NCBI GenBank assembly: GCA_903903985.1
Contig: CAIVAT010000120.1
Location: forward strand, 1 to 64,000
Length of the DNA stretch: 64,000 bases
Source of the DNA: an uncultured Bacteroidales bacterium
GTDB lineage: Bacteria > Bacteroidota > Bacteroidia > Bacteroidales > FEN-979
Direction of reading: 5' to 3'
This document shows positions 1 through 64,000 of this stretch, piece by piece; the first letter of the stretch is position 1; each line of letters begins with the position of its first letter. The notes beneath the pieces were generated by a model, which was not told the DNA's origin, searched no databases, and was given only the letters and a program-made list of their open reading frames with translations. The position numbers and the translations under genes were made by a program.

Positions 1-67
1 ACTTTATAAGTTATGTTTCACATTGAGCTTCGAGCTCGTTATCAAATATAAAGGTAAGGCTGTGGGG

Positions 68-99
68 GCGTTCCGGCAAAAGCCGGAACGCTGATTTTT
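68..99 (+). terminator. Rho-independent terminator of a gene upstream of the window
   Basis: A perfect 10-bp stem (GCGTTCCGGC / GCCGGAACGC) closes on an AAAA loop and is followed within three bases by a run of five T. It lies upstream of pyrB, so it most likely ends transcription arriving from outside the window. Confidence 0.8.
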
Positions 100-171
100 A
101 TGCGGTGTGTGTATGAACCGCAGTTTTTATGTAAGTTTGTTTAGTAGGTATCAACGATAAATCCATCGATC

Positions 172-1083
172 ATGAAAAATCAAAGCCTGATTTCCATCAA
201 TGATTTTACCCGCGAAGAACATATCCGGATACTCAACCTTGCCGGCGCATTCGAAAAGCAACCCAGACAAAAAATCCTGGAGGATTATGTGGTCGCCACC
301 CTGTTTTTTGAACCGTCAACGCGAACGCGGCTCAGCTTTGAAAGCGCTGCCACCCGCCTGGGGGCCAGGGTGATCGGATTTTCCGATTCATCCAGCTCCA
401 GCGTCACCAAAGGGGAATCGTTGCGCGATACCATCCTCACCATCAGCAACTACTGCGATATCATCGTGATGCGCCATCCAAAAGAAGGCAGCGCCCGGTT
501 TGCCAGTGAAGTTGCTTCCGTTCCCATCATCAATGCCGGTGACGGGGCCAACCAACATCCAACGCAAACGCTCCTGGACATGTACTCGATCAGAAAAACC
601 CAGGGCTCCCTGGATAACCTGAATGTTGCTTTTGTCGGTGACCTCAAATACGGGCGAACCGTTCATTCCCTTGTCCAGGCGCTATGCAACTACAACACGA
701 CCTTTCATCTTGTCTCGCCTCTTGAACTGAAACTTCCGAGTTCGATTAAAATGTCAATCAAGGAGCGAAACCTGGAATATACGCAATCAACGGAGCTTCA
801 GGAGGTCATTCCGCAGGTTGACATCCTCTACATGACCCGTATACAAAAGGAGCGGTTTGCGGATCCTTTGGATTACGAAAAGGTAAAGAATACATACGTT
901 CTCCGCAACAGCATGCTTGAAGGTGCCAAACCAAACCTGAAGATCATGCATCCGCTGCCCCGTGTCAACGAGATCACGACCGATGTCGACAGCAACCCGA
1001 TGGCCTACTATTTCACCCAGGCCCTCAATGGGGTTTTCGTCAGGCAGGCTTTGCTTGCCACTATTCTTGGTGTAGTTGAATAA
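172..1083 (+). CDS. pyrB: Aspartate carbamoyltransferase catalytic subunit
   Basis: Catalyses carbamoyl phosphate + aspartate to N-carbamoylaspartate, the committed step of de novo pyrimidine synthesis, in the cytosol. The 303-residue product has the family length. The carbamoyl-phosphate loop FEPSTRTRLSFE is near residues 46-57, the SSSSVTKGES loop carrying the mobile active-site lysine is near 74-83, and HPTQTLLD and the HPLPRVNEI segment near the C terminus are present. The next gene, 20 bases downstream, encodes the regulatory subunit, so this is the class B (PyrB6-PyrI6) allosteric type. It follows a terminator, so transcription probably starts between about 100 and 171, though I see no clean -33/-7 box there. 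Confidence 0.97.
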   Translation: MKNQSLISINDFTREEHIRILNLAGAFEKQPRQKILEDYVVATLFFEPSTRTRLSFESAATRLGARVIGFSDSSSSSVTKGESLRDTILTISNYCDIIVMRHPKEGSARFASEVASVPIINAGDGANQHPTQTLLDMYSIRKTQGSLDNLNVAFVGDLKYGRTVHSLVQALCNYNTTFHLVSPLELKLPSSIKMSIKERNLEYTQSTELQEVIPQVDILYMTRIQKERFADPLDYEKVKNTYVLRNSMLEGAKPNLKIMHPLPRVNEITTDVDSNPMAYYFTQALNGVFVRQALLATILGVVE

Positions 1084-1103
1084 CCGAAAAAAGAACCAGT
1101 ATC

Positions 1104-1571
1104 ATGGAAAAAGAAATTCTCAGAAAAGAACTTAAAGTGTCGGCCATTGAGAATGGCACGGTGATCGACCATATTCCTTCGGGCAGCGTATTCCAGGTCA
1201 TAAAGATTTTAAACCTCACGGAATACCAGGACCAGCTTCTTATTGCAACCAATCTCGACAGCCAGAAAATGGGGAAAAAGGGGATCATCAAGGTCAGCAA
1301 TAAGTTTTTCAAAAGCGATGAAATAAACAAGATTGCACTTGTTGCGCCTACCGCCACCCTCATCATCATCCGGAATTTTGCGGTGATCGAAAAGAAAAAT
1401 GTGGAAGTTCCCGATTATGCAGAAAACATCGTCAGGTGCTTTAATCCGAACTGCATCACCAACAACGAGGATGTCAGCACGAAATTCACGGTGATTGACA
1501 AGAAAGACCTGAAACTCCGTTGCCATTACTGCGAGAAAATCACCGCCCGGAAAAACATTGCCTTCAGATAA
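1104..1571 (+). CDS. pyrI: Aspartate carbamoyltransferase regulatory subunit
   Basis: Binds nucleotide effectors (CTP, ATP) and couples them to PyrB trimers. The 155-residue length is typical. The N-terminal allosteric domain opens with KELKVSAIENGTVIDHIPSG. The C-terminal zinc domain has four cysteines arranged as C-x4-C and C-x2-C (CFNPNC near residues 112-117 and CHYC near 141-144), the expected zinc ligands that contact PyrB. The stop codon TAA shares its last A with the ATG of the next gene (TAATG), so the downstream AlbA_2 protein is probably translationally coupled to pyrimidine synthesis. Confidence 0.97.
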   Translation: MEKEILRKELKVSAIENGTVIDHIPSGSVFQVIKILNLTEYQDQLLIATNLDSQKMGKKGIIKVSNKFFKSDEINKIALVAPTATLIIIRNFAVIEKKNVEVPDYAENIVRCFNPNCITNNEDVSTKFTVIDKKDLKLRCHYCEKITARKNIAFR

Positions 1572-2224
1572 TGTTGCATCATATTTCCAAACTGATCTCG
1601 GAGGGGGAACACCAGCAACTCGATTTTAAATTTGAAATTGCCGATGCCCATAAGATCGCCCGGACACTGGTGGCGTTTGCCAATACCGATGGCGGGCGGT
1701 TGCTGATCGGCGTAAAGGATAACGGGGCGCTGGCCGGCGTGCGCTCTGAAGAGGAGTATTATATGGTGGAGGCGGCAGCAACGATGTATTGCCGGCCGGT
1801 CGTCAATTTCACCGTTAAGGAATGGAACCTGAATAAAAAGACCATTCTCGAGATCATCATCCTCAAGAGTTCAGCCAGGCCTCACTTTGCGCAGCAAAAG
1901 GAAGGCAACTGGCTTGCCTATCACCGGGTTAAGGACCAGAATTTTGTTGTGAACCGGATCCTGATGAGGGTGTGGAAACTCGAACAGGCCCCGAAAGGGG
2001 TTTATTTAAAGTTTACCGATCCGGAAAAATTCCTGCTTGAATACCTGGAAACAAACCGTTCGATCACCCTGTCAAAATTCATGCGGCTGGCAGGCATCTC
2101 GCGCAATAAAGCGGAAAACATCCTTGTGCGGTTTATTCTGCTAAAAATCCTTCTGATGAATTTTACAGATAATTTAACATTTTTCACCTTAAACCCTTCT
2201 GCAAAACTGACAGAGAATGGTTAA
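1571..2224 (+). CDS. AlbA_2 (Schlafen-type) putative nucleic-acid-binding protein
   Basis: A 217-residue protein whose first two thirds match the AlbA_2 / divergent AAA-4 family: a glutamate/glutamine strand near residue 12, then ARTLVAFANTDGGRLLIGVKDNG near residues 30-52, and a later segment about sensitivity to the substrate loop (RVKDQNFVVN). The remaining part looks like a winged helix (SKFMRLAGISRNKAENILVRFIL). The start at 1571 is chosen because it overlaps the pyrI stop (TAATG) and places the AlbA_2 fold at the N terminus. The function is unknown; families of this type are linked to transcription regulation or RNA/DNA binding. Coupling to pyrBI is seen in the sequence; a role in pyrimidine control is inference. 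Confidence 0.8.
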   Translation: MLHHISKLISEGEHQQLDFKFEIADAHKIARTLVAFANTDGGRLLIGVKDNGALAGVRSEEEYYMVEAAATMYCRPVVNFTVKEWNLNKKTILEIIILKSSARPHFAQQKEGNWLAYHRVKDQNFVVNRILMRVWKLEQAPKGVYLKFTDPEKFLLEYLETNRSITLSKFMRLAGISRNKAENILVRFILLKILLMNFTDNLTFFTLNPSAKLTENG

Positions 2225-2229
2225 CTTTG
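2222..2229 (+). promoter_or_regulatory. Bacteroidota -7 box (TAACTTTG)
   Basis: TAACTTTG matches the TAnnTTTG -7 consensus and sits 10 bases before the ATG at 2240, implying a very short leader. It overlaps the stop of the preceding gene. No clear TTTG -33 element is found at 19 bases. Confidence 0.45.
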
Positions 2230-2239
2230 CGTCCACAAT

Positions 2240-2875
2240 ATGAAAAGACTGTCATCACTGGTAATTTTATTTTTCCTGATGACCCCGGTTTTTTGCCAGG
2301 GCGTGATGAAAGATACCGTTATCGGCCAGGGGGAACATTTTTTTCAACCGAAGAAGTTTGATTACCACGTCACCCTTGGTTCGCAGTTTACTTCCATCTC
2401 CGGATTCGGGTCAGGATTAAACACCTATGTTTCACCGCACGTTTCCTATCATGTTAACAAACGGCTCAGCATCGGTGCCGGGATCAGCATCATCCAGACC
2501 AATTACTTCAAAGCCAGGTCTTACTTTCAGAATGAACAGGCTTCTTACAGCAATGGCAACTTCACCAGTGCGATGGTGTATGTGAGCGGGCAATATCTTG
2601 TAAACGACAGGCTAACCATCTCCGGTTCTGCCTACAAACAATTCCCGATCAGCCGGGACCCGCTGCCCTACAACCCGTTCAATCCCGTATCATCCAAAGG
2701 CATCCAGGGAATAGACATGAATGTGGGATACAGGATCGGCGATCATATGTATATCCAGGCAGGTTTCCGCTTTTCAGATGGAGCAAATCCCTATTATACC
2801 GATCCGTTTAACCGGAATCCATTTATAAATGATGGCTATGGCTCGCAGACGGGGTTTGGAGTTCCCAGGTGGTAA
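2240..2875 (+). CDS. Secreted or outer-membrane beta-rich protein, function unknown
   Basis: A 211-residue protein starting with a clear signal peptide (MKRLSSLVILFFLMTPVFCQG, cleaved around residue 20). The rest is rich in alternating aromatic/polar strands (FDYHVTLGSQFTS, VSPHVSYHVNKRLSIGAG, AMVYVSGQYLVNDRLTISGSAY, GIDMNVGYRIGDHMYIQAGF) typical of a small outer-membrane beta-barrel. The C-terminal tail is Asn/Pro/Gly rich. I do not recognise a named family. It has its own -7 box, so it is probably a separate transcription unit that ends at the octamer array starting at 2908. Confidence 0.7.
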   Translation: MKRLSSLVILFFLMTPVFCQGVMKDTVIGQGEHFFQPKKFDYHVTLGSQFTSISGFGSGLNTYVSPHVSYHVNKRLSIGAGISIIQTNYFKARSYFQNEQASYSNGNFTSAMVYVSGQYLVNDRLTISGSAYKQFPISRDPLPYNPFNPVSSKGIQGIDMNVGYRIGDHMYIQAGFRFSDGANPYYTDPFNRNPFINDGYGSQTGFGVPRW

Positions 2876-2907
2876 GGAATTTACGATTTACAATTGAAAA
2901 GTGATTT

Positions 2908-3027
2908 GTTACCCTGTTACCCTGTTACCCTGTTACCCTGTCACCCTGTTACCCTGTCACCCTGTTACCCTGTCACCCTGTTACCCTGTCACCCTGTCAC
3001 CCTGTCACCCTGTCACCCTCTCACCCC
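2908..3027. repeat. Tandem array of 8-base GTYACCCT units (array A)
   Basis: About 14 perfect-length copies of GTTACCCT or GTCACCCT run head to tail from 2908 to 3019, followed by a degenerate copy. Only the third base varies (T or C): four T units, then mostly alternation, then four C units. The array fills the space between two convergent genes and runs into the stop codon of the minus-strand gene at 3021. The same unit recurs at about 21.5, 59.4, 60.1 and 61.0 kb. Confidence 0.95.
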
Positions 3028-4235
3028 TCAAAATGATCCGCAATATATTTTAACGCTTCACTGATATCCATTGCATTGCTCGATGGACCTACCCTGATGT
3101 AAAACGCTTCATCAAATCCCGGCTGGCGGAGAAATACCGGCCGGCTGCTCCGGTGGCATTGAACCATGCAAACTGTTTTGTCGGCAATTTCCTCGAGGGT
3201 CGTTCGGATGTACAGACTGACATCTCTTCCCAGACAGGTGCGGATCAATGTCCACAAATGCAGCAGGAATTTATCATCGTTTAAAAATTTATCGCTTTCG
3301 ATGCCCTCGATGGAGCCATCATCGCGCACGCCGATGAGCAAGGCTCCGCCTGCTGAATTGAGAAAAGCGGCAATGGTTTTCAGGCAGGCCCGTTCCACGG
3401 CCTGGTTGTTTTTTCCGGCCCTGATATCCCACCGCAGGGTCGATTTAAACTCAATGACCTCATTCTCCCCTTCTTTAATGAACATTCCGATCCGGCGCCC
3501 AGCATCGGTTTTCTCTTCAAGACATTCCAGGTAATCACGGGCATGGGCCACCTCAAACAGGATTTCAGAAATCCGGGTGTCTCCCTGGATCTTCAATGCA
3601 ATCAATCCTTTGGCATATTCCATGGCGCTGATGAATCCAGAGACCAGCAGCAATGGCAAAACGACGCCTGAATGGTGCAAACTGCTCAAAGCCTGGACGA
3701 CCACTTTTTGTTCCGTAGAGAGCTGATCGTAGCTTGACCTGAGCAATTCGGGGAACGGGTGGGCATCGGTTTCCTCGACAATAATCCGGCTCATGGTCAT
3801 GTTAACGAATTCATTGATAGAATGAACCAGGGCAGACAAGGTCACAAATGCAAAAGGAAAAAGGTCGTCATCGGGACTGAAAGCCTGAAGACTCGATTTC
3901 CCCGTTGTTTTGGTTGCAACAAACGGGTCGGATGACATCAATTTGTCCCATTCTCCCGGAAAGGGATCACCCGATGCGTCAAATACATCTTTTTGAAATG
4001 CGTAAAACAAAGGGGCAGAAAAGGTTTTTTCCCTGGTCATTTGAAGGAACATCAGGTCGGTGAGGATCAACTGCGCCACCCGTTCCGATTCATGAATGAA
4101 TGCCTTGCCCTGGATCGTCAGCAATGGTTTTGTTCCCTGGAAAACCTGGTACTTCTGATCCTGTTTGACGATATCGAGCGGGTCGGATCCAATCGTCACC
4201 CAGGTCTTTTCCTGGTAATCAGCGAATGTACTCAT
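3021..4235 (-). CDS. AlbA_2-domain protein with a long N-terminal extension
   Basis: A 404-residue protein. The C-terminal third (about residues 255-400) is an AlbA_2 domain: ENEVIEFKSTLRWD, then ACLKTIAAFLNSAGGALLIGVRDDG near residues 284-308, and the closing strand FYIRVGPSSNAM. The N-terminal 250 residues have no motif I recognise; they are mixed helical (LSTEQKVVVQALSSLHHSG) and carry no signal peptide. It is probably cytosolic and nucleic-acid associated, but the role is unknown. It is the second AlbA_2 protein within 3 kb and convergent with the preceding gene; the two share only the AlbA_2 part. Its last codons abut the octamer array. Confidence 0.75.
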   Translation of the reverse strand: MSTFADYQEKTWVTIGSDPLDIVKQDQKYQVFQGTKPLLTIQGKAFIHESERVAQLILTDLMFLQMTREKTFSAPLFYAFQKDVFDASGDPFPGEWDKLMSSDPFVATKTTGKSSLQAFSPDDDLFPFAFVTLSALVHSINEFVNMTMSRIIVEETDAHPFPELLRSSYDQLSTEQKVVVQALSSLHHSGVVLPLLLVSGFISAMEYAKGLIALKIQGDTRISEILFEVAHARDYLECLEEKTDAGRRIGMFIKEGENEVIEFKSTLRWDIRAGKNNQAVERACLKTIAAFLNSAGGALLIGVRDDGSIEGIESDKFLNDDKFLLHLWTLIRTCLGRDVSLYIRTTLEEIADKTVCMVQCHRSSRPVFLRQPGFDEAFYIRVGPSSNAMDISEALKYIADHFEG

Positions 4236-4285
4236 GAAATTTTCTTTTTAAATATGGCAAATAATACTAAATCCCGGGTCAAAGT

Positions 4286-4370
4286 ACCCCACCCTAAATC
4301 CCTCCACAAACAGGGAGGGACTTTCTCCCCCTTCCCTTTTTTGGGGAAGGGGTCAGGGGGATGGGGTTCA
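4286..4370. repeat. G/C-tract multi-hairpin intergenic repeat
   Basis: The segment reads as nested inverted repeats: CCCTCC/GGGAGGG, then CCCCCTTCCC/GGGGAAGGGG around a T run, inside an outer CCCCACCCT/GGGGGATGGGG pair. It lies in the 268-base divergent spacer between the AlbA_2 gene and the CxxCH lipoprotein gene. Similar C-tract/G-tract elements are common intergenic repeats in many bacterial genomes; I cannot test whether this is the same family. Confidence 0.6.
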
Positions 4371-4443
4371 ATATGTTGGCAAGGGCCTGGGTTAAAATTA
4401 CAATAACAAATCTAACAAAAACAATCATACCATTTATTATTCC

Positions 4444-4451
4444 TACCTTTG
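4444..4451 (+). promoter_or_regulatory. Bacteroidota -7 box (TACCTTTG)
   Basis: TACCTTTG fits TAnnTTTG and lies about 50 bases before the start of the CxxCH lipoprotein. No TTTG is visible 19 bases upstream, so the -33 element is weak or absent. Confidence 0.5.
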
Positions 4452-4503
4452 AAAAGCTTAATTAAATACAAAAAACCCGGTGGCTGACCAAATTACCTGC
4501 AAC

Positions 4504-4878
4504 ATGAAAAACCTGATTCGACTGACTGTCATGATCATTTTATTCAGTATCGCCCTGTCGGGATGTTATTATGACAAGGATAATGAGCTCTATCCATTGT
4601 CAGGAAACTGCGACACCACTGGCGTTATGACTTATTCCCAGTCGATCGTACCCATCATGGTGGCGAATTGCAACACCTGTCACAGTGCCGCCAATCCATC
4701 CGGGGATGTGATTACCAACACTTATCCCGGGTTGAGTGTTGTCGCTAAAAAGGGGAAACTCTGGCCTTCGGTGAACCATGAAGGGAGTTTTCCGATGCCA
4801 AAAGGATTGGATAAACTTTCAGCATGCGATTTGACAAAGATTAAAAAGTGGATTGATGGGGGGAGCCTGGAGAATTGA
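4504..4878 (+). CDS. CxxCH-containing (cytochrome c-like) lipoprotein
   Basis: A 124-residue lipoprotein. The start at 4504 gives a lipoprotein signal with lipobox LSGC near residues 19-22; the open frame extends 8 codons further to a GTG, but that would precede the charged n-region. One heme-attachment motif CNTCH follows near residue 60, and a later CxL segment (LSACDLTKIKKWIDGG) matches the closing helix of small c-type domains. It probably carries a covalent heme at the periplasmic or outer-membrane face. It heads a four-gene run (OB-fold protein, YceI, DUF5777 barrel) often seen together in Bacteroidota, which suggests a redox or lipid/quinone-related envelope function. Confidence 0.75.
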   Translation: MKNLIRLTVMIILFSIALSGCYYDKDNELYPLSGNCDTTGVMTYSQSIVPIMVANCNTCHSAANPSGDVITNTYPGLSVVAKKGKLWPSVNHEGSFPMPKGLDKLSACDLTKIKKWIDGGSLEN

Positions 4879-4938
4879 TATTTTCGATTTACGAGTGAAA
4901 AAACAGGATAGAAACTGCTACATTTAAAAAGTATTGAA

Positions 4939-5376
4939 ATGAAGATGTGGGTTAAAATTTTACTTGGAATGACCGCAGTCGGGATTATTGCGCTGTTCCT
5001 GGTCTATAAATTTGTGTACAATAAACAACATCCTGATTTTGAAAAAATGGAGGCGGCTTTTACCCTAAATGCTCAGGATCTATACCAGGCATTTAAATCA
5101 AAACCGGATGCCTCTTCTGCCAAATATAATGGAAAAGTGATCGCACTGACCGGCAAACTGGGCAGGATTGAAACGGCAGACTCCCTTGTCATCGCCGTAT
5201 TTATCTTCGCCAAGGGTGATTTCGGCGATGAAGGGATCCGGTGCACCATGCTTCCAAAATTCAATGATGCAGCGGGCAAGCTACAGCCCGACGGGGAAGT
5301 GATGGTCAAGGGATATTGTACCGGCTACAACGAAACCGATGTGATCCTGGAGAAGTGTTCAATTATCAACCAATAA
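4939..5376 (+). CDS. Membrane-anchored OB-fold (tRNA_anti-like) protein
   Basis: A 145-residue protein with an N-terminal transmembrane helix (about residues 4-25) followed by a soluble domain. The domain shows the tRNA_anti-like OB-fold pattern: YNGKVIALTGKLGRIE near residues 62-77, a central strand IRCTML, and GEVMVKGYCTGYNETDVILEKC near the C terminus. In this family the fold is not known to bind tRNA; the name refers only to fold similarity. It is 60 bases after the CxxCH lipoprotein gene and 14 bases before yceI, so it is very likely co-transcribed. Its biochemical role is unknown. Confidence 0.7.
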   Translation: MKMWVKILLGMTAVGIIALFLVYKFVYNKQHPDFEKMEAAFTLNAQDLYQAFKSKPDASSAKYNGKVIALTGKLGRIETADSLVIAVFIFAKGDFGDEGIRCTMLPKFNDAAGKLQPDGEVMVKGYCTGYNETDVILEKCSIINQ

Positions 5377-5390
5377 TAAAATTCAATATC

Positions 5391-5945
5391 ATGCGGACCT
5401 GTTCAATTATCTTCACCCTGCTTTTCATAACCACGATTTCTGCGGGTGCACAAAAATTCATCACGAAAACCGGGCATATCAGGTTTTATTCTGATTCCCC
5501 GCTGGAAAAAATTGAGGCCAACAACCGGCAGGTGAACTGTGCCTTTGACCTGGCAACAGGCGATTTTGTATTCAAGGTTCTCATGAAATCCTTTGAATTT
5601 GAAAAAGCGCTGATGCAGGAACATTTCAATGAAAATTATGTTGAATCGGATAAATTCCCAAGCGCCACCTTTATTGGCAAGGTGACCAATTTTAAAGATG
5701 TGAACCCTTCAAAAGATGGTATCTACGATGTAAATGTTGAAGGCCGGCTCACCATGCATGGTGTAAGCAAAAACATCAGTGAGAAAGGAACCTTTGAAAT
5801 GAAACAGGGAAAGCTGATTGGCAAGGCAAAATTCAACATCGCTGTTGCCGATTATAAAATAACCATTCCCGGTAATGTTGGCAATAACATATCCAAGACC
5901 ATAGAAGTCACTGTTGATCTCACACTGGACAAAGCAAGCATGTAA
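5391..5945 (+). CDS. YceI family lipocalin-like protein
   Basis: A 184-residue exported protein with signal peptide (MRTCSIIFTLLFITTISAGA). The body matches YceI: ITKTGHIRFYSDSPLEKIEA at the start, the FxLxxxSFEFEKALMQEHFNENYVES segment in the middle, the KFPSATFIGKV motif near residue 86, and GRLTMHGVSK near residue 115. YceI proteins form a periplasmic beta-barrel that binds isoprenoid or amphiphilic ligands such as polyprenyl quinones. The start at 5391 is chosen because it begins the signal peptide. The stop is one base from the ATG of the downstream DUF5777 gene, so the two are tightly coupled. Confidence 0.88.
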   Translation: MRTCSIIFTLLFITTISAGAQKFITKTGHIRFYSDSPLEKIEANNRQVNCAFDLATGDFVFKVLMKSFEFEKALMQEHFNENYVESDKFPSATFIGKVTNFKDVNPSKDGIYDVNVEGRLTMHGVSKNISEKGTFEMKQGKLIGKAKFNIAVADYKITIPGNVGNNISKTIEVTVDLTLDKASM

Positions 5946-5946
5946 T

Positions 5947-6852
5947 ATGAAGTACAAAATACTGTTTTTGTTTATATTCCCCGGATTGATGTTCGTTGCC
6001 ACGGCCAAAGGGCAGGATGATCTTTTGTCAATGATCGAAAAAACTGAAAAACCAACCATCGATTATACAACGGCCACCTTTAAAGCCACCCGCATCGTCA
6101 TCGGGCAATCCATCGAATTGCCTCCCAAAGGGAACCTGGTGTTCCTGATCTCTCACCATTTCGGGGCGATGAATACCGGGTATGAGAACCTGTTTGGATT
6201 AAAAGAGGCCCATTTCAGGTTGGGACTGGAGTACGGAATAACTGACCGGCTCGGGCTGGGTGTAGGGTTAAATACAGACAAAAACACCTGGGATGGTTTT
6301 GTGAAATATAAGTTGCTGCGCCAGAGCAAAGGTGCCAGAAAGATGCCTGTATCGATCGATTTGTTTGGCAATTCAGCCATTTACACTACTCAGTGGGCTG
6401 ATCCAACCCGGACAAATTATTTCAGCTCACGCATTACTTATGCTGTCCAGGTAATGATCGCCAGGAAATTCGGCAACAGCCTGTCACTTCAGATTACCCC
6501 GTCGTATGTGCATAAAAACATTGTTCCTACTTCCGATGACCACAACGACATTTTCACACTGGGTGCCGGTGGCCGGATGAAGGTGAGCCAGCGGGTTTCC
6601 ATCAACGCAGAGTATCACTACCTTTTCAAAGGACAGGTTGTATCGACAACCGTGTACAATTCCTTTTCCGTGGGGGTGGATATTGAAACAGGAGGGCATG
6701 TTTTTCAGCTTTTTCTCACCAACTCAAAGGGCGAGTATGAAGAAACCTTCCTGACCGAAACCACAGGGAAATGGTCAAACGGTTACATTTACCTGGGATT
6801 CAATATCAGCAGAATGTTCACGATCGTGAAGCCTAAGCTGCCCAAGGAATGA
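5947..6852 (+). CDS. DUF5777 family outer-membrane beta-barrel protein
   Basis: A 301-residue exported protein. The signal peptide is followed by a soluble plug-like stretch and then repeated amphipathic strands (FRLGLEYGITDRLGLGVGLNT, TYAVQVMIARKFGNSLSLQITPSY, GGRMKVSQRVSINAEYHYLF, GGHVFQLFLTNSKG). The pattern IELPPKGNLVFLISHHFG near residue 55 is characteristic of DUF5777. This family is usually encoded directly after YceI in Bacteroidota, as here, and is assumed to be an outer-membrane partner. Function unknown; barrel assignment is inferred from strand periodicity. Confidence 0.75.
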   Translation: MKYKILFLFIFPGLMFVATAKGQDDLLSMIEKTEKPTIDYTTATFKATRIVIGQSIELPPKGNLVFLISHHFGAMNTGYENLFGLKEAHFRLGLEYGITDRLGLGVGLNTDKNTWDGFVKYKLLRQSKGARKMPVSIDLFGNSAIYTTQWADPTRTNYFSSRITYAVQVMIARKFGNSLSLQITPSYVHKNIVPTSDDHNDIFTLGAGGRMKVSQRVSINAEYHYLFKGQVVSTTVYNSFSVGVDIETGGHVFQLFLTNSKGEYEETFLTETTGKWSNGYIYLGFNISRMFTIVKPKLPKE

Positions 6853-6876
6853 GGCAGGACGAAGTATTTCATCCAT

Positions 6877-6904
6877 CGTCTCACGTCTCACGTCTCACGT
6901 CTCA
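6877..6904. repeat. Four tandem copies of the 7-base unit CGTCTCA
   Basis: CGTCTCA is repeated four times without interruption. The array lies between two convergent genes and extends into the last codons of tag, so the C-terminal Arg-Arg-Glu-Thr of the glycosylase is encoded by repeat sequence. The position at a gene 3' end parallels the 8-base arrays, although the unit differs. Confidence 0.85.
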
Positions 6905-7460
6905 CTTGCCTACGGCATCCGGCCAGGTGATCATTTACCATCCCGGCTGCCTGCATGAAGGCATAGCAGATGGTACTGCCCACAAATTTGAATCCTTTGG
7001 CTTTCAGGTCTTTGCTCATGGCATCCGATTCGGGTGAAGATACCGGCATCGCCGACAGGCTGGTCAGTTTATTATTAATGGTTTTCCCCCCGGTGAACTG
7101 CCAGATGTATTGATCGAAGGTTCCGAATTCTTTCCGGATCTCAAGAAAGCACTTCGCGTTCTGAATTGTTCCGCGGATTTTCGCCTTGTTCCGGATGATC
7201 CCGGCATCGGACATCAGCCTTTCAAAATCATCTTCACCATAATCGGCAATCCTCCCGGCATCAAAGTCATGGAATGCCTTCCTGAAATTCTCCCGCTTAT
7301 GAAGCACCGTCCTCCAGTTCAAGCCTGCCTGGAAAGCATCCAGGACCAGGAACTCGAATATTTTCCGGTCATCGTGCAGGGGGACTCCCCACTCTTCATC
7401 ATGGTACCGGATCATAAGCGGATCGTTGGTGGGCCATTGGCAGGAGTTAATGTCCGGCAT
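6888..7460 (-). CDS. tag: 3-methyladenine DNA glycosylase I
   Basis: Base-excision repair enzyme that removes 3-methyladenine from DNA. The 190-residue length matches the family. The N terminus carries CQWPTNDPLMIRYHDEEWGVP, in which the Cys contributes to the zinc site and the Tyr-His-Asp-x-Glu-Trp-Gly segment is the family signature. FEFLVLDAFQAGLNW (residues 35-49) holds the catalytic-pocket Glu/Gln equivalent, and the C-terminal GSTICYAFMQAAGMVNDH supplies the remaining zinc ligands (Cys and His). The gene overlaps the end of the photolyase gene by 14 bases, so the two DNA-repair genes are co-transcribed. The last residues come from the 7-base repeat array. Confidence 0.95.
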   Translation of the reverse strand: MPDINSCQWPTNDPLMIRYHDEEWGVPLHDDRKIFEFLVLDAFQAGLNWRTVLHKRENFRKAFHDFDAGRIADYGEDDFERLMSDAGIIRNKAKIRGTIQNAKCFLEIRKEFGTFDQYIWQFTGGKTINNKLTSLSAMPVSSPESDAMSKDLKAKGFKFVGSTICYAFMQAAGMVNDHLAGCRRQVRRET

Positions 7461-8799
7461 GGGCGATATAGTTATGAATGTTAAACTTTCGTTTGCAACC
7501 GTTGAAATTCATATACCTGACCATTCCGAATATTTTTCGTTCGCTCCAGGGACGGTCATGGACTCCGCCAAGGGACCATGCTATGCCGGCATATCCATTC
7601 GGGTCACGTCCGTCAAGTTCGTACTTATCGTTCAGGTAGATGGCAATTTCAAGGGCTTCTTCAGGAGAGGCGGTCCATTCCAGGATTTTCTTGGCCCAAT
7701 ACATCCGCATGTAACCATGCATTTTGCCGGTGGCGGTCATTTCCTGCTGGGCAGCGTTCCACAGCGGATCATGCGTACTCCCCTCTTCGAACTGATCCAG
7801 CGTATAGCAATATTCCCTCGGATCGGTGCGATGCTTGTTCAGGGAGGCCTGGGCCCACGGCGGAAAGCCGCTACAACGGTCATAGTTGGGATTATGGAAA
7901 CAAAAGTTATCGGCCAACTCGCGGCGCACGATTAACTCTTCCAGAAAAGCCTTTTTCGATGCCGGATTCGCATCACTTTCCAGTACTTCAAGTGCCAGGC
8001 GCTGGGGAGCGAGATGCCCGAAGTGCAGATAGGGTGACAGGTCCGATTGCCCTTTCCTGTCAGGAGCATTCCGGTCGGGATCATACCTTTGCAGCCTTTC
8101 GCTGATGAATTTCGACATTGCATCTGAAGCTGCTATTTCGCCGGGTACCAGCCAATCGACCTCAGGTACTTCCCTGTCGATCGGCATCGACCTTAAAACT
8201 TCTGCCCAATTAATCCTTGGCCCTTCCTGGATCTCCCCGAAATCAGGCTGTTTTACAAGGGATGGAAAGGCTGTAAGAAATTCAGGAAGAAGGCGTTCAA
8301 TTTTTTTTCTCAGGGTAAATGCAGCGTATTCTGCTTTATCCGATACATACCGGCATGGAATGATGTTATGCGCGTCAACCTCATGCAAAGGGATGTCGGT
8401 ACGTTCGGTCATCCGTTTACGCCAGTCCATCGGTAACCGCAGCGGGTTGAAGTCAGTGACGAGCATCCCGGCATCCTGTTCCAACAATAACCGGGGCAAT
8501 ACGTCCTGAGGCAACCCTTGCAACAGAATGAAAGGAATATTGTACCTGGCAAGTTTCCGGGCAGCGGCAGCAAGCCCTCCTGCCATGAAACCAAACTGCC
8601 TGATGGTGGCGCCCAGGGAACCCGGAGCGATACAAAATGCAACCAGCAGGGGCTGTTGCATGGCCAGCGCCTGTTCCTGTGCATACAACAAAGCCCAGTT
8701 GTCGACGGCGCGCTGATCGCGCTGCATCCAGTATACGACCGGGCCGGGCTGAGCTTCTGCCTGCCTGAGGATGTGTATTCTCCTTGGATCAATTGCCAT
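7447..8799 (-). CDS. phr: Class II CPD (deoxyribodipyrimidine) photolyase
   Basis: Light-driven flavoenzyme that splits cyclobutane pyrimidine dimers. The 450-residue length and the N-terminal VVYWMQRDQRAVDNWAL identify class II. The Rossmann-like antenna domain covers about residues 18-150; the helical FAD domain follows, with LSPYLHFGHLAPQRL near residues 255-270, EELIVRRELADNFCFHNPNYD near 288-308, MHGYMRMYWAKKILEW near 360, and DPNGYAGIAWSLGGVHDRPW near 395. The start is three bases after the stop of the upstream PAS-domain gene, and the 3' end overlaps tag. The three genes therefore form an operon in which a multi-PAS sensor precedes two DNA-repair enzymes. Confidence 0.95.
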   Translation of the reverse strand: MAIDPRRIHILRQAEAQPGPVVYWMQRDQRAVDNWALLYAQEQALAMQQPLLVAFCIAPGSLGATIRQFGFMAGGLAAAARKLARYNIPFILLQGLPQDVLPRLLLEQDAGMLVTDFNPLRLPMDWRKRMTERTDIPLHEVDAHNIIPCRYVSDKAEYAAFTLRKKIERLLPEFLTAFPSLVKQPDFGEIQEGPRINWAEVLRSMPIDREVPEVDWLVPGEIAASDAMSKFISERLQRYDPDRNAPDRKGQSDLSPYLHFGHLAPQRLALEVLESDANPASKKAFLEELIVRRELADNFCFHNPNYDRCSGFPPWAQASLNKHRTDPREYCYTLDQFEEGSTHDPLWNAAQQEMTATGKMHGYMRMYWAKKILEWTASPEEALEIAIYLNDKYELDGRDPNGYAGIAWSLGGVHDRPWSERKIFGMVRYMNFNGCKRKFNIHNYIAHAGH

Positions 8800-8802
8800 C
8801 GG

Positions 8803-10944
8803 TCAGGAGATTAAATATTTTTCTTTCTCTCCTACCTTTAACAACAACTCGTTTACCTCATTTTTCAAGGTTGAAAGTTGCATTTCCTCCCGGATCATCA
8901 GCCTGTTCATGCGTTCCAGTTCTTCGACTTTATTCTTAAGGGTTATTTCGGTTTGCTTTCGGGTGGTGATATCCTGGGCCAGGGCCACAATTACCTTTTG
9001 CCCGAAATAGACGCCACTCTGCAGCCGGATATCTTTTAAAAAATATTCATTGTTGGCACGTTTGCCCCAAAATTCAAACTGTTGCGGTTCCCCTTCATAA
9101 GCACGTTTTAACATTGCAGAAACGCTTTCCAGGTCGTTTCTCCCCGGGGCTGAAACAAAAGACGGATCCTTTCCCACGAGAGCCTCACGCGGAAAACCAT
9201 ACATTTTTAACGCTCCCTGGTTGACATCAAGAAATTTCCCATCCTGATCGAGCACATAGATTGCATCGGTCACGCTGTTGAACAAACCCCGGTAACTTTC
9301 AGCGCTTTGCTCCAGGGCGTCTTTCGCTTTTTTCCGTTCGGTGATATCCCTGGCCACTCCCATAATTTCCATAAGCTCACCCGCCTCATTGTATATACCA
9401 TTGATGCTCTGTTCCAGCCAGCGTGTGGTGCCGTCTTTATGGTAATATTCCAGTTCGAGAAGGATTCCCCTGTCTTTATCGGCTACCCCCTGCTGGTCGA
9501 TGACCGCCTCGTTGATAAGCACCGACATGGCATAATCAAGGGACTCAGGGACCATGCATTCATCGATGGGCATGCACAATCGTTCTTCCGGCGTGTATCC
9601 AAGGGTAAATTCGGTGGATGGGCTTACATACACCGTTTTCAGATCCAGGTCCAGTATCCATACAACATCATGCATTTTTTCCGCAAGGATGCGGTATTTG
9701 GCTTCGCTTTCACGCAATGCCTGTTCCGCCTTCTTTCGCTCGGTGATGTCGCGTTTTATTCCCACATGGCACAACACTTCGCCTTGCTCGTTTTTAATGG
9801 TCAATGCGGTCAGGTCAATAAACACACCCCCGTTTTTTGTATGCGAAATGACTTCCCCCTCGAATTTCCCGTTCTCTGCAAGTTCTTTCAGCATCTTTTC
9901 GAAAACATCGTGTCCAAGGTGAATGGCAGGTGTTTTGCCTTCCAGCTCCTTATCGCTGTAACCGATCAGTAACCTGTGGGCATCATTTTGTTCGATGATG
10001 AAGCCATTCTTATCCAGGATGGCAATGCCCTCGGTCGAATGGTCGATGATCTCCTTGTAGAGGTGGAGCCGTTGTTCTGATTTTTTATGTTCCGAAATAT
10101 CACGTGCTGTTGTAATGATCACATCCTCTCCGAAATATTTTCCTTTATTGAAAATCACATCCTTGGGAAATATCTCCCCGTTTTTTCTCTTGCCCCAGAA
10201 TTCAATTTGCCCGGGTTTCCCGGTAAGCATGGTTTTCTGCATCTGTGCAACAACTTCATGCATATTATTCATACCGGGTGCAGATACGAATTCCGGATTT
10301 TTGCCAATGAGTTCATCGCGTTCGTATCCATACATGATGGTTGCGCCGACATTCACATCGATGAATATCCCGTCTTCCTTGTGGATGTATATGGCTTCTG
10401 AAACTGAGTCGAACAAACCCTTATAGCTTTTAAGGCTGTCGTTCAATGCCTTCTCTGCCCGGGTACGTTCTGATATATCCCGGATGGTCCCCTGGGCAAC
10501 AACTTCACTTTTGTATGTTGTCAGTTTCCCGCTGACCTCCACATCAACAAGGTGGCCATCTTTATGGAAAACCTGCGTTTTGAACATAAAAACATCCCCG
10601 CGCATGAATATTTTCCTCAACTGGACCAGGAACCTGGGAAATTCGCTGATGGGGACAAATTTTGAAAATGGCTTGCCGATCGCATCTTCGGGTTTATAGC
10701 CCAGTACCGGTTCGATGCTGTCGTTAAAGAATATGAAATTCCCGGCCTTATCGAGAATGAAGATGATTTCAACCATAGAATGGGTGATGATCTCAAAATT
10801 ATCTTCATCCAGGCGCGGTGCTTTTTCAACCTGTTGATGTTTTGCGGTATCATCCTGGTAAAGAGATCTTAACGACCGGTACTCCTGCTCCAATCTTTGC
10901 AAATCTCCAATGAGTTCTTCCTTGCTTTTATTCAGGTATTCCAT
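8803..10944 (-). CDS. Five-PAS-domain sensor protein without an output domain
   Basis: A 713-residue cytosolic protein with an N-terminal coiled coil and five PAS/PAC units at about residues 47-165, 168-290, 293-410, 413-540 and 543-670, each closing with the PAC signature (ARDISE, RDITERKKAE). A C-terminal coiled coil of about 45 residues ends the protein; there is no histidine kinase, GGDEF or HTH domain. PAS2 and PAS5 resemble one another more than the others (both have FVSAPG, then EFWGKR), suggesting internal duplication. Cofactors cannot be read from the sequence. Position 3 bases before the photolyase suggests it senses light, redox or DNA-damage-related state, but this is inference. 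A partner kinase must lie elsewhere. Confidence 0.85.
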   Translation of the reverse strand: MEYLNKSKEELIGDLQRLEQEYRSLRSLYQDDTAKHQQVEKAPRLDEDNFEIITHSMVEIIFILDKAGNFIFFNDSIEPVLGYKPEDAIGKPFSKFVPISEFPRFLVQLRKIFMRGDVFMFKTQVFHKDGHLVDVEVSGKLTTYKSEVVAQGTIRDISERTRAEKALNDSLKSYKGLFDSVSEAIYIHKEDGIFIDVNVGATIMYGYERDELIGKNPEFVSAPGMNNMHEVVAQMQKTMLTGKPGQIEFWGKRKNGEIFPKDVIFNKGKYFGEDVIITTARDISEHKKSEQRLHLYKEIIDHSTEGIAILDKNGFIIEQNDAHRLLIGYSDKELEGKTPAIHLGHDVFEKMLKELAENGKFEGEVISHTKNGGVFIDLTALTIKNEQGEVLCHVGIKRDITERKKAEQALRESEAKYRILAEKMHDVVWILDLDLKTVYVSPSTEFTLGYTPEERLCMPIDECMVPESLDYAMSVLINEAVIDQQGVADKDRGILLELEYYHKDGTTRWLEQSINGIYNEAGELMEIMGVARDITERKKAKDALEQSAESYRGLFNSVTDAIYVLDQDGKFLDVNQGALKMYGFPREALVGKDPSFVSAPGRNDLESVSAMLKRAYEGEPQQFEFWGKRANNEYFLKDIRLQSGVYFGQKVIVALAQDITTRKQTEITLKNKVEELERMNRLMIREEMQLSTLKNEVNELLLKVGEKEKYLIS

Positions 10945-11615
10945 CTGATCATATGGTTCGTTGTTATTTTTTTTTATAAGGGTTCCGGGAAATTCCAGAT
11001 TGCCTCACAACAAAAATAAAACAACTTTTCCAATTTCAGGCACACCTGGTCCTTGAAAATAGAAAACCTTCGTGAGCATTTGCCCGTCGAACGTTTGCGA
11101 AGGGTGAACGGAGGAAGAAATGAGGATGGTTTGTAAGCGGTGTATTCATTCCTCTGGTTTGAATATGCCTGTTCCCTGAATGACCCTTTTTGTGATGCAG
11201 ATACCATGAAAACAACCCGCTGCCGCAAAACAGGATTGATGAGCAATAAAGTGCCCCGGAACAGATGGAGCATCGCCACCATCTGAAACCGACCGGGGAA
11301 AAGGCCAGGAATATGCTCCCCGGGAGAAGGCAGGCGATGCTAATACCCGGTTTGTGTTTTTCCTATACCATGTTAAGCGATAAAAACAGGAAGGAAAGAA
11401 TGATGAGGGAAAAGCAAGGAGGAACCGGCAAATCGATACCTGAAAAGTCTTTAGCAGTCGAATTTATTTTCATTTGGCGATGGCTTTGCATTGCAATTTG
11501 CATACCTGCCAGAATATTTAAAGGCTGCATCAACCATGTCTGCCGCCACCGGTTTATCCGGCCACTATCAAACACACAACCTATGCCATCGCCTTGTTGG
11601 TTAAATTGTGACAGT

Positions 11616-11633
11616 CAAAGAGAATTCTCTTTG
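11616..11633. promoter_or_regulatory. 18-bp perfect palindrome upstream of the FISUMP gene
   Basis: CAAAGAGAATTCTCTTTG is its own reverse complement over 18 bases and ends 56 bases before the ATG at 11690. Its size and position fit an operator for a dimeric regulator. No T-run follows, so it is not a terminator. Confidence 0.5.
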
Positions 11634-11657
11634 TTCATCAATCACAAATTAAAGGAG

Positions 11658-11666
11658 TACCTTTAC
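11658..11666 (+). promoter_or_regulatory. -7-like box TACCTTTAC shared by the island FISUMP genes
   Basis: TACCTTTAC lies 24 bases before the start codon. Near-identical TACTTTTAC boxes lie upstream of the two other FISUMP genes of the island (15036-15044 and 18056-18064). The element fits TAnnTTT with A in place of the final G. Confidence 0.4.
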
Positions 11667-11689
11667 TAGGATATAATTTCCCCCCAACA

Positions 11690-13099
11690 ATGAAAAACAT
11701 ATCCCTTTTATTCATTTTGCTGATGCTCAGCAACCGTTTGCTGGTTGCACAAGTCGGAATCAACAATGATTTGACTCCGCCAAACAACTCAGCCATGCTT
11801 GATGTCAAGTCAACAGTTAGCGGGTTTTTGCCGCCACGAATGAATACCACCCAGCGAAATAACATCGTTTCACCGGCAACCGGGCTGGTAATCTTTAATA
11901 CGGATTGCAACGACATTCAGCTGTTCAACGGTGCCGGATGGGTTCCAATCGGCAATTCCGGAATGCTTGCCACACCAGGAACCATAACGGGAAACTCTTC
12001 CCCGTGCCAAACCTCTTCCGGTTTAACTTATTCTATTGCCACGATATCAGGTGCCACCGGGTATAACTGGACAGTTCCGTCGGGAGCAACAATTACAGCT
12101 GGTCAGGGAACCGCAAACATCACGGTCTCATTTGGGACTGCCGGTGGAGCAATATGCGTTTGCGCATATAATGACTGTTTTAAGAGCAATTCAGGTTGTA
12201 TCAATATTTCAATTTTACCGATTCCTTTGTCTCCGGCCCCGGGATCACATATTGGATCGGCAACCCAAATAATTTGGAACTGGAATGCTGCTCCCGGTGC
12301 TACCGGTTATAAATGGAACACATAGGATAATTACAACACCGCAACCGATATGGGGGCCTCGAATTCCAAAATTGAAACGGGCCATACCTGTAATACGGCT
12401 TACACAAGATGGGTATGGGCTTATAACTCCTGTGGCAACTCAACTTCAGTGGCATTGGCACAAAGTACATCTGAGTGTTTATTTTCTTGCGGACAGTTAT
12501 TTACCGATAATCGGGATAACAAAAGCTATAACACAGTTCAGGTTGGCACCCAATGCTGGATGGCACAGAACCTGAATACAGGAACAAGGATCAATGGTTC
12601 GCAGGGGCAAACCAACAACAGTTTGATTGAGAAATACTGTTTTAATGATCTTGAATCGAATTGCAATATAAACGGTGGCCTTTACCAATGGAATGAGATG
12701 ATGCAATATGTAACCACAGCAGGAGTCCAGGGAATTTGTCCTACCGGCTGGCACCTCCCAGCGGATGCTGAGTGGACTACTGTTTCAACCTTTCTTGGAG
12801 GTGAAGGTGTGGCAGGCGCGAAAATGAAATCTACCGGTACGATAGAATCAGGTACCGGGTTATGGTTTTCCCCAAATAACGGAGCCACCAATGAAAGTGG
12901 ATTTACTGCCGTTCCGGGTGGCCATCTCGACACCACCGGAACGTTCAACTTTATGGGCAGCAACGGTTTCTGGTGGAGTTCTTCCGAGTCTGGCACGGGC
13001 AATGCCTGGTACCGGCTCTTGTCTTATTACTACATCACGGTGTACAGAAACAACTACAGTAAGAATTGCGGGGTTGCGGTGCGTTGCCTGCGGGATTAA
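11690..13099 (+). pseudogene. Secreted FISUMP-domain protein interrupted by an in-frame amber codon
   Basis: One reading frame of 470 codons is broken only by a TAG at 12323-12325; both halves are in the same frame. The first 211 residues have a signal peptide, the short AQVGINND module seen in the island paralogues (with MLDVKST and GFLPPRM), a PKD/Ig-like stretch and the start of a fibronectin-like domain ending at KWNT. After the TAG the same domain resumes (DNYNTATDMGASN) and leads into a FISUMP domain (about codons 265-470) with GTQCWMAQNLN, GGLYQWNEMM, GICPTGWHLP and VRCLRD. FISUMP proteins are secreted surface proteins with a C-type-lectin-like fold. The TAG is a nonsense mutation, a sequencing error, or less likely recoding. 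As it stands a 211-residue fragment without FISUMP would be made. Confidence 0.8.
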
Positions 13100-13263
13100 G
13101 GTGCCCATCGCATACAAATGCTTCTGGAACGACAGGAATGTTGATTGGATCATATCCACGCCGCCAAGATGATCTCCATTTGTTTTGACGGCTACCTGAG
13201 AAAATATTGAGCTGCGAAGCAAATGGAGCATTGCAGGATTTAGAAAAGGTTTTTCATGGTTCA

Positions 13264-13905
13264 ATGTTTTTTATTTTACAAGGCAGAATGGCATTATCGG
13301 ATTCGGAACTGTTATCCATCATAATAGGCAATGACGGTTCACGCATGAGATCAAGTTTGGATGCTTCTCGTTTACTATTAAACCAGGCAAATGGCAACCT
13401 TGCAGAGATAGCCAAACTTTCTGTTACAGAACTGTCAAAGAATTGCAATCTGACTATAGCTCAAGCTACAAGGGTGATCACTGCTTTTGAAATCGGCAGA
13501 AGAAGGGCTGCATCGGAAGTCGTTCATAAAGTAAAGATATCGTCTTCCAGTAATGCCAATGAAATCTTTCGATCTGTATTAGCGGATAAGCCTTATGAAG
13601 AAATCTGGATCATAATGCTTAACAGGTCAAACCATGTTATCGGTTTAAAGATGATTAGTGAAGGGGGAATCTCCGGCACCGTGGTTGATCCTAAAAAGAT
13701 ATTCTTCATAGCTCTTGAGAACCAGGCATCGTCGCTAATCTTGGGGCATAATCATCCTTCGGGGGCTAAAAATCCCAGTGAAGCTGATCAGAAAATCACC
13801 AAGAAGATTGTAAATTCTGGCTTGCTATTGGAAATATCAGTGCTGGATCATCTCATTGTTACAGATGATGGATTCTACTCTTTTGCTGATGAAGGTGTAT
13901 TGTAG
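13264..13905 (+). CDS. radC: RadC-like JAMM/MPN domain protein
   Basis: A 213-residue member of the RadC (DUF2466) family. Helix-hairpin-helix-like N terminus ALSDSELLSIIIG is followed by the JAMM metal site: GHNHPSGAKNPSEAD (about residues 161-175) contains His-x-His-Pro-Ser-Gly and the distal Asp. The C terminus is ISVLDHLIVTDDGFYSFADEGVL. The start is uncertain: the frame is open to a TTG at 13207, but residues before the ATG at 13264 do not resemble RadC, and the usual N-terminal (RPREK) segment is missing, so the N terminus may be truncated. RadC homologues are frequent in mobile elements. A copy of the last 36 codons lies at 17025, also just before a FISUMP gene on the opposite strand. 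Confidence 0.85.
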   Translation: MFFILQGRMALSDSELLSIIIGNDGSRMRSSLDASRLLLNQANGNLAEIAKLSVTELSKNCNLTIAQATRVITAFEIGRRRAASEVVHKVKISSSSNANEIFRSVLADKPYEEIWIIMLNRSNHVIGLKMISEGGISGTVVDPKKIFFIALENQASSLILGHNHPSGAKNPSEADQKITKKIVNSGLLLEISVLDHLIVTDDGFYSFADEGVL

Positions 13906-13930
13906 TCCAAATTGACTCAAATCAAATAAA

Positions 13931-14971
13931 TTAAAAGTCTCTGATGCATCGGAGAGTAAAGCCGAGCGCCTTGTTATATGTTTCAGTACCGCATATTGAA
14001 CTGCCAAAGAATAAACACCAGGCATCAGAATAATTGCCTTGTGAACTACTCCAATATTCGCCATATGAGCCACGGGAACTTAGCGAACCATCGGTTGAGC
14101 TGAGATACCCTGCGGCATGCATTTTTAATGCTGAGTTCCATGCTGCAACCCAGGTGGTCCAGCTTCCAAATGTGTATACATTAGTCCATTCAGTTTTAGT
14201 TGGGATACGCCAGCCATTGCCAAGTTCTATTGCACATGGGTCGTTCGCTATTGTCCAATCTGAAATTTCGTTAATTCCTGATATCCAAGTCGTATTCGGT
14301 GTTCTGGTTGTACCATCATGCTTGTATCCCTGCTTACTGTTAAACTGCCAGTACCAACCTGCTGAAGCTTCTGTGGCATCATCAACAGAAGTTGCCTGGT
14401 AATCGGCTCCAAGGTTGCTGGTAATCCAACATTTCGTAAGTTCACCGGGTATATTTGAAACCGTGCCATAAGTGACTGTTTTGTCAACAGGTGCTACCAT
14501 TCCTGCTAAATGGTTAACTATGATTGAAGTACCGCAAGGAGATGAAAGCTGCCTCCATGTGGGTACACCATTGTTAAAAGTCAGGACTTGTCCATTTGAA
14601 CCAGCTGGAAGTCTGACCCACTGAGATCCATTCCAGTACTGCATCTCCCCCACATTTACTCCTTGGGGAGGAGACACCGCCACCCATTTCCTTACTTCCC
14701 ATCGATAATATCCAACAATTACATTATTGGGCGGAATTCCAGCGACAGCAGTATTATAGACAAGCAGACCATCTGCTGGAGCTGTGAGAGGTGATGCAGA
14801 ATTGATTGCAATAAGTGCGACACGGGGAGGTAAAAATCCTTTTGTTGTTGATTTAACATCCAGGATGGCCGAATTATCTGGTGCACTGTTGTCGTTATTG
14901 ATACCAACCTGGGCAAATAAAGCACTGCTGAAAAGTAGCAGCATACTGAATAAAACATATACTGATTTCAT
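13931..14971 (-). CDS. Secreted FISUMP/C-type-lectin-like protein (copy 2)
   Basis: A 346-residue exported protein. Signal peptide (residues 1-20), then the AQVGINNDNSAPDNSAILDV module, a spacer repeat region (MQYWNGSQWVRLPAGSNGQVLTF), and from about residue 145 a domain shared with the copy at 17142: CWITSNLGADYQATSVDDATEAS, GWYWQFNSKQGYKHDGTTRTPNT, NDPCAIELGNGWRIPTKTEW. The last 50 residues run from EYWSSSQ to LRCIRDF with divergent residues between these anchors. The fold and variable end resemble target proteins of diversity-generating retroelements. Convergent with the RadC-like gene, 25 bases apart. Likely a surface adhesin or ligand-binding protein. Confidence 0.8.
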   Translation of the reverse strand: MKSVYVLFSMLLLFSSALFAQVGINNDNSAPDNSAILDVKSTTKGFLPPRVALIAINSASPLTAPADGLLVYNTAVAGIPPNNVIVGYYRWEVRKWVAVSPPQGVNVGEMQYWNGSQWVRLPAGSNGQVLTFNNGVPTWRQLSSPCGTSIIVNHLAGMVAPVDKTVTYGTVSNIPGELTKCWITSNLGADYQATSVDDATEASAGWYWQFNSKQGYKHDGTTRTPNTTWISGINEISDWTIANDPCAIELGNGWRIPTKTEWTNVYTFGSWTTWVAAWNSALKMHAAGYLSSTDGSLSSRGSYGEYWSSSQGNYSDAWCLFFGSSICGTETYNKALGFTLRCIRDF

Positions 14972-15035
14972 GCTATGATGGTTTTGGTGGGATTACATAT
15001 GAAGAGTTTAATTCTACTCCTATTCGGGTGAAGGA

Positions 15036-15044
15036 GTAAAAGTA
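15036..15044 (-). promoter_or_regulatory. -7-like box TACTTTTAC of FISUMP copy 2
   Basis: Reads TACTTTTAC on the minus strand, 65 bases upstream of the start at 14971. It matches the box upstream of FISUMP copy 3 exactly and copy 1 with one difference. Confidence 0.35.
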
Positions 15045-15097
15045 CAACATCATTAACTAAAAATCAAGCACATTGATTAATCCTAATTTTTAATAAA

Positions 15098-15559
15098 ATG
15101 TCAACTTCAACACAGGATCAACAAATAGAAATGATTGAACCTGAAATCCCTTCATATGAAGTTTTCTGTGAAGAAATCAAAAGGATCTTTCCCGAAGGCG
15201 ATCTCCCATTAAGCTATAATCGACTTCTGTGGTATCTGGAAAATATCGAATATCCTGACGGTTACCTTCTGACATGGAAACTCCTTGTTGATAAGTTTAA
15301 GCAGCACATTGATGAATGGAACCTGATGTATGGTCCTAAACTTGGGACCAAGTATTTTCCCTCAAAGGCATATGCACTCCGGAAGAATTTCTATGAGTTT
15401 CTGGGAGACAGGTTTTATGAACGGGAGTTCGTGACATCTATTGGGCATAATGAGCGAAACAAGTATCTCTTTGGTGACTTCACGATAGAATACCTCAGTA
15501 TGGAACTTGAACAATTTAAAAAGAGATTTACCGATGAAACAGAGAATCAACCAGATTAA
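15098..15559 (+). CDS. Unassigned accessory protein preceding a DnaB-like helicase
   Basis: A 153-residue acidic, probably cytosolic protein with no signal peptide or membrane segment. Aromatic-rich helical stretches (SYNRLLWYLENIEYPDGY, KYFPSKAYALRKNFYEFLGDRFYERE) dominate. I do not recognise the family. It overlaps the start of the helicase gene by 26 bases, so it is co-translated with it and probably acts in the same mobile-element replication process. A primase- or loader-like role would be a guess. Confidence 0.6.
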   Translation: MSTSTQDQQIEMIEPEIPSYEVFCEEIKRIFPEGDLPLSYNRLLWYLENIEYPDGYLLTWKLLVDKFKQHIDEWNLMYGPKLGTKYFPSKAYALRKNFYEFLGDRFYEREFVTSIGHNERNKYLFGDFTIEYLSMELEQFKKRFTDETENQPD

Positions 15560-17009
15560 CAGGAAGATCATCCCGTACTTGGTCTTTAACAATGACAAAA
15601 GTCCTCCAAGTGCTGTTGACTTTGAGGAAGCAATCCTTGGCAGCATCATGCTGGAAGCCCAGTCAGACCATGTAAAAAAAGTCCTGCAAAAACTCCAGCC
15701 AGATCATTTCTACAAAGAAACACATCAACTTATTTTTAAAGCTATCAAGCACCTCAATGAACAGGATTTTCCTATCGACATTTTGACCATTACCGAGCAA
15801 TGCAGAAAGAATGGAGACTTGGAATCAGTTGGAGGAGCTTATGCGATAACGATGCTGACATCACGAATTTCAAGTACTGCTAATGTCGAATACTGGTTCC
15901 ATATTGTATACCAAAAGTTCTTGCTGAGGGAAATCATCAGGATCGGGGTTCTGAATGCAGACATGGCCATGAAAGATTCAGCTGATGTTTTCGACTTGCT
16001 TAGAGAATTCGTTGCGGAACTTGAAAAACTTGATCCCATCCTTTTTGAAACCCTGGCCACAACGGCAGACAGGCTTGCAGTTGAGATGATGGAGGAGTTG
16101 GATTATTTGCAGGTTCATAAATCCCAAAAACAATCCTTACCCCGGATAGTTTATACTTTGGGATGGTCCCGGTTCGATGAGGCTGTTGCACTCGGAAAAG
16201 ATAAAATCATCCTGATTGCCGGTGCTGCTGCAGCAGGAAAGTCCAAGTTCATCTGTGCCATCATATACCGGCTTCTGGAACGATATGCCGATATCTCGGT
16301 GTGCTGGATAACACTCGAAGATTCACGTCAGGATCTGTTACGATCATACCTGGCATCGAAGGTATTCGTCACTGCAAAGCATCTAAAGGCCGGGAAATAT
16401 GACCATTCAATTATCGAACAGTCGAAGCAGCATACACTTAGATTTCAGCAATTCGATATTGAGTTTATTGACCAGGCAATATGTTCTGATGACATCGTGA
16501 CTCATTTTGTTCAATTCTGTGGGCAAAGGAAGAACAGGTTCAATATCCTGGTAGTGGACAATATTCTTTCCCTTGATGACCAGGGAGATTTCAGATTCGA
16601 TCCCAATGGATTCTGCAACCATGTCATGCACAATCTTCTTAAATGCCGTCAGAAGACAAAGGGGCTGATCATTCCGCTGCATCACTTCAACGATGCACAA
16701 GAGGACAAAGAAAACCGTAAGAATGGATATCGTCCGGTACTTAAAGATATGAAAGGCTCTGAAACATTCCGACGCACTCCAAACCAGGTGCTGCTTATAA
16801 ATTCCTTCAACATCTACAAGGATATTATGAGTGAATACAGCGGTGATGAACACGACATCCTGGAGCATTTATTCATTGTGGATATTGGAAAGAACCGGGA
16901 GGATCAAATTGGGGATGCAGCTGCACTGATACATTTCTTTACCGAAATGGCATACGATCAGTTCTGGGAGATCCCTTTACCTGATAAAATCCCAACTATT
17001 ATGGAATAA
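15534..17009 (+). CDS. DnaB-like replicative helicase of a mobile element
   Basis: A 491-residue protein. The N-terminal DnaB domain (about residues 25-125) carries DFEEAILGSIMLEAQ and DFPIDILTITEQCRKNG followed by GGAYAITMLTS. The RecA-like C-terminal domain has Walker A GAAAAGKSKF near residues 229-238, a downstream acidic strand CWITLEDSRQ and Walker B ILVVDNILSLDD near residue 340. The later DnaB motif appears as LKDMKGSETFRRTPNQVLLI. The sequence is shorter than chromosomal DnaB at the C terminus and diverged in several loops, as in phage and integrative-element helicases. The ATG at 15534 is preferred over a TTG at 15507 because the N-terminal domain begins shortly after it. Confidence 0.78.
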   Translation: MKQRINQINRKIIPYLVFNNDKSPPSAVDFEEAILGSIMLEAQSDHVKKVLQKLQPDHFYKETHQLIFKAIKHLNEQDFPIDILTITEQCRKNGDLESVGGAYAITMLTSRISSTANVEYWFHIVYQKFLLREIIRIGVLNADMAMKDSADVFDLLREFVAELEKLDPILFETLATTADRLAVEMMEELDYLQVHKSQKQSLPRIVYTLGWSRFDEAVALGKDKIILIAGAAAAGKSKFICAIIYRLLERYADISVCWITLEDSRQDLLRSYLASKVFVTAKHLKAGKYDHSIIEQSKQHTLRFQQFDIEFIDQAICSDDIVTHFVQFCGQRKNRFNILVVDNILSLDDQGDFRFDPNGFCNHVMHNLLKCRQKTKGLIIPLHHFNDAQEDKENRKNGYRPVLKDMKGSETFRRTPNQVLLINSFNIYKDIMSEYSGDEHDILEHLFIVDIGKNREDQIGDAAALIHFFTEMAYDQFWEIPLPDKIPTIME

Positions 17010-17024
17010 TAAATATGAATCATA

Positions 17025-17135
17025 ATCACAAAAAAGATCGTTGACGCTGGTCTATTGTTGGAAATCGCAGTATTGGATCATCTAATCATCACAGATGAAG
17101 ATTTCTATTCATTTGCTGATGATGGAGTTCTGTAA
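17025..17135 (+). pseudogene. 3'-terminal remnant of a RadC-like gene
   Basis: Thirty-six codons plus TAA read ITKKIVDAGLLLEIAVLDH followed by LIITDEDFYSFADDGVL, closely matching the end of the RadC-like protein encoded at 13264-13905. No upstream part of radC is present: the homology begins abruptly 16 bases after the helicase stop. The remnant stops seven bases before the end of FISUMP copy 3 on the opposite strand, the same arrangement as the intact radC with FISUMP copy 2. Confidence 0.9.
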
Positions 17136-17141
17136 TTATCA

Positions 17142-18029
17142 TTAATTTTCTCTGAGGCAGCGGACAGAAACGCATCCTGTCTTGGGGTAGAGGAATACGG
17201 TGCAGTTCCCGCTATCGAAGTACAGTAGCCAACTGAGAGTGGCATTGGATTGCGAATTACTCCAGTAGTAGCCAAGTGAGCCTCGAGCGTTCAGCATGCC
17301 GTTGCTGCCCAGAAACCCAGCCTCGTGGAGTTTTAATCCAGAACTCCACGGCCCGACCCACCATGTCCAGCCTCCAGTATTATCCACATTATACCACTCA
17401 GTATAAGTCGGAATTCGCCATGGTGTACCTAATTCGATGCTGCAAGGGTCGTTGGCAGATTGCCAGTCAAGATTTTCAGAAATCGAAGATATCAATGGCG
17501 TATTCGGAGTTTGGGTTGTCCCGTCATGTTTGTAACCCTGCTTACGGTTAAACTGCCAGTACCACCCTGCAGATGGTTCGGTGGCATCATTGACAGCAGT
17601 AGCTTGGTGGTCTGCACCCAGATTGCTGGTGATCCAGCATTTTGAAGGTTCACCAGGAATTCCAGTCACCGTACCATAGGTAACAGATTTGTTTACCGGG
17701 GCTACACCACCTGAAACCACATGGTTGATACTAATATTCAAACCACATGCGAAAGGTTGTGGAGGTGTCATTGACTTCCAGCCAGTTCCATTGTAAACAT
17801 TCAATGCTTTTTCATCTGTATTGTATATAACCAGTCCTTCGGCAGGAGATGTAATCGAATTTCGCTGGGAGGTGGTCATCCTCGGAGGTAGGAATCCCTT
17901 GTTTGTAAAACTTACATCTAATCCAGCCGAAGCATCTGGTGCATTGTTGTCGGCATTGATACCCACTTGGGCAAATATTGAGCTGTTAAAGAACAGAAAC
18001 ATTGTAATTAGAGAGAATAGCTTTTTCAT
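17142..18029 (-). CDS. Secreted FISUMP/C-type-lectin-like protein (copy 3)
   Basis: A 295-residue exported protein closely related to the copy at 13931 but lacking its spacer region. Signal peptide ends at about residue 20; AQVGINADNNAPDASAGLDV and GFLPPRMTTSQRN follow. The shared domain contains CWITSNLGADHQATAVNDATE, GWYWQFNRKQGYKHDGTTQ and WRIPTYTEW. The C-terminal 50 residues (YYWSNSQ ... VRCLREN) are the most diverged from copy 2. In this stretch 13 of 22 codons between the anchors end in C, a bias expected if an AAC-rich template had been mutated at A positions. Likely surface-displayed; function unknown. Confidence 0.8.
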   Translation of the reverse strand: MKKLFSLITMFLFFNSSIFAQVGINADNNAPDASAGLDVSFTNKGFLPPRMTTSQRNSITSPAEGLVIYNTDEKALNVYNGTGWKSMTPPQPFACGLNISINHVVSGGVAPVNKSVTYGTVTGIPGEPSKCWITSNLGADHQATAVNDATEPSAGWYWQFNRKQGYKHDGTTQTPNTPLISSISENLDWQSANDPCSIELGTPWRIPTYTEWYNVDNTGGWTWWVGPWSSGLKLHEAGFLGSNGMLNARGSLGYYWSNSQSNATLSWLLYFDSGNCTVFLYPKTGCVSVRCLREN

Positions 18030-18055
18030 TTTGGTCAGTTTAATAGATCGGCTTC

Positions 18056-18064
18056 GTAAAAGTA
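18056..18064 (-). promoter_or_regulatory. -7-like box TACTTTTAC of FISUMP copy 3
   Basis: TACTTTTAC on the minus strand, 27 bases upstream of the start at 18029, identical to the box of copy 2. Confidence 0.4.
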
Positions 18065-18105
18065 ATTCTTATTGTTCTGAAAGTCAACACCCCAACCTAA
18101 TTCCC

Positions 18106-18426
18106 ATGAATTTTATTGACAATCAAATTAAAGAATCAAGTAAAATGATAACAGAAAGCGAACAAAAAGCCCTTCAACTGGCAAAGAAAGTTTTTGAGCA
18201 TTTTACCCATGATGCACTGCCAATAGCAAGAGAGATCATTGCAATGGAACTTGAAATGGGGCAAACCCCTGTAAATGAAGAATCAATCATCGGAGTAACG
18301 ATTGCTGATGTAAATGATTTTCCAGCTACGGATGTTTCAGCCATTGGTCTCGATGATCCAGCGCAGCCAGTAAAAAATCGTAACGAAGAACTGGTATATA
18401 AATCTGAAGATGATTTCCCATTTTAA
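18106..18426 (+). CDS. Small acidic protein with an SSB-like C-terminal tip
   Basis: A 106-residue protein (or 93 if the ATG at 18145 is used). The N-terminal half is helical (ALQLAKKVFEHFTHDALPIAREI), the second half is acidic and disordered-looking, and the last residues are SEDDFPF. This ending matches the acidic C-terminal peptide of single-stranded DNA-binding proteins (DDDIPF), which recruits replication and repair partners. No OB-fold is present. It lies in the helicase-integrase island and may be an element-encoded replication accessory factor; that role is inferred only from the tail and the context. Confidence 0.6.
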   Translation: MNFIDNQIKESSKMITESEQKALQLAKKVFEHFTHDALPIAREIIAMELEMGQTPVNEESIIGVTIADVNDFPATDVSAIGLDDPAQPVKNRNEELVYKSEDDFPF

Positions 18427-18446
18427 CCCTTTAAAACCCACTAAAT

Positions 18447-18524
18447 ATGGCACAAAGTATCATTAAATCAGTAACCCCGCAGATGTTCAACGGGGTCCAC
18501 CAGTCCTGTAAAACAACAGAATAA
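18447..18524 (+). pseudogene. 5' fragment of an element gene cut at about 18500
   Basis: An ATG 20 bases after the preceding stop opens a frame reading MAQSIIKSVTPQMFNGVH, which looks like an authentic gene start of the same operon. From about 18501 the bases belong to the antisense of the integrase (its CFTGL codons), so the frame ends after 25 codons. It is a truncated gene whose body was lost. Confidence 0.55.
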
Positions 18525-19284
18525 GAAGGTATCCTCGACTATTTGCAACCGTTCAATTTTTAATTCTTTTTCCATCAAGGTATTTAACTCAGTTTCATCC
18601 AGAAAATCCATATCAACATCGTCTAAATGGAATTTGATGTTAGAAAAAGGATCTGATTTCATCCACCCATTTGCAAGTGCAATTCGGATGATTTTTTTGA
18701 AATTCTTAAGGTATTTAATAGCCGTATTGTGGCAACACTTGCGAGTTGTTTTTAGGTAATACTCAAAGTCCCTTATAAACATTGGGGTTTTCTCTTGTAA
18801 ACACATAGTGTCTCTTCTGTAATTCTGTTTAATGAAGGTTTCAACGTGTTGGAAACATGTGGCATACCTTTCAATTGTTCCCGGGGCAAAATCAATGTTA
18901 ATCAACCCTTTGCATCTATCATTATTTTCACGGAAAATCTCCAAAATGGTTCTGGATTCAATTTCAATACCGAGATAGTAATTTTTCAAACTATGTGCCG
19001 AAATCTGTCTCCCCTTTTCATCTAATTCCCGTTTTTTCAATAAGAGGTTTGCCTTCACATATTCTAAAACTGAATTAATGCTCTTGGCGTTTTTTGTAGA
19101 ACCTACTGCACAGCCCCTTTCTGAATCCCATTCGGCCGGCTGGATACTCATTTGCAAACCAAATTCAGCTCTTTGTCCGTTGACCGTAATCCTGGCATAA
19201 ATTGGAACCTTGCCATCCTTTAATTCTTTTGTCCTTTTGATATAAAAAAGGACAGTGTAAGTTGCTCTTGTTATAACACGACAT
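18468..19284 (-). pseudogene. Truncated tyrosine recombinase (integrase), Bacteroidota type
   Basis: The readable part includes an Arm-type DNA-binding domain (VLFYIKRTKELKDGKVPIYA, then ARITVNGQRAEFGLQMS) and a phage-integrase SAM-like core-binding domain (GTIERYATCFQHVETFIKQN, ALANGWMKSDPFSNIKF). It breaks off after DTFLFCCFTGL, just where the catalytic domain should begin; none of the Arg/His/Tyr catalytic residues remains. At the N terminus the arm domain has no in-frame ATG; an ATG at 19284 (Met-Ser-Cys-Tyr) is one frame off, implying a one-base shift near 19268. So the gene is broken at both ends. Its start lies about 230 bases from the tRNA-Ser 3' end, a usual position for an integrative element's recombinase. 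Confidence 0.85.
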
Positions 19285-19359
19285 ATAAGTTGACAAAATT
19301 AGTTATTCAGAGCAAAAAAAAGAAATGCAAAGTATTGTATATAAATGAAATAACATACA

Positions 19360-19399
19360 ATTCGGTGGACTTGGAGTTTTATAGTTTAGTCCACCGAAT
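19360..19399. repeat. 12-bp perfect inverted repeat between integrase and tRNA-Ser
   Basis: ATTCGGTGGACT (19360-19371) and AGTCCACCGAAT (19388-19399) are exact inverted copies around a 16-base A/T-rich loop. No T-run follows on either strand. The location between the integrase remnant and the tRNA suggests a recombinase arm site, element end or operator; I cannot decide which. Confidence 0.6.
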
Positions 19400-19448
19400 A
19401 AGCCCCTGAAAGGATGCCCCAGAATGCATTATTTTGGACTTTATTAAA

Positions 19449-19488
19449 ACAAAAAACCACCGAAATGTGCTTATTTTCAGTGGTTTTC
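19449..19488 (-). terminator. Rho-independent terminator of tRNA-Ser
   Basis: Read on the minus strand, AAAACCACTGAAAAT pairs with ATTTCGGTGGTTTT around a short loop and is followed by a T-rich run. It begins 22 bases beyond the 3' end of the tRNA. Confidence 0.65.
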
Positions 19489-19510
19489 ATTTTTATGCAT
19501 TCATTTCAAG

Positions 19511-19599
19511 CGGAGAGACAGGGATTCGAACCCTGGGACCCCCTTACGAGGGTCAACGGTTTTCGAGACCGCCCCATTCGACCGCTCTGGCATCTCTCC
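19511..19599 (-). tRNA. tRNA-Ser (anticodon CGA)
   Basis: The minus strand folds into an 89-base class II tRNA: acceptor stem GGAGAGA/TCTCTCC with G discriminator, D arm GCCAGAGCGGTCGAATGGGGC, anticodon loop CTCGAAA (anticodon CGA, reading UCG), a long variable arm, and T arm GGGTTCGAATCCC. CCA is not encoded. The 3' end points toward the integrase remnant, so this gene is the likely integration site of the island. I could not find a second copy of the tRNA 3' end in the window that would mark the other junction. Confidence 0.95.
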
Positions 19600-19612
19600 G
19601 GTTTTGGGGTTG

Positions 19613-19643
19613 CAAAAATAGGAACAATTTGGTTACGGACAAA
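19613..19643 (-). promoter_or_regulatory. Consensus Bacteroidota promoter of tRNA-Ser
   Basis: On the minus strand TTTG (19643-19640) is followed by exactly 19 bases and TATTTTTG (19620-19613), a complete match to TTTG-N19-TAnnTTTG. The -7 box ends 13 bases before the mature tRNA 5' end. It supports the phylum assignment. Confidence 0.85.
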
Positions 19644-19918
19644 GAAATTAAGGTTCAATGGTTTTTCAACCGGCTCCAACCTTCCCCTTGCGTTGCCTGT
19701 AGCTTCGGGTTAGCTCGCTCAAGCCCGCTCAAGTTCATTCAGTGTTTCCCGTTCTGAATCATATTCTTCACCGGGGAAGTGCAAAGAATTATCACTCCTT
19801 TTAATTTGAGCCTTCGCGGTGAAATGCCCTGTCTGGAAAACAAGGCATAAACCCTAACATTCAAATCCATTTAACCTAACACATTTTCACCTGTTTCACT
19901 ACCCTGACAATGAGCAGC

Positions 19919-20030
19919 CAGGATGGTTGCATCCTGTTTCAAATATTTATTGAAATTTTACATATTGTATTTCAAATACTTACATGAAAATGTGAAAAAA
20001 TATTCATTTTTTTCAAAACAGGATGCAACC
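19919..20030. repeat. 15-bp inverted repeat with a nested competing hairpin around an A/T-rich core
   Basis: GGTTGCATCCTGTTT (19925-19939) and AAACAGGATGCAACC (20016-20030) are exact inverted copies 76 bases apart. The left arm also takes part in a local hairpin CAGGATG-GTTG-CATCCTG (19919-19936), so the two pairings are mutually exclusive. The core is very A/T rich with repeated TTCAAATA-like words. It lies in the 532-base spacer between tRNA-Ser and the gene at 20132, about 100 bases before that start. No gene is seen in the rest of the spacer. Confidence 0.7.
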
Positions 20031-20131
20031 CTTTGAAAACCCTCCATGTCAATATCAGAAAGAACGGTTGAATAATGTTTTAAACTTCTTTCAGCCTTGA
20101 ATCATTTTCAAATCAGTTAAAACCAGAATCC

Positions 20132-20758
20132 ATGAAAAAGTACGACAAAATGAACCTCAGCAAGGTGATTGTTGCTGAAGGGAAAAAACTGATCACCTGC
20201 CGCAACATTGCAGCAGAGACTGCCGATTATTTATACGGACTCATCAACCAATTTCCGGTGGTAAAAGGAGACATGAGACATTTCGGCCGATGCCAGCGTG
20301 TAACTATCCTGGATTATACCGGTGATGATTACACACAGGATGATGTCATCCGGCCTGAAGGTAGTCCTGACCTTCCTGCCGGGCAATTGATGCCACATTT
20401 TTATATCGACCTCAAACATGCTCCCTTGATCAAATCGGTCGACCTGTCACGTTTCGACCGCAAACCAGGATGCACCATCACCATCGTGCCGAAAGGATCT
20501 GTCAGGTTCATCAATGTGACTGTAAAGGTGTGCGACCTGTTCAACCGTGAACTGGTGTTCGACCATGCTTGGGATGTTTTTGATGACCAGGAATGGATTT
20601 TCAGCTACTTCCCGAAACACAAATTCAACCCCGATCCGGGTAACCTGCAGATCACCATCTGTGCAAGTGAAAAACCCAGGGAAAGGAAGGAAGCACTGGT
20701 CGATGTGTATGAACTGCCTGAGGAGAAGATGAGGGAGAGGGCGGTGTGTCTTAACTGA
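20132..20758 (+). CDS. Unassigned 208-residue protein
   Basis: No signal peptide or membrane segment. The N terminus (KVIVAEGKKLITCRNIAAET) is helical, the middle strand-rich (HFYIDLKHAPLIKSVDLSRF, CTITIVPKGSVRFINVTVKVC) and reads like one or two beta-sandwich domains. Highly charged C terminus (KPRERKEALVDVYELPEEKMRE). I do not recognise the family. It is followed 89 bases later by another gene of similar character ending in a terminator, and preceded by an unusual inverted repeat. The two probably form one transcription unit. Confidence 0.6.
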   Translation: MKKYDKMNLSKVIVAEGKKLITCRNIAAETADYLYGLINQFPVVKGDMRHFGRCQRVTILDYTGDDYTQDDVIRPEGSPDLPAGQLMPHFYIDLKHAPLIKSVDLSRFDRKPGCTITIVPKGSVRFINVTVKVCDLFNRELVFDHAWDVFDDQEWIFSYFPKHKFNPDPGNLQITICASEKPRERKEALVDVYELPEEKMRERAVCLN

Positions 20759-20847
20759 TGTGACATGTGACGCATGACACGTTAGGTTTTTCCGGCTTTT
20801 CGCGAAAGCGCTATTCAATAATTATTAACCCTTTAAAAACAATTATT

Positions 20848-21408
20848 ATGACAACAGTTAAGGAAAACTTCATGACAACAGGTTTGTCAGGAATGTACGA
20901 TGACAAGGTCGTTTTCCGTCAGTGGAAAGGCCGTACCGTTTTTGCTAAACCGCCGCGCAGGCAGGAGACTCCGACGCAGAACCAGCTGACCCGCAAAGCG
21001 TTGTTTCTCGATGCGGTGGATTACGCAATGGTGGCGCTTGCTGACCCGGAACTGAAAGAGACCTACCGGAAGATGGCGCCGCTTGGCTTAACGGCATACA
21101 ACATGGCCATTGCCGATTTCCTGGTTGCGCCGAAGGTGATCAGGATTGACACCGGCGGGTATTCCGGTGAACGCGGCAGCGTGATCACCGTGGTGGCCGA
21201 AGACAACTGCAGGGTGAAATCGGTAACGGTGGTCATCGCCGGCGCCGATGGCACCCTCGTGGAAGAGGGCGCTGCGGTGCAGATCGCCCAGGGCCGCGTG
21301 TGGTTTTATACCGCCACTACTGCGAACCCGGTCACTGCAGGTGCCGTGATCACTGCAACGGCAACCGATGTACCGGGACATCATGGAACCGGTTCGGTGA
21401 CAATGTAG
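20848..21408 (+). CDS. Unassigned 186-residue protein, possibly DUF6266-like
   Basis: The N terminus TGLSGMYDDKVVFRQWKGRTVFAK resembles the opening of DUF6266-type proteins (GLSG...G..V...WKG), followed by a helical region (RKALFLDAVDYAMVALADPE, TYRKMAPLGLTAYNMAIADF) and a C-terminal Ig-like beta-sandwich (VITVVAEDNCRVKSVTVVI, AVITATATDVPGHHGTG). No signal peptide. ATG at 20848 is used since the upstream in-frame codons are not protein-like. The family resemblance is from memory and tentative; function unknown. A strong terminator follows after 13 bases. Confidence 0.6.
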   Translation: MTTVKENFMTTGLSGMYDDKVVFRQWKGRTVFAKPPRRQETPTQNQLTRKALFLDAVDYAMVALADPELKETYRKMAPLGLTAYNMAIADFLVAPKVIRIDTGGYSGERGSVITVVAEDNCRVKSVTVVIAGADGTLVEEGAAVQIAQGRVWFYTATTANPVTAGAVITATATDVPGHHGTGSVTM

Positions 21409-21421
21409 CCGTAACTGGAGC

Positions 21422-21449
21422 AAGAGCCGGGAGCGATCCCGGTTCTTTT
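21422..21449 (+). terminator. Rho-independent terminator
   Basis: AAGAGCCGGGA and TCCCGGTTCTT pair (one G-T pair) around a GCGA tetraloop and run into TTTT. It ends the two-gene unit 20132-21408. Confidence 0.85.
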
Positions 21450-21460
21450 CCTGGTTACCA

Positions 21461-21548
21461 GGGTAACAGGGTGACAGGGTGACAGGGTGACAGGGTGACA
21501 GGGTGACAGGGTAACAGGGTAACAGCGTGACAGGGTAACAGGGTGACA
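21461..21548. repeat. Tandem array of 8-base GGGTRACA units (array B)
   Basis: Eleven consecutive units of GGGTAACA or GGGTGACA with one mismatch (GCGTGACA). This is the reverse-complement orientation of array A. It lies in the 251-base space between the terminator at 21449 and the convergent permease gene. Confidence 0.95.
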
Positions 21549-21659
21549 GATTCACCAAGAAAGAGTTGCAGAGTTGCAAAGGTGTTTGTCAATTAATCCC
21601 TTCATCATATAATATCATTAACATCATTACGAATAATAAATATCCAATCGTTTCATCGG

Positions 21660-23009
21660 TTAACTGTTTTTTATTGGGTGTTTATTGTTATTTCCATTGC
21701 CGATATTGAAAAGTTGATTCAACAGGATTGCCAGTACCGTTGACAAAGTAAGTGATGAGGCAAAAACCGGGCTCAGCCAGGATGGAAGATGGGAATAAAG
21801 GTCGGGAAGAATGATCACACTTAATCCGAAAATAAAGGCTAATCCGATCACAAAGGTCTTTCGGGTGTCCATTTTAGTGCTCAGGAGTATCTGAATGCCT
21901 GAAATGACCATGAAACATGACACAAATATCACAATAGCGCCCATGATTGACGTGGGCATGATTGAGAATATTGCCGTGAGTTTTGGTATGAATGCAAATC
22001 CCACAAAGATAAATCCGGCATAATAACCTATACTGCGACTGGTAGCAGATGTGGCTGCTGACAGTCCTACATTGCTTGCAGAAGTGTCGGTAGCCACACC
22101 CCCTAAAATACCTGCTATTGTAACACTCAAACCATCCGCAAATAATCCTTTCCCAATATTTTTCATATCAGGGCTGCTCCATTTTTCATCATTGATCTTT
22201 TGACAGGTAATCAGGTTGCCGATTGATTTGAGACTCGAGCACAGTGAAACGATAAAAAACGGGATCACTAATCCCCAATCAAATTTATAGTTCATGAATT
22301 TAACTCCTTTGCCAGGAAGGGAGAACCACGGAGCATTCTGAAATGCAGCATAATCATCGTGTGAAATAACACCCGTGGCCATAGACATCGCGTATCCGAT
22401 TCCCAGTCCTATCAATACACAGTAAAGTTTCAATTTCCCTTTACCCCAGATATTAAAACCAATCATTGATAAGAGGGTAACAACTGCTATGGATAACTCT
22501 TTCATGTTAATCGCGTCTCCAGCATAACTAATACCAACGAACTTTGATGCACCAAGAGGGACCAGGGCCACAGCAATCATGAGGACAACAAGACCGGTGA
22601 TTTCAGTAGGGAAAAAAGATCTGAGCTTATATACAACTCTGGAAAAAAGAACTTCAAAAACACCGGTTACGATGGTCATACCGTGCATTAACGGGAGTCC
22701 TCCCAGCCAGGCAGCCTGTATAGAGACAGACAAATAAGATGGCCCAACAAGGTGTGGACAAAGATAACCTGATCCAATCGGGCCTTTATTCATAGATTGC
22801 AAAATGGTGCCTAAGCCTGATGCTATCATGGAAAAGCCGACCAAAGATTGGACGACATCAAAGCCTCCTCCTATTTCATGGGCAATAAGCACAGGTATAA
22901 ACAAGCAACTGGACATTGTGAAGACATGCTGTAAACCAAGAATAAATGAAGTTGTCAATGGAGGCTTATCATCAACTCCGTATATCAAATTTAAGGGTTT
23001 TGCAGCCAT
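21660..23009 (-). CDS. NCS2 family nucleobase (xanthine/uracil) permease
   Basis: A 449-residue inner-membrane protein with about 12-14 hydrophobic segments. Family marks are GLQHVFTMSS near residue 25, the substrate-site region GPSYLSVSIQAAWLGG near 90, and the signature GGVATDTSASNVGLSAATS followed by ATSRSIGYYAG near residues 290-320. It should take up a purine or pyrimidine base with protons or sodium. Start at the ATG 23009; the frame extends two codons further to a TTG. It is the last gene of a minus-strand run whose upstream members are secreted phosphodiesterase/phosphatase-like proteins, which fits salvage of bases released outside the cell. The exact base cannot be read from the sequence. 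Confidence 0.88.
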   Translation of the reverse strand: MAAKPLNLIYGVDDKPPLTTSFILGLQHVFTMSSCLFIPVLIAHEIGGGFDVVQSLVGFSMIASGLGTILQSMNKGPIGSGYLCPHLVGPSYLSVSIQAAWLGGLPLMHGMTIVTGVFEVLFSRVVYKLRSFFPTEITGLVVLMIAVALVPLGASKFVGISYAGDAINMKELSIAVVTLLSMIGFNIWGKGKLKLYCVLIGLGIGYAMSMATGVISHDDYAAFQNAPWFSLPGKGVKFMNYKFDWGLVIPFFIVSLCSSLKSIGNLITCQKINDEKWSSPDMKNIGKGLFADGLSVTIAGILGGVATDTSASNVGLSAATSATSRSIGYYAGFIFVGFAFIPKLTAIFSIMPTSIMGAIVIFVSCFMVISGIQILLSTKMDTRKTFVIGLAFIFGLSVIILPDLYSHLPSWLSPVFASSLTLSTVLAILLNQLFNIGNGNNNKHPIKNS

Positions 23010-23018
23010 ACTCAATTA

Positions 23019-23951
23019 TTAAAACTTTTTCCATATGGGTTCCATCAGATACAAACTTGAACCTACAATTACGGTATCTGTTCCTGATAAAACCTTCCTG
23101 GCATAAATTATCTTTTTCATTGGATTCGCCTGTCCGGGTGCAGGCCACATATATGGAATATACACTACATCTTTTTTCTTCAGCCTTTCAAGCATTTCCC
23201 TGATGATCAGATGACCAGAATAATCCTTAAAACCAAGAACATTCCTGTTAATATTGGTCGGGAAAGAAGGATCTACGAGCAGTTGACCACCGGGGGTTAT
23301 TACGAAAATATAAGTATCATTAAAACAAAACAGGCTTGCTTTATCCAATAAATGAACATACGCTTCTTTCCCCAAACTTTGGATAAGCTTTGTGGCAGAA
23401 TCAACAACGTCTGTCACAAATTGGATCTCTGTGCGGATATTATAGGTGCCGCTGCCAATAGCATACGTTTTACCATCAGGACCTTTGACACCCATGATGT
23501 AAGCATTTTTCCAGGACGGGAAGATCTCCCCCGGTTCTGCCCAGAGGTAATGAATCCAACCATAGGGTTTTTTTGAGTTGGCCGCGATGTTATGAATAAA
23601 TTGTCCGATCGGTTTACCATTTATATCCATAAGTCCCCACAGGTTTTTTCCTATAAGCTCCTTTAAAACAGGATGAAAAATACAATCTCCGGAAAGGTTA
23701 TAAATGAAAATGTATTTTGTGCCGGAAAACCATTTGCTCTCTTTTTTTCCGAATTCAATAAATGCAGCCTTCCCTTTTTCCGAAAAAATCTCTGCAGCTT
23801 CATTTACAAAACCAACCAGGTCACGGGTCTCTTTAAACTGATAGTGGTTAAGATCGGGTTGTGGCCTGGGGGAAGGACCACAGGAGCATAATATGAATGC
23901 GATGAAATAACAGGATCTTTGTATTCTCCCGAGAAATGCATCTCCCCTCAT
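23019..23951 (-). CDS. Lipoprotein with two Cache-like sensory domains
   Basis: A 310-residue protein with a lipoprotein-type N terminus (FILCSCGPS). Two similar halves follow, about residues 40-165 and 170-305, each with the single-Cache pattern: a helix (LVGFVNEAAEIFSEKGKAAF / VVDSATKLIQSLGKEAYVHL), a strand pair (YIFIYNLSGDCIFHP / YIFVITPGGQLLVDP), then GKNLWGLMDINGKPI / NVLGFKDYSGHLI, a W/Y-rich turn with PxP, and a final VKGPDGKTYAIGSG / ARKVLSGTDTVIVGS. Cache domains bind small ligands, yet no transmembrane signalling domain is present. It lies nine bases before the permease gene, so it may be a ligand-binding partner of that transport system. Co-transcription is seen; the partnership is inferred. 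Confidence 0.78.
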   Translation of the reverse strand: MRGDAFLGRIQRSCYFIAFILCSCGPSPRPQPDLNHYQFKETRDLVGFVNEAAEIFSEKGKAAFIEFGKKESKWFSGTKYIFIYNLSGDCIFHPVLKELIGKNLWGLMDINGKPIGQFIHNIAANSKKPYGWIHYLWAEPGEIFPSWKNAYIMGVKGPDGKTYAIGSGTYNIRTEIQFVTDVVDSATKLIQSLGKEAYVHLLDKASLFCFNDTYIFVITPGGQLLVDPSFPTNINRNVLGFKDYSGHLIIREMLERLKKKDVVYIPYMWPAPGQANPMKKIIYARKVLSGTDTVIVGSSLYLMEPIWKKF

Positions 23952-23987
23952 AACATACCTTTTATTAGTGTTTGGTTCATCTCCATG

Positions 23988-25721
23988 CTATTTTTTCAAC
24001 ATCATTTTCCTGGTTGCAGAGAAGTCGCCTTCAGAAATTTTATAGAAATAGAATCCACCAGGGAATGAAGTGCCATCGAATGATGTTTGATACGTTCCGG
24101 GTGCAAGTCTTTCATTTACAACTATCTTAACTTCCCGTCCCATCATATCATATACCGCAATTTTAAAGGTACTTGTCGCCGTAACAGCGTATTTTATGTT
24201 CGTTACCGGATCAAACGGGTTTGGATAATTCTGTTCCAACGAAAATCCCGGGGGCGCCTTCTGATAGGCCGCTCCAAATCCGATGCCGACCATGACTCCA
24301 CCCGATTCGCGGTAACGGGCCATGAACTCCTGGTAATAGAGGTTGTTGACCCTGGCGTCGTAAATGACAAGGAGGTTTTCGTCATTTCCTGTTTCAGCAG
24401 GAGTTTCCCAGTTGTATGATCCGGTGGCAATGATCTTGTTCCCGCCGCTGGTATCGGCATCAAGCAGGAAATATTTGTGATGCAGCAGTCCGGGGATGGT
24501 ATCGATAAAAACATCAGCAGGCGGATCCCAGGCACCCGGAACCGGTTTCCCTTTCATCCGGGGAAAGGCACTGTTGTGGAGCTTCGAATTGGACGAATCG
24601 AACACCCCGCTGAGATGTTTTCCGTTGTAGATCAGGTTTAGGGCTTGTTCCACGGGAGGCAACTCAAATTTATACATGCAAAAGTAGATGTTTTTCTTGA
24701 TTTTCGATCCGATGATGCTGCATATTGTATCTGAAATGCTGTCGGTGGGTGCAAAATAAACCTCCATCCTGGTACCGGCAACATTTACAATACGGGGAGT
24801 ATTGTTCACCTTTTCAGGTCCGAATTTAGCCCTGGACACATTCGGCAGGTCGGTGTGCGAGCCCCACATCTCTTCAAATTCACGGGTGTAAACGGCGCAA
24901 AGCGACTCATCCTGTATCCGGATGATGTTGTTGCGGTCCTGGTGTAACATGGCATGGGAAACATTGGTGGAGCCGGTCCAAAGATATTTATTATCATGAT
25001 TGCTGTTATTCCGGTGATCAAAGATCCAGAATTTATCATGCATGGAAAAATTCGTAAGGTAGTTTCGCCTCAGTACCGGGATTCCATGGGCCACCAGTGA
25101 ATCAACCTGTGAAGTATCAGTCATCTGGTTGTAAATAAACCTGATCTTCACACCCCTGTTTTTGGCATTGATCAGCGCCTGGGTAACCGAAGCAACCCCC
25201 TGGAATTCCCACATGGTAATGTCGATACTGTGAGTCGTATTGTTGATCTGGGCATCAAAGAGGTTTTCAAAATTCTGGCTTCCATTTGCATTCTCCCCTA
25301 TACTAACAGATGTATCGACCGTATGGTTGAAATAAACCTCAACACTTCCCGAAGATAAGGATTGGGTGACAAAATATCCCGAATCCACGGATGTTCCGCC
25401 GGCATTATGTGAAAAAACCTGGTACTTGTAAATTTTTGCCGGCTGCAGTTGACCGATCACTATTACGTGACGGGTTCCCTGATCGCTGAAATACAGGGAA
25501 TCGGTGAAAATTAACGCCTGGTAATTTGAATCCGGAGCCATCCATCTTATTTTCGAATCGGCAGGAGAATCTGTCGACCAAAATAAAGTGACTCCCGTTT
25601 GACTGATGTTGCCGTAAGTCAAATTTGAAATTACAGGAGGTGTCTGTCCTTTACAAAGGTTTAGAGTCAAAATGCAATGGACTAAAAACACCAATAATGA
25701 TGAGTAAATGATTTTTTTCAT
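23988..25721 (-). CDS. Secreted phospholipase D-like (HKD) protein with T9SS sorting domain
   Basis: A 577-residue protein: signal peptide (1-25), fibronectin III / purple-phosphatase-type N domain (about 28-110), a PLD-like domain with two HKD motifs (MHDKFWIFD near residue 240 with a following GSTN; HHKYFLLDAD near 445 with GSYNW), and a C-terminal T9SS type A domain (LEQNYPNPFDPVTNIKYAV to ATRKMMLKK). Single-chain PLD-family enzymes are phosphodiesterases acting on phospholipids or nucleic acids. It should be exported and anchored or released through T9SS. ATG 25721 opens the signal peptide. It lies five bases after the upstream gene stop. A fragment of its fibronectin domain recurs at 28591-28749. 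Confidence 0.88.
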   Translation of the reverse strand: MKKIIYSSLLVFLVHCILTLNLCKGQTPPVISNLTYGNISQTGVTLFWSTDSPADSKIRWMAPDSNYQALIFTDSLYFSDQGTRHVIVIGQLQPAKIYKYQVFSHNAGGTSVDSGYFVTQSLSSGSVEVYFNHTVDTSVSIGENANGSQNFENLFDAQINNTTHSIDITMWEFQGVASVTQALINAKNRGVKIRFIYNQMTDTSQVDSLVAHGIPVLRRNYLTNFSMHDKFWIFDHRNNSNHDNKYLWTGSTNVSHAMLHQDRNNIIRIQDESLCAVYTREFEEMWGSHTDLPNVSRAKFGPEKVNNTPRIVNVAGTRMEVYFAPTDSISDTICSIIGSKIKKNIYFCMYKFELPPVEQALNLIYNGKHLSGVFDSSNSKLHNSAFPRMKGKPVPGAWDPPADVFIDTIPGLLHHKYFLLDADTSGGNKIIATGSYNWETPAETGNDENLLVIYDARVNNLYYQEFMARYRESGGVMVGIGFGAAYQKAPPGFSLEQNYPNPFDPVTNIKYAVTATSTFKIAVYDMMGREVKIVVNERLAPGTYQTSFDGTSFPGGFYFYKISEGDFSATRKMMLKK

Positions 25722-25726
25722 ATTAA

Positions 25727-28594
25727 TTACTTTGCGACGATCATTTTCCTTGAAACAGTTCCATTGGAAGAATTCAGGGTGTAGTAGTAAATCCCATTTG
25801 GAAGATGGTCGGTTGAGCATGAAATCACATGATCTCCCGGTTGGATCAATTGATCCAGGATGACTTTGACCAGCTTTCCTTCCTGGGTATAAAGAATGAT
25901 CTTTACGTGTTCATTCCTGGGAACCGTGAATTTAATATGCGTTTCCGTATTGGCCGGATTGGGATAATTCTGCTCCAGCCTTGGAAGAGAGGTGGTATGT
26001 TGGTCACCTGTTCCTGTCGGTTGAAAATAGGTTGAAAAGATACCATTCCCCTGGGTGGCAACCAGCACCCAACCGTCGGTACTTCTTGCGTCGATCATAT
26101 CGACGATGCTTCTTCCGATCAGTTCGGGACTCTCCTGTTGCCAGATGGTTTGTGCCCCTTTCAGTTCCATGGTGGAAAAGAGGCCCGTCGATGTACCGGC
26201 AAAGTAAATCTTAAATCCTTGAAGAGAAAGCATCTTCAGCCACCGAATGGAAGGACCATTCCCGCTTCCATCCTGATTTTCTTCAAGGTTTCCACCAACA
26301 GGTTCCCAGTTCATCCCCCCATCAGAGGAATGAAAAATACTTTGAACGTTGTAATTTGAAAATACTACAAAGCAGTTATCTGCATTTGCAGGATCTGTTT
26401 CGATACAGGCAACAAAACCATTGGCGGGGAAACCGGTTCCAGTGATATTTATCGCCACAGGATTTCCGGTATTGGCCTGGTCGACACGAAAGACCTTCCC
26501 GGTATATGTTCCGAAATAAACGCGGTTCGCGGGAAACTTTGATGCGGTGATTGCGAGAATAAAATCCTGGTAGCCCAGTACAACATTGGTCAGTTCAGTC
26601 CAGCCGGTATTAAGCTGATTCGTGTCGAAGGCAGCAGCAGCCATATTTGATTTCCGCCACAAATGATTTTTCTGTGGAAAGTAAAAGGTGTTGTTGTCAT
26701 TCGGATCCAGTGCATAATTGGTGTAAAAAAGGAAGTTGCTGTCAGAGAAAAATGTTGGACGTTGCCAATACAGGTTGTTTATATTGTACAAACTGTCAAC
26801 CTGGAAAGAGAATATATTTCCATCGTATACTGATCCTATCAGATAGTTTTTATGATCTGCAACAATGGAGGTGAGGCCATCCCCTCCGCAAACAGAGTTC
26901 CAGGATGAAAGCGGAAAAATATTTTTATCGGTGATATATATAGCGTTATCCTGAATTCCAGCCACGGCAAATTCATCATGGGATGCTGCATGATCCATTC
27001 CCGTCCAATACACCTGGCTGTTGTTTATCCCCTGGGAGAAAAAATCCCACTGCACATGCCCGCTTAAACAGTTGGATGTCTTATAGATACCTCCGTCGCA
27101 AGCTGAATACATGGTATGATCATCCGAATTGGAAAACAAGATGCAGTGCTGGTCAGGATGGAGGTTTGTATCTGTCTGGTCATATGGATATCCTCCCAGC
27201 CAATGTGTTAAGGTTGAGTCGGCAAATCCAGATGTATTTCTGTACAGATTTGTCCCGCCAATAAAAACAATATCCGCATCTTCAGGATGAGTCTTCAGCG
27301 TGAATGCATAGCCCCCGATTGAATTGAATGCCCCATGAATGGTGTCGAGAAAAGCGCTTAAAATGTTTCCCCTGCCTTTCCCGGGAAGATTGATGGTGCG
27401 GTTTTCCCACGATCCCCTGCCCCCCTTTTTATTTTTTGTGTATTTCCAGAAGGTATGCTGTGAAGCTGAGAAACCGAATGTTGGATCTGTATCCTGGATC
27501 GGTGATTCCGTGAAAACATATAGAATATCAGGATCGGATGGCGCTGTGGCAAGCCTGATACACCGGTAATCTTCCGGGAAATCGGGAGGGGTTATATTTT
27601 GCCAATGAATTCCATCAGTACTGGTCCAGACTCCTCCCACCGGACTTGGATTTCCTGGATACTCAGGGCAGTAGGAGCTCAATCCGGCAAACATGGTTCC
27701 CGTCTCACCTGCCACAATGTCGGTAGAAAAGGGTTTGTAAGTCAGATCCCCCAGCACAAGTGACCAGTGACCGCCACCATCTGCCGACCGCATGATCCCT
27801 CCATAACAGGCTGCATATATTTCATCTTCGAGATGATTTGATGTGTCGATGACCAGGGACCAGATCCCCTGGAAAACCTCTGACAGGTTGCCCGGGGAGT
27901 TTGTTTTAGTTGATGGGATCTGGCTCCAGTGCTTTCCGCCGTCCTGGGATTTGAAAATACCGTCACCAGACCCAACGGTCCGGGCGATAATGCTCAATCG
28001 CCTGTCGGTAGTGCTCAGTAATTCCCCCGTCCCATAATACCAAATGTTGCGTTTTCCCTGGCGTTGATCCTGCACGATGCAGGTTGCACTGGGAATATCC
28101 GATGGAGCAGTGGTTTTAACCCAATTTGCTCCGGCATCTTCAGTGCGCCAAATGCCACCGGAAGCGGCAGCCGCCAGCATGACGTTTTCATCTTCAATAT
28201 CCATGGCAATCGACAGAATCCTCCCACTGTTATTATTTGGTCCGCTGGAAACCCAGCTTTGAGATTTTAATAATTCATTTTTCCTGGGCAACCGGGCCGC
28301 AAATTCCATCTCTTTTCCGCGAATGCATGACGGAATTTTGTTTGTTTTAGGATCGCGGGTTCTCATGAACTCCAGTAGAGCCGGATAATAAAGGGGTTCA
28401 TCCCCGCCTTTCTCCTGTTGTCTGTCAACCGGACGATGGGCGGATTTTTGTATCGCCGGAGAAGCAGGTTTTAAAACAAAAAAAAATGCCGGCAAAATTC
28501 CCGTGATGAATACCAGGGGCAACAGCAGGTGCATTTTGCTTTTTCTCAGCAGGGAGTTTCCTTTTAACTGAACCTGCACAAATATTTTTTTCAT
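25727..28594 (-). CDS. Large secreted beta-propeller (BNR/sortilin-type) protein with T9SS domain
   Basis: A 955-residue protein. The N terminus has a basic region and a hydrophobic segment near residues 22-42 acting as signal. The body contains repeated propeller blades with Asp-box-like turns (SGGIWRTEDAGANW, GDGIFKSQDGGKHW, MRSADGGGHW, IFHSSDGGMNWEP), and the C terminus is a T9SS domain (LEQNYPNPANTETHIKF to VSRKMIVAK). It resembles VPS10/sortilin-like and sialidase-fold proteins, but no catalytic residues are evident. It is a paralogue of the 945-residue protein at 40823 (shared LLSTTDR, GNGPSIRW/GNGPSIRC, GTSTGLFST/GTSCGLFST). Probably binding or structural. The ATG overlaps the stop of the small upstream frame (ATGA). 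Confidence 0.82.
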   Translation of the reverse strand: MKKIFVQVQLKGNSLLRKSKMHLLLPLVFITGILPAFFFVLKPASPAIQKSAHRPVDRQQEKGGDEPLYYPALLEFMRTRDPKTNKIPSCIRGKEMEFAARLPRKNELLKSQSWVSSGPNNNSGRILSIAMDIEDENVMLAAAASGGIWRTEDAGANWVKTTAPSDIPSATCIVQDQRQGKRNIWYYGTGELLSTTDRRLSIIARTVGSGDGIFKSQDGGKHWSQIPSTKTNSPGNLSEVFQGIWSLVIDTSNHLEDEIYAACYGGIMRSADGGGHWSLVLGDLTYKPFSTDIVAGETGTMFAGLSSYCPEYPGNPSPVGGVWTSTDGIHWQNITPPDFPEDYRCIRLATAPSDPDILYVFTESPIQDTDPTFGFSASQHTFWKYTKNKKGGRGSWENRTINLPGKGRGNILSAFLDTIHGAFNSIGGYAFTLKTHPEDADIVFIGGTNLYRNTSGFADSTLTHWLGGYPYDQTDTNLHPDQHCILFSNSDDHTMYSACDGGIYKTSNCLSGHVQWDFFSQGINNSQVYWTGMDHAASHDEFAVAGIQDNAIYITDKNIFPLSSWNSVCGGDGLTSIVADHKNYLIGSVYDGNIFSFQVDSLYNINNLYWQRPTFFSDSNFLFYTNYALDPNDNNTFYFPQKNHLWRKSNMAAAAFDTNQLNTGWTELTNVVLGYQDFILAITASKFPANRVYFGTYTGKVFRVDQANTGNPVAINITGTGFPANGFVACIETDPANADNCFVVFSNYNVQSIFHSSDGGMNWEPVGGNLEENQDGSGNGPSIRWLKMLSLQGFKIYFAGTSTGLFSTMELKGAQTIWQQESPELIGRSIVDMIDARSTDGWVLVATQGNGIFSTYFQPTGTGDQHTTSLPRLEQNYPNPANTETHIKFTVPRNEHVKIILYTQEGKLVKVILDQLIQPGDHVISCSTDHLPNGIYYYTLNSSNGTVSRKMIVAK

Positions 28595-28749
28595 ATGATA
28601 GAAGTTTGTTTAAAAATCGATGTTCCTCCGGTATTGTGTGAAAAAACAGGGTACTTGTAAATTTTTGCCGGCTGGCAAACATATTGACCCCGGTTCATTG
28701 TATAATAGGCGATCAGCATGGATACCAGGGTGTAAGTAAATTTCATCAT
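28591..28749 (-). pseudogene. Small chimeric frame: N-terminal signal plus a fibronectin fragment of the PLD-like gene
   Basis: A 52-codon frame begins MMKFTYTLVSMLIAYYT and then reads PAKIYKYPVFSHNTGGTS, which matches PAKIYKYQVFSHNAGGTS in the PLD-like protein encoded at 23988-25721 also at the DNA level. The following codons (IFKQTSII) are unrelated. The stop overlaps the start of the next gene as ATGA. It is best explained as the residue of a duplicated secreted-protein gene after deletion; it could still act as a leader peptide coupling translation of the propeller gene. Confidence 0.7.
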
Positions 28750-28803
28750 TTAAATTAGATTTTTCCGGTTGAGTGGACATACCCTCAGGAGTCATTACGT
28801 GTT

Positions 28804-29901
28804 CTACTTGGTAATGGTGAACGTATCGATAAGACTGTAGGCCCCCGTGTAACCCCCGTAACTTTTTACCGTTACGGTGCCGCCGTTGATGTCAACAACG
28901 CTAAAGTAATAAGTCTTTTTGTCATTGTGAACGTTCCATTCGGTTCTGACCGTCGGATCGATGTACCCGCCTCCGGAACCTGCCCCGCAAGTGCCGTTAA
29001 GAAGCTGTACCACATTGTTCTGCCAGGCCGGAACCGGAGTCGTGGGCTGTGGGCTCGGGGCTAAACTGCCGTCAATGGTCCTGCGGGCATAAAGATGCGA
29101 ATGTCCGCATGCATAGATATCGAACTTATTGGCGTCAATGAAGGACCAGAGCGTCGTGAGTGTTGTATCCGCTTCCGAGGCTTCTGTCGAGTCGTTGTCG
29201 ACATAATAATAGGGTACATGGATGAAAAGGAATTTATGCAATGCGCTGGTCTGGGCCACCTGTGTTTTCAGCCAGGTCATTTGTGCCGGTTCGATATGGC
29301 CTCCCATGTTTATTTTCTGGGTGTCTTGAGTTACATAATAACAATCCATTACCGCAAAAAAGGAGCTTGTCCCCGGATCGGTGAAGGAATATGCAAGGTG
29401 ATCATACCCGCTTGGTCCATTGGCCGGGTTCTCAGAAAAAGTAGTTTGAAACTGCTGCTGGTTGACGAGAAAGTAACCGTAAGACGCATGCTCATGATAA
29501 AGTTCATGATTACCCATAGCCGTGTACAGCGGGATCCCCTTTTTGGTCAGATTTGCGAAAAGATCTTTGAATTCCTGAAATGTATATTTCTTTTTCATAT
29601 AACCCCGATAGCACATGTCACCTCCGAATACCATAAAGGAGGGCTGGGGTTTCAATGTATCAATCTTGCGGATGATTGGATTTAACGAAGTGGTGTCAAT
29701 CGTATAGCCGAGAGAGTCGCCCCGGCTGTCGGCCAGGAATACGAAACGCAGTGTTTTACCACCCGTAAGCGGTGGCTTCTCCGAAGTGGTGCTCTTGGTG
29801 CAGCCTCCCAGCATGGTGACCACTGCGATCAGCAAAGTAATTGTACCGATGTTAAAATGGCTTCTCTCAATCCTGATTGTGTTCTTTAATTTGTCTGACA
29901 T
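28804..29901 (-). CDS. Metallophosphoesterase lipoprotein (copy 1)
   Basis: A 365-residue calcineurin-like phosphoesterase exported as a lipoprotein (lipobox LGGC near residue 34). Metal-site blocks in order: FLADSRGD (Asp-x-Arg in place of the usual Asp-x-His), FGGDMCYRG, MGNHELYHEH, FLFIHVPYY, and CGHSHLYARR near residue 275. The C terminus is a small beta domain ending in SLIDTFTITK. Members of this superfamily hydrolyse phosphomonoesters or diesters with two metal ions. It is closely paralogous to the gene at 30859 (most blocks identical). AAAGGAGA lies upstream of the start. Within the secreted phosphodiesterase/permease run it fits nucleotide or phosphate scavenging. Substrate not readable. 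Confidence 0.88.
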   Translation of the reverse strand: MSDKLKNTIRIERSHFNIGTITLLIAVVTMLGGCTKSTTSEKPPLTGGKTLRFVFLADSRGDSLGYTIDTTSLNPIIRKIDTLKPQPSFMVFGGDMCYRGYMKKKYTFQEFKDLFANLTKKGIPLYTAMGNHELYHEHASYGYFLVNQQQFQTTFSENPANGPSGYDHLAYSFTDPGTSSFFAVMDCYYVTQDTQKINMGGHIEPAQMTWLKTQVAQTSALHKFLFIHVPYYYVDNDSTEASEADTTLTTLWSFIDANKFDIYACGHSHLYARRTIDGSLAPSPQPTTPVPAWQNNVVQLLNGTCGAGSGGGYIDPTVRTEWNVHNDKKTYYFSVVDINGGTVTVKSYGGYTGAYSLIDTFTITK

Positions 29902-29988
29902 GGTTTTTCTCCTTTCTTAAATTTGATTAATCACAAATGAACCGCAATGGATGTCAATCCCCGGCAGGGAACCTGATATGATTCCCGG

Positions 29989-30570
29989 TTAAGGTTTTTC
30001 CCTGATCCAGAACTGGTTGAACGTATCATCGGCCGCTTCAAAATAGTATTTCCCGTCGGGCGTCACCACAGAATCGCCAAAAGGTGAATTCCAGTAAGTC
30101 CATCCCGGTCCGCCAAGCCACCAGTTGTTATGGGGTGGAACCGATCCCTGGCCAATGGTGATGGGATATCCCGTACCGTTGATCGTGAGGGTGCCGGTGA
30201 AAGCGAAATTCAATTCTGACGGCCAGGCATCGGATATGCTGGGCCAGGTCGCACATATAGCGAATGAGGCATGTGATTTGAACCAGTTCGCAACGCTGCC
30301 TGTTTTGTGGCGTCCGGCCTTTGCGTCAATCCCCCAGGAAGAACCTTGTGTGCCGGTAGAGACTCCGTCCCATGGTTGTCCGCTTGTAATGGAGTGGTCG
30401 GACAAAGCGAATGTAAGGGCAGGATTCCCCCAATCAGGCGTCAGCAGCACCCAGTTGTCATGTTCGGTTGTATCAACCACCTCCGGGGGCGGGCTTTCTT
30501 GGTTTTTACAACCGGCCAGACCGGTCGCAAGGATGGTTGCTGACAAAACATTCAGAATATTCCTTTTCAT
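29989..30570 (-). CDS. Unassigned lipoprotein
   Basis: A 193-residue lipoprotein (MKRNILNVLSATILATGLAG then Cys; lipobox LAGC). The mature part is Trp- and Gly-rich (HDNWVLLTPDWGNPALTFAL, PPHNNWWLGGPGWTYWNSPFG) and strand-rich, like a carbohydrate- or ligand-binding beta-sandwich, but I recognise no family. The start has a strong AGGAGG ribosome-binding site seven bases upstream, unusual for the phylum. It lies one base after the stop of the 92-residue frame and between two metallophosphoesterase paralogues, so it is part of that operon. Confidence 0.7.
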   Translation of the reverse strand: MKRNILNVLSATILATGLAGCKNQESPPPEVVDTTEHDNWVLLTPDWGNPALTFALSDHSITSGQPWDGVSTGTQGSSWGIDAKAGRHKTGSVANWFKSHASFAICATWPSISDAWPSELNFAFTGTLTINGTGYPITIGQGSVPPHNNWWLGGPGWTYWNSPFGDSVVTPDGKYYFEAADDTFNQFWIREKP

Positions 30571-30571
30571 A

Positions 30572-30850
30572 TTAACCTCCTTTTTTACTGAGATCCTTAA
30601 CAGACCGCTTTTTTGCAAGTGCCATTTTCCTGGTTTGTACAAAGCTGTCACACTTCATCTGCACAGAATATATTCCGGCAGACAGGCCATAACGGTCCTT
30701 TGTAAAAGAAGTGTCAGTGGAATGCCAGCTTATATAGACCGAAGTCGGTGTGGGAGTCTGTAAGTAAAGATTAACCTGTGCATAGAGATTATAGCACCCT
30801 GTGAGGGTCAGCGTCAGAATTCCGGTGATCAGTAATTTTTTTTTCATCAT
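30572..30850 (-). pseudogene. Collapsed T9SS gene: signal peptide and domain start joined to a sorting-domain end
   Basis: A 92-codon frame reads as three pieces: a signal peptide with lipobox-like LTGC (residues 1-20), the opening of a phosphatase-type fibronectin domain (VNLYLQTPTPTSVYISWHST), and directly after it the end of a T9SS sorting domain (LSAGIYSVQMKCDSFVQTRK, then MALAKK). The hundreds of residues expected between these are missing while the frame is preserved. So it is either a relic of a larger secreted phosphatase gene after an in-frame internal deletion, or a mini-protein still exported by T9SS. It sits eight bases after the stop of metallophosphoesterase copy 2. Confidence 0.7.
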
Positions 30851-30858
30851 GGCATGTT

Positions 30859-31983
30859 CTACTTTTTAATAGTGAACGTGTCGATCACGCTGTAGGCCCC
30901 CTTGTAGCCACCATAAGTGTTTACCGTTACCAGGCTGCCATTAATGTCTATTACGCTGAAATAATAGGTTTTATCGGCATCATGTACGTTCCAGGCGGCC
31001 CTGACGGCCGGATCGATGGTGCCGCCACCTCCGCCGGCGCCGCAAGTGCCATTGAGAAGCTGAACAACATTGTTCTTCCATGTAGGAGTCGATGGTACGG
31101 TTTGGGGATTTGGCAGGACACTGCTGTCAATAGTCCGCCGGGCAAAAAGATGCGAATGTCCGCAGGCATAGAAGTCGAATTTGTTGGAGTCAAGGAAAGA
31201 CCAGAGCCTGGTAAAGGACTGGCTTACAGTGGATGGTTCGGTCGTGTCGTTCGAAACATAGTAATAGGGTGTATGAATGAAAAGAAATTTATGAGTTGCC
31301 TTGGTTTGCGCGACCTGTGCTCTTAACCATGACATCTGGGGGTCCTCGATGTTGCCACCCAGGCCATCGGGAATGATGTTATGGGTCAGGTAGTAGGGAT
31401 CCAAAGTCGCGAAAAAGGAACTGCCGCCCGGGGAGGTGAACGAATAGGCCAGGTGCTCGTAGCCGGACGGTCCGTTGCCGGGATTCTCAGAAAACACAGC
31501 CTGGAACTGCTGCTGGTTGCTGAGAATGAAACCGGAATCAGAGTGCTCGTAATACAGCTCATGATTGCCGACGGCGGTATAAAGGGGTATCCCCTGGCTG
31601 GTGACAGGTGCGAACAGGTCTTTAAACGCTTCAAAGGTGTAAGATGGTTTAATATAGCCCCTGTAGGCTCCATCGCCGCCGAATATCACAAAGGAAGGCT
31701 TGGGCGACAAGGTGCTGATCTGGCTGATGATGACATTCAACACCTCAGTGTTTACCGGATTATCAAGCTTTTCGCCCCGGCTGTCGGCCAGCCAGACGAA
31801 ACGAAGCTTTTCGCTGTTGGTAACCGGTGGATCCGTACTGCTTTTCTTGCAGCCGCCAAGCAAAGCGGCAACTACAAGGAGTACTGAAAGTGTTAAGAGG
31901 TGGAGGTACTTTTGTACATCCCGGAATGACTTTTTGCTTTCAACGGGTTGAGATTTAATCCTGAAGTTTCCTGTAATCGACAT
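30859..31983 (-). CDS. Metallophosphoesterase lipoprotein (copy 2)
   Basis: A 374-residue paralogue of the protein at 28804. Lipobox LGGC near residue 45, then WLADSRGE, FGGDGAYRG, VGNHELYYEH, FLFIHTPYY and CGHSHLFARR, followed by the same C-terminal domain (GGGGTIDPAVRAAWNVH, SVIDTFTIKK). The first metal block again has Asp-x-Arg. The N-terminal tail before the lipobox is long (about 44 residues) and basic, so the true start could be internal. It appears to be the first gene of the long minus-strand run ending at the permease at 21660. Recent duplication of the pair is likely. Confidence 0.88.
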   Translation of the reverse strand: MSITGNFRIKSQPVESKKSFRDVQKYLHLLTLSVLLVVAALLGGCKKSSTDPPVTNSEKLRFVWLADSRGEKLDNPVNTEVLNVIISQISTLSPKPSFVIFGGDGAYRGYIKPSYTFEAFKDLFAPVTSQGIPLYTAVGNHELYYEHSDSGFILSNQQQFQAVFSENPGNGPSGYEHLAYSFTSPGGSSFFATLDPYYLTHNIIPDGLGGNIEDPQMSWLRAQVAQTKATHKFLFIHTPYYYVSNDTTEPSTVSQSFTRLWSFLDSNKFDFYACGHSHLFARRTIDSSVLPNPQTVPSTPTWKNNVVQLLNGTCGAGGGGGTIDPAVRAAWNVHDADKTYYFSVIDINGSLVTVNTYGGYKGAYSVIDTFTIKK

Positions 31984-32084
31984 AGCTTATTCCCTTTCTT
32001 AATTTAATAACAGATTTATGATGTTTGTAATTCGCATTTCACATTGAATCGTGGTCAACGCCGGAATTTCGAACATGATCGTTT

Positions 32085-32441
32085 TCATATTGGGTCAACC
32101 CGCGACAATTCCATGATCCTTTCGATAAACTCCCGCTTGCCCGCTCCTTTACAGAGGACCTCCACTACGCCGGGAAGCGCTGGAATTTCATTGCAATCCA
32201 TCGACAGGATGATTGTTTTCTTCACCGGCCAAACCATTTCCATTTTTCCGGCCATCGTTTTACTATCCTCATACAGGTCTTCATCCATCAGCAACATATC
32301 TATGGGCAATTTGTCCAGGTTCTCCGGCCGGAAGTCCGAAACGGGAAGCAGAACAACCTCGAATCCCTCCACCTGCTCCAGCATGGTTTTCAGCCCCTGG
32401 CAGTAAGTCTGATTAAAATCGGCAACCGCAATTGTGATCAT
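32085..32441 (-). CDS. Stand-alone receiver (REC) domain protein
   Basis: A 118-residue protein covering one response-regulator receiver fold and nothing else. ITIAVADFNQTYCQGLKTML corresponds to the first strand and helix (one of the two acidic residues is replaced: Ala-Asp-Phe), MLLMDEDLYE carries the putative phospho-Asp near residue 53, IILSMD the Ser/Thr position, and EVLCKGA the conserved Lys. Start at 32441 chosen by alignment with receiver domains. No DNA-binding domain, so it may act as a phosphate sink or protein-binding switch. A collapsed copy of the same gene lies at 37991, next to the NarL-type regulator, with a similar upstream sequence. Confidence 0.65.
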   Translation of the reverse strand: MITIAVADFNQTYCQGLKTMLEQVEGFEVVLLPVSDFRPENLDKLPIDMLLMDEDLYEDSKTMAGKMEMVWPVKKTIILSMDCNEIPALPGVVEVLCKGAGKREFIERIMELSRVDPI

Positions 32442-32518
32442 CCCTGGCACATTAAACCATAAGGTAAAAGTACAAGGAAAATGCGCGGTTGTTATGAGGA
32501 GAACCAATGAAAATCGGG

Positions 32519-32565
32519 AGGGAATAACCTGAGATTCACTCGGGGTAAACCCTTATATGCAGCGG
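32519..32565. repeat. Duplicated upstream segment (copy 1)
   Basis: This segment upstream of the REC gene (GGGAATAACCTGAGATTCAC followed by TCGGGGTAAACCC) matches 38209-38254 upstream of the collapsed REC copy at most positions. It shows that the leader and gene were duplicated together. The shared GGGTAAACCC core is a possible regulator site. Confidence 0.65.
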
Positions 32566-32713
32566 CTGAATCTAACCGGACAATGAGCGTAGCCAAAGTG
32601 TCTGGATATTCTGAAAACCCTAAAGATTCTGTATAAACGCAAATGAAAATTACTCAAAGAGTGATCAGAAGGCATTCGGATTGGGCAGGTTTTGACAACC
32701 CTTTATTGTTCGA

Positions 32714-32794
32714 CTACCAACATTCCACCCGAGGCACTGCCAACCAGCAGATGGTTTTAATCGTCAATATCAGGAGGAAGATAATTTTTTTCAT
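32714..32794 (-). pseudogene. Fragment of a propeller-protein gene joined to a signal-peptide start
   Basis: The minus strand begins ATG AAA AAA ATT (MKKIIFLLILTI, signal-like) and stops after 26 codons. In another frame, 32771-32721 reads DIDD-stop-NHLLVGSASGGM, which matches IDVDDEKHLLAGSASGGM of the propeller protein at 40823. The fragment therefore comes from a third copy of that gene, now out of frame and carrying a TAA. It lies four bases before the LamG gene end. Confidence 0.65.
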
Positions 32795-32798
32795 GGCA

Positions 32799-35700
32799 TT
32801 ACATCTTCACTAATTTTCGGGAAACTGTTTCATTCCCGGCGCTTACTCTGATGAGATAGATACCGGAAGAGACGGTTCCAATAGAGAACGTTCTCTGGTT
32901 TTCGTGGTGCATCATGGCTTGCAGAAACTTCTCTCCATGCATGCCATAGATCTCCACGTGGACCTCTGCCGGGTCTCCGGTCCCTGTTAATTCAAGGGTG
33001 AAATTGCCCGAAGTCGGGTTGGGGTAGATTTTAAACCAGGATTCAAGTGTGGCAAGCAGAGTCTCTTCTTCTCCCACGGAAGCAACAGGAATCGACGGCG
33101 ATTGCGACATGCAATAATCTGTTGTGGTCGTAATATAGCCATGCATGTACCCTCCGGGCTGCACCACAATTCCGGGTGTAAAATGAATCTGACCACCGGC
33201 GATGAATGTTGCGCTTCCGCCGGTCTCCACCGTGAAGTTTGAAACGGTTACGACTTCAGTGGCATCAAAACATGCCGCTTCGCCGTTTTGAACGGTTGTG
33301 TTTGCAACTGCCAGGTTCGCCGGCACCACAACAGCCTTCCCGAGGATGAACTGGCTGAATCCGGTAATTCCTTCAAAAGTGACCTGATTGGTGGCCGCAT
33401 TTACCGAAGTGGCCGATGCCAGCAATGCCCAGGTCGAATCGTCTGCCATGCTGCCCCTGGTAAAGAGTTTAATGTTTGATGGATTATTTTGATCCTGCAA
33501 AGTCAATTTTTCGCTTACTGTAAATGTGAGATCTGCATTAAACATTCCACTTCCGTATTGATGAACAGCCCAGTACTGCCTGTCTAAAACGGCAGCAAGT
33601 CCCGTGGGATTAATATTTGGAAAAGTATCTATTCTTGCCACAACAATAGAATCCATGCCTGTTTTGGCAGTAAAGTTCATGCTAAGTCCCGTATTGGTAA
33701 AATTACTGGTACCGGTGGCGCTTACCACTTGTGTATTGCTGGTTCCGCTACCAAACGGAATGGTAGCGGTTGTATATTGATTGATAACAGAAGCATACCA
33801 TGTTCCGTTGTTTACACCTTTCTTATCGTAAACTGTCGGAGGTTGCCCTTCATCGAACTGCCAGTATGAAACCAGCCCTGTTTCGCTTCCTGTAAGTGGC
33901 AAGTGTATATTGTCGCGTATTTGTGAGTTGGTTTTGGATGTATTCCATAGGCGGACTTCTTCAACATATCCCCTGAACAAGTTGTTTCCTGAGCCGCTAT
34001 AATAGTTTGTCAGGTACAAAGGCTGGCTGTTTGCCGTTACGGTTATCGGGGTTCCCGTGAGCGGTACTTCAACTCCATTCAGGTACAGATGCCTTGTCCC
34101 GTTGTCATTCACGGCAGCTACATGACACCATTGATTGAGCGTGAGTATATTATCGGCAGTTGCCATGCCATCGAAAATCAGACCGCGATGGTTTCCGCTT
34201 CCGCTTGACAAAAGGGAGTAGCCGTTTGCATTAAATCCTTTCGATACGATAATCCTGTTGGTGCTTACCAGCACCCTGGGTTTTATCCACACTTCAATGG
34301 TGTAATTATTGGTTAATTGAAGCGTACTGTTGTCGGGTATGCTGATATAGTTGTACTGGTCACCGTTGTTGAGGCAGGTAGAGGCTTGCGTAATATTTGT
34401 GGTCGTAAAATTTACTTGTGAACCGTAAACGGTATCGTGTTCATTTATTGCAAAAGCACGCAGATAATACGTTGTCGCATGATGTAAACCGCTGATGTTT
34501 GCCGTAAAACCTCCAAAAGTGGTAGTGCCCACAATTACTCTGCTATCTGCAACGCTCGGCATACCGGAAGTATTCCAGCAAAAACCGTAAGCAGTGAGAT
34601 CAGGTGTTCCATTAGCAGAAATGTTGCCATTTGAGGTTGCTGTAAAGGTTTTAATATTGCTGACTGCCATGGTGCTTATTTCAGGAGCATAATAAAAACA
34701 AGGATACCCATTGTTGGTACCGGCGGAAATATACCAATTGTTGTTGAAATCCCATCCCGCATAAGTAGATTGGGTTTTCATCCGGGCAGTGGTTCTTCCA
34801 TGAACATGGGTGGTGTCGGCGTTATAGCATCCTGTTGTTTGCCCTGTAGTTTCAACATCCCAATACGATTGGTCGGCATTGGCGCTACTGCCAACCAAGC
34901 CGCCAACATAAGTCGCATTTGATGAAACCCAACCGCTGGCATAACACTGGTTGATGATGCCACTGCTTTTTCCAATCAAACCACCAATATAATTAAAACT
35001 GGTAGAATCACAGTACACGTTAGCAGTGGAATAACAATACCTTATGGTATCATCAGCAGATCCCATGTTTCCAACAAGACCTCCAATAGATCTTTCGTTA
35101 TATTTATAGATCCCGGAAACACGTCCACTGGTGCTGCAATGACTTATGGTAGAATTCTCATCCATCCTTCCCACAAGAGCGCCGGTAAATCTTCCCGCAA
35201 CGATGGAGGCGTTGCTTATCCGAAGGCTATCAATCTTCGCGTCATAAACTGATCCGAAAACTCCATTATCAAAACCGCCAGGATGGTTAATATTAACACT
35301 GTCAATAATGTGCCCCTTACCGTTATAGGTGCCATGAAAATTTATCATCGAGCAGCCATAGCAGCCTATTGGAATAAAACCTCTTCCATTCATCCAATGT
35401 TTACTGATTGAAGCATTTATATCCGCAGTCTGTATGTAATGCATTCCCATGAATTCGTCACTCGCTTTTGTGAGCCAATAGAGATTGTTGATGTTGGCTA
35501 TCTGGTAGGGGTCGCTGAGGGTGCCGCTACCTGCAGGGGCTATGGAATTAAAAGTAACAATAAATGCTCCGGAAACGGCGCTGGTTGCCGTTCCACAGGA
35601 TCCACTAACTATACAATAATAATAAAGAGTTCCTTCATCTGATGTTTGTGGAGTATAGCTATCTGTTTGTGCTCCATTGTTTGCTCCAAGTGAAGTGCCC

Positions 35701-37934
35701 CCGCTATTGTTTCCATATTCCTCTTTATACCATTGATAAGTTAAATTTGCTCCGGTTGCGCTTACAGTAATGGGAGTAAATGTTCCATTCAAGGGTTGTG
35801 TCTGGGATGCGGTGGATTGACCGGTAATAGCAGTGGGAGCACAGTTGGTAGTAGTTGTTGTGTAGGTATAATAATTGGCGCCTGTACCTGTGACGCTGGT
35901 TTTATCAGCTCTTACATGATAGTAATAAGTAGTACTGCTTGCCAAGTCTGTTACCGCCTTTGATAAACTGCTGCCGCAATCTAAATTATCATACCCCGAT
36001 AGCAAAGAAGTAAAAGTATCATTGGTTGACACATCTAATTTGTAGCTTGTAACAGTTCCGATAGCAGGCGCAGTCCAGTTGGCTGTGAAACCCGTGGACA
36101 GGATGTTTGAAGCTGCTGCGGGGACGGGAACAACCATGGCATAGCTTTCGACCCAGCAGGTAGCTGCATCCATATTTACCAGGGTCCCGTTGCTGCTTGC
36201 CACAACATCAGTGAGTGTTGTACCCGAGCCATTATTAAACTGCCAGTAACTTACCAAACCCGTTTCAGCGCCTGTAAGGGTATTACACATATCGCTCTGT
36301 ATCTGGGCTTCGGTTCTTGCCACATTAAACAGTCGTACTTCATCAATCTTGCCATCGAAAAAGCGTGTGGGGTATCCCGGGCTGTTTCCTATTAACAGCG
36401 ATTGAGTTGATATGCCAATGGCTCCAGAAAGAGACTGTAGCCCTTCGACTACACCATTTACATAAACAGACATGGTTGCCCCATCGTAAACACCCACCAC
36501 ATAATTCCATCGCCCTGTCGACATGACCGGAGCGGAATGGATTTCATGCCAGGCTCCCCCGGCGCCCACAACAAAGCTCAATATCCCGTTATTGCCGCAA
36601 CGAAGAGTGTAGCCGAAAAAGTTAGTCGTCTCTTTGCTTACAATAGTTCCTTCCCAGTAATTGGCATTCCAGGTATCGGCATTTATCCAGGCCTCAATAG
36701 TTATTGAACCGGGAATATTCAGGCTGGAGGCATTACCGCAATTCACATAATCATTTGTTCCGTCGAAATTCAGGGCTGTACCAACCGTATTGGGAGGAGA
36801 GTTGAAACAAACCATATATTGCCCGTCGAAACTTGTTATTCCATTAAATGTAGCTGTATTATTTACTGCATCTGCACTGGCAGCCGTTGCAATAAGTGAC
36901 CATGTGCCATCCCCATTACCGCTCCTGTAATAAAGCTGTATAAGCGCAGGGTGTGCCGCTTGTCCGCTTGTAATATCCTCATTAAGGGTGAAAGTAAGGT
37001 TAGCAGTAAAAGTGCCTGTTCCAAAACGGTTTATTACCCAATATTGCGAATTAAAAGCTGTGGTAACTCCTGTAGGGCTTACATTTGGTAAGGTATCAAT
37101 CCTGCTTGCTACGATGCTATCGGTACCGCTTTTGGCAGTAAAATTCATTGATAAACCAGTTCCGGTAAAGGTTTTTGTTCCAGTAGCGTTTACAATCTGG
37201 GTATTGACACCTCCGGTCGAGAAAGGAATGGTTGAAGTAATCCAGTTGGAATTATTCATATTGTAAAGGGTGCCGGTGGCGGTTCCTTTCAGGTCGGTCA
37301 GGGTAGTGCCGCTACCATTGTTAAACTGCCAATAATTTTTAAGGTTAGCATTGGCAATGGGTGAAGTGCGATACATATCTTCACGTATATCAGTCACTTC
37401 ACGTGCATAATTCCATACGCTTACTTCGTCCATCTTTCCGTTAAATGCTTCTGAACCGTTGGCGCTCAATGAAAAGCTTCCCGAAGGAGGGTACAATCCT
37501 CCGGCGGGAGATGCACTCTTTAAAAGTTTGCCATTCAGGTAAAGTTTCATAGTTGTTCCATCATAAGTGCCGGCAACGTGCATCCAGGTACCGGTGGTAA
37601 GCACATTGTCAACCAGCAAAGCATAAAGTGTACCATCTGTTTTTTTAACATAGAAATGCAGTTTGTTGAAACCTCCACTTCCGTCGTAGCGCAATACTGC
37701 CACTTCAGGGTTAATGGTCACATACCGCTGAACTACACTGGGCAGGGTATTGTGATATACCCATGCTTCGATGGTTAGTGCCGTGAGGCTTGTACTTATT
37801 CCTGCACCGGAAATATACTGAGTACTCCCATTAAAACTGAGTGCTTTTTGGGGCGATTGCGTTTGCGCAAAGGACTGAATACTGAAGGTTGACAGTGTAA
37901 GAAAAACAAGGATTTGGAGTGTGGTTGTTTTCAT
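32799..37934 (-). CDS. Giant secreted LamG / GLUG / T9SS protein
   Basis: A 1711-residue protein: signal peptide (1-23), LamG/concanavalin-like domains at about 30-205, 385-570 and 1185-1375 (each with ALSFNG/ALNFDG-type starts, VYVNG/LYLNG and DEVRLFN), beta-sandwich linkers after LamG 1 and 3, a fibronectin III domain at about 605-695, an Ig-like domain at 700-795, GLUG-type repeats at about 890-1020 (GALVGRM, GGLVGNMG, GGLIGKSS, GGLVGSS), another fibronectin-like domain to 1180, and a T9SS domain from about 1630 (FKIYPNPTSGNFTLEL to SRKLVKM). Likely a cell-surface adhesin or glycan-binding protein. No enzymatic domain is seen. It is flanked on both sides by REC-gene copies and remnants. 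Confidence 0.9.
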   Translation of the reverse strand: MKTTTLQILVFLTLSTFSIQSFAQTQSPQKALSFNGSTQYISGAGISTSLTALTIEAWVYHNTLPSVVQRYVTINPEVAVLRYDGSGGFNKLHFYVKKTDGTLYALLVDNVLTTGTWMHVAGTYDGTTMKLYLNGKLLKSASPAGGLYPPSGSFSLSANGSEAFNGKMDEVSVWNYAREVTDIREDMYRTSPIANANLKNYWQFNNGSGTTLTDLKGTATGTLYNMNNSNWITSTIPFSTGGVNTQIVNATGTKTFTGTGLSMNFTAKSGTDSIVASRIDTLPNVSPTGVTTAFNSQYWVINRFGTGTFTANLTFTLNEDITSGQAAHPALIQLYYRSGNGDGTWSLIATAASADAVNNTATFNGITSFDGQYMVCFNSPPNTVGTALNFDGTNDYVNCGNASSLNIPGSITIEAWINADTWNANYWEGTIVSKETTNFFGYTLRCGNNGILSFVVGAGGAWHEIHSAPVMSTGRWNYVVGVYDGATMSVYVNGVVEGLQSLSGAIGISTQSLLIGNSPGYPTRFFDGKIDEVRLFNVARTEAQIQSDMCNTLTGAETGLVSYWQFNNGSGTTLTDVVASSNGTLVNMDAATCWVESYAMVVPVPAAASNILSTGFTANWTAPAIGTVTSYKLDVSTNDTFTSLLSGYDNLDCGSSLSKAVTDLASSTTYYYHVRADKTSVTGTGANYYTYTTTTTNCAPTAITGQSTASQTQPLNGTFTPITVSATGANLTYQWYKEEYGNNSGGTSLGANNGAQTDSYTPQTSDEGTLYYYCIVSGSCGTATSAVSGAFIVTFNSIAPAGSGTLSDPYQIANINNLYWLTKASDEFMGMHYIQTADINASISKHWMNGRGFIPIGCYGCSMINFHGTYNGKGHIIDSVNINHPGGFDNGVFGSVYDAKIDSLRISNASIVAGRFTGALVGRMDENSTISHCSTSGRVSGIYKYNERSIGGLVGNMGSADDTIRYCYSTANVYCDSTSFNYIGGLIGKSSGIINQCYASGWVSSNATYVGGLVGSSANADQSYWDVETTGQTTGCYNADTTHVHGRTTARMKTQSTYAGWDFNNNWYISAGTNNGYPCFYYAPEISTMAVSNIKTFTATSNGNISANGTPDLTAYGFCWNTSGMPSVADSRVIVGTTTFGGFTANISGLHHATTYYLRAFAINEHDTVYGSQVNFTTTNITQASTCLNNGDQYNYISIPDNSTLQLTNNYTIEVWIKPRVLVSTNRIIVSKGFNANGYSLLSSGSGNHRGLIFDGMATADNILTLNQWCHVAAVNDNGTRHLYLNGVEVPLTGTPITVTANSQPLYLTNYYSGSGNNLFRGYVEEVRLWNTSKTNSQIRDNIHLPLTGSETGLVSYWQFDEGQPPTVYDKKGVNNGTWYASVINQYTTATIPFGSGTSNTQVVSATGTSNFTNTGLSMNFTAKTGMDSIVVARIDTFPNINPTGLAAVLDRQYWAVHQYGSGMFNADLTFTVSEKLTLQDQNNPSNIKLFTRGSMADDSTWALLASATSVNAATNQVTFEGITGFSQFILGKAVVVPANLAVANTTVQNGEAACFDATEVVTVSNFTVETGGSATFIAGGQIHFTPGIVVQPGGYMHGYITTTTDYCMSQSPSIPVASVGEEETLLATLESWFKIYPNPTSGNFTLELTGTGDPAEVHVEIYGMHGEKFLQAMMHHENQRTFSIGTVSSGIYLIRVSAGNETVSRKLVKM

Positions 37935-37990
37935 AATGTATTGTTTTGCAATTTGTTTAAGTGTGGGTTATTCGTGTTGAATTCTGTATG

Positions 37991-38135
37991 TCAACGAAGG
38001 GCCCTTAACGGGTCCGTCATCAATTTCATGATTTTTTCGGAAAACTCCTGCGAATCCACCCCCTTGTACCATCATGGTTTTCAGCCCCTGGAAGTAAGTC
38101 TGATTAAAATCGGCAACCGCGATAGTGATCATCAT
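37991..38135 (-). pseudogene. Collapsed copy of the REC-only gene
   Basis: The frame starts MMITIAVADFNQTYFQGLKT, nearly identical to the N terminus of the REC protein at 32085-32441. After about 25 codons the middle of the domain is missing, and in another frame the C terminus is still readable (QEFSEKIMKLMTDPLRALR, compared with KREFIERIMELSRVDPI). So both ends survive and the phospho-acceptor region has been deleted with a frameshift. Together with 38209-38254 it is a decayed duplicate. Confidence 0.8.
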
Positions 38136-38208
38136 GGGTAAACTAAACCGGATGTAAAATAACATCGGTAAAGCGTAGTAGTTTTAAGGGGAATCAATTA
38201 AAACATAG

Positions 38209-38254
38209 AGGGAAAAACCTGAATTTCACTCAGGGTAAACCCCTATAAACACGG
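38209..38254. repeat. Duplicated upstream segment (copy 2)
   Basis: Matches 32519-32565 with scattered changes, including the TTCACTC and GGGTAAACCC words, and precedes the collapsed REC copy in the same relative position. Confidence 0.65.
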
Positions 38255-38261
38255 ACGAAAA

Positions 38262-38900
38262 TTATTCAACGGAATAAAACTGGTTGCGGATAGCCCAGGC
38301 AATCAGGCCGGCAACGTTTCTGACGTCGGCTTTCAGAAACAGATTGGTACGGTGGGTTTCGACCGTTTTACTGGATATATACAGGCGTTCTGAAATTTCC
38401 TGGGAAGTAAATCCCTGGCAGATCAGCACCATGATCTCCATCTCGCGGGTAGTCAGTTCCTCCGTTCCGGTAATTTTTCCATTGTGTCTGAAAGCCAGCT
38501 TCTGCAGGATATCCTGGCTGAAATAGGTACCGCCCTTGTGAACCTCCCGGATGGCCTGTTCCAGCTCGAATTTATTTGCCTTCTTGAGGATGAAACCTTT
38601 TACGCCCGCCTGGATCATCTGGGTATAATGACCGGTGTCGGAGAACATGGTGAGGGCAATAACGTTCAGTTCAGGTTTTACTTTCAGCGCCCGCTCGGTA
38701 GTGAGCGCGCCGCCGATGGCAGGCATTTCAATATCCATCAGCGCAACATCCACTTCCGTTTTTTGAAGTGCCTCCACAAAACGGTTCCCGTCGGAGGTAT
38801 CGTAAACCACTTCGATACCGTCGATCTGGTTTAACACGAGGAGGATGCCCTCACGAAACAGGTTGTGGTCATCGATGATGGCTAGTCTGATATTTTCCAT
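38262..38900 (-). CDS. NarL/FixJ-type response regulator
   Basis: A 212-residue two-component regulator. Receiver domain residues 1-120: acidic pair IIDDHNLF, phospho-acceptor Asp in VALMDIEMP near residue 56, ALTMFSD and FILKKANK with the conserved Lys. The LuxR-type helix-turn-helix covers about 145-205 (LTTREMEIMVLICQGFTSQE, YISSKTVETHRTNLFLK). It should bind DNA as a phosphorylated dimer. The start lies one base after the stop of the histidine kinase gene, so the two are a cognate pair. They end a minus-strand series that starts with the PP2C phosphatase and includes the NRPS, so they could regulate that series. Confidence 0.93.
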   Translation of the reverse strand: MENIRLAIIDDHNLFREGILLVLNQIDGIEVVYDTSDGNRFVEALQKTEVDVALMDIEMPAIGGALTTERALKVKPELNVIALTMFSDTGHYTQMIQAGVKGFILKKANKFELEQAIREVHKGGTYFSQDILQKLAFRHNGKITGTEELTTREMEIMVLICQGFTSQEISERLYISSKTVETHRTNLFLKADVRNVAGLIAWAIRNQFYSVE

Positions 38901-38901
38901 A

Positions 38902-40743
38902 TCAAAGGGGCATTATAATGTTGACTGAAATTCCGGCATTCGGAGAACTTACGACCGAAAATGTTCCTCCGAACGACTCTACTCTGTTGGTGATGTTGGG
39001 TATACCCTGGCCCACCCTTTTCCCCGCTGAAGTGGTGAACCCTTTGCCGTTGTCGGAATACCGGATCGTCAGTTTACCATCACTGCGTCCGATATCCAGG
39101 CTGATCCTTGTGGCTTCCGCATGCTTCAGGGTGTTGTTGATCAGCTCAGTGATACAGCGGTAAACCGCCAGTTCGATTTTTGGATCAAGTCTTTCGTCAA
39201 ATTCCGAGGTAAATAAAATCTCATATTTTTCATTTGCCATCAGCGGTGCCAGTAAATTGTTCAGTGCGGTCATCAACCCGTGTTTTTCCAACACATGGGG
39301 ACTGATATTATGTGAGATCCTGGAAACTTCATCGATTGCTTCGGAAATCACCATCTGCAGCCGGTCTCTGATGACCTCCCTGTTCTCAGGTTTCGCATCA
39401 AGAAAAGCCTGGAAATAATGGTTAATAGCCGAAAGAACGGGCCCGAGTCCATCGTGAAGGTCACGGGCAATGCGCCTTCGTTCATTGTTTTCGGTTTCCA
39501 CCACCGCCTCGATCAGCTTTTGCTTCAGGGCCCCCTGCCGTCTCAACCTGAAATAGAACAAACTGAAAACAAAGGCAAGGGTGAGTGTGATGGTGATGAT
39601 GATCAGCAGAATGATCTGGCGATGGTTAAATTCATTCTTTTTCTGCTCCTCCCTGATCTTTTGTTCCTTGACAAACAGGTCGTACCTGGCCGATTGCTCA
39701 AGTATCTGGTTATTCATCCTGTCTTTGTAGAATGCACTCAGCAAAATGTTGCACAGGCTCAGAAACCCGTATGCATCCTTGAAATTGCCGGTTGCTGAAT
39801 ACACATTGGCATATTGCTGATAGATACGCATGTAGAGATTACGGTTCTCCCATAAAGGCGAAAGCCGGGTCGCCTCCTCCAGAGAACCGAGCGCAGCATG
39901 GTAATCCTTTTTCCTGCCATACACGATGCTCAGATTGATCAGCGAATTCATCGCCTGGAAAGGCATCCCGGCTGTAAGGAAATTGGATACCGATTGCCGC
40001 GACAGATCAAAAGCTTTATCGTATTTCCTGCTCCGGATATACTGATAGCTCAGTTCATTCTGGGACGCGGCCAGGTTGCGTTTGTCGCCGGTCCTCGCGG
40101 AGAGTTCCATGCAAAGCAGGGAATATTTAAAAACAGAGTCGCGATAACTCTTTGCCGGATTTTCCGATTCGTTGTAAAGGGCCGCCAGGCGATTCCAGGC
40201 ATAGGCATGGTTCTCGTCGGAAAGGGGCGAAGGGCGTTCCAACAGGTCGTAGATCAGGCTGATCCCTTTGTGGTATTCCTGTTTCTGACGATATGCCTCG
40301 CAAAGTTCAATCTTGACGTGGTCCGCATCTGCCGTATTTCCCGGGAGAATCTCAATAGCCCGCAGCAGCACCCTGATCGCATTGTCGGGCATGGACCGCT
40401 CAAGGTACCATCGCGCACAGTATTGCAGGGAGTCAGGATGGTTGAGCGAATCAGGAACATCTGGCTGCGTATTCCGGTGAACAGAGGCCCCGGCATTCAC
40501 AACTTCATTGATTCTCATTTGCAGGTAACTGAGCCATGCGTGCTGTACCATTGTAAGTTCATCACCGGATGCAGAAAGCGTTTTAAGACATCTGACGGAA
40601 GTGCTGACATCGGTCGCCAGACTGCCCAGGGCCTTGTTATACACAGAATCAAACTTTGATTGAAAACTCTTTTCCTGACCGAAAAGCATCGTGGTCAGCA
40701 AAATTGCCAGGAGCGTTGCAACGGTCTTGCGAGGTCTTTTCAA
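38902..40743 (-). CDS. TPR-containing NarX-type sensor histidine kinase
   Basis: A 613-residue membrane kinase: signal peptide (1-23), an extracytoplasmic tetratricopeptide-type helical domain (about 60-350; SYQYIRSRKYDKAFDLSRQS, KDYHAALGSLEEATRL), one transmembrane segment near 376-398, a HisKA_3 dimerisation domain with the phospho-His in ARDLHDGLG near residue 427, and an HATPase domain (ELINNTLKHAEATRISL, YSDNGKGF, GQGIPNITNRVESFGG). The start codon is TTG; no in-frame ATG would keep the signal peptide. TPR sensors of this kind are common in Bacteroidota. It pairs with the regulator that begins one base downstream. The signal is unknown. Confidence 0.92.
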   Translation of the reverse strand: MKRPRKTVATLLAILLTTMLFGQEKSFQSKFDSVYNKALGSLATDVSTSVRCLKTLSASGDELTMVQHAWLSYLQMRINEVVNAGASVHRNTQPDVPDSLNHPDSLQYCARWYLERSMPDNAIRVLLRAIEILPGNTADADHVKIELCEAYRQKQEYHKGISLIYDLLERPSPLSDENHAYAWNRLAALYNESENPAKSYRDSVFKYSLLCMELSARTGDKRNLAASQNELSYQYIRSRKYDKAFDLSRQSVSNFLTAGMPFQAMNSLINLSIVYGRKKDYHAALGSLEEATRLSPLWENRNLYMRIYQQYANVYSATGNFKDAYGFLSLCNILLSAFYKDRMNNQILEQSARYDLFVKEQKIREEQKKNEFNHRQIILLIIITITLTLAFVFSLFYFRLRRQGALKQKLIEAVVETENNERRRIARDLHDGLGPVLSAINHYFQAFLDAKPENREVIRDRLQMVISEAIDEVSRISHNISPHVLEKHGLMTALNNLLAPLMANEKYEILFTSEFDERLDPKIELAVYRCITELINNTLKHAEATRISLDIGRSDGKLTIRYSDNGKGFTTSAGKRVGQGIPNITNRVESFGGTFSVVSSPNAGISVNIIMPL

Positions 40744-40771
40744 GATCAGGAGTATTAAACCAGCTTCGGGA

Positions 40772-40779
40772 CAAATATA
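40772..40779 (-). promoter_or_regulatory. -7 box TATATTTG upstream of the histidine kinase
   Basis: On the minus strand TATATTTG lies 29 bases before the TTG start of the kinase gene. It may give the kinase-regulator pair an internal promoter in addition to read-through from the NRPS series. No -33 TTTG is seen. Confidence 0.4.
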
Positions 40780-40822
40780 CGATCTTTCCCCGAATGACTT
40801 TTTATCCTGAATAACAAGCTAA

Positions 40823-43660
40823 TCAGAACCCGTCTTTAATAACTTTTCTTACCACCACATCATTCCCGCATTCAATTACCAGGTAGTAAACGCCGGTCGG
40901 AAGATCACCCATCTGAATGGATAAATGTTGTTTTCCGGGATAAATGGTTCTGTCAGGATACTGTTTAACCATTTTTCCTGAAGTACCGTAAAGTTTAGCC
41001 TGGATCCGGGAGGCTTTTGCTGAAACCAATTCCATCCGGGCCTCCTCTTTTACAGGGTTGGGAAAGACATTACCCATCTGGAATGACGGAATACCCTTCG
41101 ATACTTCAATACCCGCCGCAGGATTGAAGTATGCACTGTAAACCCCGTTCCCATGGGTTCCGATGGCGATAAATCCGTCGGTTTGGCGGGCATCGATGTC
41201 ATCGATGATGACATTTCCGATGGTGGAGGCTCCCTCTTTTACCCAGATTGTTGAGTCTCCGTTAAGTTCACGTGTGGAGAACAACCCGCAGGAGGTACCG
41301 GCAAATATGATTTTTTTACCCTGGAGCATCAACTTTTTGGTACAGCGGATGGAGGGTCCGTTCCCCGAACCGTCGGGGAACTCTTCCAGGTTTCCTCCAA
41401 CAGTCGTCCAGGTGGAACCACCATCAGTTGAATGGAAGAGACTCTGAACTCCATAGTTTGAAAATGTTACCATCACGTGGTCTGCATTATCCGGATCGAT
41501 GTCGATAAAAGCAACAAAAGCATTGACGGGAAAATCATTTCCCGTTATATTTACCGGTACAGGATTCCCTGTATGGGCATTATCCAGGCGGTAAACTTTC
41601 CCAAGGTTGGTTCCATAGTATAACCGGTTTGCCGGCACTTTTGAAAGGGCAAGGAAACTTATTTCAGATGCGCTGCCGACATCTACATTGCTCAGGTGGC
41701 TCCACCCCGCATTGCGCATGCCGGTGTCGAACGCCGCAGCCTTCATGTTGTCTTTTCGCCAGATGCTGGTAACAGTGGGCAAATAAAACGTCTGGTAGTT
41801 GTTCGGATCCAGTGCAATATTCTGGTAAAACGGAAAAAGAGAGTTGAAGCCCATCACCGGGTCGACATATTTCAGCAGCGTATCGGGAAGCTGCGGGAAG
41901 ATGTCTGTTGTATGCATGTTGTTGTCAAACCTTGATGTCCAAATGTTTCCACTGTAGGCCGAGATGACGCAGAATTCCCAGCCCGGCGCAACGCAGGAAG
42001 CGAACCCGTCGTAACAGATGTCAATGTTGAACCAGAATTCTGCAGGATTATCGGTGACGGTATAATACCAGTTGTTGTCCTGCAGCCCACCGAGGATCCA
42101 ATCGTCCCCCTGTGAACCGTGATCGATTGCAACGCTGTAAAACTGGGTGGTGGTCAGCTTTTTATTCGTCCGTTGCCAAACCGACTGACTGCTGTCGGCC
42201 AGGCAATTGCTGGTCAGGTATATGCCGCCGTCATTCGCCATCAGCATCTTCGACGGGTCGGAGGGAAAGAAGGTGATTCCATGCTGGTCGGGATGAAGTT
42301 GATGAAGCGAGTCCATATCATATGGATACCCGCCGATATAGGTGGTCGCCAGGCTGTCGGCAAACCCGTTTTCTGACCGGTGCAGGTTCATCCCGCCCAG
42401 GAATACCACATTTTCATCGTCAGGTTTGACTCCCATGGTAAAACAGTACCCGCCATAAACAACGAATGAAAACGGGAAACTGCTGGTGTTCCCGTTCCCC
42501 GCTCCCGGGATGCCGTTGGTCCGGTTTTCCCATGAAGCGTTCCCTGCTGCCGGATCCCAGGTCATTTTCCAGAAGGTGTTCACCGAATTGGAATATCCTC
42601 CGAATGGGTTGATGTCGGAAGATTGCGATTCGGTAAAAACATACATGACATTTTCATTCGATGGCGCCAGGGCAAGACGGGTAACCCGGTTATCCTGCGG
42701 GAAGCCCGCCGGAGTGATCTGAACCCAGTCAACTCCGTTCGTCGATCTCCATATACCAGCCTTGCCGGGAGGCTGAACCGAAAAGCAGAAACTGCTGAGC
42801 GCAGCATAAATAACGCCATCGGAGGTAATGGCCAGGTCGGTGGCAAAGGATTTATTTACGAGGTCTCCGAGTACCACCTCCCAGCTCTTTCCTCCGTCCT
42901 CCGATCGCATGATGGCGCCATAACATGCGGCATAAACAATGTCTTTGTCCATCCTCACGGGGTCAGTTACAATTCGCCACACTCCCTGGAAAATTTCCTG
43001 AAGATGGGCTGGGGATCCTCCCTGGGTGTATGCAAGCGGTTGCCAGCTTGAACCGTTGTCGGTCGACTTGAATATGCCATTGCCGATCCCGATTGTCCTT
43101 GCATTGGTGCTGATGTTCCGGTCAGTGGTGCTGAGCAGTTCACCGGTGCCATAATACCAGGTTTGATGTTTTCCCGGCCGTTTGTCCTGCACGAGGCAGG
43201 TGACGCTTTGCTCGGCATCAGGACTGGTGGTTTTGTGCCAGATTTGGCCGGGCTCCGATGTTTCCCACATCCCTCCTGAGGCGCTTCCTGCCAAAAGGTG
43301 TTTCTCATCGTCCACATCAATGGCAATGCATAGCATGCGGCCGCCGATGTTGGTCGGTCCGCGCCAGTTCCATGCCTGGCCGCCGCTTTCAGGATATGCC
43401 GGCATCCCGGCAGTAAATGCGAGTTCCCTGGCACGTATTCCCGGGGGAATTTCCCCGGTTGCCGGATCTTTTAGTTTCCTGAACTGGAGGTCTGCCTGCA
43501 TGGCCAGCAGTGTGGTTTTAGGCGTTTTTTTATGTTCCGCACGAGAAACGGGACCGGTGTCTGCACCAAATGATGGTGATGAATCATGATGGCACAGGAA
43601 GGAAAATGCAAGAACTGTGAATCCTGCAAAAAATTGGAGAAGAATGTTTTTTTTGATCAT
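40823..43660 (-). CDS. Large secreted beta-propeller protein with T9SS domain (second copy)
   Basis: A 945-residue paralogue of the protein at 25727. Signal peptide (1-22), then propeller blades with Asp-box-like turns (SGGMWETSEPGQIW, GNGIFKSTDNGSSW, MRSEDGGKSW, LFHSTDGGSTW) and a C-terminal T9SS domain (FQMGNVFPNPVKEEARMEL to VVRKVIKDG). Shares long near-identical stretches with its paralogue, for example around KHQTWYYGTGELLSTTDR. No active-site residues are evident. It lies 39 bases after the NRPS stop and 79 bases before the kinase start on the same strand, so it probably belongs to the NRPS transcription unit, as an exported partner of unknown role. Confidence 0.85.
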   Translation of the reverse strand: MIKKNILLQFFAGFTVLAFSFLCHHDSSPSFGADTGPVSRAEHKKTPKTTLLAMQADLQFRKLKDPATGEIPPGIRARELAFTAGMPAYPESGGQAWNWRGPTNIGGRMLCIAIDVDDEKHLLAGSASGGMWETSEPGQIWHKTTSPDAEQSVTCLVQDKRPGKHQTWYYGTGELLSTTDRNISTNARTIGIGNGIFKSTDNGSSWQPLAYTQGGSPAHLQEIFQGVWRIVTDPVRMDKDIVYAACYGAIMRSEDGGKSWEVVLGDLVNKSFATDLAITSDGVIYAALSSFCFSVQPPGKAGIWRSTNGVDWVQITPAGFPQDNRVTRLALAPSNENVMYVFTESQSSDINPFGGYSNSVNTFWKMTWDPAAGNASWENRTNGIPGAGNGNTSSFPFSFVVYGGYCFTMGVKPDDENVVFLGGMNLHRSENGFADSLATTYIGGYPYDMDSLHQLHPDQHGITFFPSDPSKMLMANDGGIYLTSNCLADSSQSVWQRTNKKLTTTQFYSVAIDHGSQGDDWILGGLQDNNWYYTVTDNPAEFWFNIDICYDGFASCVAPGWEFCVISAYSGNIWTSRFDNNMHTTDIFPQLPDTLLKYVDPVMGFNSLFPFYQNIALDPNNYQTFYLPTVTSIWRKDNMKAAAFDTGMRNAGWSHLSNVDVGSASEISFLALSKVPANRLYYGTNLGKVYRLDNAHTGNPVPVNITGNDFPVNAFVAFIDIDPDNADHVMVTFSNYGVQSLFHSTDGGSTWTTVGGNLEEFPDGSGNGPSIRCTKKLMLQGKKIIFAGTSCGLFSTRELNGDSTIWVKEGASTIGNVIIDDIDARQTDGFIAIGTHGNGVYSAYFNPAAGIEVSKGIPSFQMGNVFPNPVKEEARMELVSAKASRIQAKLYGTSGKMVKQYPDRTIYPGKQHLSIQMGDLPTGVYYLVIECGNDVVVRKVIKDGF

Positions 43661-43699
43661 TTCAGCATGGATTTACATGTAAAACAACCTTGATATGCA

Positions 43700-46600
43700 C
43701 TAAATGTTGACAAACAGTCCCTGAAGGCCCGTTTTTCTCTGAATCATCGCCCGGATGAAAGCATGATTGATCTTCTCCTCCCTGGCAAGAAATTTGAAGA
43801 AAGCATCCCGGTTGAAGCTGTAAAGCGTAACATCGCCAAGAACAGCATCTGCATTCACCGAGGAAATGTTATCCTCCAGGAGGCTTTCTTCGCCAAAAAA
43901 GTCGTTCTTTCCAAGTATGCCAACAGTACCAAGCCATCCCAGTGCCGAATGCTTGCTGATTTCAATATTTCCGTTTTTCACAAAATATATTTTGTCGTTC
44001 AGGCTCCCTTCCCAAAGAAAATTCGTTTCCTCCTCGGCATAAACGGGCAAGGTTAAAGCTGAAATACTATAGAGTGTTTGTTCATCCAGGCCCTTGAAAA
44101 TACTGATGCTGTTGAAAAAGTCAGTCCGGTCTTTGATGGCACGGGCGATAAATGGCTGCATTTTTCCAGGGTTGAACCGGGGCCACACAAAGCCGAGCCT
44201 TTCCAGGATGGCAAGTGTTTTTTCGCAGGTGTAAAGAACCTGCGTGCTTTCAGCCGAAAGCGCCTGCTCATCAAAAGAAATAAGCCCAGTGTGAAGCAGG
44301 TAGTTTTGAATGTAAGCCCTTGCACCCGCCCTGCCATGATTTAAAATAATAAAATCAATGAACTCCGGAAATTTTACGCTTTTGATGTTAAGTGAATAGT
44401 CGGTCGTTGCAAGAACATCGGAAATTTTCACATGATTTGGGTTGAACAAGTGAAAATTCTGGTTCTGAAGTTCCTTTGTGAACATCAATTTGATGATTGA
44501 TTTTGCAAGCTGGTCGGCAAAAGAAAGATCAAATTTGTCATATTTTTCCGGAACGATGCCAAGGTTGATAAAACTCCGTACCTGCTGGAAAAAACCATTG
44601 TCTTCGATGTTCTTCTGGATAGCGCCCGATATCGTATCGAAGGTGATGTTGCCAACCCGGTATATGTTTATATGGGTGCCTTCCTTTCTGGCAAGATCGA
44701 TTTTTTTCTCGGCATCAAATTTAGTTTCCACATAGATGTTGGGATATTTTTGCCCGATATCCATATCCGTTTCAGTAAAAAGTGCCTGTTTTTTCCCGTC
44801 AATCTGACCCATGCCGACAGACATGGTTGAAACATGATGAAAATCTTTTTTCTTTCCATCATTTGAAAATTGAATAAGGTTTAATACGGATTGCACATTG
44901 GTTGCATAAAACTCTTCGTAAATCCCATAATGTTTTGTGTTCGCTGCCGGATTCAGCACTGCATCGACCGTTAGTGAAAGTTCCCTGTACCTGGCGGCAT
45001 CGAGCCCCAGCTTATCAGCAGAAAGATCCCCGCTGAGAACGGCAAACCTGCCCGGGAACTGTGCGAGAAATTTATCGCCAAAATAGTGGTTCATGGTGGC
45101 AATCACTCTTTGCCTCGCCTCCTCCGGATTTTTTGCACGTACAATCAGGGTGATCTTTGATGAAGTCTCTCTTAATAGCTCATAAAGCAGGTACGCGCCA
45201 AGATAGCCGGTACTTCCCGAAAGCAAAATATGCTGGTAATTTTGTTTTTCCCTGAAATCTTTCCTGCTGATTTCCTTTGCTTTTTCCCTGTAGGCTTCGA
45301 GTTGATCTTTGACCGCTTTTTCTTTAAATTCAAACACTTCTCCTTCCATCGGGGCAGGCATAATGTCTTCTGCAATATCGATGGTTTTTAAAATTTCGAG
45401 TTGACTGATGCCTTTTTGTTTTTTCTGTTTGAGGTTTGCAGCAAGTTCAGAAATGGTTGGAAATTTGAAAATGTCGTTGACCACTGCTTCAAAATCCTTT
45501 TCAAGTTCACAAGAAAGCGACACCGCGTTTAATGAATCACCCCCGAGGTCAAAGAAATTATCCTTTGTACTGATCCTGTCCACTTCCAGCACTTTGCGCC
45601 ATGCCCTGAGGATGATCTCCTCTGCCTGGTTTGCACTTGCTACAAGTTCGGTACCTGTTTCAATGGATTCCTTTTCATTGGGAAGCTTTGTCTTATCCGC
45701 TTTGCCATTCGCATTCAGTGGAATTTCATCAAGCATTACAAAATATGACGGGATCATATAATCGGGCAGGTCCTTTGCCAGGAATTGCCGGAGTTCACCT
45801 ACCGGTATTGCCTCTTTCGATACATAATAAGCAACCAGGTAATTTTCGTTGCTTTCGTTTTTCTTGGCAATGACTATGACTTTTTTGATCTTTTCATTTT
45901 TCAGGAGCTGATTTTCAATTTCGCCAAGCTCAAGCCTGAAGCCACGGATCTTGACCTGGAAATCGATCCTTCCGAGATATTCCATTTCTCCGCTGGAAAG
46001 GCGTTTTGCAAGGTCACCCGACCGGTACATTCTTTCACCCGGGATGTAGGGGTTTTGCGGAAACCTTTCTTTGGTAAGATCTTCTCTTCCCAGATAACCT
46101 CTTGCCAGCCCGTCTCCGGCAACGCAGATTTCGCCGGGGATTCCAACCGGCAGGATTTTTTGAGCCGGATCCATGATATAGGTCCTGAGGGTCGGAATCG
46201 GGAACCCGATATTGCTTATGTTATTGTCAATTTCATAGTCTGTAATGTTTTTAAAGGTCACATGTACGCAGGTTTCCGTTATCCCGTACATGTTGATGAG
46301 CTTTGTTTCGGGATACTTTTTATGCCATTCTTTCAAAAGCGCCGGCTTAAGGGCTTCTCCGCCAAAAGTAACGTAGCGCAAAGCAAGATCATGGTCAGTG
46401 GTTTTGAGATCCTCTGCAATGAAGTTATAAAAGGCGCCCGGGGTCTGGCTCAGCACGGTAATTTTTTCCTTTTTGGCAAGTTTGACAAACTCCGCAGGAT
46501 TAAGGATGATATCTTTCGGAACCATGAGCAATTTCCCTCCATAAAGAAGCGCTCCGTAAATTTCCCATACCGAAAAATCAAAGCAGTACGAATGGAACAT

Positions 46601-49600
46601 CGACCAGGTATCAAGTTCGGAAACATCATACTGGAATTTGCTGTTGATCATCAGCCTCACCACATTGTAATGTTCCAGGATGACTCCTTTGGGCTTACCG
46701 GTCGAACCGGAGGTATAAATGATATAGATGCCGTCCTTCGGGGAGTTGACATTTTGAACCGGTTCACCGCTGCCTTCGTAATTTTTTGCATCCAGGGCAT
46801 CAACTATCTCGCCGTCGAACGTATCGACAACGTCAAAATGGTTTGCGGATGTAACAAGATGCTTTACACCACTGTCTTTGAGCATGAATTCAATCCGGTC
46901 TTTTGGAAAATCCGGCTTCAGCGGGAGGTAGATACCGCCGGCTTTCAATATGGCCATCATGCCGATGATCATTTCAGGGGAAACATCGAGCAGCATGGCA
47001 ACGATCGTTTCCCGTCCAACCTGCTTCCTTCTTAAATGCTGCGCCAGCAGGTTCGATTTTTCATCCAGTTCCCGGTATGTGAGTGACTTGTTCAGGTATG
47101 AAACAGCGATCCTGTCAGGGAATTTTTGTGCAATTTCAGAGAACACCTGGTGGACGGTTTTGTCAACCGGATAGTCCGCTTCCGTGGCATTAAAAGAATA
47201 GAGCAGTGCCTTCTGTTCCAGTTCGGAAATGATCTCGATGTCTCGGAGCTTTATATCCGGGTTTGCTGCAACAACATCCAGGATGTTCCTGAAATGGGTT
47301 GCCATTCGTTCAATGGTTTCCTGTTTAAACAAGCTCGTGCGGTATTCCCAGCGGGTTTCAATATAATTGCCTTTCTCGACAATTTCAAGCAACTGGTCGA
47401 AACGGGCAATCTTTGTGAGATGCATCAATGGTTTTATGGTGATATCGCCTGCACGAAGCTCAGGGAAGCCCATGCTCTGAAAAACCATCCCGATATTAAA
47501 GATCGGATTGCGGCTCATGTCCCTTTTGGGGGCTACCTTTTTGACAATTTCCTCGAACTGGAAATCCTGGTTGTCGAAAACATCCAGCAGGTTGTCCCTT
47601 ATTTCTCCAAGGAACATCCGGAAGGTTTTTTCTCCCTGTGGCTTTGATCTGAAAGGCAGGGTGTTTACGAACATCCCGATCAGATGCTCGGTGTCCAGGT
47701 GATTTCTCCCGGATGCGCCCATTCCGGTGATGATGTCTTCCGACTGGCAATATTTTGAAACAAATACATGGTAAGCTGCACTCATGAGCATGTTGAGCGT
47801 CATGTTGTTTGCAGAGGCACAGTCATGCAGCCTTTGCGTAAGGTCTTCATCCAGTTTGAAAAACAAACTGTCGCCCCGGTAATCAATGATCGGGGGCCTG
47901 ATGAAGTCCGACGGAAGATCGGTAACAGGCAGTTCCCCGGCAAGCGATTCCAGCCAGAATTGCTCCTGTTTTTTTATTTCAGGCGAACTCATGAGTCTCT
48001 TTTGCCAGATTGCAAAGTCTTTGTACTGAATAAAAAGCTCCCTGGGCGTTTCATTATTATAAAGCCTGACGATCTCATTGAGAAGCACCACCATGGAGCT
48101 GCCATCATAAACAGCATGATGAATATCCCAGAAAAGAACATGCTTCTCCTGCGAAACCCTGATCAGCGCCACCCTGAACAGGGGTGCTTTTTTAAGATCA
48201 AAGGGTTTGACCAGTCCATCAATAAAATCGTCGAGTTCCGACTCCTTTACTTCGTAATAATTGCGTTTGACCCTGACATCTTCATGAATGATCTGCACGA
48301 CCTCGTTATCAACAAGGTCCAGCGTGGTGCGCAAGGCTTCATGCCTGTTGATGATCGTTTCAACGATGTTACCAAGTTTGACGGTATCCAGTGGCCCCAG
48401 GATCTCAAATTTGTTCGGAACATTATAGGCGGTAAGAGCGCCTTCGAACTTTTCAACCAGGAAAAACCTTTTTTGAGCGGAAGTGGCAGGATAGTATTTG
48501 ACGGGCGCTGCCGTTTCAATTTTTTCATGAGAGAGCTTTCCCTCCTTTTCTATCATCTGTGCAATTTCCCGGATGGTCGGAAATTTGAAAAAGTTTTTAA
48601 AAGATACCGCAATCGAGAACTCCTCTTCAATTTTTGACAGCACAAGGGTTGCAGACAGCGAGTCGCCTCCAATGTTAAAAAAGCTGTCGGCAATGCTTAC
48701 GGTTTTCAGACCAAGAACTTCCTTCCAGATATCCGCGATTTTATCTTCGATGGCGTTTGAGGGAGCGACAATATCAGAATTTTCCTGAATTTCAGGCAAT
48801 GCCTTCCTGTCTATTTTGCCGCTCGCATTCAGCGGCATGTTTTCAAGCTGCATGAAAAACGCAGGAATCATGTAAGCGGGCAGGCTTGCGGATAGAAATT
48901 CTTTTACTTTGCCGACATCCAGTTTTTCCCCGGCAATAAAAAACGCCACAAGGTATTTTTCCTCGTTGGCCGAGGTCCTGTCGATGACAATTGTTTCCTT
49001 GATTTGGCCGTGTTTCAGTAACTGGTTTTCGATCTCTCCAATCTCAATCCTGAACCCCCTGATTTTTACCTGGAAATCAATCCTTCCCAGAAACTCAATG
49101 TTCCCATCGTTCAGCCATCTCACCAGGTCGCCCGAGTGGTACATTCTTCCACCTGCATTGAATGGATCGGCAACAAAGGACTTATCCGTTTTCTCTTTGT
49201 CTTTAAAATAACCCCGGCCCACACCCGCTCCGCTGATGCATAATTCACCGGGTATTCCAACCGGCATCAGGTTTTGATGCGCATCCAGCACGTAGGTTTT
49301 AAAGTTGTGAATCGGCTTCCCGATGGGAATATTGTCGTAAGACCTGTCAACCTCATAAACAGTGGATATAATTGAACATTCCGTGGGTCCGTAAACGTTA
49401 AGCAACCGGTATGGTCGCTTTTTGAAATATTTAAGCTTGTCACCGCCTGTCAGGAGCCAGCGCAGGGAACGATTCTCTTCAAACTCCATGAACTGTTCTG
49501 CAAACTGGGTTGGTAGAAATGAAACGGTGATGTTGTTTGCATTGAAATACTCATTGACCATTTTTGGCGAAAAGCGCATTTCAGGCGCTATGATGTGTAA

Positions 49601-51583
49601 CGAGGCCCCCGACACCAGGGGAGGAAATACTTCGATCATGCTTGCATCAAAAGCATATCCCGCGTACTTGGTGAACCGGTCCTTATCTGTAACACCCAGA
49701 ATGTCGTTCATGCAGTGCACAAAATTCGCGAGATTGCCATGTTCGATCATCACCCCTTTCGGTTTCCCGGTTGACCCTGAAGTATAGATCACATAGCACA
49801 GGTCCGACATTTCGTTTGTCCCCGGAGGGTTGTCTTTTCTGCCATCATACATGGAGGGGCCAGTAATATCTGCAAAGAGTCCCTTTTCGGAAATCTTTTC
49901 TGCAAGGTTACCTGCGGAAAAAACAAACTTTGAACCGCTTTCCTTCACGATATAATTGATGCGGTCATCCGGGTAAGCCGGGTCGATCGGAATGTATGCG
50001 GCTCCCGACTTTAAAATCCCAAATATGCCGGTGATCATTTCAATTCTCTGATCCATGAGAATGGAAACAATATCCCCCTTACCAACCCCTTTATCTTTCA
50101 GGAACCAGGCAAGGGCATTGGCTTTTTCATTAAATTCACCATAGGTGATCTGCTTGTTTTCCGAAACGACCGCAATATTCCCGGGGTTTTTTGCAGCCTG
50201 TTCCTCCAATAAATCCACGACGGTTTTGGCTGTATCATAAGGATATCCGGTTTTGTTAAAATCCTGAAGAATCTGCTCTTTTTCCCAATCAGACGCTAGA
50301 GGCAGGTTGGATACAGGATTGTCCGGAAATTTCAGCAGGGTTTCCAGGATTGACATCAGGTTAGAAGAAATCCGTGAAATATCCTCTTCAAGGTACATTC
50401 CCTCAGGATGTGTAAGGATAAATTCGTACAGGTTATATCGTTTGATGATATTGATAATCAAATGATAGGGCGGCTGCTCGCAGAGGGGGTGATGGTATGT
50501 GCCGTCGGTACCTTCGAACGTAAAATCCTGGCCAACGACAATGATATTTAAAAGATTCGGAACCGTTTTATACTTTTTCCTCAGGTCGTTTGCAAGAAAC
50601 CCGTAAGGATACCTGGAGTGTTTCTTAAGGATAAATTTCAGTTCACCTGAGACTTCCTTTGCAAATTCATTGAATTTACTGTCGGCCCGCACGGTCATCC
50701 TGAGCGGAAAAACATTTGCAAACATGCCAAAAGTCTGCTTTTCACGGTCAGATCTTCTGTTGTGGGTCAGTACCCCGACCACCACCTCCTCATTCCTGGT
50801 CACCTTTGACAAATATGCAAGGATCGAACTCACTATGAAATTATTGGCGCTGATCCCTTCTCTGGCCGAATGGGCAAGGATGCCTTCGGTAAGTTCCTTT
50901 GAAAAAGCAACATGATGTTCCCTGGCTTTAATGCCTGAGGTTTTCGACCTGATATACGGAAGAACAACTTCCGGGGGCAGTTCGGCATACTTTTCCTCCC
51001 AGAATTTTTTGTCCTTCAGGAAGTCTTCACTTTTCAGATAGGTTTCTTCCGTTGTCAGGTATTCAAGATAGGAGGGAGCCGGTTCAAGGTTGATTGATTC
51101 TTTATTCTTTAATCGCGAATAGTGGGAAGCGATCTCTTCAATGATCATCTTCATGCACGCGCCATCGCCGATTATGTGGTGGCAGTTGATATAAAAACCG
51201 TCCTGTTGATCAGGAAACCGGATGAGGGCAACATAAAAAAGGTCGGAGTCAACAAGTTTGAAGGGTTTCTGTTTCTCTTTATTGAGCCAGCCTTCATACT
51301 TTTCTTTTGCGACCTCGGTGGAAAAGTCAAAAAAATCAAATTTTAACACGTCATGAAGCGATATATATTGCTTGAATGAATGATCTTCCTGGGTTACCCT
51401 TAATCTGAGGCCGTCGTGCCGGCCTATCGCAAGGTTGATGGCTTTTTCCAGCAGATTAAAATCAATGCCTTTTCCCATCTTTACAATAAAAGGCATATTG
51501 GCAAACCCTGTACCCGGGTAAAGATTTTCGGTGATGAGCTCCCTTTTCTGCGGCTCAGAAAATTTATATTTCGTCATGTTCAT
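43700..51583 (-). CDS. Dimodular NRPS: C-A-PCP-C-A-PCP-thioester reductase with a fused cyclic-nucleotide-binding-like domain
   Basis: A 2627-residue non-ribosomal peptide synthetase. In order: C1 (HHIIGDG near 137), A1 (YTSGSTGKPKG near 601), PCP1 (GGDSL near 974), C2 (HHAVYDG near 1154), A2 (YTSGSTGKPKG near 1626), PCP2 (GGDSL near 2014), a reductive release domain with NAD(P)H loop GSTGYLG near 2121 and catalytic YVETK near 2283, then from about 2490 a CAP_ED-like domain (GDVTLYSFNRDAF, FFGEESLLEDN). Ten-residue codes read by eye: A1 D-A-I-F-L-G-V-I-I-K (aliphatic), A2 D-F-W-S-T-G-M-V-H-K (threonine-like). A C domain at the very N terminus suggests an acyl starter. Predicted product: N-acylated aliphatic-Thr aldehyde or alcohol. 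The ATG at 51583 is preferred to a TTG at 51604. No MbtH or PPTase gene lies nearby. Confidence 0.95.
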   Translation of the reverse strand: MNMTKYKFSEPQKRELITENLYPGTGFANMPFIVKMGKGIDFNLLEKAINLAIGRHDGLRLRVTQEDHSFKQYISLHDVLKFDFFDFSTEVAKEKYEGWLNKEKQKPFKLVDSDLFYVALIRFPDQQDGFYINCHHIIGDGACMKMIIEEIASHYSRLKNKESINLEPAPSYLEYLTTEETYLKSEDFLKDKKFWEEKYAELPPEVVLPYIRSKTSGIKAREHHVAFSKELTEGILAHSAREGISANNFIVSSILAYLSKVTRNEEVVVGVLTHNRRSDREKQTFGMFANVFPLRMTVRADSKFNEFAKEVSGELKFILKKHSRYPYGFLANDLRKKYKTVPNLLNIIVVGQDFTFEGTDGTYHHPLCEQPPYHLIINIIKRYNLYEFILTHPEGMYLEEDISRISSNLMSILETLLKFPDNPVSNLPLASDWEKEQILQDFNKTGYPYDTAKTVVDLLEEQAAKNPGNIAVVSENKQITYGEFNEKANALAWFLKDKGVGKGDIVSILMDQRIEMITGIFGILKSGAAYIPIDPAYPDDRINYIVKESGSKFVFSAGNLAEKISEKGLFADITGPSMYDGRKDNPPGTNEMSDLCYVIYTSGSTGKPKGVMIEHGNLANFVHCMNDILGVTDKDRFTKYAGYAFDASMIEVFPPLVSGASLHIIAPEMRFSPKMVNEYFNANNITVSFLPTQFAEQFMEFEENRSLRWLLTGGDKLKYFKKRPYRLLNVYGPTECSIISTVYEVDRSYDNIPIGKPIHNFKTYVLDAHQNLMPVGIPGELCISGAGVGRGYFKDKEKTDKSFVADPFNAGGRMYHSGDLVRWLNDGNIEFLGRIDFQVKIRGFRIEIGEIENQLLKHGQIKETIVIDRTSANEEKYLVAFFIAGEKLDVGKVKEFLSASLPAYMIPAFFMQLENMPLNASGKIDRKALPEIQENSDIVAPSNAIEDKIADIWKEVLGLKTVSIADSFFNIGGDSLSATLVLSKIEEEFSIAVSFKNFFKFPTIREIAQMIEKEGKLSHEKIETAAPVKYYPATSAQKRFFLVEKFEGALTAYNVPNKFEILGPLDTVKLGNIVETIINRHEALRTTLDLVDNEVVQIIHEDVRVKRNYYEVKESELDDFIDGLVKPFDLKKAPLFRVALIRVSQEKHVLFWDIHHAVYDGSSMVVLLNEIVRLYNNETPRELFIQYKDFAIWQKRLMSSPEIKKQEQFWLESLAGELPVTDLPSDFIRPPIIDYRGDSLFFKLDEDLTQRLHDCASANNMTLNMLMSAAYHVFVSKYCQSEDIITGMGASGRNHLDTEHLIGMFVNTLPFRSKPQGEKTFRMFLGEIRDNLLDVFDNQDFQFEEIVKKVAPKRDMSRNPIFNIGMVFQSMGFPELRAGDITIKPLMHLTKIARFDQLLEIVEKGNYIETRWEYRTSLFKQETIERMATHFRNILDVVAANPDIKLRDIEIISELEQKALLYSFNATEADYPVDKTVHQVFSEIAQKFPDRIAVSYLNKSLTYRELDEKSNLLAQHLRRKQVGRETIVAMLLDVSPEMIIGMMAILKAGGIYLPLKPDFPKDRIEFMLKDSGVKHLVTSANHFDVVDTFDGEIVDALDAKNYEGSGEPVQNVNSPKDGIYIIYTSGSTGKPKGVILEHYNVVRLMINSKFQYDVSELDTWSMFHSYCFDFSVWEIYGALLYGGKLLMVPKDIILNPAEFVKLAKKEKITVLSQTPGAFYNFIAEDLKTTDHDLALRYVTFGGEALKPALLKEWHKKYPETKLINMYGITETCVHVTFKNITDYEIDNNISNIGFPIPTLRTYIMDPAQKILPVGIPGEICVAGDGLARGYLGREDLTKERFPQNPYIPGERMYRSGDLAKRLSSGEMEYLGRIDFQVKIRGFRLELGEIENQLLKNEKIKKVIVIAKKNESNENYLVAYYVSKEAIPVGELRQFLAKDLPDYMIPSYFVMLDEIPLNANGKADKTKLPNEKESIETGTELVASANQAEEIILRAWRKVLEVDRISTKDNFFDLGGDSLNAVSLSCELEKDFEAVVNDIFKFPTISELAANLKQKKQKGISQLEILKTIDIAEDIMPAPMEGEVFEFKEKAVKDQLEAYREKAKEISRKDFREKQNYQHILLSGSTGYLGAYLLYELLRETSSKITLIVRAKNPEEARQRVIATMNHYFGDKFLAQFPGRFAVLSGDLSADKLGLDAARYRELSLTVDAVLNPAANTKHYGIYEEFYATNVQSVLNLIQFSNDGKKKDFHHVSTMSVGMGQIDGKKQALFTETDMDIGQKYPNIYVETKFDAEKKIDLARKEGTHINIYRVGNITFDTISGAIQKNIEDNGFFQQVRSFINLGIVPEKYDKFDLSFADQLAKSIIKLMFTKELQNQNFHLFNPNHVKISDVLATTDYSLNIKSVKFPEFIDFIILNHGRAGARAYIQNYLLHTGLISFDEQALSAESTQVLYTCEKTLAILERLGFVWPRFNPGKMQPFIARAIKDRTDFFNSISIFKGLDEQTLYSISALTLPVYAEEETNFLWEGSLNDKIYFVKNGNIEISKHSALGWLGTVGILGKNDFFGEESLLEDNISSVNADAVLGDVTLYSFNRDAFFKFLAREEKINHAFIRAMIQRKTGLQGLFVNI

Positions 51584-51652
51584 AATAAATGTGTTATCCG
51601 GCAATTAAAATAAATGGTTCATATTTGAAGTCAATCATAAGCAATGAAGGTC

Positions 51653-51994
51653 CTATTTTCCCATTAAAAATGAAACGCCTTCTTCAAATGTAGGAAAAAC
51701 AGCAATGATGGTGTCGAACCCGCTGATACGGAAAACTTCTTTCACAGATTCATTCAGGGAGGAAAGCGCCAGGCTTTTCTCTTTTTTCTTTGCTTCTTTG
51801 GCAAGGAGCAGCAACGACCGCAGGCCGGCACTGCTTATGCATTCAAGTTTTTCACAATCAAGCAGTAGCCGCTGCCCGGATTGCTGGATCAATATAATAA
51901 GTTCTTTTTCAAATCCATCTGCAGTCGAAATGTCCAGCCTTCCTTCGGCATGAATGACGAGCACTTCCCCGGTGTTTTCTGTTGATATTTTCAT
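51653..51994 (-). CDS. STAS-domain protein (anti-anti-sigma type)
   Basis: A 113-residue single STAS domain. VLVIHAEGRLDISTADGFEK covers the first strands and helix, and LLLDCEKLECISSAGLRSLL contains the phosphorylatable Ser (Ile-Ser-Ser-Ala-Gly, near residue 58). In partner-switching systems such a protein is phosphorylated by an RsbW/SpoIIAB-type kinase and dephosphorylated by a PP2C phosphatase. The phosphatase is encoded 73 bases upstream and the NRPS 48 bases downstream, all on one strand. No kinase or sigma factor is in the window, so the target is unknown; it could be a sigma factor elsewhere or the assembly line itself. Confidence 0.92.
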   Translation of the reverse strand: MKISTENTGEVLVIHAEGRLDISTADGFEKELIILIQQSGQRLLLDCEKLECISSAGLRSLLLLAKEAKKKEKSLALSSLNESVKEVFRISGFDTIIAVFPTFEEGVSFLMGK

Positions 51995-52067
51995 GGTTGT
52001 TGGTTTTGTTTTAATTCGTATTTATGGTGGTTTGCGAATAGGTCAGAATAACTCCGTGAAAGCATTT

Positions 52068-54068
52068 TCATGTGTACCCGATGGTCTCTGCAGGCGTGGT
52101 CAGCTCTTTTGAAATTTGTTTTCTGAGCACCTGTATGGCAAGCACACTGATGTCGTCAGACTGTTCAGTTCCGCGCGAAAATTCATGGACATCATCAACA
52201 ATACTTCGGATGATTTCACAGGGAGCATGGTTCTCGTTTTTACACAGCATCTCTCCGATTCTTTTGATGGAATATTGTTGATTTTCAATGTTGAATGCCT
52301 CGCTGATGCCGTCGGTATATAAAAAGAGCGTATCGCCGGCGTCCAATTGAACCGCATACCGGTTCATGTCCGAATCCATGTCAATGCCAAGGGGAATGCA
52401 GTGGGTATTATCCAGCTCAATGACGGCACCGGTGTTTTTAATGATGAAGGGGTAATTATGGCCGGCATTGACATATTCCACCTCTCCGGTTGAAGTATCC
52501 AAAACACCTATAAACATCGTCACGAACAGATTGCTCTCATTGTTCCTGCAGAGGTAATTATTCATCAGCTGAACGGCCCTGCTTACATTCAGCCCTGCAA
52601 TTTGTGTTGCGGCCCGCATGATCGTAGTGGTTATTGCCATGAACAAGGCTGCGGGTGTTCCTTTTCCGGAAACATCGCCGATCGCAAAGCACAGGTGTTC
52701 GTCATCAGTGAAGTAAAAATCATAAAAATCGCCGCCGACCTCTCTGGCAGGTTCAATAAATCCGTAAATATCGAATTCTTTTCTGCCGGGGAAAGCAGGA
52801 AATTTTCCCGGGATCATCCCCATCTGAATATCGTGTGCAATTTTAAGTTCGCTTTCGATTTTTTCTTTTGCAATGGTCGTCTTCCTGAGATTGTTTATAT
52901 AAAGGATAAGCTCTTCTTTCATCCTGGAGAATGCATCTGAAAGCTGGGCGATCTCATCCCTGGCATGGGAAACCGGGATGTTTGTGTTGAAGTCGCCTTG
53001 CCCGATGAGGCGGGTCGCATCCACAAGTCGTTTGATCGGCAAGGTGAAATTCCTGGTAATTACCACAGAGATAATGATCATGGCCAGCAGGCTCAGGCTG
53101 AAAATGAGGGCAAGTTTTTTAAGAAATATATATAACCCGGAGTAGAGTTCCTTTGTTGGAAAGGTGAGTGCAAAGATCCATCTGGTCAGCGGCTCGGGTG
53201 CGAAATAGACCCGGCCGGATACTTTTTTCCCTCCGAAATCATTGATTTTCACGAAGAGCCGCTCTCCATTCAGCATTTTTTCGATGGTTTTAAAAGCCAG
53301 TGGATCTTCGTTTTTATCAAAGAAGCTGTGAATGTCCTTGTAAATGTATTCCTTACGCGGATAGGTAATGAATTTCCCGCCATGAGAAACCAGGAAACCG
53401 AAACCGGTTTGGAACAATCTTGCCGATTTTACGATCCGGTTGAAATTTCCGAGGGAAACATCCATGGTAATGACCCCTGCAAAGGTTCTTTCCCCTTTGA
53501 TTTTCCTGAAAAAAGGCATGGAATAGGTGCACATCAGTGTGTCGCCTCCCCCTTTATCGTAATAAGGTTCAGACCACACCGGTTTCCCAAGCATTTTAGG
53601 GATCCGGTACCAATCCTTTGAAAAATAATCGTATTCGGGAGAAGCAAGGTCTTTCAGAACGATCCCGTTATGTGTTTCATAAATGTAACGACAATGCCGG
53701 TATTGCTTTGCATCACACATATAGGGTTCAAAAGCCAGGGCGCATCCAAAAACAGCTGAGTCTTTCCCGACAAAAGCTTTTGCAATTTCCAGGAGGTTGT
53801 TATAATCCGGCTTCCCTGATCCAAGGGTGGTTGCAAGTGCCAGCGGGAATTGCTCAATCGGCCTTATTGCATTGGTGATCCGCGAAATGGTGAGATCGGT
53901 TATATTTGAAGCCCGCTGCATGGCATCATTATCCAGGATTTGCACGGTAAATTCAAGGGTATAAAAAAATGCCGTGGTGAAAATGAAAAGGATGGCCGAA
54001 ATAAAGAAAAGGCTGTATCGCAAGGTGAGCCCTCCCTTTTTGAATGCAGTTGTGATTTTACTGTCCAT
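52068..54068 (-). CDS. Membrane Cache-HAMP-PP2C (RsbU/SpoIIE-type) phosphatase
   Basis: A 666-residue protein: transmembrane helix near 17-40, an extracytoplasmic dCache domain (about 50-295; SPEYDYFSKDWYRIPKMLGK, WSEPYYD, GVITMDVSLGNFNRIV), a second transmembrane helix near 315-337, HAMP (VTRNFTLPIKRLVDATRLIG near 337-390), a short coiled coil, and a SpoIIE-type PP2C domain (about 420-660) with metal-binding Asp residues in REVGGDFYDFYFTDD, IGDVSGKGTPAALFMA, NAGHNYP, LFLYTDGISEAFN and QSDDISVLAI. It should sense a small ligand outside and dephosphorylate the STAS protein encoded next. The ATG at 54068 starts the first helix. It is the first gene of the NRPS series. Confidence 0.92.
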   Translation of the reverse strand: MDSKITTAFKKGGLTLRYSLFFISAILFIFTTAFFYTLEFTVQILDNDAMQRASNITDLTISRITNAIRPIEQFPLALATTLGSGKPDYNNLLEIAKAFVGKDSAVFGCALAFEPYMCDAKQYRHCRYIYETHNGIVLKDLASPEYDYFSKDWYRIPKMLGKPVWSEPYYDKGGGDTLMCTYSMPFFRKIKGERTFAGVITMDVSLGNFNRIVKSARLFQTGFGFLVSHGGKFITYPRKEYIYKDIHSFFDKNEDPLAFKTIEKMLNGERLFVKINDFGGKKVSGRVYFAPEPLTRWIFALTFPTKELYSGLYIFLKKLALIFSLSLLAMIIISVVITRNFTLPIKRLVDATRLIGQGDFNTNIPVSHARDEIAQLSDAFSRMKEELILYINNLRKTTIAKEKIESELKIAHDIQMGMIPGKFPAFPGRKEFDIYGFIEPAREVGGDFYDFYFTDDEHLCFAIGDVSGKGTPAALFMAITTTIMRAATQIAGLNVSRAVQLMNNYLCRNNESNLFVTMFIGVLDTSTGEVEYVNAGHNYPFIIKNTGAVIELDNTHCIPLGIDMDSDMNRYAVQLDAGDTLFLYTDGISEAFNIENQQYSIKRIGEMLCKNENHAPCEIIRSIVDDVHEFSRGTEQSDDISVLAIQVLRKQISKELTTPAETIGYT

Positions 54069-54398
54069 GGTCAAACAGTGTAAAGTCGATGGTTTGGAAT
54101 AACCATCGGATCTGGCAGATCCGGGAAACAATACCGGCAATTAAAAAAGTAAAAGTAAGGAAGAATGTTGACTTTTATAAAAAAAAACTTATGCATCGTT
54201 CACAAAAATCAAATCTGCTGAAAGGCAGAAAAAATATCCATGGATGATGCTGAAAATCCAGGCATTACAATTATTGAACGTGCCATGAATATCAATGGGT
54301 TCAGAGAAATAAAAGCTGAATGATCCTTGACACCAACGGATCATTGTCATATGGTTATCCGAAACATAAATCAGGTTTCGCAACAGTTTATAATCTCT
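54069..54398. other. 330-base spacer without a visible gene
   Basis: A/T-rich sequence between the phosphatase start and the stop of the minus-strand metallophosphoesterase gene. It must hold the promoter of the PP2C-STAS-NRPS series, but I see no TTTG-N19-TAnnTTTG match. Confidence 0.4.
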
Positions 54399-56057
54399 TT
54401 ATTCGTCATTGCTGATACTTTCCTGGGATAACAATACCGGGACAAACCCCGGATTCTGATTGCCACTTCCGCTATCGAGGTTGTACTGGTATAACGAAAC
54501 GACATCCAGATCCGATCCGGTCCAGGCTGCGGGCCGGATAACCAGGAAGGTTCTCACAGGCTTGCTGGTCAACTCCGCATTGACCCATGAGCCGGTGTTT
54601 GCATAGATGCCTGTATACTGGTTCCCGGGGGGATAGACTTTCAGCGTGGGATTGTGTGTGTGGCCGAAGACGACTATTTTATATCGTTTAGGCGCTGTGG
54701 GTTGCATATATTCATAGGAGGCGGTTAAAAAAAGATCATTGCTGCCATTGATGATCGACATCAGCACCGGCATGGCAACAGGGACTGCATTCCGGGTTTC
54801 GGTTTCAGTCCAGGCATTTTCGATGTTCTCTGCGAATATGTCGCGGACCCCGTTATAACTGAACGGCGCTGAATAATTATCAATTCCGTCCATCCGGATA
54901 TTGGAGGAATCCGCGGCAACTGCCAGGGAATATTTAATTTTAAGATATTCAACAGCAGCGGTCCAGGCGGTTAAAAATTCAAGCTGTCCTGTGCCGCTAT
55001 TCATTCCCTTCAGCGGATGATCCCCTTGTTCCATCACCCCCTGTGCGTCCAGGCGGGAGATAAAATATCCCGGAGGCAGCATGTGTCCAGGATTGGAGAG
55101 GGGTTGCGGACAATTGAAAAAATCGAACCGGTGGCCATGCTCCATGATGATTTCATCCAGGGGAGCATAATGCCCGAGCCCGGCTGAATCTCCCTGCCAG
55201 ATAATGCCGGGGATGATCTCCTGAAGGATATCATTTGTGAGCAGCATATCATGGTTCCCGGGAATATAGACCAGCTGGATGATCCCGCCGGAAGCAATGG
55301 TTTTAAGTTTATTGATGATGCTGATGTTTGCGGGGGCATTGGCGATGGCCATGAAATAATCCCTGGAATTGCTGATGCCGGCCTGGGGGTCAAACGGCGT
55401 GAAGCGATAAGGGACAACCCATTCATCGAACAGGTCGCCAAGAATGACCACCTGCCTCACCTGGGAGCCGGCAAGGACCCCGGCCAGCAAACTATCCAGC
55501 GCCGCTATGTTCCTTGTGAACCAGCAATATCCGTTGGCTGCAGACCTTTGATCGCCCATGTGGATATCGCTCAGGCAGAGAATGGCATTCCGGCTCGTGG
55601 TATCATTGACAAGAAACAGGTGTTTAGAAGAGGTCCTTAACTCAATCACCGTTTCAGATGGGAGGGTCACCCCGGAAGTTGACCGCAGCCCTTTTTTAAT
55701 GGTGATCTTGTACTTCCAGCCATCAAGCATCTGGAACCCGGGAATAAAGGCGATGATGATTTTTCTTCCTGAATAGATCAGTTTACAGGCAGGATCCAGG
55801 GGGCCATTCCTGTCAGAAAAGGAAATATTCCCTTTCATTGTCGAAGAATCGATCGGATGGCTGAAATCCAGTTCAACAGACTTTTCCAGGTAATTCAGCG
55901 GATAATATAATTCGTTCTGCAGGAAGGATTTTTGTAAACTCACGGTCATATAGACCGGTTCGTACCGAACCTCCTCTTTTTTGCAGGATTGGAGGAGTAT
56001 AACCTGGCTAATGATTGCAATTACTGATAATAAAATAAAAATGCGGTTTTTTTTCAT
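54399..56057 (-). CDS. Lipoprotein metallophosphoesterase with N-terminal Ig-like domain
   Basis: A 552-residue lipoprotein (lipobox LQSC near residue 25). An SbsA/Big-type Ig-like domain (about 35-140; VELDFSHPIDSSTMKGNISF, WKYKITIKKGLRSTSG) precedes a calcineurin-like phosphoesterase with all metal blocks: CLSDIHMGD (162), ILGDLFDEW (206), YIPGNHDML (267), EHGHRFDFF (307) and VFGHTHNP (468). The block spacing recalls LpxH-type UDP-diacylglucosamine hydrolases, but the Ig domain and lipid anchor place it in the envelope. It is not closely related to the two phosphoesterases at 28804 and 30859. It is divergent from the FISUMP gene at 56306. Substrate unknown. Confidence 0.85.
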   Translation of the reverse strand: MKKNRIFILLSVIAIISQVILLQSCKKEEVRYEPVYMTVSLQKSFLQNELYYPLNYLEKSVELDFSHPIDSSTMKGNISFSDRNGPLDPACKLIYSGRKIIIAFIPGFQMLDGWKYKITIKKGLRSTSGVTLPSETVIELRTSSKHLFLVNDTTSRNAILCLSDIHMGDQRSAANGYCWFTRNIAALDSLLAGVLAGSQVRQVVILGDLFDEWVVPYRFTPFDPQAGISNSRDYFMAIANAPANISIINKLKTIASGGIIQLVYIPGNHDMLLTNDILQEIIPGIIWQGDSAGLGHYAPLDEIIMEHGHRFDFFNCPQPLSNPGHMLPPGYFISRLDAQGVMEQGDHPLKGMNSGTGQLEFLTAWTAAVEYLKIKYSLAVAADSSNIRMDGIDNYSAPFSYNGVRDIFAENIENAWTETETRNAVPVAMPVLMSIINGSNDLFLTASYEYMQPTAPKRYKIVVFGHTHNPTLKVYPPGNQYTGIYANTGSWVNAELTSKPVRTFLVIRPAAWTGSDLDVVSLYQYNLDSGSGNQNPGFVPVLLSQESISNDE

Positions 56058-56282
56058 GATCCGGGTTTTAAGAAGGTTGGATATGTCAGAGTTGTTATGC
56101 GGGAAACATTCCAGACAGACAAAAATAAGGCAATTTCGCGCAATTTGAACATCCGTGGATCTAATTCTTTACCTGGTTCAAACACCTGGTAAGCCCCTTT
56201 TTGGCTTCTGAAACTTATATGACAGGAATAACCTGAAAGGATCGTGATAATATGCAATACGTTTATCAAACGCAATATTTTG

Positions 56283-56290
56283 TAAATTTG
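56283..56290 (+). promoter_or_regulatory. -7 box TAAATTTG of FISUMP copy 4
   Basis: TAAATTTG matches TAnnTTTG and lies 15 bases before the ATG at 56306. A TTTA word 17 bases upstream is a weak -33 candidate. Confidence 0.5.
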
Positions 56291-56305
56291 GATAAAAACC
56301 GACCC

Positions 56306-57016
56306 ATGAAAAAAAGGATTTTATCCGGATCCCTGGCATTCATGCTGGTGTCCGTGCCGCTGATGTTCAGCGGGCAAACGAAGTCTTCCGGCCAGGTTGC
56401 CGTGAAAGCAGGTGACAGCACTTCATGCGGAAAAATTGAATATGCCGGGCAAACCTACCATACGGTTATCATTGGCAGCCAGTGCTGGATGACTGAAAAT
56501 CTCAATGTTGGGAAATATACCGATGTGAGCCAGGAGCAAAAGCCAGGAGATAATGGGGTGGTGGAAAAATACTGCTTCTGGAACGATTTTGTACAATGCG
56601 ATTTCTGGGGAGGGCTTTATGAGTGGAATGAAATGATGGCCTATTCACAGAAGTCGGGAGCACAGGGAATCTGCCCAGATGGATGGCATGTCCCGTCGAG
56701 CCAGGATTGGAAAAATTTGATCAGGTTCCTCGGGATGAATGATGAAGCCGGGGGTAAACTGAAATCCACCCTTCAGTGGACAACACCCAATGTGGGGGCC
56801 ACCAATTCCAGCGGGTTCTCGGCCTACCCGGGAGGCTATTACGACACGATGACCCACCGGTGGATTGATCTGAACCGGCAGGGTTACTACTGGACTTCAG
56901 AGATGATCTCTGCAACCCAGGCTGTAGGGGTTAATCTGACCTTCAGGACCAGCATCGTTGAAATGTACGATGAATTTCAGCTTAGTGCCTTATCCGTACG
57001 GTGTATAAAAAACTGA
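56306..57016 (+). CDS. Secreted FISUMP-domain protein (copy 4)
   Basis: A 236-residue exported protein with signal peptide (about 1-24) and a single FISUMP domain: YAGQTYHTVIIGSQCWMTEN, then LNVGKYTDVSQEQ, KYCFWNDFVQCDFWGGLYEW, NEMMAYSQKSGAQGICPDGW, HVPSSQDWKNLIRFLG, and the end VRCIKN. The start at 56306 opens the signal peptide. Relative to the island copies it lacks the AQVGINN module and its C-terminal segment shows no NNC codon bias, so it appears to be an ordinary chromosomal family member. The stop is 57 bases before glyQS. Confidence 0.85.
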   Translation: MKKRILSGSLAFMLVSVPLMFSGQTKSSGQVAVKAGDSTSCGKIEYAGQTYHTVIIGSQCWMTENLNVGKYTDVSQEQKPGDNGVVEKYCFWNDFVQCDFWGGLYEWNEMMAYSQKSGAQGICPDGWHVPSSQDWKNLIRFLGMNDEAGGKLKSTLQWTTPNVGATNSSGFSAYPGGYYDTMTHRWIDLNRQGYYWTSEMISATQAVGVNLTFRTSIVEMYDEFQLSALSVRCIKN

Positions 57017-57043
57017 ACCCTGCTGCCAGGTTTTTAAATTTCC

Positions 57044-57051
57044 TACCTTTG
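57044..57051 (+). promoter_or_regulatory. -7 box TACCTTTG of glyQS
   Basis: TACCTTTG fits TAnnTTTG and ends 21 bases before the glyQS ATG at 57073. The -33 position lacks TTTG. Confidence 0.5.
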
Positions 57052-57072
57052 TGCCCCAAAATCAGAATTGTC

Positions 57073-58596
57073 ATGGCCAACAACGAAGAACTCTTTAAAA
57101 AGATCATATCCCACGCCAAGGAATACGGCTTTGTATTTCCATCCAGTGAAATTTACGACGGGCTGAGTGCTGTTTATGATTACGGCCCCTTTGGCGTGGA
57201 ACTTAAAAACAACATCAAGGAAAACTGGTGGCGCTGGATGACGCAGTTGCATGAAAACATCGTGGGCCTCGATTGCGCCATCTTCATGCACCCGACGGTA
57301 TGGAAAGCATCGGGTCACGTAGATGCCTTCAGCGACCCGATGATCGACAACCGCGATTCAAAGAAGCGCTACCGTGCCGATGTGCTGATTGAAGATCATC
57401 TCCAGAAGATGGAGGATAAAATCCAGAAAGAAGTGGACAAGGCCCGCGGACGGTTTGGTGATTCCTTTGATGAAAAAATGTACCGTGAAACAAACCCCCG
57501 CGTGAAGGAATACCAGGATAAGATCGATGCCGTGAAGACCCGGTTTTATGCTTCCCTCGGTAGGGAAGATCTTGCCGATGTCAAACTGTTGATCGAGGAA
57601 GCCGGGATCGTTTGTCCGGTCAGCGGAACAAAAAACTGGACCGAAGTGCGCCAGTTCAACCTCATGTTTTCGACACAGATGGGTTCTGTGAATGATGATG
57701 CCAGCGTGGTTTACCTGAGACCTGAAACGGCCCAGGGAATTTTCGTCAATTTTCTGAATGTGCAGAAATCGGCCCGCATGAAGATCCCCTTTGGCATTGC
57801 CCAGATCGGGAAGGCTTTCCGCAATGAGATTGTGGCACGCCAGTTCCTCTTCCGCATGAGGGAATTCGAGCAGATGGAGATGCAATACTTTGTCAAACCC
57901 GGTGAGGAATTGAAATGGTACGAATTCTGGAAGGAAGAACGGATGAAATGGCACCTTTCCCTTGGACTTCCTGCCTCAAAATACCGTTTCCATAACCACG
58001 AAAAACTGGCCCATTACGCCAATGCCGCTGCCGACATCGAATTTGAATTCCCCATCGGTTTCAAGGAGCTGGAGGGCATTCACAGCCGCACCGATTTTGA
58101 CCTGAGTGCCCATCAAACCTATTCGGGCCGTAAAATTCAATATTTCGACACCGAAGCCAACGAAAGTTATGTGCCGTACGTCGTGGAAACCTCTATCGGA
58201 CTTGACCGGACATTTCTGGCCATTTTAAGCCATGCCTACCGCGAGGAGAAGCTGGAGGATGGCAGCGAACGTGTTGTCCTGGGAATCCCGGCAAAACTTG
58301 CACCCATCAAGCTGGCCATTTTACCGTTGACGAAAAAAGATGGTTTGGCTGAAAAGGCACGCGAGATCATGGATGTAATGAAAAACGATTATCGCTGCTA
58401 TTACGAGGAAAAGGATACCATCGGCCGTCGTTACCGCCGCATGGATGCACTGGGCACACCTTACTGCGTCACCATCGACCATCAAACCCTGGAAGACAAT
58501 ACCGTTACCATCCGCGATCGCGATACCATGCTCCAGGAGCGGATCGCCGTGGAAGGGATTTCGGCGGTTGTGAAGGGGAAGATGGCGAACGGGTGA
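57073..58596 (+). CDS. glyQS: Glycyl-tRNA synthetase, alpha2 type
   Basis: Charges tRNA-Gly with glycine. The 507-residue product is the class II homodimeric form used by Bacteroidota, not the alpha2-beta2 form. Motif 1 region FVFPSSEIYDGLSAVYDYGP is near residues 17-36, motif 2 AQIGKAFRNEIVARQFLFRM near 245-264 with the flipping EFEQMEM, and motif 3 near 375 (VVETSIGLDRTFLAIL). The C-terminal anticodon-binding domain begins at KLAPIKLAILPLTKKDG near 415. The ATG at 57073 is used; the frame is open further upstream but not protein-like. It has its own -7 box. Confidence 0.97.
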   Translation: MANNEELFKKIISHAKEYGFVFPSSEIYDGLSAVYDYGPFGVELKNNIKENWWRWMTQLHENIVGLDCAIFMHPTVWKASGHVDAFSDPMIDNRDSKKRYRADVLIEDHLQKMEDKIQKEVDKARGRFGDSFDEKMYRETNPRVKEYQDKIDAVKTRFYASLGREDLADVKLLIEEAGIVCPVSGTKNWTEVRQFNLMFSTQMGSVNDDASVVYLRPETAQGIFVNFLNVQKSARMKIPFGIAQIGKAFRNEIVARQFLFRMREFEQMEMQYFVKPGEELKWYEFWKEERMKWHLSLGLPASKYRFHNHEKLAHYANAAADIEFEFPIGFKELEGIHSRTDFDLSAHQTYSGRKIQYFDTEANESYVPYVVETSIGLDRTFLAILSHAYREEKLEDGSERVVLGIPAKLAPIKLAILPLTKKDGLAEKAREIMDVMKNDYRCYYEEKDTIGRRYRRMDALGTPYCVTIDHQTLEDNTVTIRDRDTMLQERIAVEGISAVVKGKMANG

Positions 58597-58634
58597 ACAG
58601 GCGGACAGGTTGAAAACTTAGGGTTTTGCATGTT

Positions 58635-59369
58635 TTGAAACGATTCAAATCAATCTTGAAGGGTTTTCTCATTGCGCTGGGCAGTGTTGCTGCCGTGATG
58701 ATCATCCTTGCCTTTACTTCGGTTCCATTCCGGATATGGTATGGCATGGGGGTTAAAAAAGCCGGAATTCATCGCCCGCCCGATTTCATCGTGGTATTGG
58801 GAGGAGGAGGAATGCCCAGCGAAAGCGGGCTGATGCGCACATGGTATGCAGCACGGGTTGCCGGTTATTATCACCGGGCAAAAGTCATCGTCGCCCTGCC
58901 TGGCAATCCTTCCGACAGCCTCAGCGCCATCAATCTGATGAAAGCGGAAATTGTCAACCGTGGAATAGCCCCCCGGCGGATTTTCCTGGAAGACTCCGGA
59001 ACAAATACTCGCTCTCAGGCACTCTGTGTTTTTAAGAGCATATCGAATATTGAACAACGAATTTCGAATAACGAAGTCGCGTATCACGTGTCGCTCCTGA
59101 TAATAACTTCTCCCGAACATTTATACCGGGCAGTTCTTGCGTTTAAAAAGGCAGGTTTCCTGAAGGTCGACGGAGTACCTGCATTTGAGCAGGCAATCGA
59201 ATCAAGCATCACTTTCAACGGGTACCTGCTTGGCGGGCGAAAGTTCATTCCTGATATCGGAACCAGCATCGCCCTGCGCTATCAATTCTGGACACAAATG
59301 AACTATGAACTCCTGGTGATCAGGGAATGGGTCGCACTGGGGTATTATCAATTAAAGGGGTGGATTTGA
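58635..59369 (+). CDS. DUF218 (SanA/YdcF-like) membrane protein
   Basis: A 244-residue protein with one N-terminal transmembrane helix (about 8-30) and a DUF218 domain: DFIVVLGGGGMPSESGLM near residues 50-67, VIVALPGNPSD near 83, IFLEDSGTNTRSQAL near 115 and LIITSPEHLYRAVLAFKKAG near 150. The acidic/Asn-Thr pattern of the family is intact. Members such as SanA are tied to envelope integrity; the reaction is not established. The start codon is TTG (58635, giving MKRFKSILKG), with another TTG at 58626; no ATG fits. It begins 38 bases after glyQS and ends before octamer array C. Confidence 0.82.
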   Translation: MKRFKSILKGFLIALGSVAAVMIILAFTSVPFRIWYGMGVKKAGIHRPPDFIVVLGGGGMPSESGLMRTWYAARVAGYYHRAKVIVALPGNPSDSLSAINLMKAEIVNRGIAPRRIFLEDSGTNTRSQALCVFKSISNIEQRISNNEVAYHVSLLIITSPEHLYRAVLAFKKAGFLKVDGVPAFEQAIESSITFNGYLLGGRKFIPDIGTSIALRYQFWTQMNYELLVIREWVALGYYQLKGWI

Positions 59370-59394
59370 TAAAAGGATAAAAAGAGAGGAAGTG

Positions 59395-59513
59395 GGTAAG
59401 AGGGTGACAAGGTAACAGGGTAACAAGGTAACAGGGTGACGGGGTAATAGGGTAACAAGTAACAAACTCCTCTTTTCATTTGTGACTTTATTACCTTGTT
59501 ACCTTGTTACCTT
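59395..59513. repeat. Octamer array C with inverted right part
   Basis: About eight GGTRACA-type units (59395-59465) are followed by a short spacer and about four units in the opposite orientation (GTTACCTT, 59481-59513). The two parts can pair to form a long imperfect hairpin between the convergent DUF218 and pth genes, so it may also act as a bidirectional terminator. It ends two bases before the pth stop. Confidence 0.9.
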
Positions 59514-59515
59514 TT

Positions 59516-60079
59516 TCATCGTTTATTAAATAAATTCATCGTCCTTTCTGCTCCTGCAAGCACGAAACTTTTTATAAGATCTACTGTGATCTCGATCCTG
59601 GGGATCAGGATTTTAGTCTCATCAGCGCTCCACCGGCCGAGGACATAATCGACCTGGTAGCCTTTGGCAAAGTCGTTTCCTATGCCAATACGCAACCGGG
59701 AGAATTCGGTGGTTTCAATTGTTTCGATGATGCTGATGAGTCCGTTATGGCCGCCATCGCTGCCTTTTGACTTGAGGCGCAATGCCCCCAGCGGAAGGGC
59801 CAGGTCGTCAACGATCACCAGGATGTTCTCCTTTGGAATATCCTCTTTTTGCATCCAGTACCGGATCGCTTTACCACTCAGGTTCATATAGGTAGACGGC
59901 TTGATGGCCACCAGCGTCCGTCCCTTTAGCGACATCCGCGCCACTGCGGCAAGCCGCCCAACTTCAAAGGCAGATTTAAAATTAGTAGCAAGCGCATCCA
60001 CCGCCGTAAAACCAATGTTGTGGCGTGTGTCGGCATACTCGTCGCCAATATTTCCCAGGCCTGCAATGAGATACTTCAT
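59516..60079 (-). CDS. pth: Peptidyl-tRNA hydrolase
   Basis: Releases tRNA from peptidyl-tRNA that dropped off the ribosome. The 187-residue length is typical. GLGNIGDEYADTRHNIGFTA (residues 6-25) includes the catalytic His and the neighbouring Asn, KPSTYMNLSGKA is near 60, and IVDDLALPLGALRLKSKGSD then GGHNGL (about 89-114) supplies the catalytic Asp and second loop. It follows rplY on the same strand, a common pairing in bacteria, here separated by octamer array D. Confidence 0.97.
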   Translation of the reverse strand: MKYLIAGLGNIGDEYADTRHNIGFTAVDALATNFKSAFEVGRLAAVARMSLKGRTLVAIKPSTYMNLSGKAIRYWMQKEDIPKENILVIVDDLALPLGALRLKSKGSDGGHNGLISIIETIETTEFSRLRIGIGNDFAKGYQVDYVLGRWSADETKILIPRIEITVDLIKSFVLAGAERTMNLFNKR

Positions 60080-60103
60080 CCTCTGAATTCAATGTTAAAA
60101 TTA

Positions 60104-60178
60104 AGGTAACAGGGTAACAGGGTAACAGGGTAACAGGGTAACAGGGACACCCTGTTCCTTTGTTCTCTTGTCACCTTG
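60104..60178. repeat. Octamer array D with degenerate inverted tail
   Basis: Five consecutive GGGTAACA-type units (60104-60146) are followed by a loose inverted part (ACCCTGTTCC, CTTGTCACCTTG). It lies between rplY and pth, which are on the same strand, so it is inside a probable transcription unit. Confidence 0.9.
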
Positions 60179-60251
60179 ATACCATCCTCGCAAAAAAGAA
60201 GGTGTAAAGATAAACTCCGTACACCTTCCTTGCAAAAAATCACTTCTTCCT

Positions 60252-60884
60252 TTAGGCTTTCTTTGCACCTGCAGGGGCAGCAGCCGGGGCAGCAGCCGGG
60301 GCAGCGGTGCTTTCAGCGCCCGGAACAACTTCTTCAACCACTGCACGGGCAGTACGTACACCAACAATGACACTGCTTGCCGGGTCGAGGAAGGTGGCGT
60401 TTTCAAGGACCATGTCGGAAACCTTGACCGAGTCGCCGATTTCAAGTCCATCAATGGATACAGCGATCTCATCTGGCAGGTGTTGTGCCAATGCCTTGAT
60501 AACGAGTTTACGCATTTTTTTAATTAACTTGCCTCCGCGGAGAACACCGGGGGCTGTACCCGAAACTTTTATGGGAACGCCAATGATTACAGGCTTTTCA
60601 GGAATTATTTCCATGAAGTCAACATGCAGCATACGGTCGGTGACCGGATGATATTGAACATCCTGTACGATGGTGTTGTATTTTTTTCCACCAACACTCA
60701 ATTCGAAAATATGGGCAACAGGTGTATGCATGATCTTCATCAGCACTTTTTCTTCCGCCACAAAATGGACCTGCTCTTTTCCGCCATACATCACACAGGG
60801 TACTTTAAACTCCTTGCGGTGCATTTTAGCATCTTTTTTCCCTACGTTCTCGCGAAGAGAACCGCTCAATGATACTGTTTTCAT
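60252..60884 (-). CDS. rplY: 50S ribosomal protein L25/CTC
   Basis: Binds 5S rRNA in the large subunit. The 210-residue product is the two-domain CTC form: L25 domain (LSGSLRENVGKKDAKMHRKE, VPCVMYGGKEQ; about 5-90) and the C-terminal TL5-type domain (IPEKPVIIGVPIKVSGTAPG, LRGGKL, LPDEIAVSIDGLEIGDSVKV; 92-190). A low-complexity Ala/Pro tail (AAPAAAPAAAPAGAKKA) ends the protein. It lies between prs and pth on the same strand, the usual order in many bacteria, but both spacers are filled by octamer arrays. Confidence 0.97.
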   Translation of the reverse strand: MKTVSLSGSLRENVGKKDAKMHRKEFKVPCVMYGGKEQVHFVAEEKVLMKIMHTPVAHIFELSVGGKKYNTIVQDVQYHPVTDRMLHVDFMEIIPEKPVIIGVPIKVSGTAPGVLRGGKLIKKMRKLVIKALAQHLPDEIAVSIDGLEIGDSVKVSDMVLENATFLDPASSVIVGVRTARAVVEEVVPGAESTAAPAAAPAAAPAGAKKA

Positions 60885-60914
60885 AAAATGGTTGTTTAAG
60901 ATAAATAAATATTC

Positions 60915-61088
60915 GGTAACAAGGTAACAGGGTAATAGGGTAACAGGGTAATAACCTCACTTTGTCACTTTGTCACCCTGTTACTTTGTTACTTTGTTAC
61001 CTTGTCACTTTGTTACCTTGTTACTCTGTTACCTTGTTACTCTGTTACTCTGTTACCTTGTTACTTTATTACTTTGTCCCCTGTTACT
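60915..61088. repeat. Octamer array E, the longest, with inverted parts
   Basis: About five GGTAACA-type units (60915-60953) face about sixteen units of the opposite orientation (60957-61088; GTYACYYT with CCC, CTT, TTT and TCT variants). The GTYAC core is kept in nearly every unit while the last three bases vary by C/T transitions. It fills the prs-rplY spacer. Confidence 0.93.
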
Positions 61089-61119
61089 GAATTTCGGGCT
61101 GCAAAGGTAATAAAAAGAT

Positions 61120-62052
61120 TTAGAACTTGAACAGTGAGGAGATCGATTCCCTTTTTTTAAGCCGGCGAATCACCTCGGCAAAGAGATCTGCTGTGCTGAG
61201 GACTTTTATTTTCGGACTTTCCATGGTTAACGGGATGGTGTCGGTAACAATTAATTCGAGGAGCGCAGAATTTTCAATATTTTCATGGGCATTGCCCGAC
61301 AGCAGGGGGTGCGTCACCATGGCACGAACGGAGGCAGCTCCATTTTCCATGATAATTTCAGCGGCTTTGCAAAGGGTTCCGCCGGTATCTACAATATCGT
61401 CGAGCAGGACAACATCTTTTCCTTTCACATCACCGACCAGCCTCATTTTTGCTACCTCATTCGGTTTAGAACGGTGTTTGTAGCAGATCACAAAGTTTGT
61501 ATGGAAGTATTTGGCATAGGATCCGGCACGGCGGGTACCGCCGGTATCGGGGGAAGCAAAGATCAGTTCCGGCTGGTGAAGGGTTTTCAGGTAAGGAATA
61601 AACACGGAAGAGGCATAAAGGTGATCGACCGGTACATCGAAGAATCCCTGGATCTGGTCGGCATGGAGGTCGAGGGCGATGATGCGGTTCACACCCGCTG
61701 CTGAGAGCAGGTTTGCCACGAGTTTGGCGGCGATGGAAACACGCGGTTTGTCTTTGCGGTCCTGCCGTGCATAACCGAAATACGGGATCACGGCCACAAT
61801 GGTTTTTGCAGAGGCCCGGCGGGCAGCATCAATGAGCATCAGCAGTTCAAACAGGTTTTCGGTTGGGGCATGGGTCGATTGGATCAGGAAGACATCGGTG
61901 CCGCGGATATTTTCTTCAAAGGAGGGCTGAAATTCACCATCCGCGAACCTGGTTACGGAGGATTTGCCCAAATCGGCGCCATAACTTTGCGCAATTTTCT
62001 CACCCAGGTAGGCTGTCGCCGAACCTGAAAAGATGTTGATCTTTGCTGCCAT
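61120..62052 (-). CDS. prs: Ribose-phosphate pyrophosphokinase
   Basis: Makes PRPP from ribose 5-phosphate and ATP, feeding purine, pyrimidine, histidine and NAD synthesis. The 310-residue length matches class I. FSGSATAYLGEKIAQSYG opens the protein, RFADGEFQPSFEENIRGTDV is near 36-55, the ATP loop PYFGYARQDRKDKPR near 90-104, DLHADQIQGFFDVPVDHLYA near 127-146, and the PRPP motif DDIVDTGGTLCKAA near 218-231. A matching promoter lies just upstream. It probably heads the prs-rplY-pth unit. Confidence 0.97.
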   Translation of the reverse strand: MAAKINIFSGSATAYLGEKIAQSYGADLGKSSVTRFADGEFQPSFEENIRGTDVFLIQSTHAPTENLFELLMLIDAARRASAKTIVAVIPYFGYARQDRKDKPRVSIAAKLVANLLSAAGVNRIIALDLHADQIQGFFDVPVDHLYASSVFIPYLKTLHQPELIFASPDTGGTRRAGSYAKYFHTNFVICYKHRSKPNEVAKMRLVGDVKGKDVVLLDDIVDTGGTLCKAAEIIMENGAASVRAMVTHPLLSGNAHENIENSALLELIVTDTIPLTMESPKIKVLSTADLFAEVIRRLKKRESISSLFKF

Positions 62053-62075
62053 GAGGAAGGAGGGGTTACTTTGCG

Positions 62076-62107
62076 CAAAGATAAACCATTAATTTTCGAG
62101 GTGCAAA
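62076..62107 (-). promoter_or_regulatory. Promoter of prs (TTTG-N20-TATCTTTG)
   Basis: On the minus strand TTTG (62107-62104) is followed by 20 bases and TATCTTTG (62083-62076), one base longer than the ideal spacing. The -7 box lies 23 bases before the prs ATG. Confidence 0.6.
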
Positions 62108-62145
62108 TTTACTTCGGTAATCTCAGCCCTTTTTACTTTAAATAT

Positions 62146-62193
62146 CTCAACCCTGCACCCTTACTCCTTCAGAAGAAGGGGACGGGGGTTGAG
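62146..62193. terminator. Hairpin between the coiled-coil gene and prs
   Basis: CTCAACCC and GGGTTGAG pair around an inner CCTTC-AGAA-GAAGG hairpin. No clear T-run follows on the minus strand, so its role as terminator of the upstream gene is tentative. Confidence 0.35.
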
Positions 62194-62260
62194 GTGGTTG
62201 GGTTAATTCCCCATCTTGCGTCGAGAAGAGAAATATTTTACCAATTTGACACCTGTTTTT

Positions 62261-62617
62261 TCAATTTTTTACCCTGCTGAAACTGTTGCGGATCAATTTA
62301 TTTTCCGCGCTGTCTCTGGTGGAACTGATCAGCCCGGATCGGGAGAGGGTATGTTTTCCGGCAGATTCTTTCAACAACTGTTCAAGCTTCCTGTTTTTAT
62401 CTTCCAATGCTGACATGTCGGCAGTATAACGCTCAAGATCCGCCTGCAGCCTATGTTTTTGTGCTAAAAGCGTGGCGTTTTCACGTTGTCCCGTCCGAAC
62501 CTGTTCTTTCACTGTTATGACATGAAAATAAAGGATACCCGTGAAAATTATTAAAATGACACAGAGTATCACGGCACCCTTCGCAACAAGTTTCGATTCA
62601 AAAATGTTAAAATCCAT
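62261..62617 (-). CDS. Small membrane protein with a coiled coil
   Basis: A 118-residue protein: a short cytosolic N terminus, one transmembrane helix (about 14-36, VILCVILIIFTGILYFHVIT), then a heptad-rich coiled coil (RENATLLAQKHRLQADLERY, SALEDKNRKLEQLLKES) and a basic tail. This is the topology of FtsB/FtsL-like proteins and of other small scaffolds, but I see no diagnostic motif, so no function is assigned. The ATG at 62617 is used; upstream codons do not look like protein. It is divergent from the response regulator gene at 62765. Confidence 0.65.
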   Translation of the reverse strand: MDFNIFESKLVAKGAVILCVILIIFTGILYFHVITVKEQVRTGQRENATLLAQKHRLQADLERYTADMSALEDKNRKLEQLLKESAGKHTLSRSGLISSTRDSAENKLIRNSFSRVKN

Positions 62618-62713
62618 TTTATTTTCACCAGGTAAATAATCATCGAGAACAATACAAATATATCCTCCCGGAATTAAGAACATATTAATATGGTATTAAA
62701 AACAAATTAAAAC

Positions 62714-62744
62714 TTTGGCCGGAACCGCTGGTCTTGTATCTTTG
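62714..62744 (+). promoter_or_regulatory. Consensus promoter of the OmpR-type two-component pair
   Basis: TTTG (62714-62717), exactly 19 bases, then TATCTTTG (62737-62744): a full match to the Bacteroidota consensus, 20 bases before the ATG at 62765. Confidence 0.85.
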
Positions 62745-62764
62745 TATGGGATAAATGACCTGTT

Positions 62765-63442
62765 ATGAAGATATTGCTTGTTGAGGATGACCTGAAAGTA
62801 GCTTCTTTCATCAGCAGAGGCCTTTCCGAACATTTATTTCATGTTGACATTGCTGTGGATGGCATGGAAGGTGATCATATGGCACGCAAGGGCGATTATG
62901 ACATTATCATCCTTGATATCCTGCTCCCCAAGCAAAACGGTATAGAGCTGTGTAAAAAAATACGTCACCAGGATTACAAAGTTGCCATCCTGATGTTGTC
63001 TGCTTTGGGAAGTACGGAAGATAAAGTCGCCGGGCTGGAAGCAGGAGCCGATGATTACCTTGTCAAACCTTTTGAGTTCAAAGAACTGCTGGCCAGGATA
63101 AAAGCAATGTCACGGCGAAAGGATGAAACCACCCATGCCAGGGTGCTTAAATTCGAAGGCATCGAAATGGATACGCTGTCCAAAACAGTATCCCGTGAAG
63201 GTGTCCCGATCAGCTTGACTGCCCGGGAGTTTAAGCTCCTGGAATACCTGTTGAAAAACCAGGGCAGGGTGGTGTCCCGCTTAGACCTTGAGGAAAAAGT
63301 CTGGGATTTCTCATTCGACCATGGCTCCAATGTGATAGATGTTTATATGAACTTCCTCAGGAAGAAAATAGATAAAAATTTTGACCGGAAATTAATCCAT
63401 ACGGTCGTGGGGATGGGATTCATGCTAAAAACGACCGACTGA
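62765..63442 (+). CDS. OmpR/PhoB-type response regulator
   Basis: A 225-residue two-component regulator. Receiver domain 1-118: LLVEDDLKVASFISRGLSEH with the acidic pair, phospho-acceptor Asp in IIILDILLPKQNG near residue 51, MLSALGSTEDK, and VKPFEFKELLARI with the conserved Lys. The winged-helix DNA-binding domain covers about 128-222 (LTAREFKLLEYLLKNQGRVV, VIDVYMNFLRKKIDK). The stop is one base from the ATG of a histidine kinase gene. Similar pairs in this phylum often act on efflux or envelope genes, but no target is visible here. Confidence 0.95.
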   Translation: MKILLVEDDLKVASFISRGLSEHLFHVDIAVDGMEGDHMARKGDYDIIILDILLPKQNGIELCKKIRHQDYKVAILMLSALGSTEDKVAGLEAGADDYLVKPFEFKELLARIKAMSRRKDETTHARVLKFEGIEMDTLSKTVSREGVPISLTAREFKLLEYLLKNQGRVVSRLDLEEKVWDFSFDHGSNVIDVYMNFLRKKIDKNFDRKLIHTVVGMGFMLKTTD

Positions 63443-63443
63443 C

Positions 63444-64000
63444 ATGAGCCTCCGGCTGAAGGTTACATTATTATTTGTACTGTTGGTGGGGGTCCTGCTC
63501 TCTGTTTTCTCTGTTATAGTTTATTACAACACCGTTAACATCAGGACGAAATCATTTTACGACCGGTTGTGGGAACGTGTCGAGATCACCACCCAGTTCC
63601 TGAACGCATCAGGAGGCACTGATCTGGACAGCATCCATCCATCATTGCGTAACAAATACTGGACAACGCTTCCTGAAGAGGAGATCATTGTCTTCAGTGG
63701 GAAAAAGGATTTTTTTTATATCAATGAATATAAGCCCGTTCAGTTTGACTATTCCGAGATCTGGAGACAAATTGATAAAGGAGAGGAGGTGGAGATCCAG
63801 CTTGGGCAGCGACAGTATGTAGGATGCTCGAAACTGATCGGCAACCACTACTCCGAAATTGTTGTTTCTGCTTTTGACAGGAATGGAAAGCGGTTGCTTG
63901 ACAACTTGAAAATCACCTTGTTATATGCCAACCTGATTTTCCTTTTGATCATCGTGCTGGTGGGGCTCTATTTTTCAAATAAAACCTTCGCCCCGATCAT
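63444..64000 (+). CDS. Sensor histidine kinase, N-terminal part (cut by the window end)
   Basis: An ATG one base after the response-regulator stop opens a frame that stays open to the window edge (185 complete codons). It reads MSLRLKVTLLFVLLVGVLLS as a first transmembrane helix, about 130 residues of extracytoplasmic sensor domain (YNTVNIRTKSFYDRLWERVE, WTTLPEEEIIVFSG, QLGQRQYVG), and a second transmembrane helix (NLIFLLIIVLVGLYF) followed by SNKTFAPI, where a HAMP domain normally begins. The kinase core lies outside the window. It is the cognate partner of the preceding regulator. Confidence 0.9.
   Translation, partial: MSLRLKVTLLFVLLVGVLLSVFSVIVYYNTVNIRTKSFYDRLWERVEITTQFLNASGGTDLDSIHPSLRNKYWTTLPEEEIIVFSGKKDFFYINEYKPVQFDYSEIWRQIDKGEEVEIQLGQRQYVGCSKLIGNHYSEIVVSAFDRNGKRLLDNLKITLLYANLIFLLIIVLVGLYFSNKTFAPI

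Follow-up and report, generated by a model that had tools for sequence, protein, structure and literature searches.

Partner-switching genes next to reductase-terminated non-ribosomal peptide synthetases, and a cyclic-nucleotide-binding-like tail in a subset of them

Partner-switching circuits are associated with non-ribosomal peptide synthetases (NRPSs) that terminate in a reductase (R) domain, as shown by gene neighbourhood: in an order-wide survey, STAS and/or SpoIIE genes were found in 6 of 14 R-NRPS regions and in none of 30 other NRPS regions. The SpoIIAA/SpoIIAB/SpoIIE and RsbV/RsbW/RsbU systems of Bacillus, familiar from the control of sporulation and of stress responses, consist of a PP2C phosphatase, a STAS phospho-acceptor and a HATPase kinase. 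The window analysed here, a stretch of 64,000 nucleotides from an uncultured Bacteroidales bacterium, holds an R-NRPS with genes for a STAS protein and a dCache-HAMP-SpoIIE phosphatase directly upstream, and the synthetase carries behind its reductase a cyclic-nucleotide-binding-like (CNB) domain.

The synthetase and its neighbours in the window

The features of the locus are the following.

52068..54068, minus strand: sensory PP2C phosphatase, dCache (PDC)-HAMP-SpoIIE (Pfam)
51653..51994, minus strand: single-domain STAS protein of the SpoIIAA/RsbV type (Pfam, 70.8 bits; alignment)
43700..51604, minus strand: NRPS of 2634 aa, C-A-T-C-A-T-R-CNB (Pfam)
50267..51574, minus strand: first condensation domain (HHxxxDG seen by eye)
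48551..48745, minus strand: first PCP (T) domain, residues 954-1018 (Pfam)
47201..48496, minus strand: second condensation domain
46091..47140, minus strand: second adenylation domain, residues 1489-1838 (Pfam)
44495..45223, minus strand: terminal thioester reductase, NAD_binding_4 (Pfam, alignment, fold)
43781..44023, minus strand: CNB (cNMP_binding/CAP_ED) core (Pfam, alignment, profile, single sequence, fold)
40823..43660, minus strand: T9SS-sorted protein with sub-threshold BNR/sortilin matches (Pfam), 39 bases downstream of the NRPS
38902..40743, minus strand: TPR histidine kinase (Pfam), 79 bases after the T9SS-sorted gene
38262..38900, minus strand: LuxR-type response regulator (Pfam), 1 base after the histidine kinase

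An earlier note on this DNA had described a C-A-PCP-C-A-PCP-reductase NRPS ending in a CAP_ED-like domain, and Pfam recovered all of these domains: two Condensation, two AMP-binding and two PP-binding matches, NAD_binding_4 (160 bits) and cNMP_binding. The reductase contains GxxGxxG and S/T-Y-K, as read by eye. From the C, A and T domains together with a terminal reductase supported by Pfam and by fold, the protein is most likely a reductive-release dipeptide assembly line. The second adenylation domain reads DFWSTGMVHK, which we take to be Thr-like, the adenylation codes being read by eye. The R domain fold is common to the reductase of the aureusimine cluster (4f6c) and to an archaeal T-R didomain (6vtj/6vtz); these structures have no CNB tail, whereas the reductase of the window does.

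In the frame 52068-54140 of the minus strand, Pfam matched SpoIIE (167 bits), MCP-like_PDC/dCache and HAMP; the end 54068 given in the earlier note is an in-frame ATG at residue 25, and an upstream TTG would lengthen the gene to 54140. The alignment showed all the PP2C motifs (GGDFYD, GDVSGKG, YTDGISE, QSDDIS), and the region of the phospho-acceptor serine of the STAS protein, ISSAG, is conserved, so that both a SpoIIE-type phosphatase with its catalytic motifs and a STAS protein with its acceptor residue are present. The gaps of 73 bases between SpoIIE and STAS, and of 48 bases between STAS and NRPS (69 if counted up to an ATG, the first in frame with the latter), agree with the series and the distances, 73 and about 70 bases, given in the earlier note. 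Promoter-like sites were found in both the STAS-NRPS and the NRPS-T9SS gaps and, therefore, a single transcript is not assured.

No C-terminal kinase domain was found in the phosphatase, and Pfam revealed no RsbW-type HATPase gene adjacent to the window genes, so the kinase is not encoded with the pair. Elsewhere in the assembly (87% complete, 3.8% contamination), the best kinase candidates of 14 matches were on C81, fused to SpoIIE, and on C14, in a broken frame; stretches of the latter contig match contigs of G462 at 90% and 96% identity, and it may be mis-binned. On another contig of the same assembly, a second NRPS occurs in the order SpoIIE - HATPase - STAS - NRPS.

Recurrence of the switch genes

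The survey comprised 44 regions, namely 40 fetched regions plus the window, L103, L044 and L045, and the separation of R-NRPS from other NRPS regions had a Fisher p of 4e-4, with regions that differ in length, in some cases stop at contig ends, and are counted apart when they come from the same genome. STAS and SpoIIE were missing from the remaining 8 of 14 R-NRPS regions, some of which end at contig ends, and this count includes G711, scored as without although STAS/SpoIIE genes lie about 6 kb past its NRPS (L212). Part of the SpoIIE queries also held a HATPase part, and the SpoIIE match at L172 was mainly HATPase (HATPase only in Pfam, with a SpoIIE tail seen by eye), so that this locus was counted through its STAS. 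With 2-10 SpoIIE matches per genome (nine genomes) and the separation of R from non-R regions in the survey, chance adjacency was discarded as an explanation of the whole association; the sensory PP2C/STAS pair beside an R-terminated NRPS, which the earlier note had seen once, is recurrent.

In four clusters, with gaps from -74 to +120 bases, the switch genes are tightly packed with the NRPS: MATE.HATPase - NRPS - SpoIIE.HATPase - STAS - PPTase (L160), PPTase - NRPS - MATE.HATPase - STAS - SpoIIE - HATPase (L209), NRPS - STAS - SpoIIE.HATPase - PPTase (L159) and HATPase - NRPS-CNB - PPTase - two SpoIIE genes (L070). L160 and, in another phylum, L209 thus encode a MATE exporter with a fused RsbW-type kinase domain; the host of L209 is a genome from the same order as G786 (the genome of L070, titled Clostridia bacterium). 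No STAS gene was found at L070 or L090. G656 has five HATPase_c_2 matches, two of them over the cut-off and both inside the NRPS cluster. In the R tree, the NRPSs of the tight clusters fall in three places; 8 proteins were left out of this tree as fragments (L172 and L103 among them), another 8 loci, duplicates or fragments, did not enter it, and the program warned of long branches that come together at L168, L150, L165 and L182. Same-family searches with the MATE-kinase protein (1 of 7 genomes) and with the reductase end of L172 (1 of 15) returned only the source itself, therefore the clusters are patchy.

Possible outputs of the circuit

We propose that a partner-switching phospho-circuit governs the reductive-release dipeptide NRPS of the window, a proposal for which we consider the balance about even. 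An extracellular ligand at dCache would set the activity of the PP2C phosphatase, as its architecture suggests; the phosphatase, judging from its intact motifs, would remove the phosphate from the conserved serine of STAS, and an RsbW-type kinase encoded elsewhere in the genome would reverse this step. The phosphorylation state of STAS would then decide the expression or the activity of the NRPS and likewise, in other genomes, of the exporter.

The window taken alone could also be explained by a possible insertion beside an old SpoIIE-STAS locus, in which the switch regulates something else, e.g., the T9SS-sorted protein or a different cellular process, and the NRPS genes have entered at a tolerant site. 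Homologues of this protein, 70-75% identical, lie near SpoIIE-STAS in G751 (L216) and G688 (L218), where no NRPS match was present in the 14 kb and 12 kb fetched, respectively; since both genomes keep SpoIIE-STAS without the NRPS, the latter may have entered an older locus. Moreover, in G462 (L150) a homologue lies 21 bases from SpoIIE, and genes that adjoin each other in G688 are separated in G711 by an NRPS-GMC-PPTase-MFS block. On the other hand, insertion leaves unexplained the MATE-kinase fusions and the switch genes that directly adjoin, or overlap with, the genes for NRPS, PPTase and exporter at L160, L209, L159 and L070. Furthermore, two different NRPS types occur near one STAS subfamily, and R-NRPSs are present in 4 of 6 genomes with this subfamily vs 10 of 387 others, a post hoc test based on 14 hand-compiled R-NRPS genomes, with G554 left out (R fragment, no condensation match). 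We regard insertion as rather unlikely.

If the phospho-circuit does govern the NRPS, its output could be the classical one, a sigma factor freed by the switch and transcribing the NRPS operon, which is a special case of our proposal and not exclusive of it. SpoIIE, HATPase and STAS form the classical anti-sigma circuit, and the window has PP2C and STAS in common with the Bacillus systems, its relatives also the HATPase kinase. The window differs from them in its NRPS neighbour, in having no adjacent kinase and in that none of the ten proteins scanned around the NRPS matched a sigma family above the cut-off; two sub-threshold Sigma70_r4 matches sit on the LuxR-type HTH. In addition, the fusion of kinase domains with MATE exporters hints at a different output. 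We retain classical control tentatively, at less than an even chance.

A comparable neighbourhood is found in an archaeon. In Methanobrevibacter ruminantium M1, the available parts of Leahy et al. 2010 (PMC2812497) place the two-module NRPS mru0068 near a MatE exporter, an anti-sigma factor antagonist and a pair of serine phosphatases, resembling the window in the phosphatases and the antagonist, and describe a third cluster in which a PPTase is accompanied by an anti-sigma kinase, an antagonist and a serine phosphatase. The terminus of mru0068 is a thioesterase in the main text of that paper and a thioester reductase domain in the legend of its Figure S8; differently from the window and its relatives, neither a CNB nor a kinase-exporter fusion is mentioned in these parts. 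Sensing, regulation and export were proposed there for these genes, and the regulation of NRPS expression proposed by these authors is in line with classical control.

A further-reaching version, which we consider unlikely, is that the circuit acts directly on NRPSs and exporters: RsbW-type kinase domains, some of them MATE-fused, and STAS would set NRPS activity or export post-translationally, in answer to an outside ligand, in Bacteroidales and Clostridia, perhaps also in archaea, and the CNB-like tail would be a docking or allosteric site in one widespread branch.

The control of natural-product assembly lines has mostly been described at the transcription level, and indigoidine is the product of an NRPS. 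In Vogesella indigofera, indigoidine production is affected, in the TciK/TciR system, by a response regulator for which an RsbW-like domain is predicted, and the source (PMC12826045) states that the species lacks an RsbV homologue; the REC-RsbW architecture is a difference from the window. The same source describes SypE/SypA of Vibrio fischeri, in which kinase/phosphatase control of a STAS protein has a post-transcriptional output; phosphatase and STAS are common to the window, but the output is biofilm, without an NRPS.

NRPS clusters in more than one phylum have their own phosphatase, kinase and STAS, two of them with the kinase domain fused to the exporter, so that control of peptide production by such a switch can be put directly to the test; silent clusters could perhaps be activated with the right ligand or with a locked STAS.

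The CNB tail of the reductase

The C-terminal domain of the NRPS is a CNB by profile, by single sequence and by fold (cNMP_binding, E 1.7e-10, 41.1 bits vs a cut-off of 27.5), in agreement with the CAP_ED-like domain claimed earlier, and a misannotation was ruled out by the profile match and the fold. The closest PDB relatives are PKG, PKA and CRP, with which fold and sequence profile are shared. Together with the cassette glutamate, this similarity could point to a true cyclic-nucleotide receptor gating reductive release. However, the phosphate-binding cassette of the window keeps Gly-Glu with no Arg at the aligned position, the Glu is found in only 2 of 11 aligned family members, and the element conserved in the family is, instead, ExSxxGWxGT. 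Several relatives carry a basic residue close to the Arg site, and these may still bind a nucleotide. Thus, differently from PKG, PKA and CRP, the window CNB is joined to a reductase and has a degraded nucleotide signature, which does not support a cAMP/cGMP switch; the nucleotide signal controlling release, as imagined in the earlier note, was not borne out. We consider a receptor very unlikely; a role of the domain in structure, in docking or in allostery not based on cNMP is more probable.

The idea that the CNB and the STAS/PP2C pair form one device fared no better. SpoIIE and STAS genes are not absent from all homologous loci, but SpoIIE adjoins 3 and STAS 1 of the 14 CNB-NRPSs, some of whose loci end at contig ends, and the partner-switch NRPSs L159, L160 and L209 have no CNB. 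STAS/PP2C as fixed partners of the CNB were therefore discarded, and the CNB would rather be an auxiliary reductase tail in a subset of the R-NRPSs.

The NRPS-R-CNB architecture was found in 14 proteins from 10 genomes, whose titles name Bacteroidota, Bacillota, Desulfobacteraceae and Wallbacteria, among others. It is no assembly accident, because 13 proteins besides the window NRPS carry R-CNB in a stretch without stop codon, some of them ending at contig ends upstream of R. The combination had no match in the literature searched, which was not exhaustive, so earlier precedents are possible; in a plasmid search 113 records matched, none covering 80% of the query, and a scan of viral contigs gave no lead. 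In the second NRPS of UBA6123, the alignment reaches only profile position 458, where the protein ends. All 14 CNB rows of the R tree fall in one branch of 24 rows (support 92/94), together with 10 rows without CNB, therefore the domain may have been gained once and then lost, or gained several times.

Gene run and NRPS of the window

As the earlier note had read them, a PP2C phosphatase, a STAS protein and an NRPS stand in series on one strand with short gaps, here counted as 73 and 48 bases, and the series continues into three more genes, separated by 39, 79 and 1 bases in gene order:

54068-38262, minus strand: six co-directional genes, dCache-HAMP-SpoIIE, STAS, NRPS, T9SS-sorted protein, TPR histidine kinase and LuxR-type response regulator
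40823-43660, minus strand: gene of the T9SS-sorted protein, 39 bases after the NRPS; its BNR/sortilin matches fall below threshold

A pattern scan of the minus strand found no terminator-like sites in the gaps of the run and one behind it, at 38234-38218. Promoter-like sites were found at 51634-51607, between STAS and NRPS, and at 43683-43656, about the gap that separates the NRPS from the T9SS gene; with such sites within the run, and 28 of them found versus 21.9 expected, the scan neither shows nor excludes a single transcript.

Pfam domains gave the NRPS the architecture C-A-T-C-A-T-R followed by cNMP_binding (CNB), in agreement with the two C-A-PCP modules, reductase (R) and CAP_ED-like end proposed before. 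The condensation HHxxxDG, the reductase GxxGxxG and the S/T-Y-K residues were readable by eye in the translation, and their presence makes enzymatic activity plausible. The codes of the A domains, read by eye, are DAIFLGVIIK for the first, which we take to be aliphatic-like, and DFWSTGMVHK for the second, presumably Thr-like. Because it starts with a condensation domain, the enzyme may make an N-acylated dipeptide aldehyde or alcohol.

Fold and cassette of the C-terminal domain

Whether the C-terminal stretch scores as a cNMP/CAP_ED fold had been set as a test, and profile, single sequence and model all agreed that it does. The profile of the CNB family (11 members) matched 184 distinct PDB sequences, the best 60 of which are PKG, PKA, CRP/FNR and other CNB proteins; the 106-residue stretch of the window, alone, matched 19, and a model predicted for the C-terminal 205 residues (mean pLDDT 78) matched CNB domain structures with E down to 3e-12. 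In a predicted model of R-CNB (pLDDT 82), the first matches were NRPS and PKS reductase domains.

In the phosphate-binding cassette of the window domain, Gly-Glu is kept and the Arg is absent at the aligned place. The cassette Glu is present in 2 of the 11 aligned members, and, judging from the alignment, the cassette of the family is degraded; what is conserved across it is ExSxxGWxGT. A nucleotide signal acting through this domain, as suggested in the earlier note, is therefore not supported. Some ligand may be bound, since certain relatives carry a basic residue near the Arg site.

Occurrence of R-CNB NRPSs and their neighbours

In a phylum sample of 395 genomes, a match spanning R and CNB was found in one, namely the window's own, and in its order in 3/393. 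An alignment search of genome contigs gave 21 loci, 10 of them covering the query through the CNB end; when six of the host genomes were searched, three yielded additional copies. The architecture search proposed earlier thus gave 14 distinct proteins in 10 genomes, the hosts being titled, where a record has a title, Bacteroidetes, Bacteroidales, UBP16, ADurb.Bin243, JPNA_metabat.86, Bacillota, Desulfobacteraceae, Clostridia and Candidatus Wallbacteria. In the order of the clostridial host G786, a related reductase occurs at E 1e-60 or better in 10/196 genomes, and among these the match runs through CNB only in G786. In the R tree all CNB rows fall in one 24-row branch, 10 rows of which are without CNB. 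Two far longer NRPSs (over 4000 aa; L088:5868-19901 and L089:3437-15886) likewise end in R-CNB. At L060:11759-19387 the frame of a second, tandem NRPS stops where CNB would begin, suggesting loss of the domain, and at L045:10159-11342 the G446 NRPS has its first condensation domain split over two frames, through assembly error or decay.

The proposed co-occurrence with STAS and SpoIIE genes stood in part: SpoIIE adjoins 3 of the 14 CNB-NRPSs (window, L070, L090), and STAS adjoins that of the window only (1/14), some of the 14 loci being cut by contig ends. Other neighbourhoods were as follows:

L070 (G786): two SpoIIE behind a PPTase; an RsbW-type HATPase gene overlaps the NRPS start
L090: convergent dCache-HAMP-SpoIIE beside the NRPS
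L063:19616-21127: HATPase_c_2-GNAT acetyltransferase fusion, 8 kb downstream of the NRPS, near an AMP-binding/PP-binding/acyltransferase protein; no SpoIIE or STAS matches at the locus
L044, L045 (other Bacteroidota): MFS gene and PPTase nearby instead of SpoIIE/STAS

Switch genes beside reductase NRPSs and their relation to the window pair

In the survey of the window's order, condensation domains were searched in 393 genomes (32 positive at E 1e-20) and 40 regions were fetched, beside which the window, L044, L045 and the contig C14 locus of the window's own assembly (L103) were taken in. STAS/SpoIIE matches were found in 6/14 R-NRPS regions versus 0/30 NRPS regions without R (Fisher p 4e-4). 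Switch-linked loci are:

L103:1-7421: SpoIIE (in two overlapping frames and truncated by the contig end), then HATPase (also in two frames), STAS and the other NRPS of the window's assembly, which breaks off inside the reductase at the contig end
L160 (window's order): MATE fused to HATPase_c_2 (13634-15412), NRPS, dCache-SpoIIE-HATPase, STAS, PPTase; tight cluster
L159: NRPS, STAS, SpoIIE-HATPase, PPTase; tight cluster
L172: HATPase (cut, with a SpoIIE tail recognised by eye), STAS, porin-like gene, NRPS, MATE, PPTase; tight cluster
L209 (order of G786): PPTase, NRPS, MATE fused to HATPase_c_2 (4496-6259), STAS, SpoIIE, HATPase; gaps of -29 to +2 bases

Contig C14 is perhaps mis-binned, parts of it being 90% and 96% identical to genome G462. 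L209 was the one locus with switch genes among 10 further R loci fetched from the order of G786, the other nine giving no such matches; none were found either in 11/11 CNB-less loci of the genome-contig search (L068, L069, L071-L077, L079, L080) or in 5/5 fetched f19 loci (L177-L181; 15 f19 genomes are in the phylum sample listing). Two lone reductase-like, non-NRPS genes have SpoIIE nearby, at L190 as a fragment where the fetched stretch ends and at L191 as a weak match. In the R tree, window, L070 and L090 belong to the CNB branch; a 7-row branch (100/99) holds L159, L160 and L209, and a 3-row branch (100/99), flagged by the program for long-branch attraction, holds L150 (G462) and L168 (G711); by these separate placements, the association spans more than one NRPS line.

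Domains, gene order, motifs and recurrence are observed, and from them we infer the remaining steps: dCache would sense a ligand, PP2C would dephosphorylate STAS, a kinase would act in trans, and the switch would control NRPS expression or activity. HATPase_c_2 gave 14 matches in the window's assembly, with the best candidates on contigs C81 and C14. That the MATE exporters of L160 and L209 carry kinase domains points to the exporter or assembly line, more than to a sigma factor, as the possible output.

In the library searched, no paper was found that links an NRPS to CNB plus reductase, to the SpoIIE/STAS pair or to partner switching. In the passages retrieved, CNB proteins are named beside geosmin synthase (PMC4558948), the Pfam CNB family is merely listed (PMC10663231), and the production of indigoidine is affected by a response regulator that is predicted to contain an RsbW-like domain (PMC12826045). 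The association of NRPS and switch genes already has a printed precedent, since Leahy et al. 2010 describe an archaeal two-module NRPS whose neighbours are two serine phosphatases, an anti-sigma factor antagonist and a MatE exporter; the authors' proposal for this neighbourhood is one of sensing, regulation and export (PMC2812497). The present analysis adds the spread of the association, its bias to R, the fusion of kinase and exporter, and the CNB family.

STAS matches in general are common (199/393 genomes at E 1e-5), and the STAS subfamily of the window occurs in 6/393 (E at most 5.2e-32; next match 7.4e-20). Homologues of the T9SS protein, 70-75% identical, lie near SpoIIE-STAS in G462, G751 and G688. 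In G751 and G688 this SpoIIE(-HATPase) and STAS locus has no NRPS matches in the 14 and 12 kb that were retrieved. In G462 the T9SS homologue is followed directly by SpoIIE and STAS, and an opposite-strand NRPS block ends 5.4 kb away; in G711 an NRPS-GMC-PPTase-MFS block lies between genes that adjoin each other in G688, and some 6 kb past the NRPS come STAS and SpoIIE-HATPase. From these gene orders, SpoIIE-STAS can stand with no NRPS at its side, and two NRPS kinds have come beside it, which speaks against a pair dedicated to the window NRPS. An R-NRPS is present in 4/6 STAS-subfamily genomes versus 10/387 others (p 1.5e-5, in a test made after seeing the data), and the pattern fits either recruitment of NRPSs by a switch already in place or a site prone to insertions. 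The G711 neighbourhood also holds aldehyde dehydrogenase and GMC oxidoreductase genes (L212:9358-10779, L168:4388-5623), the products of which could act on the reductase product.
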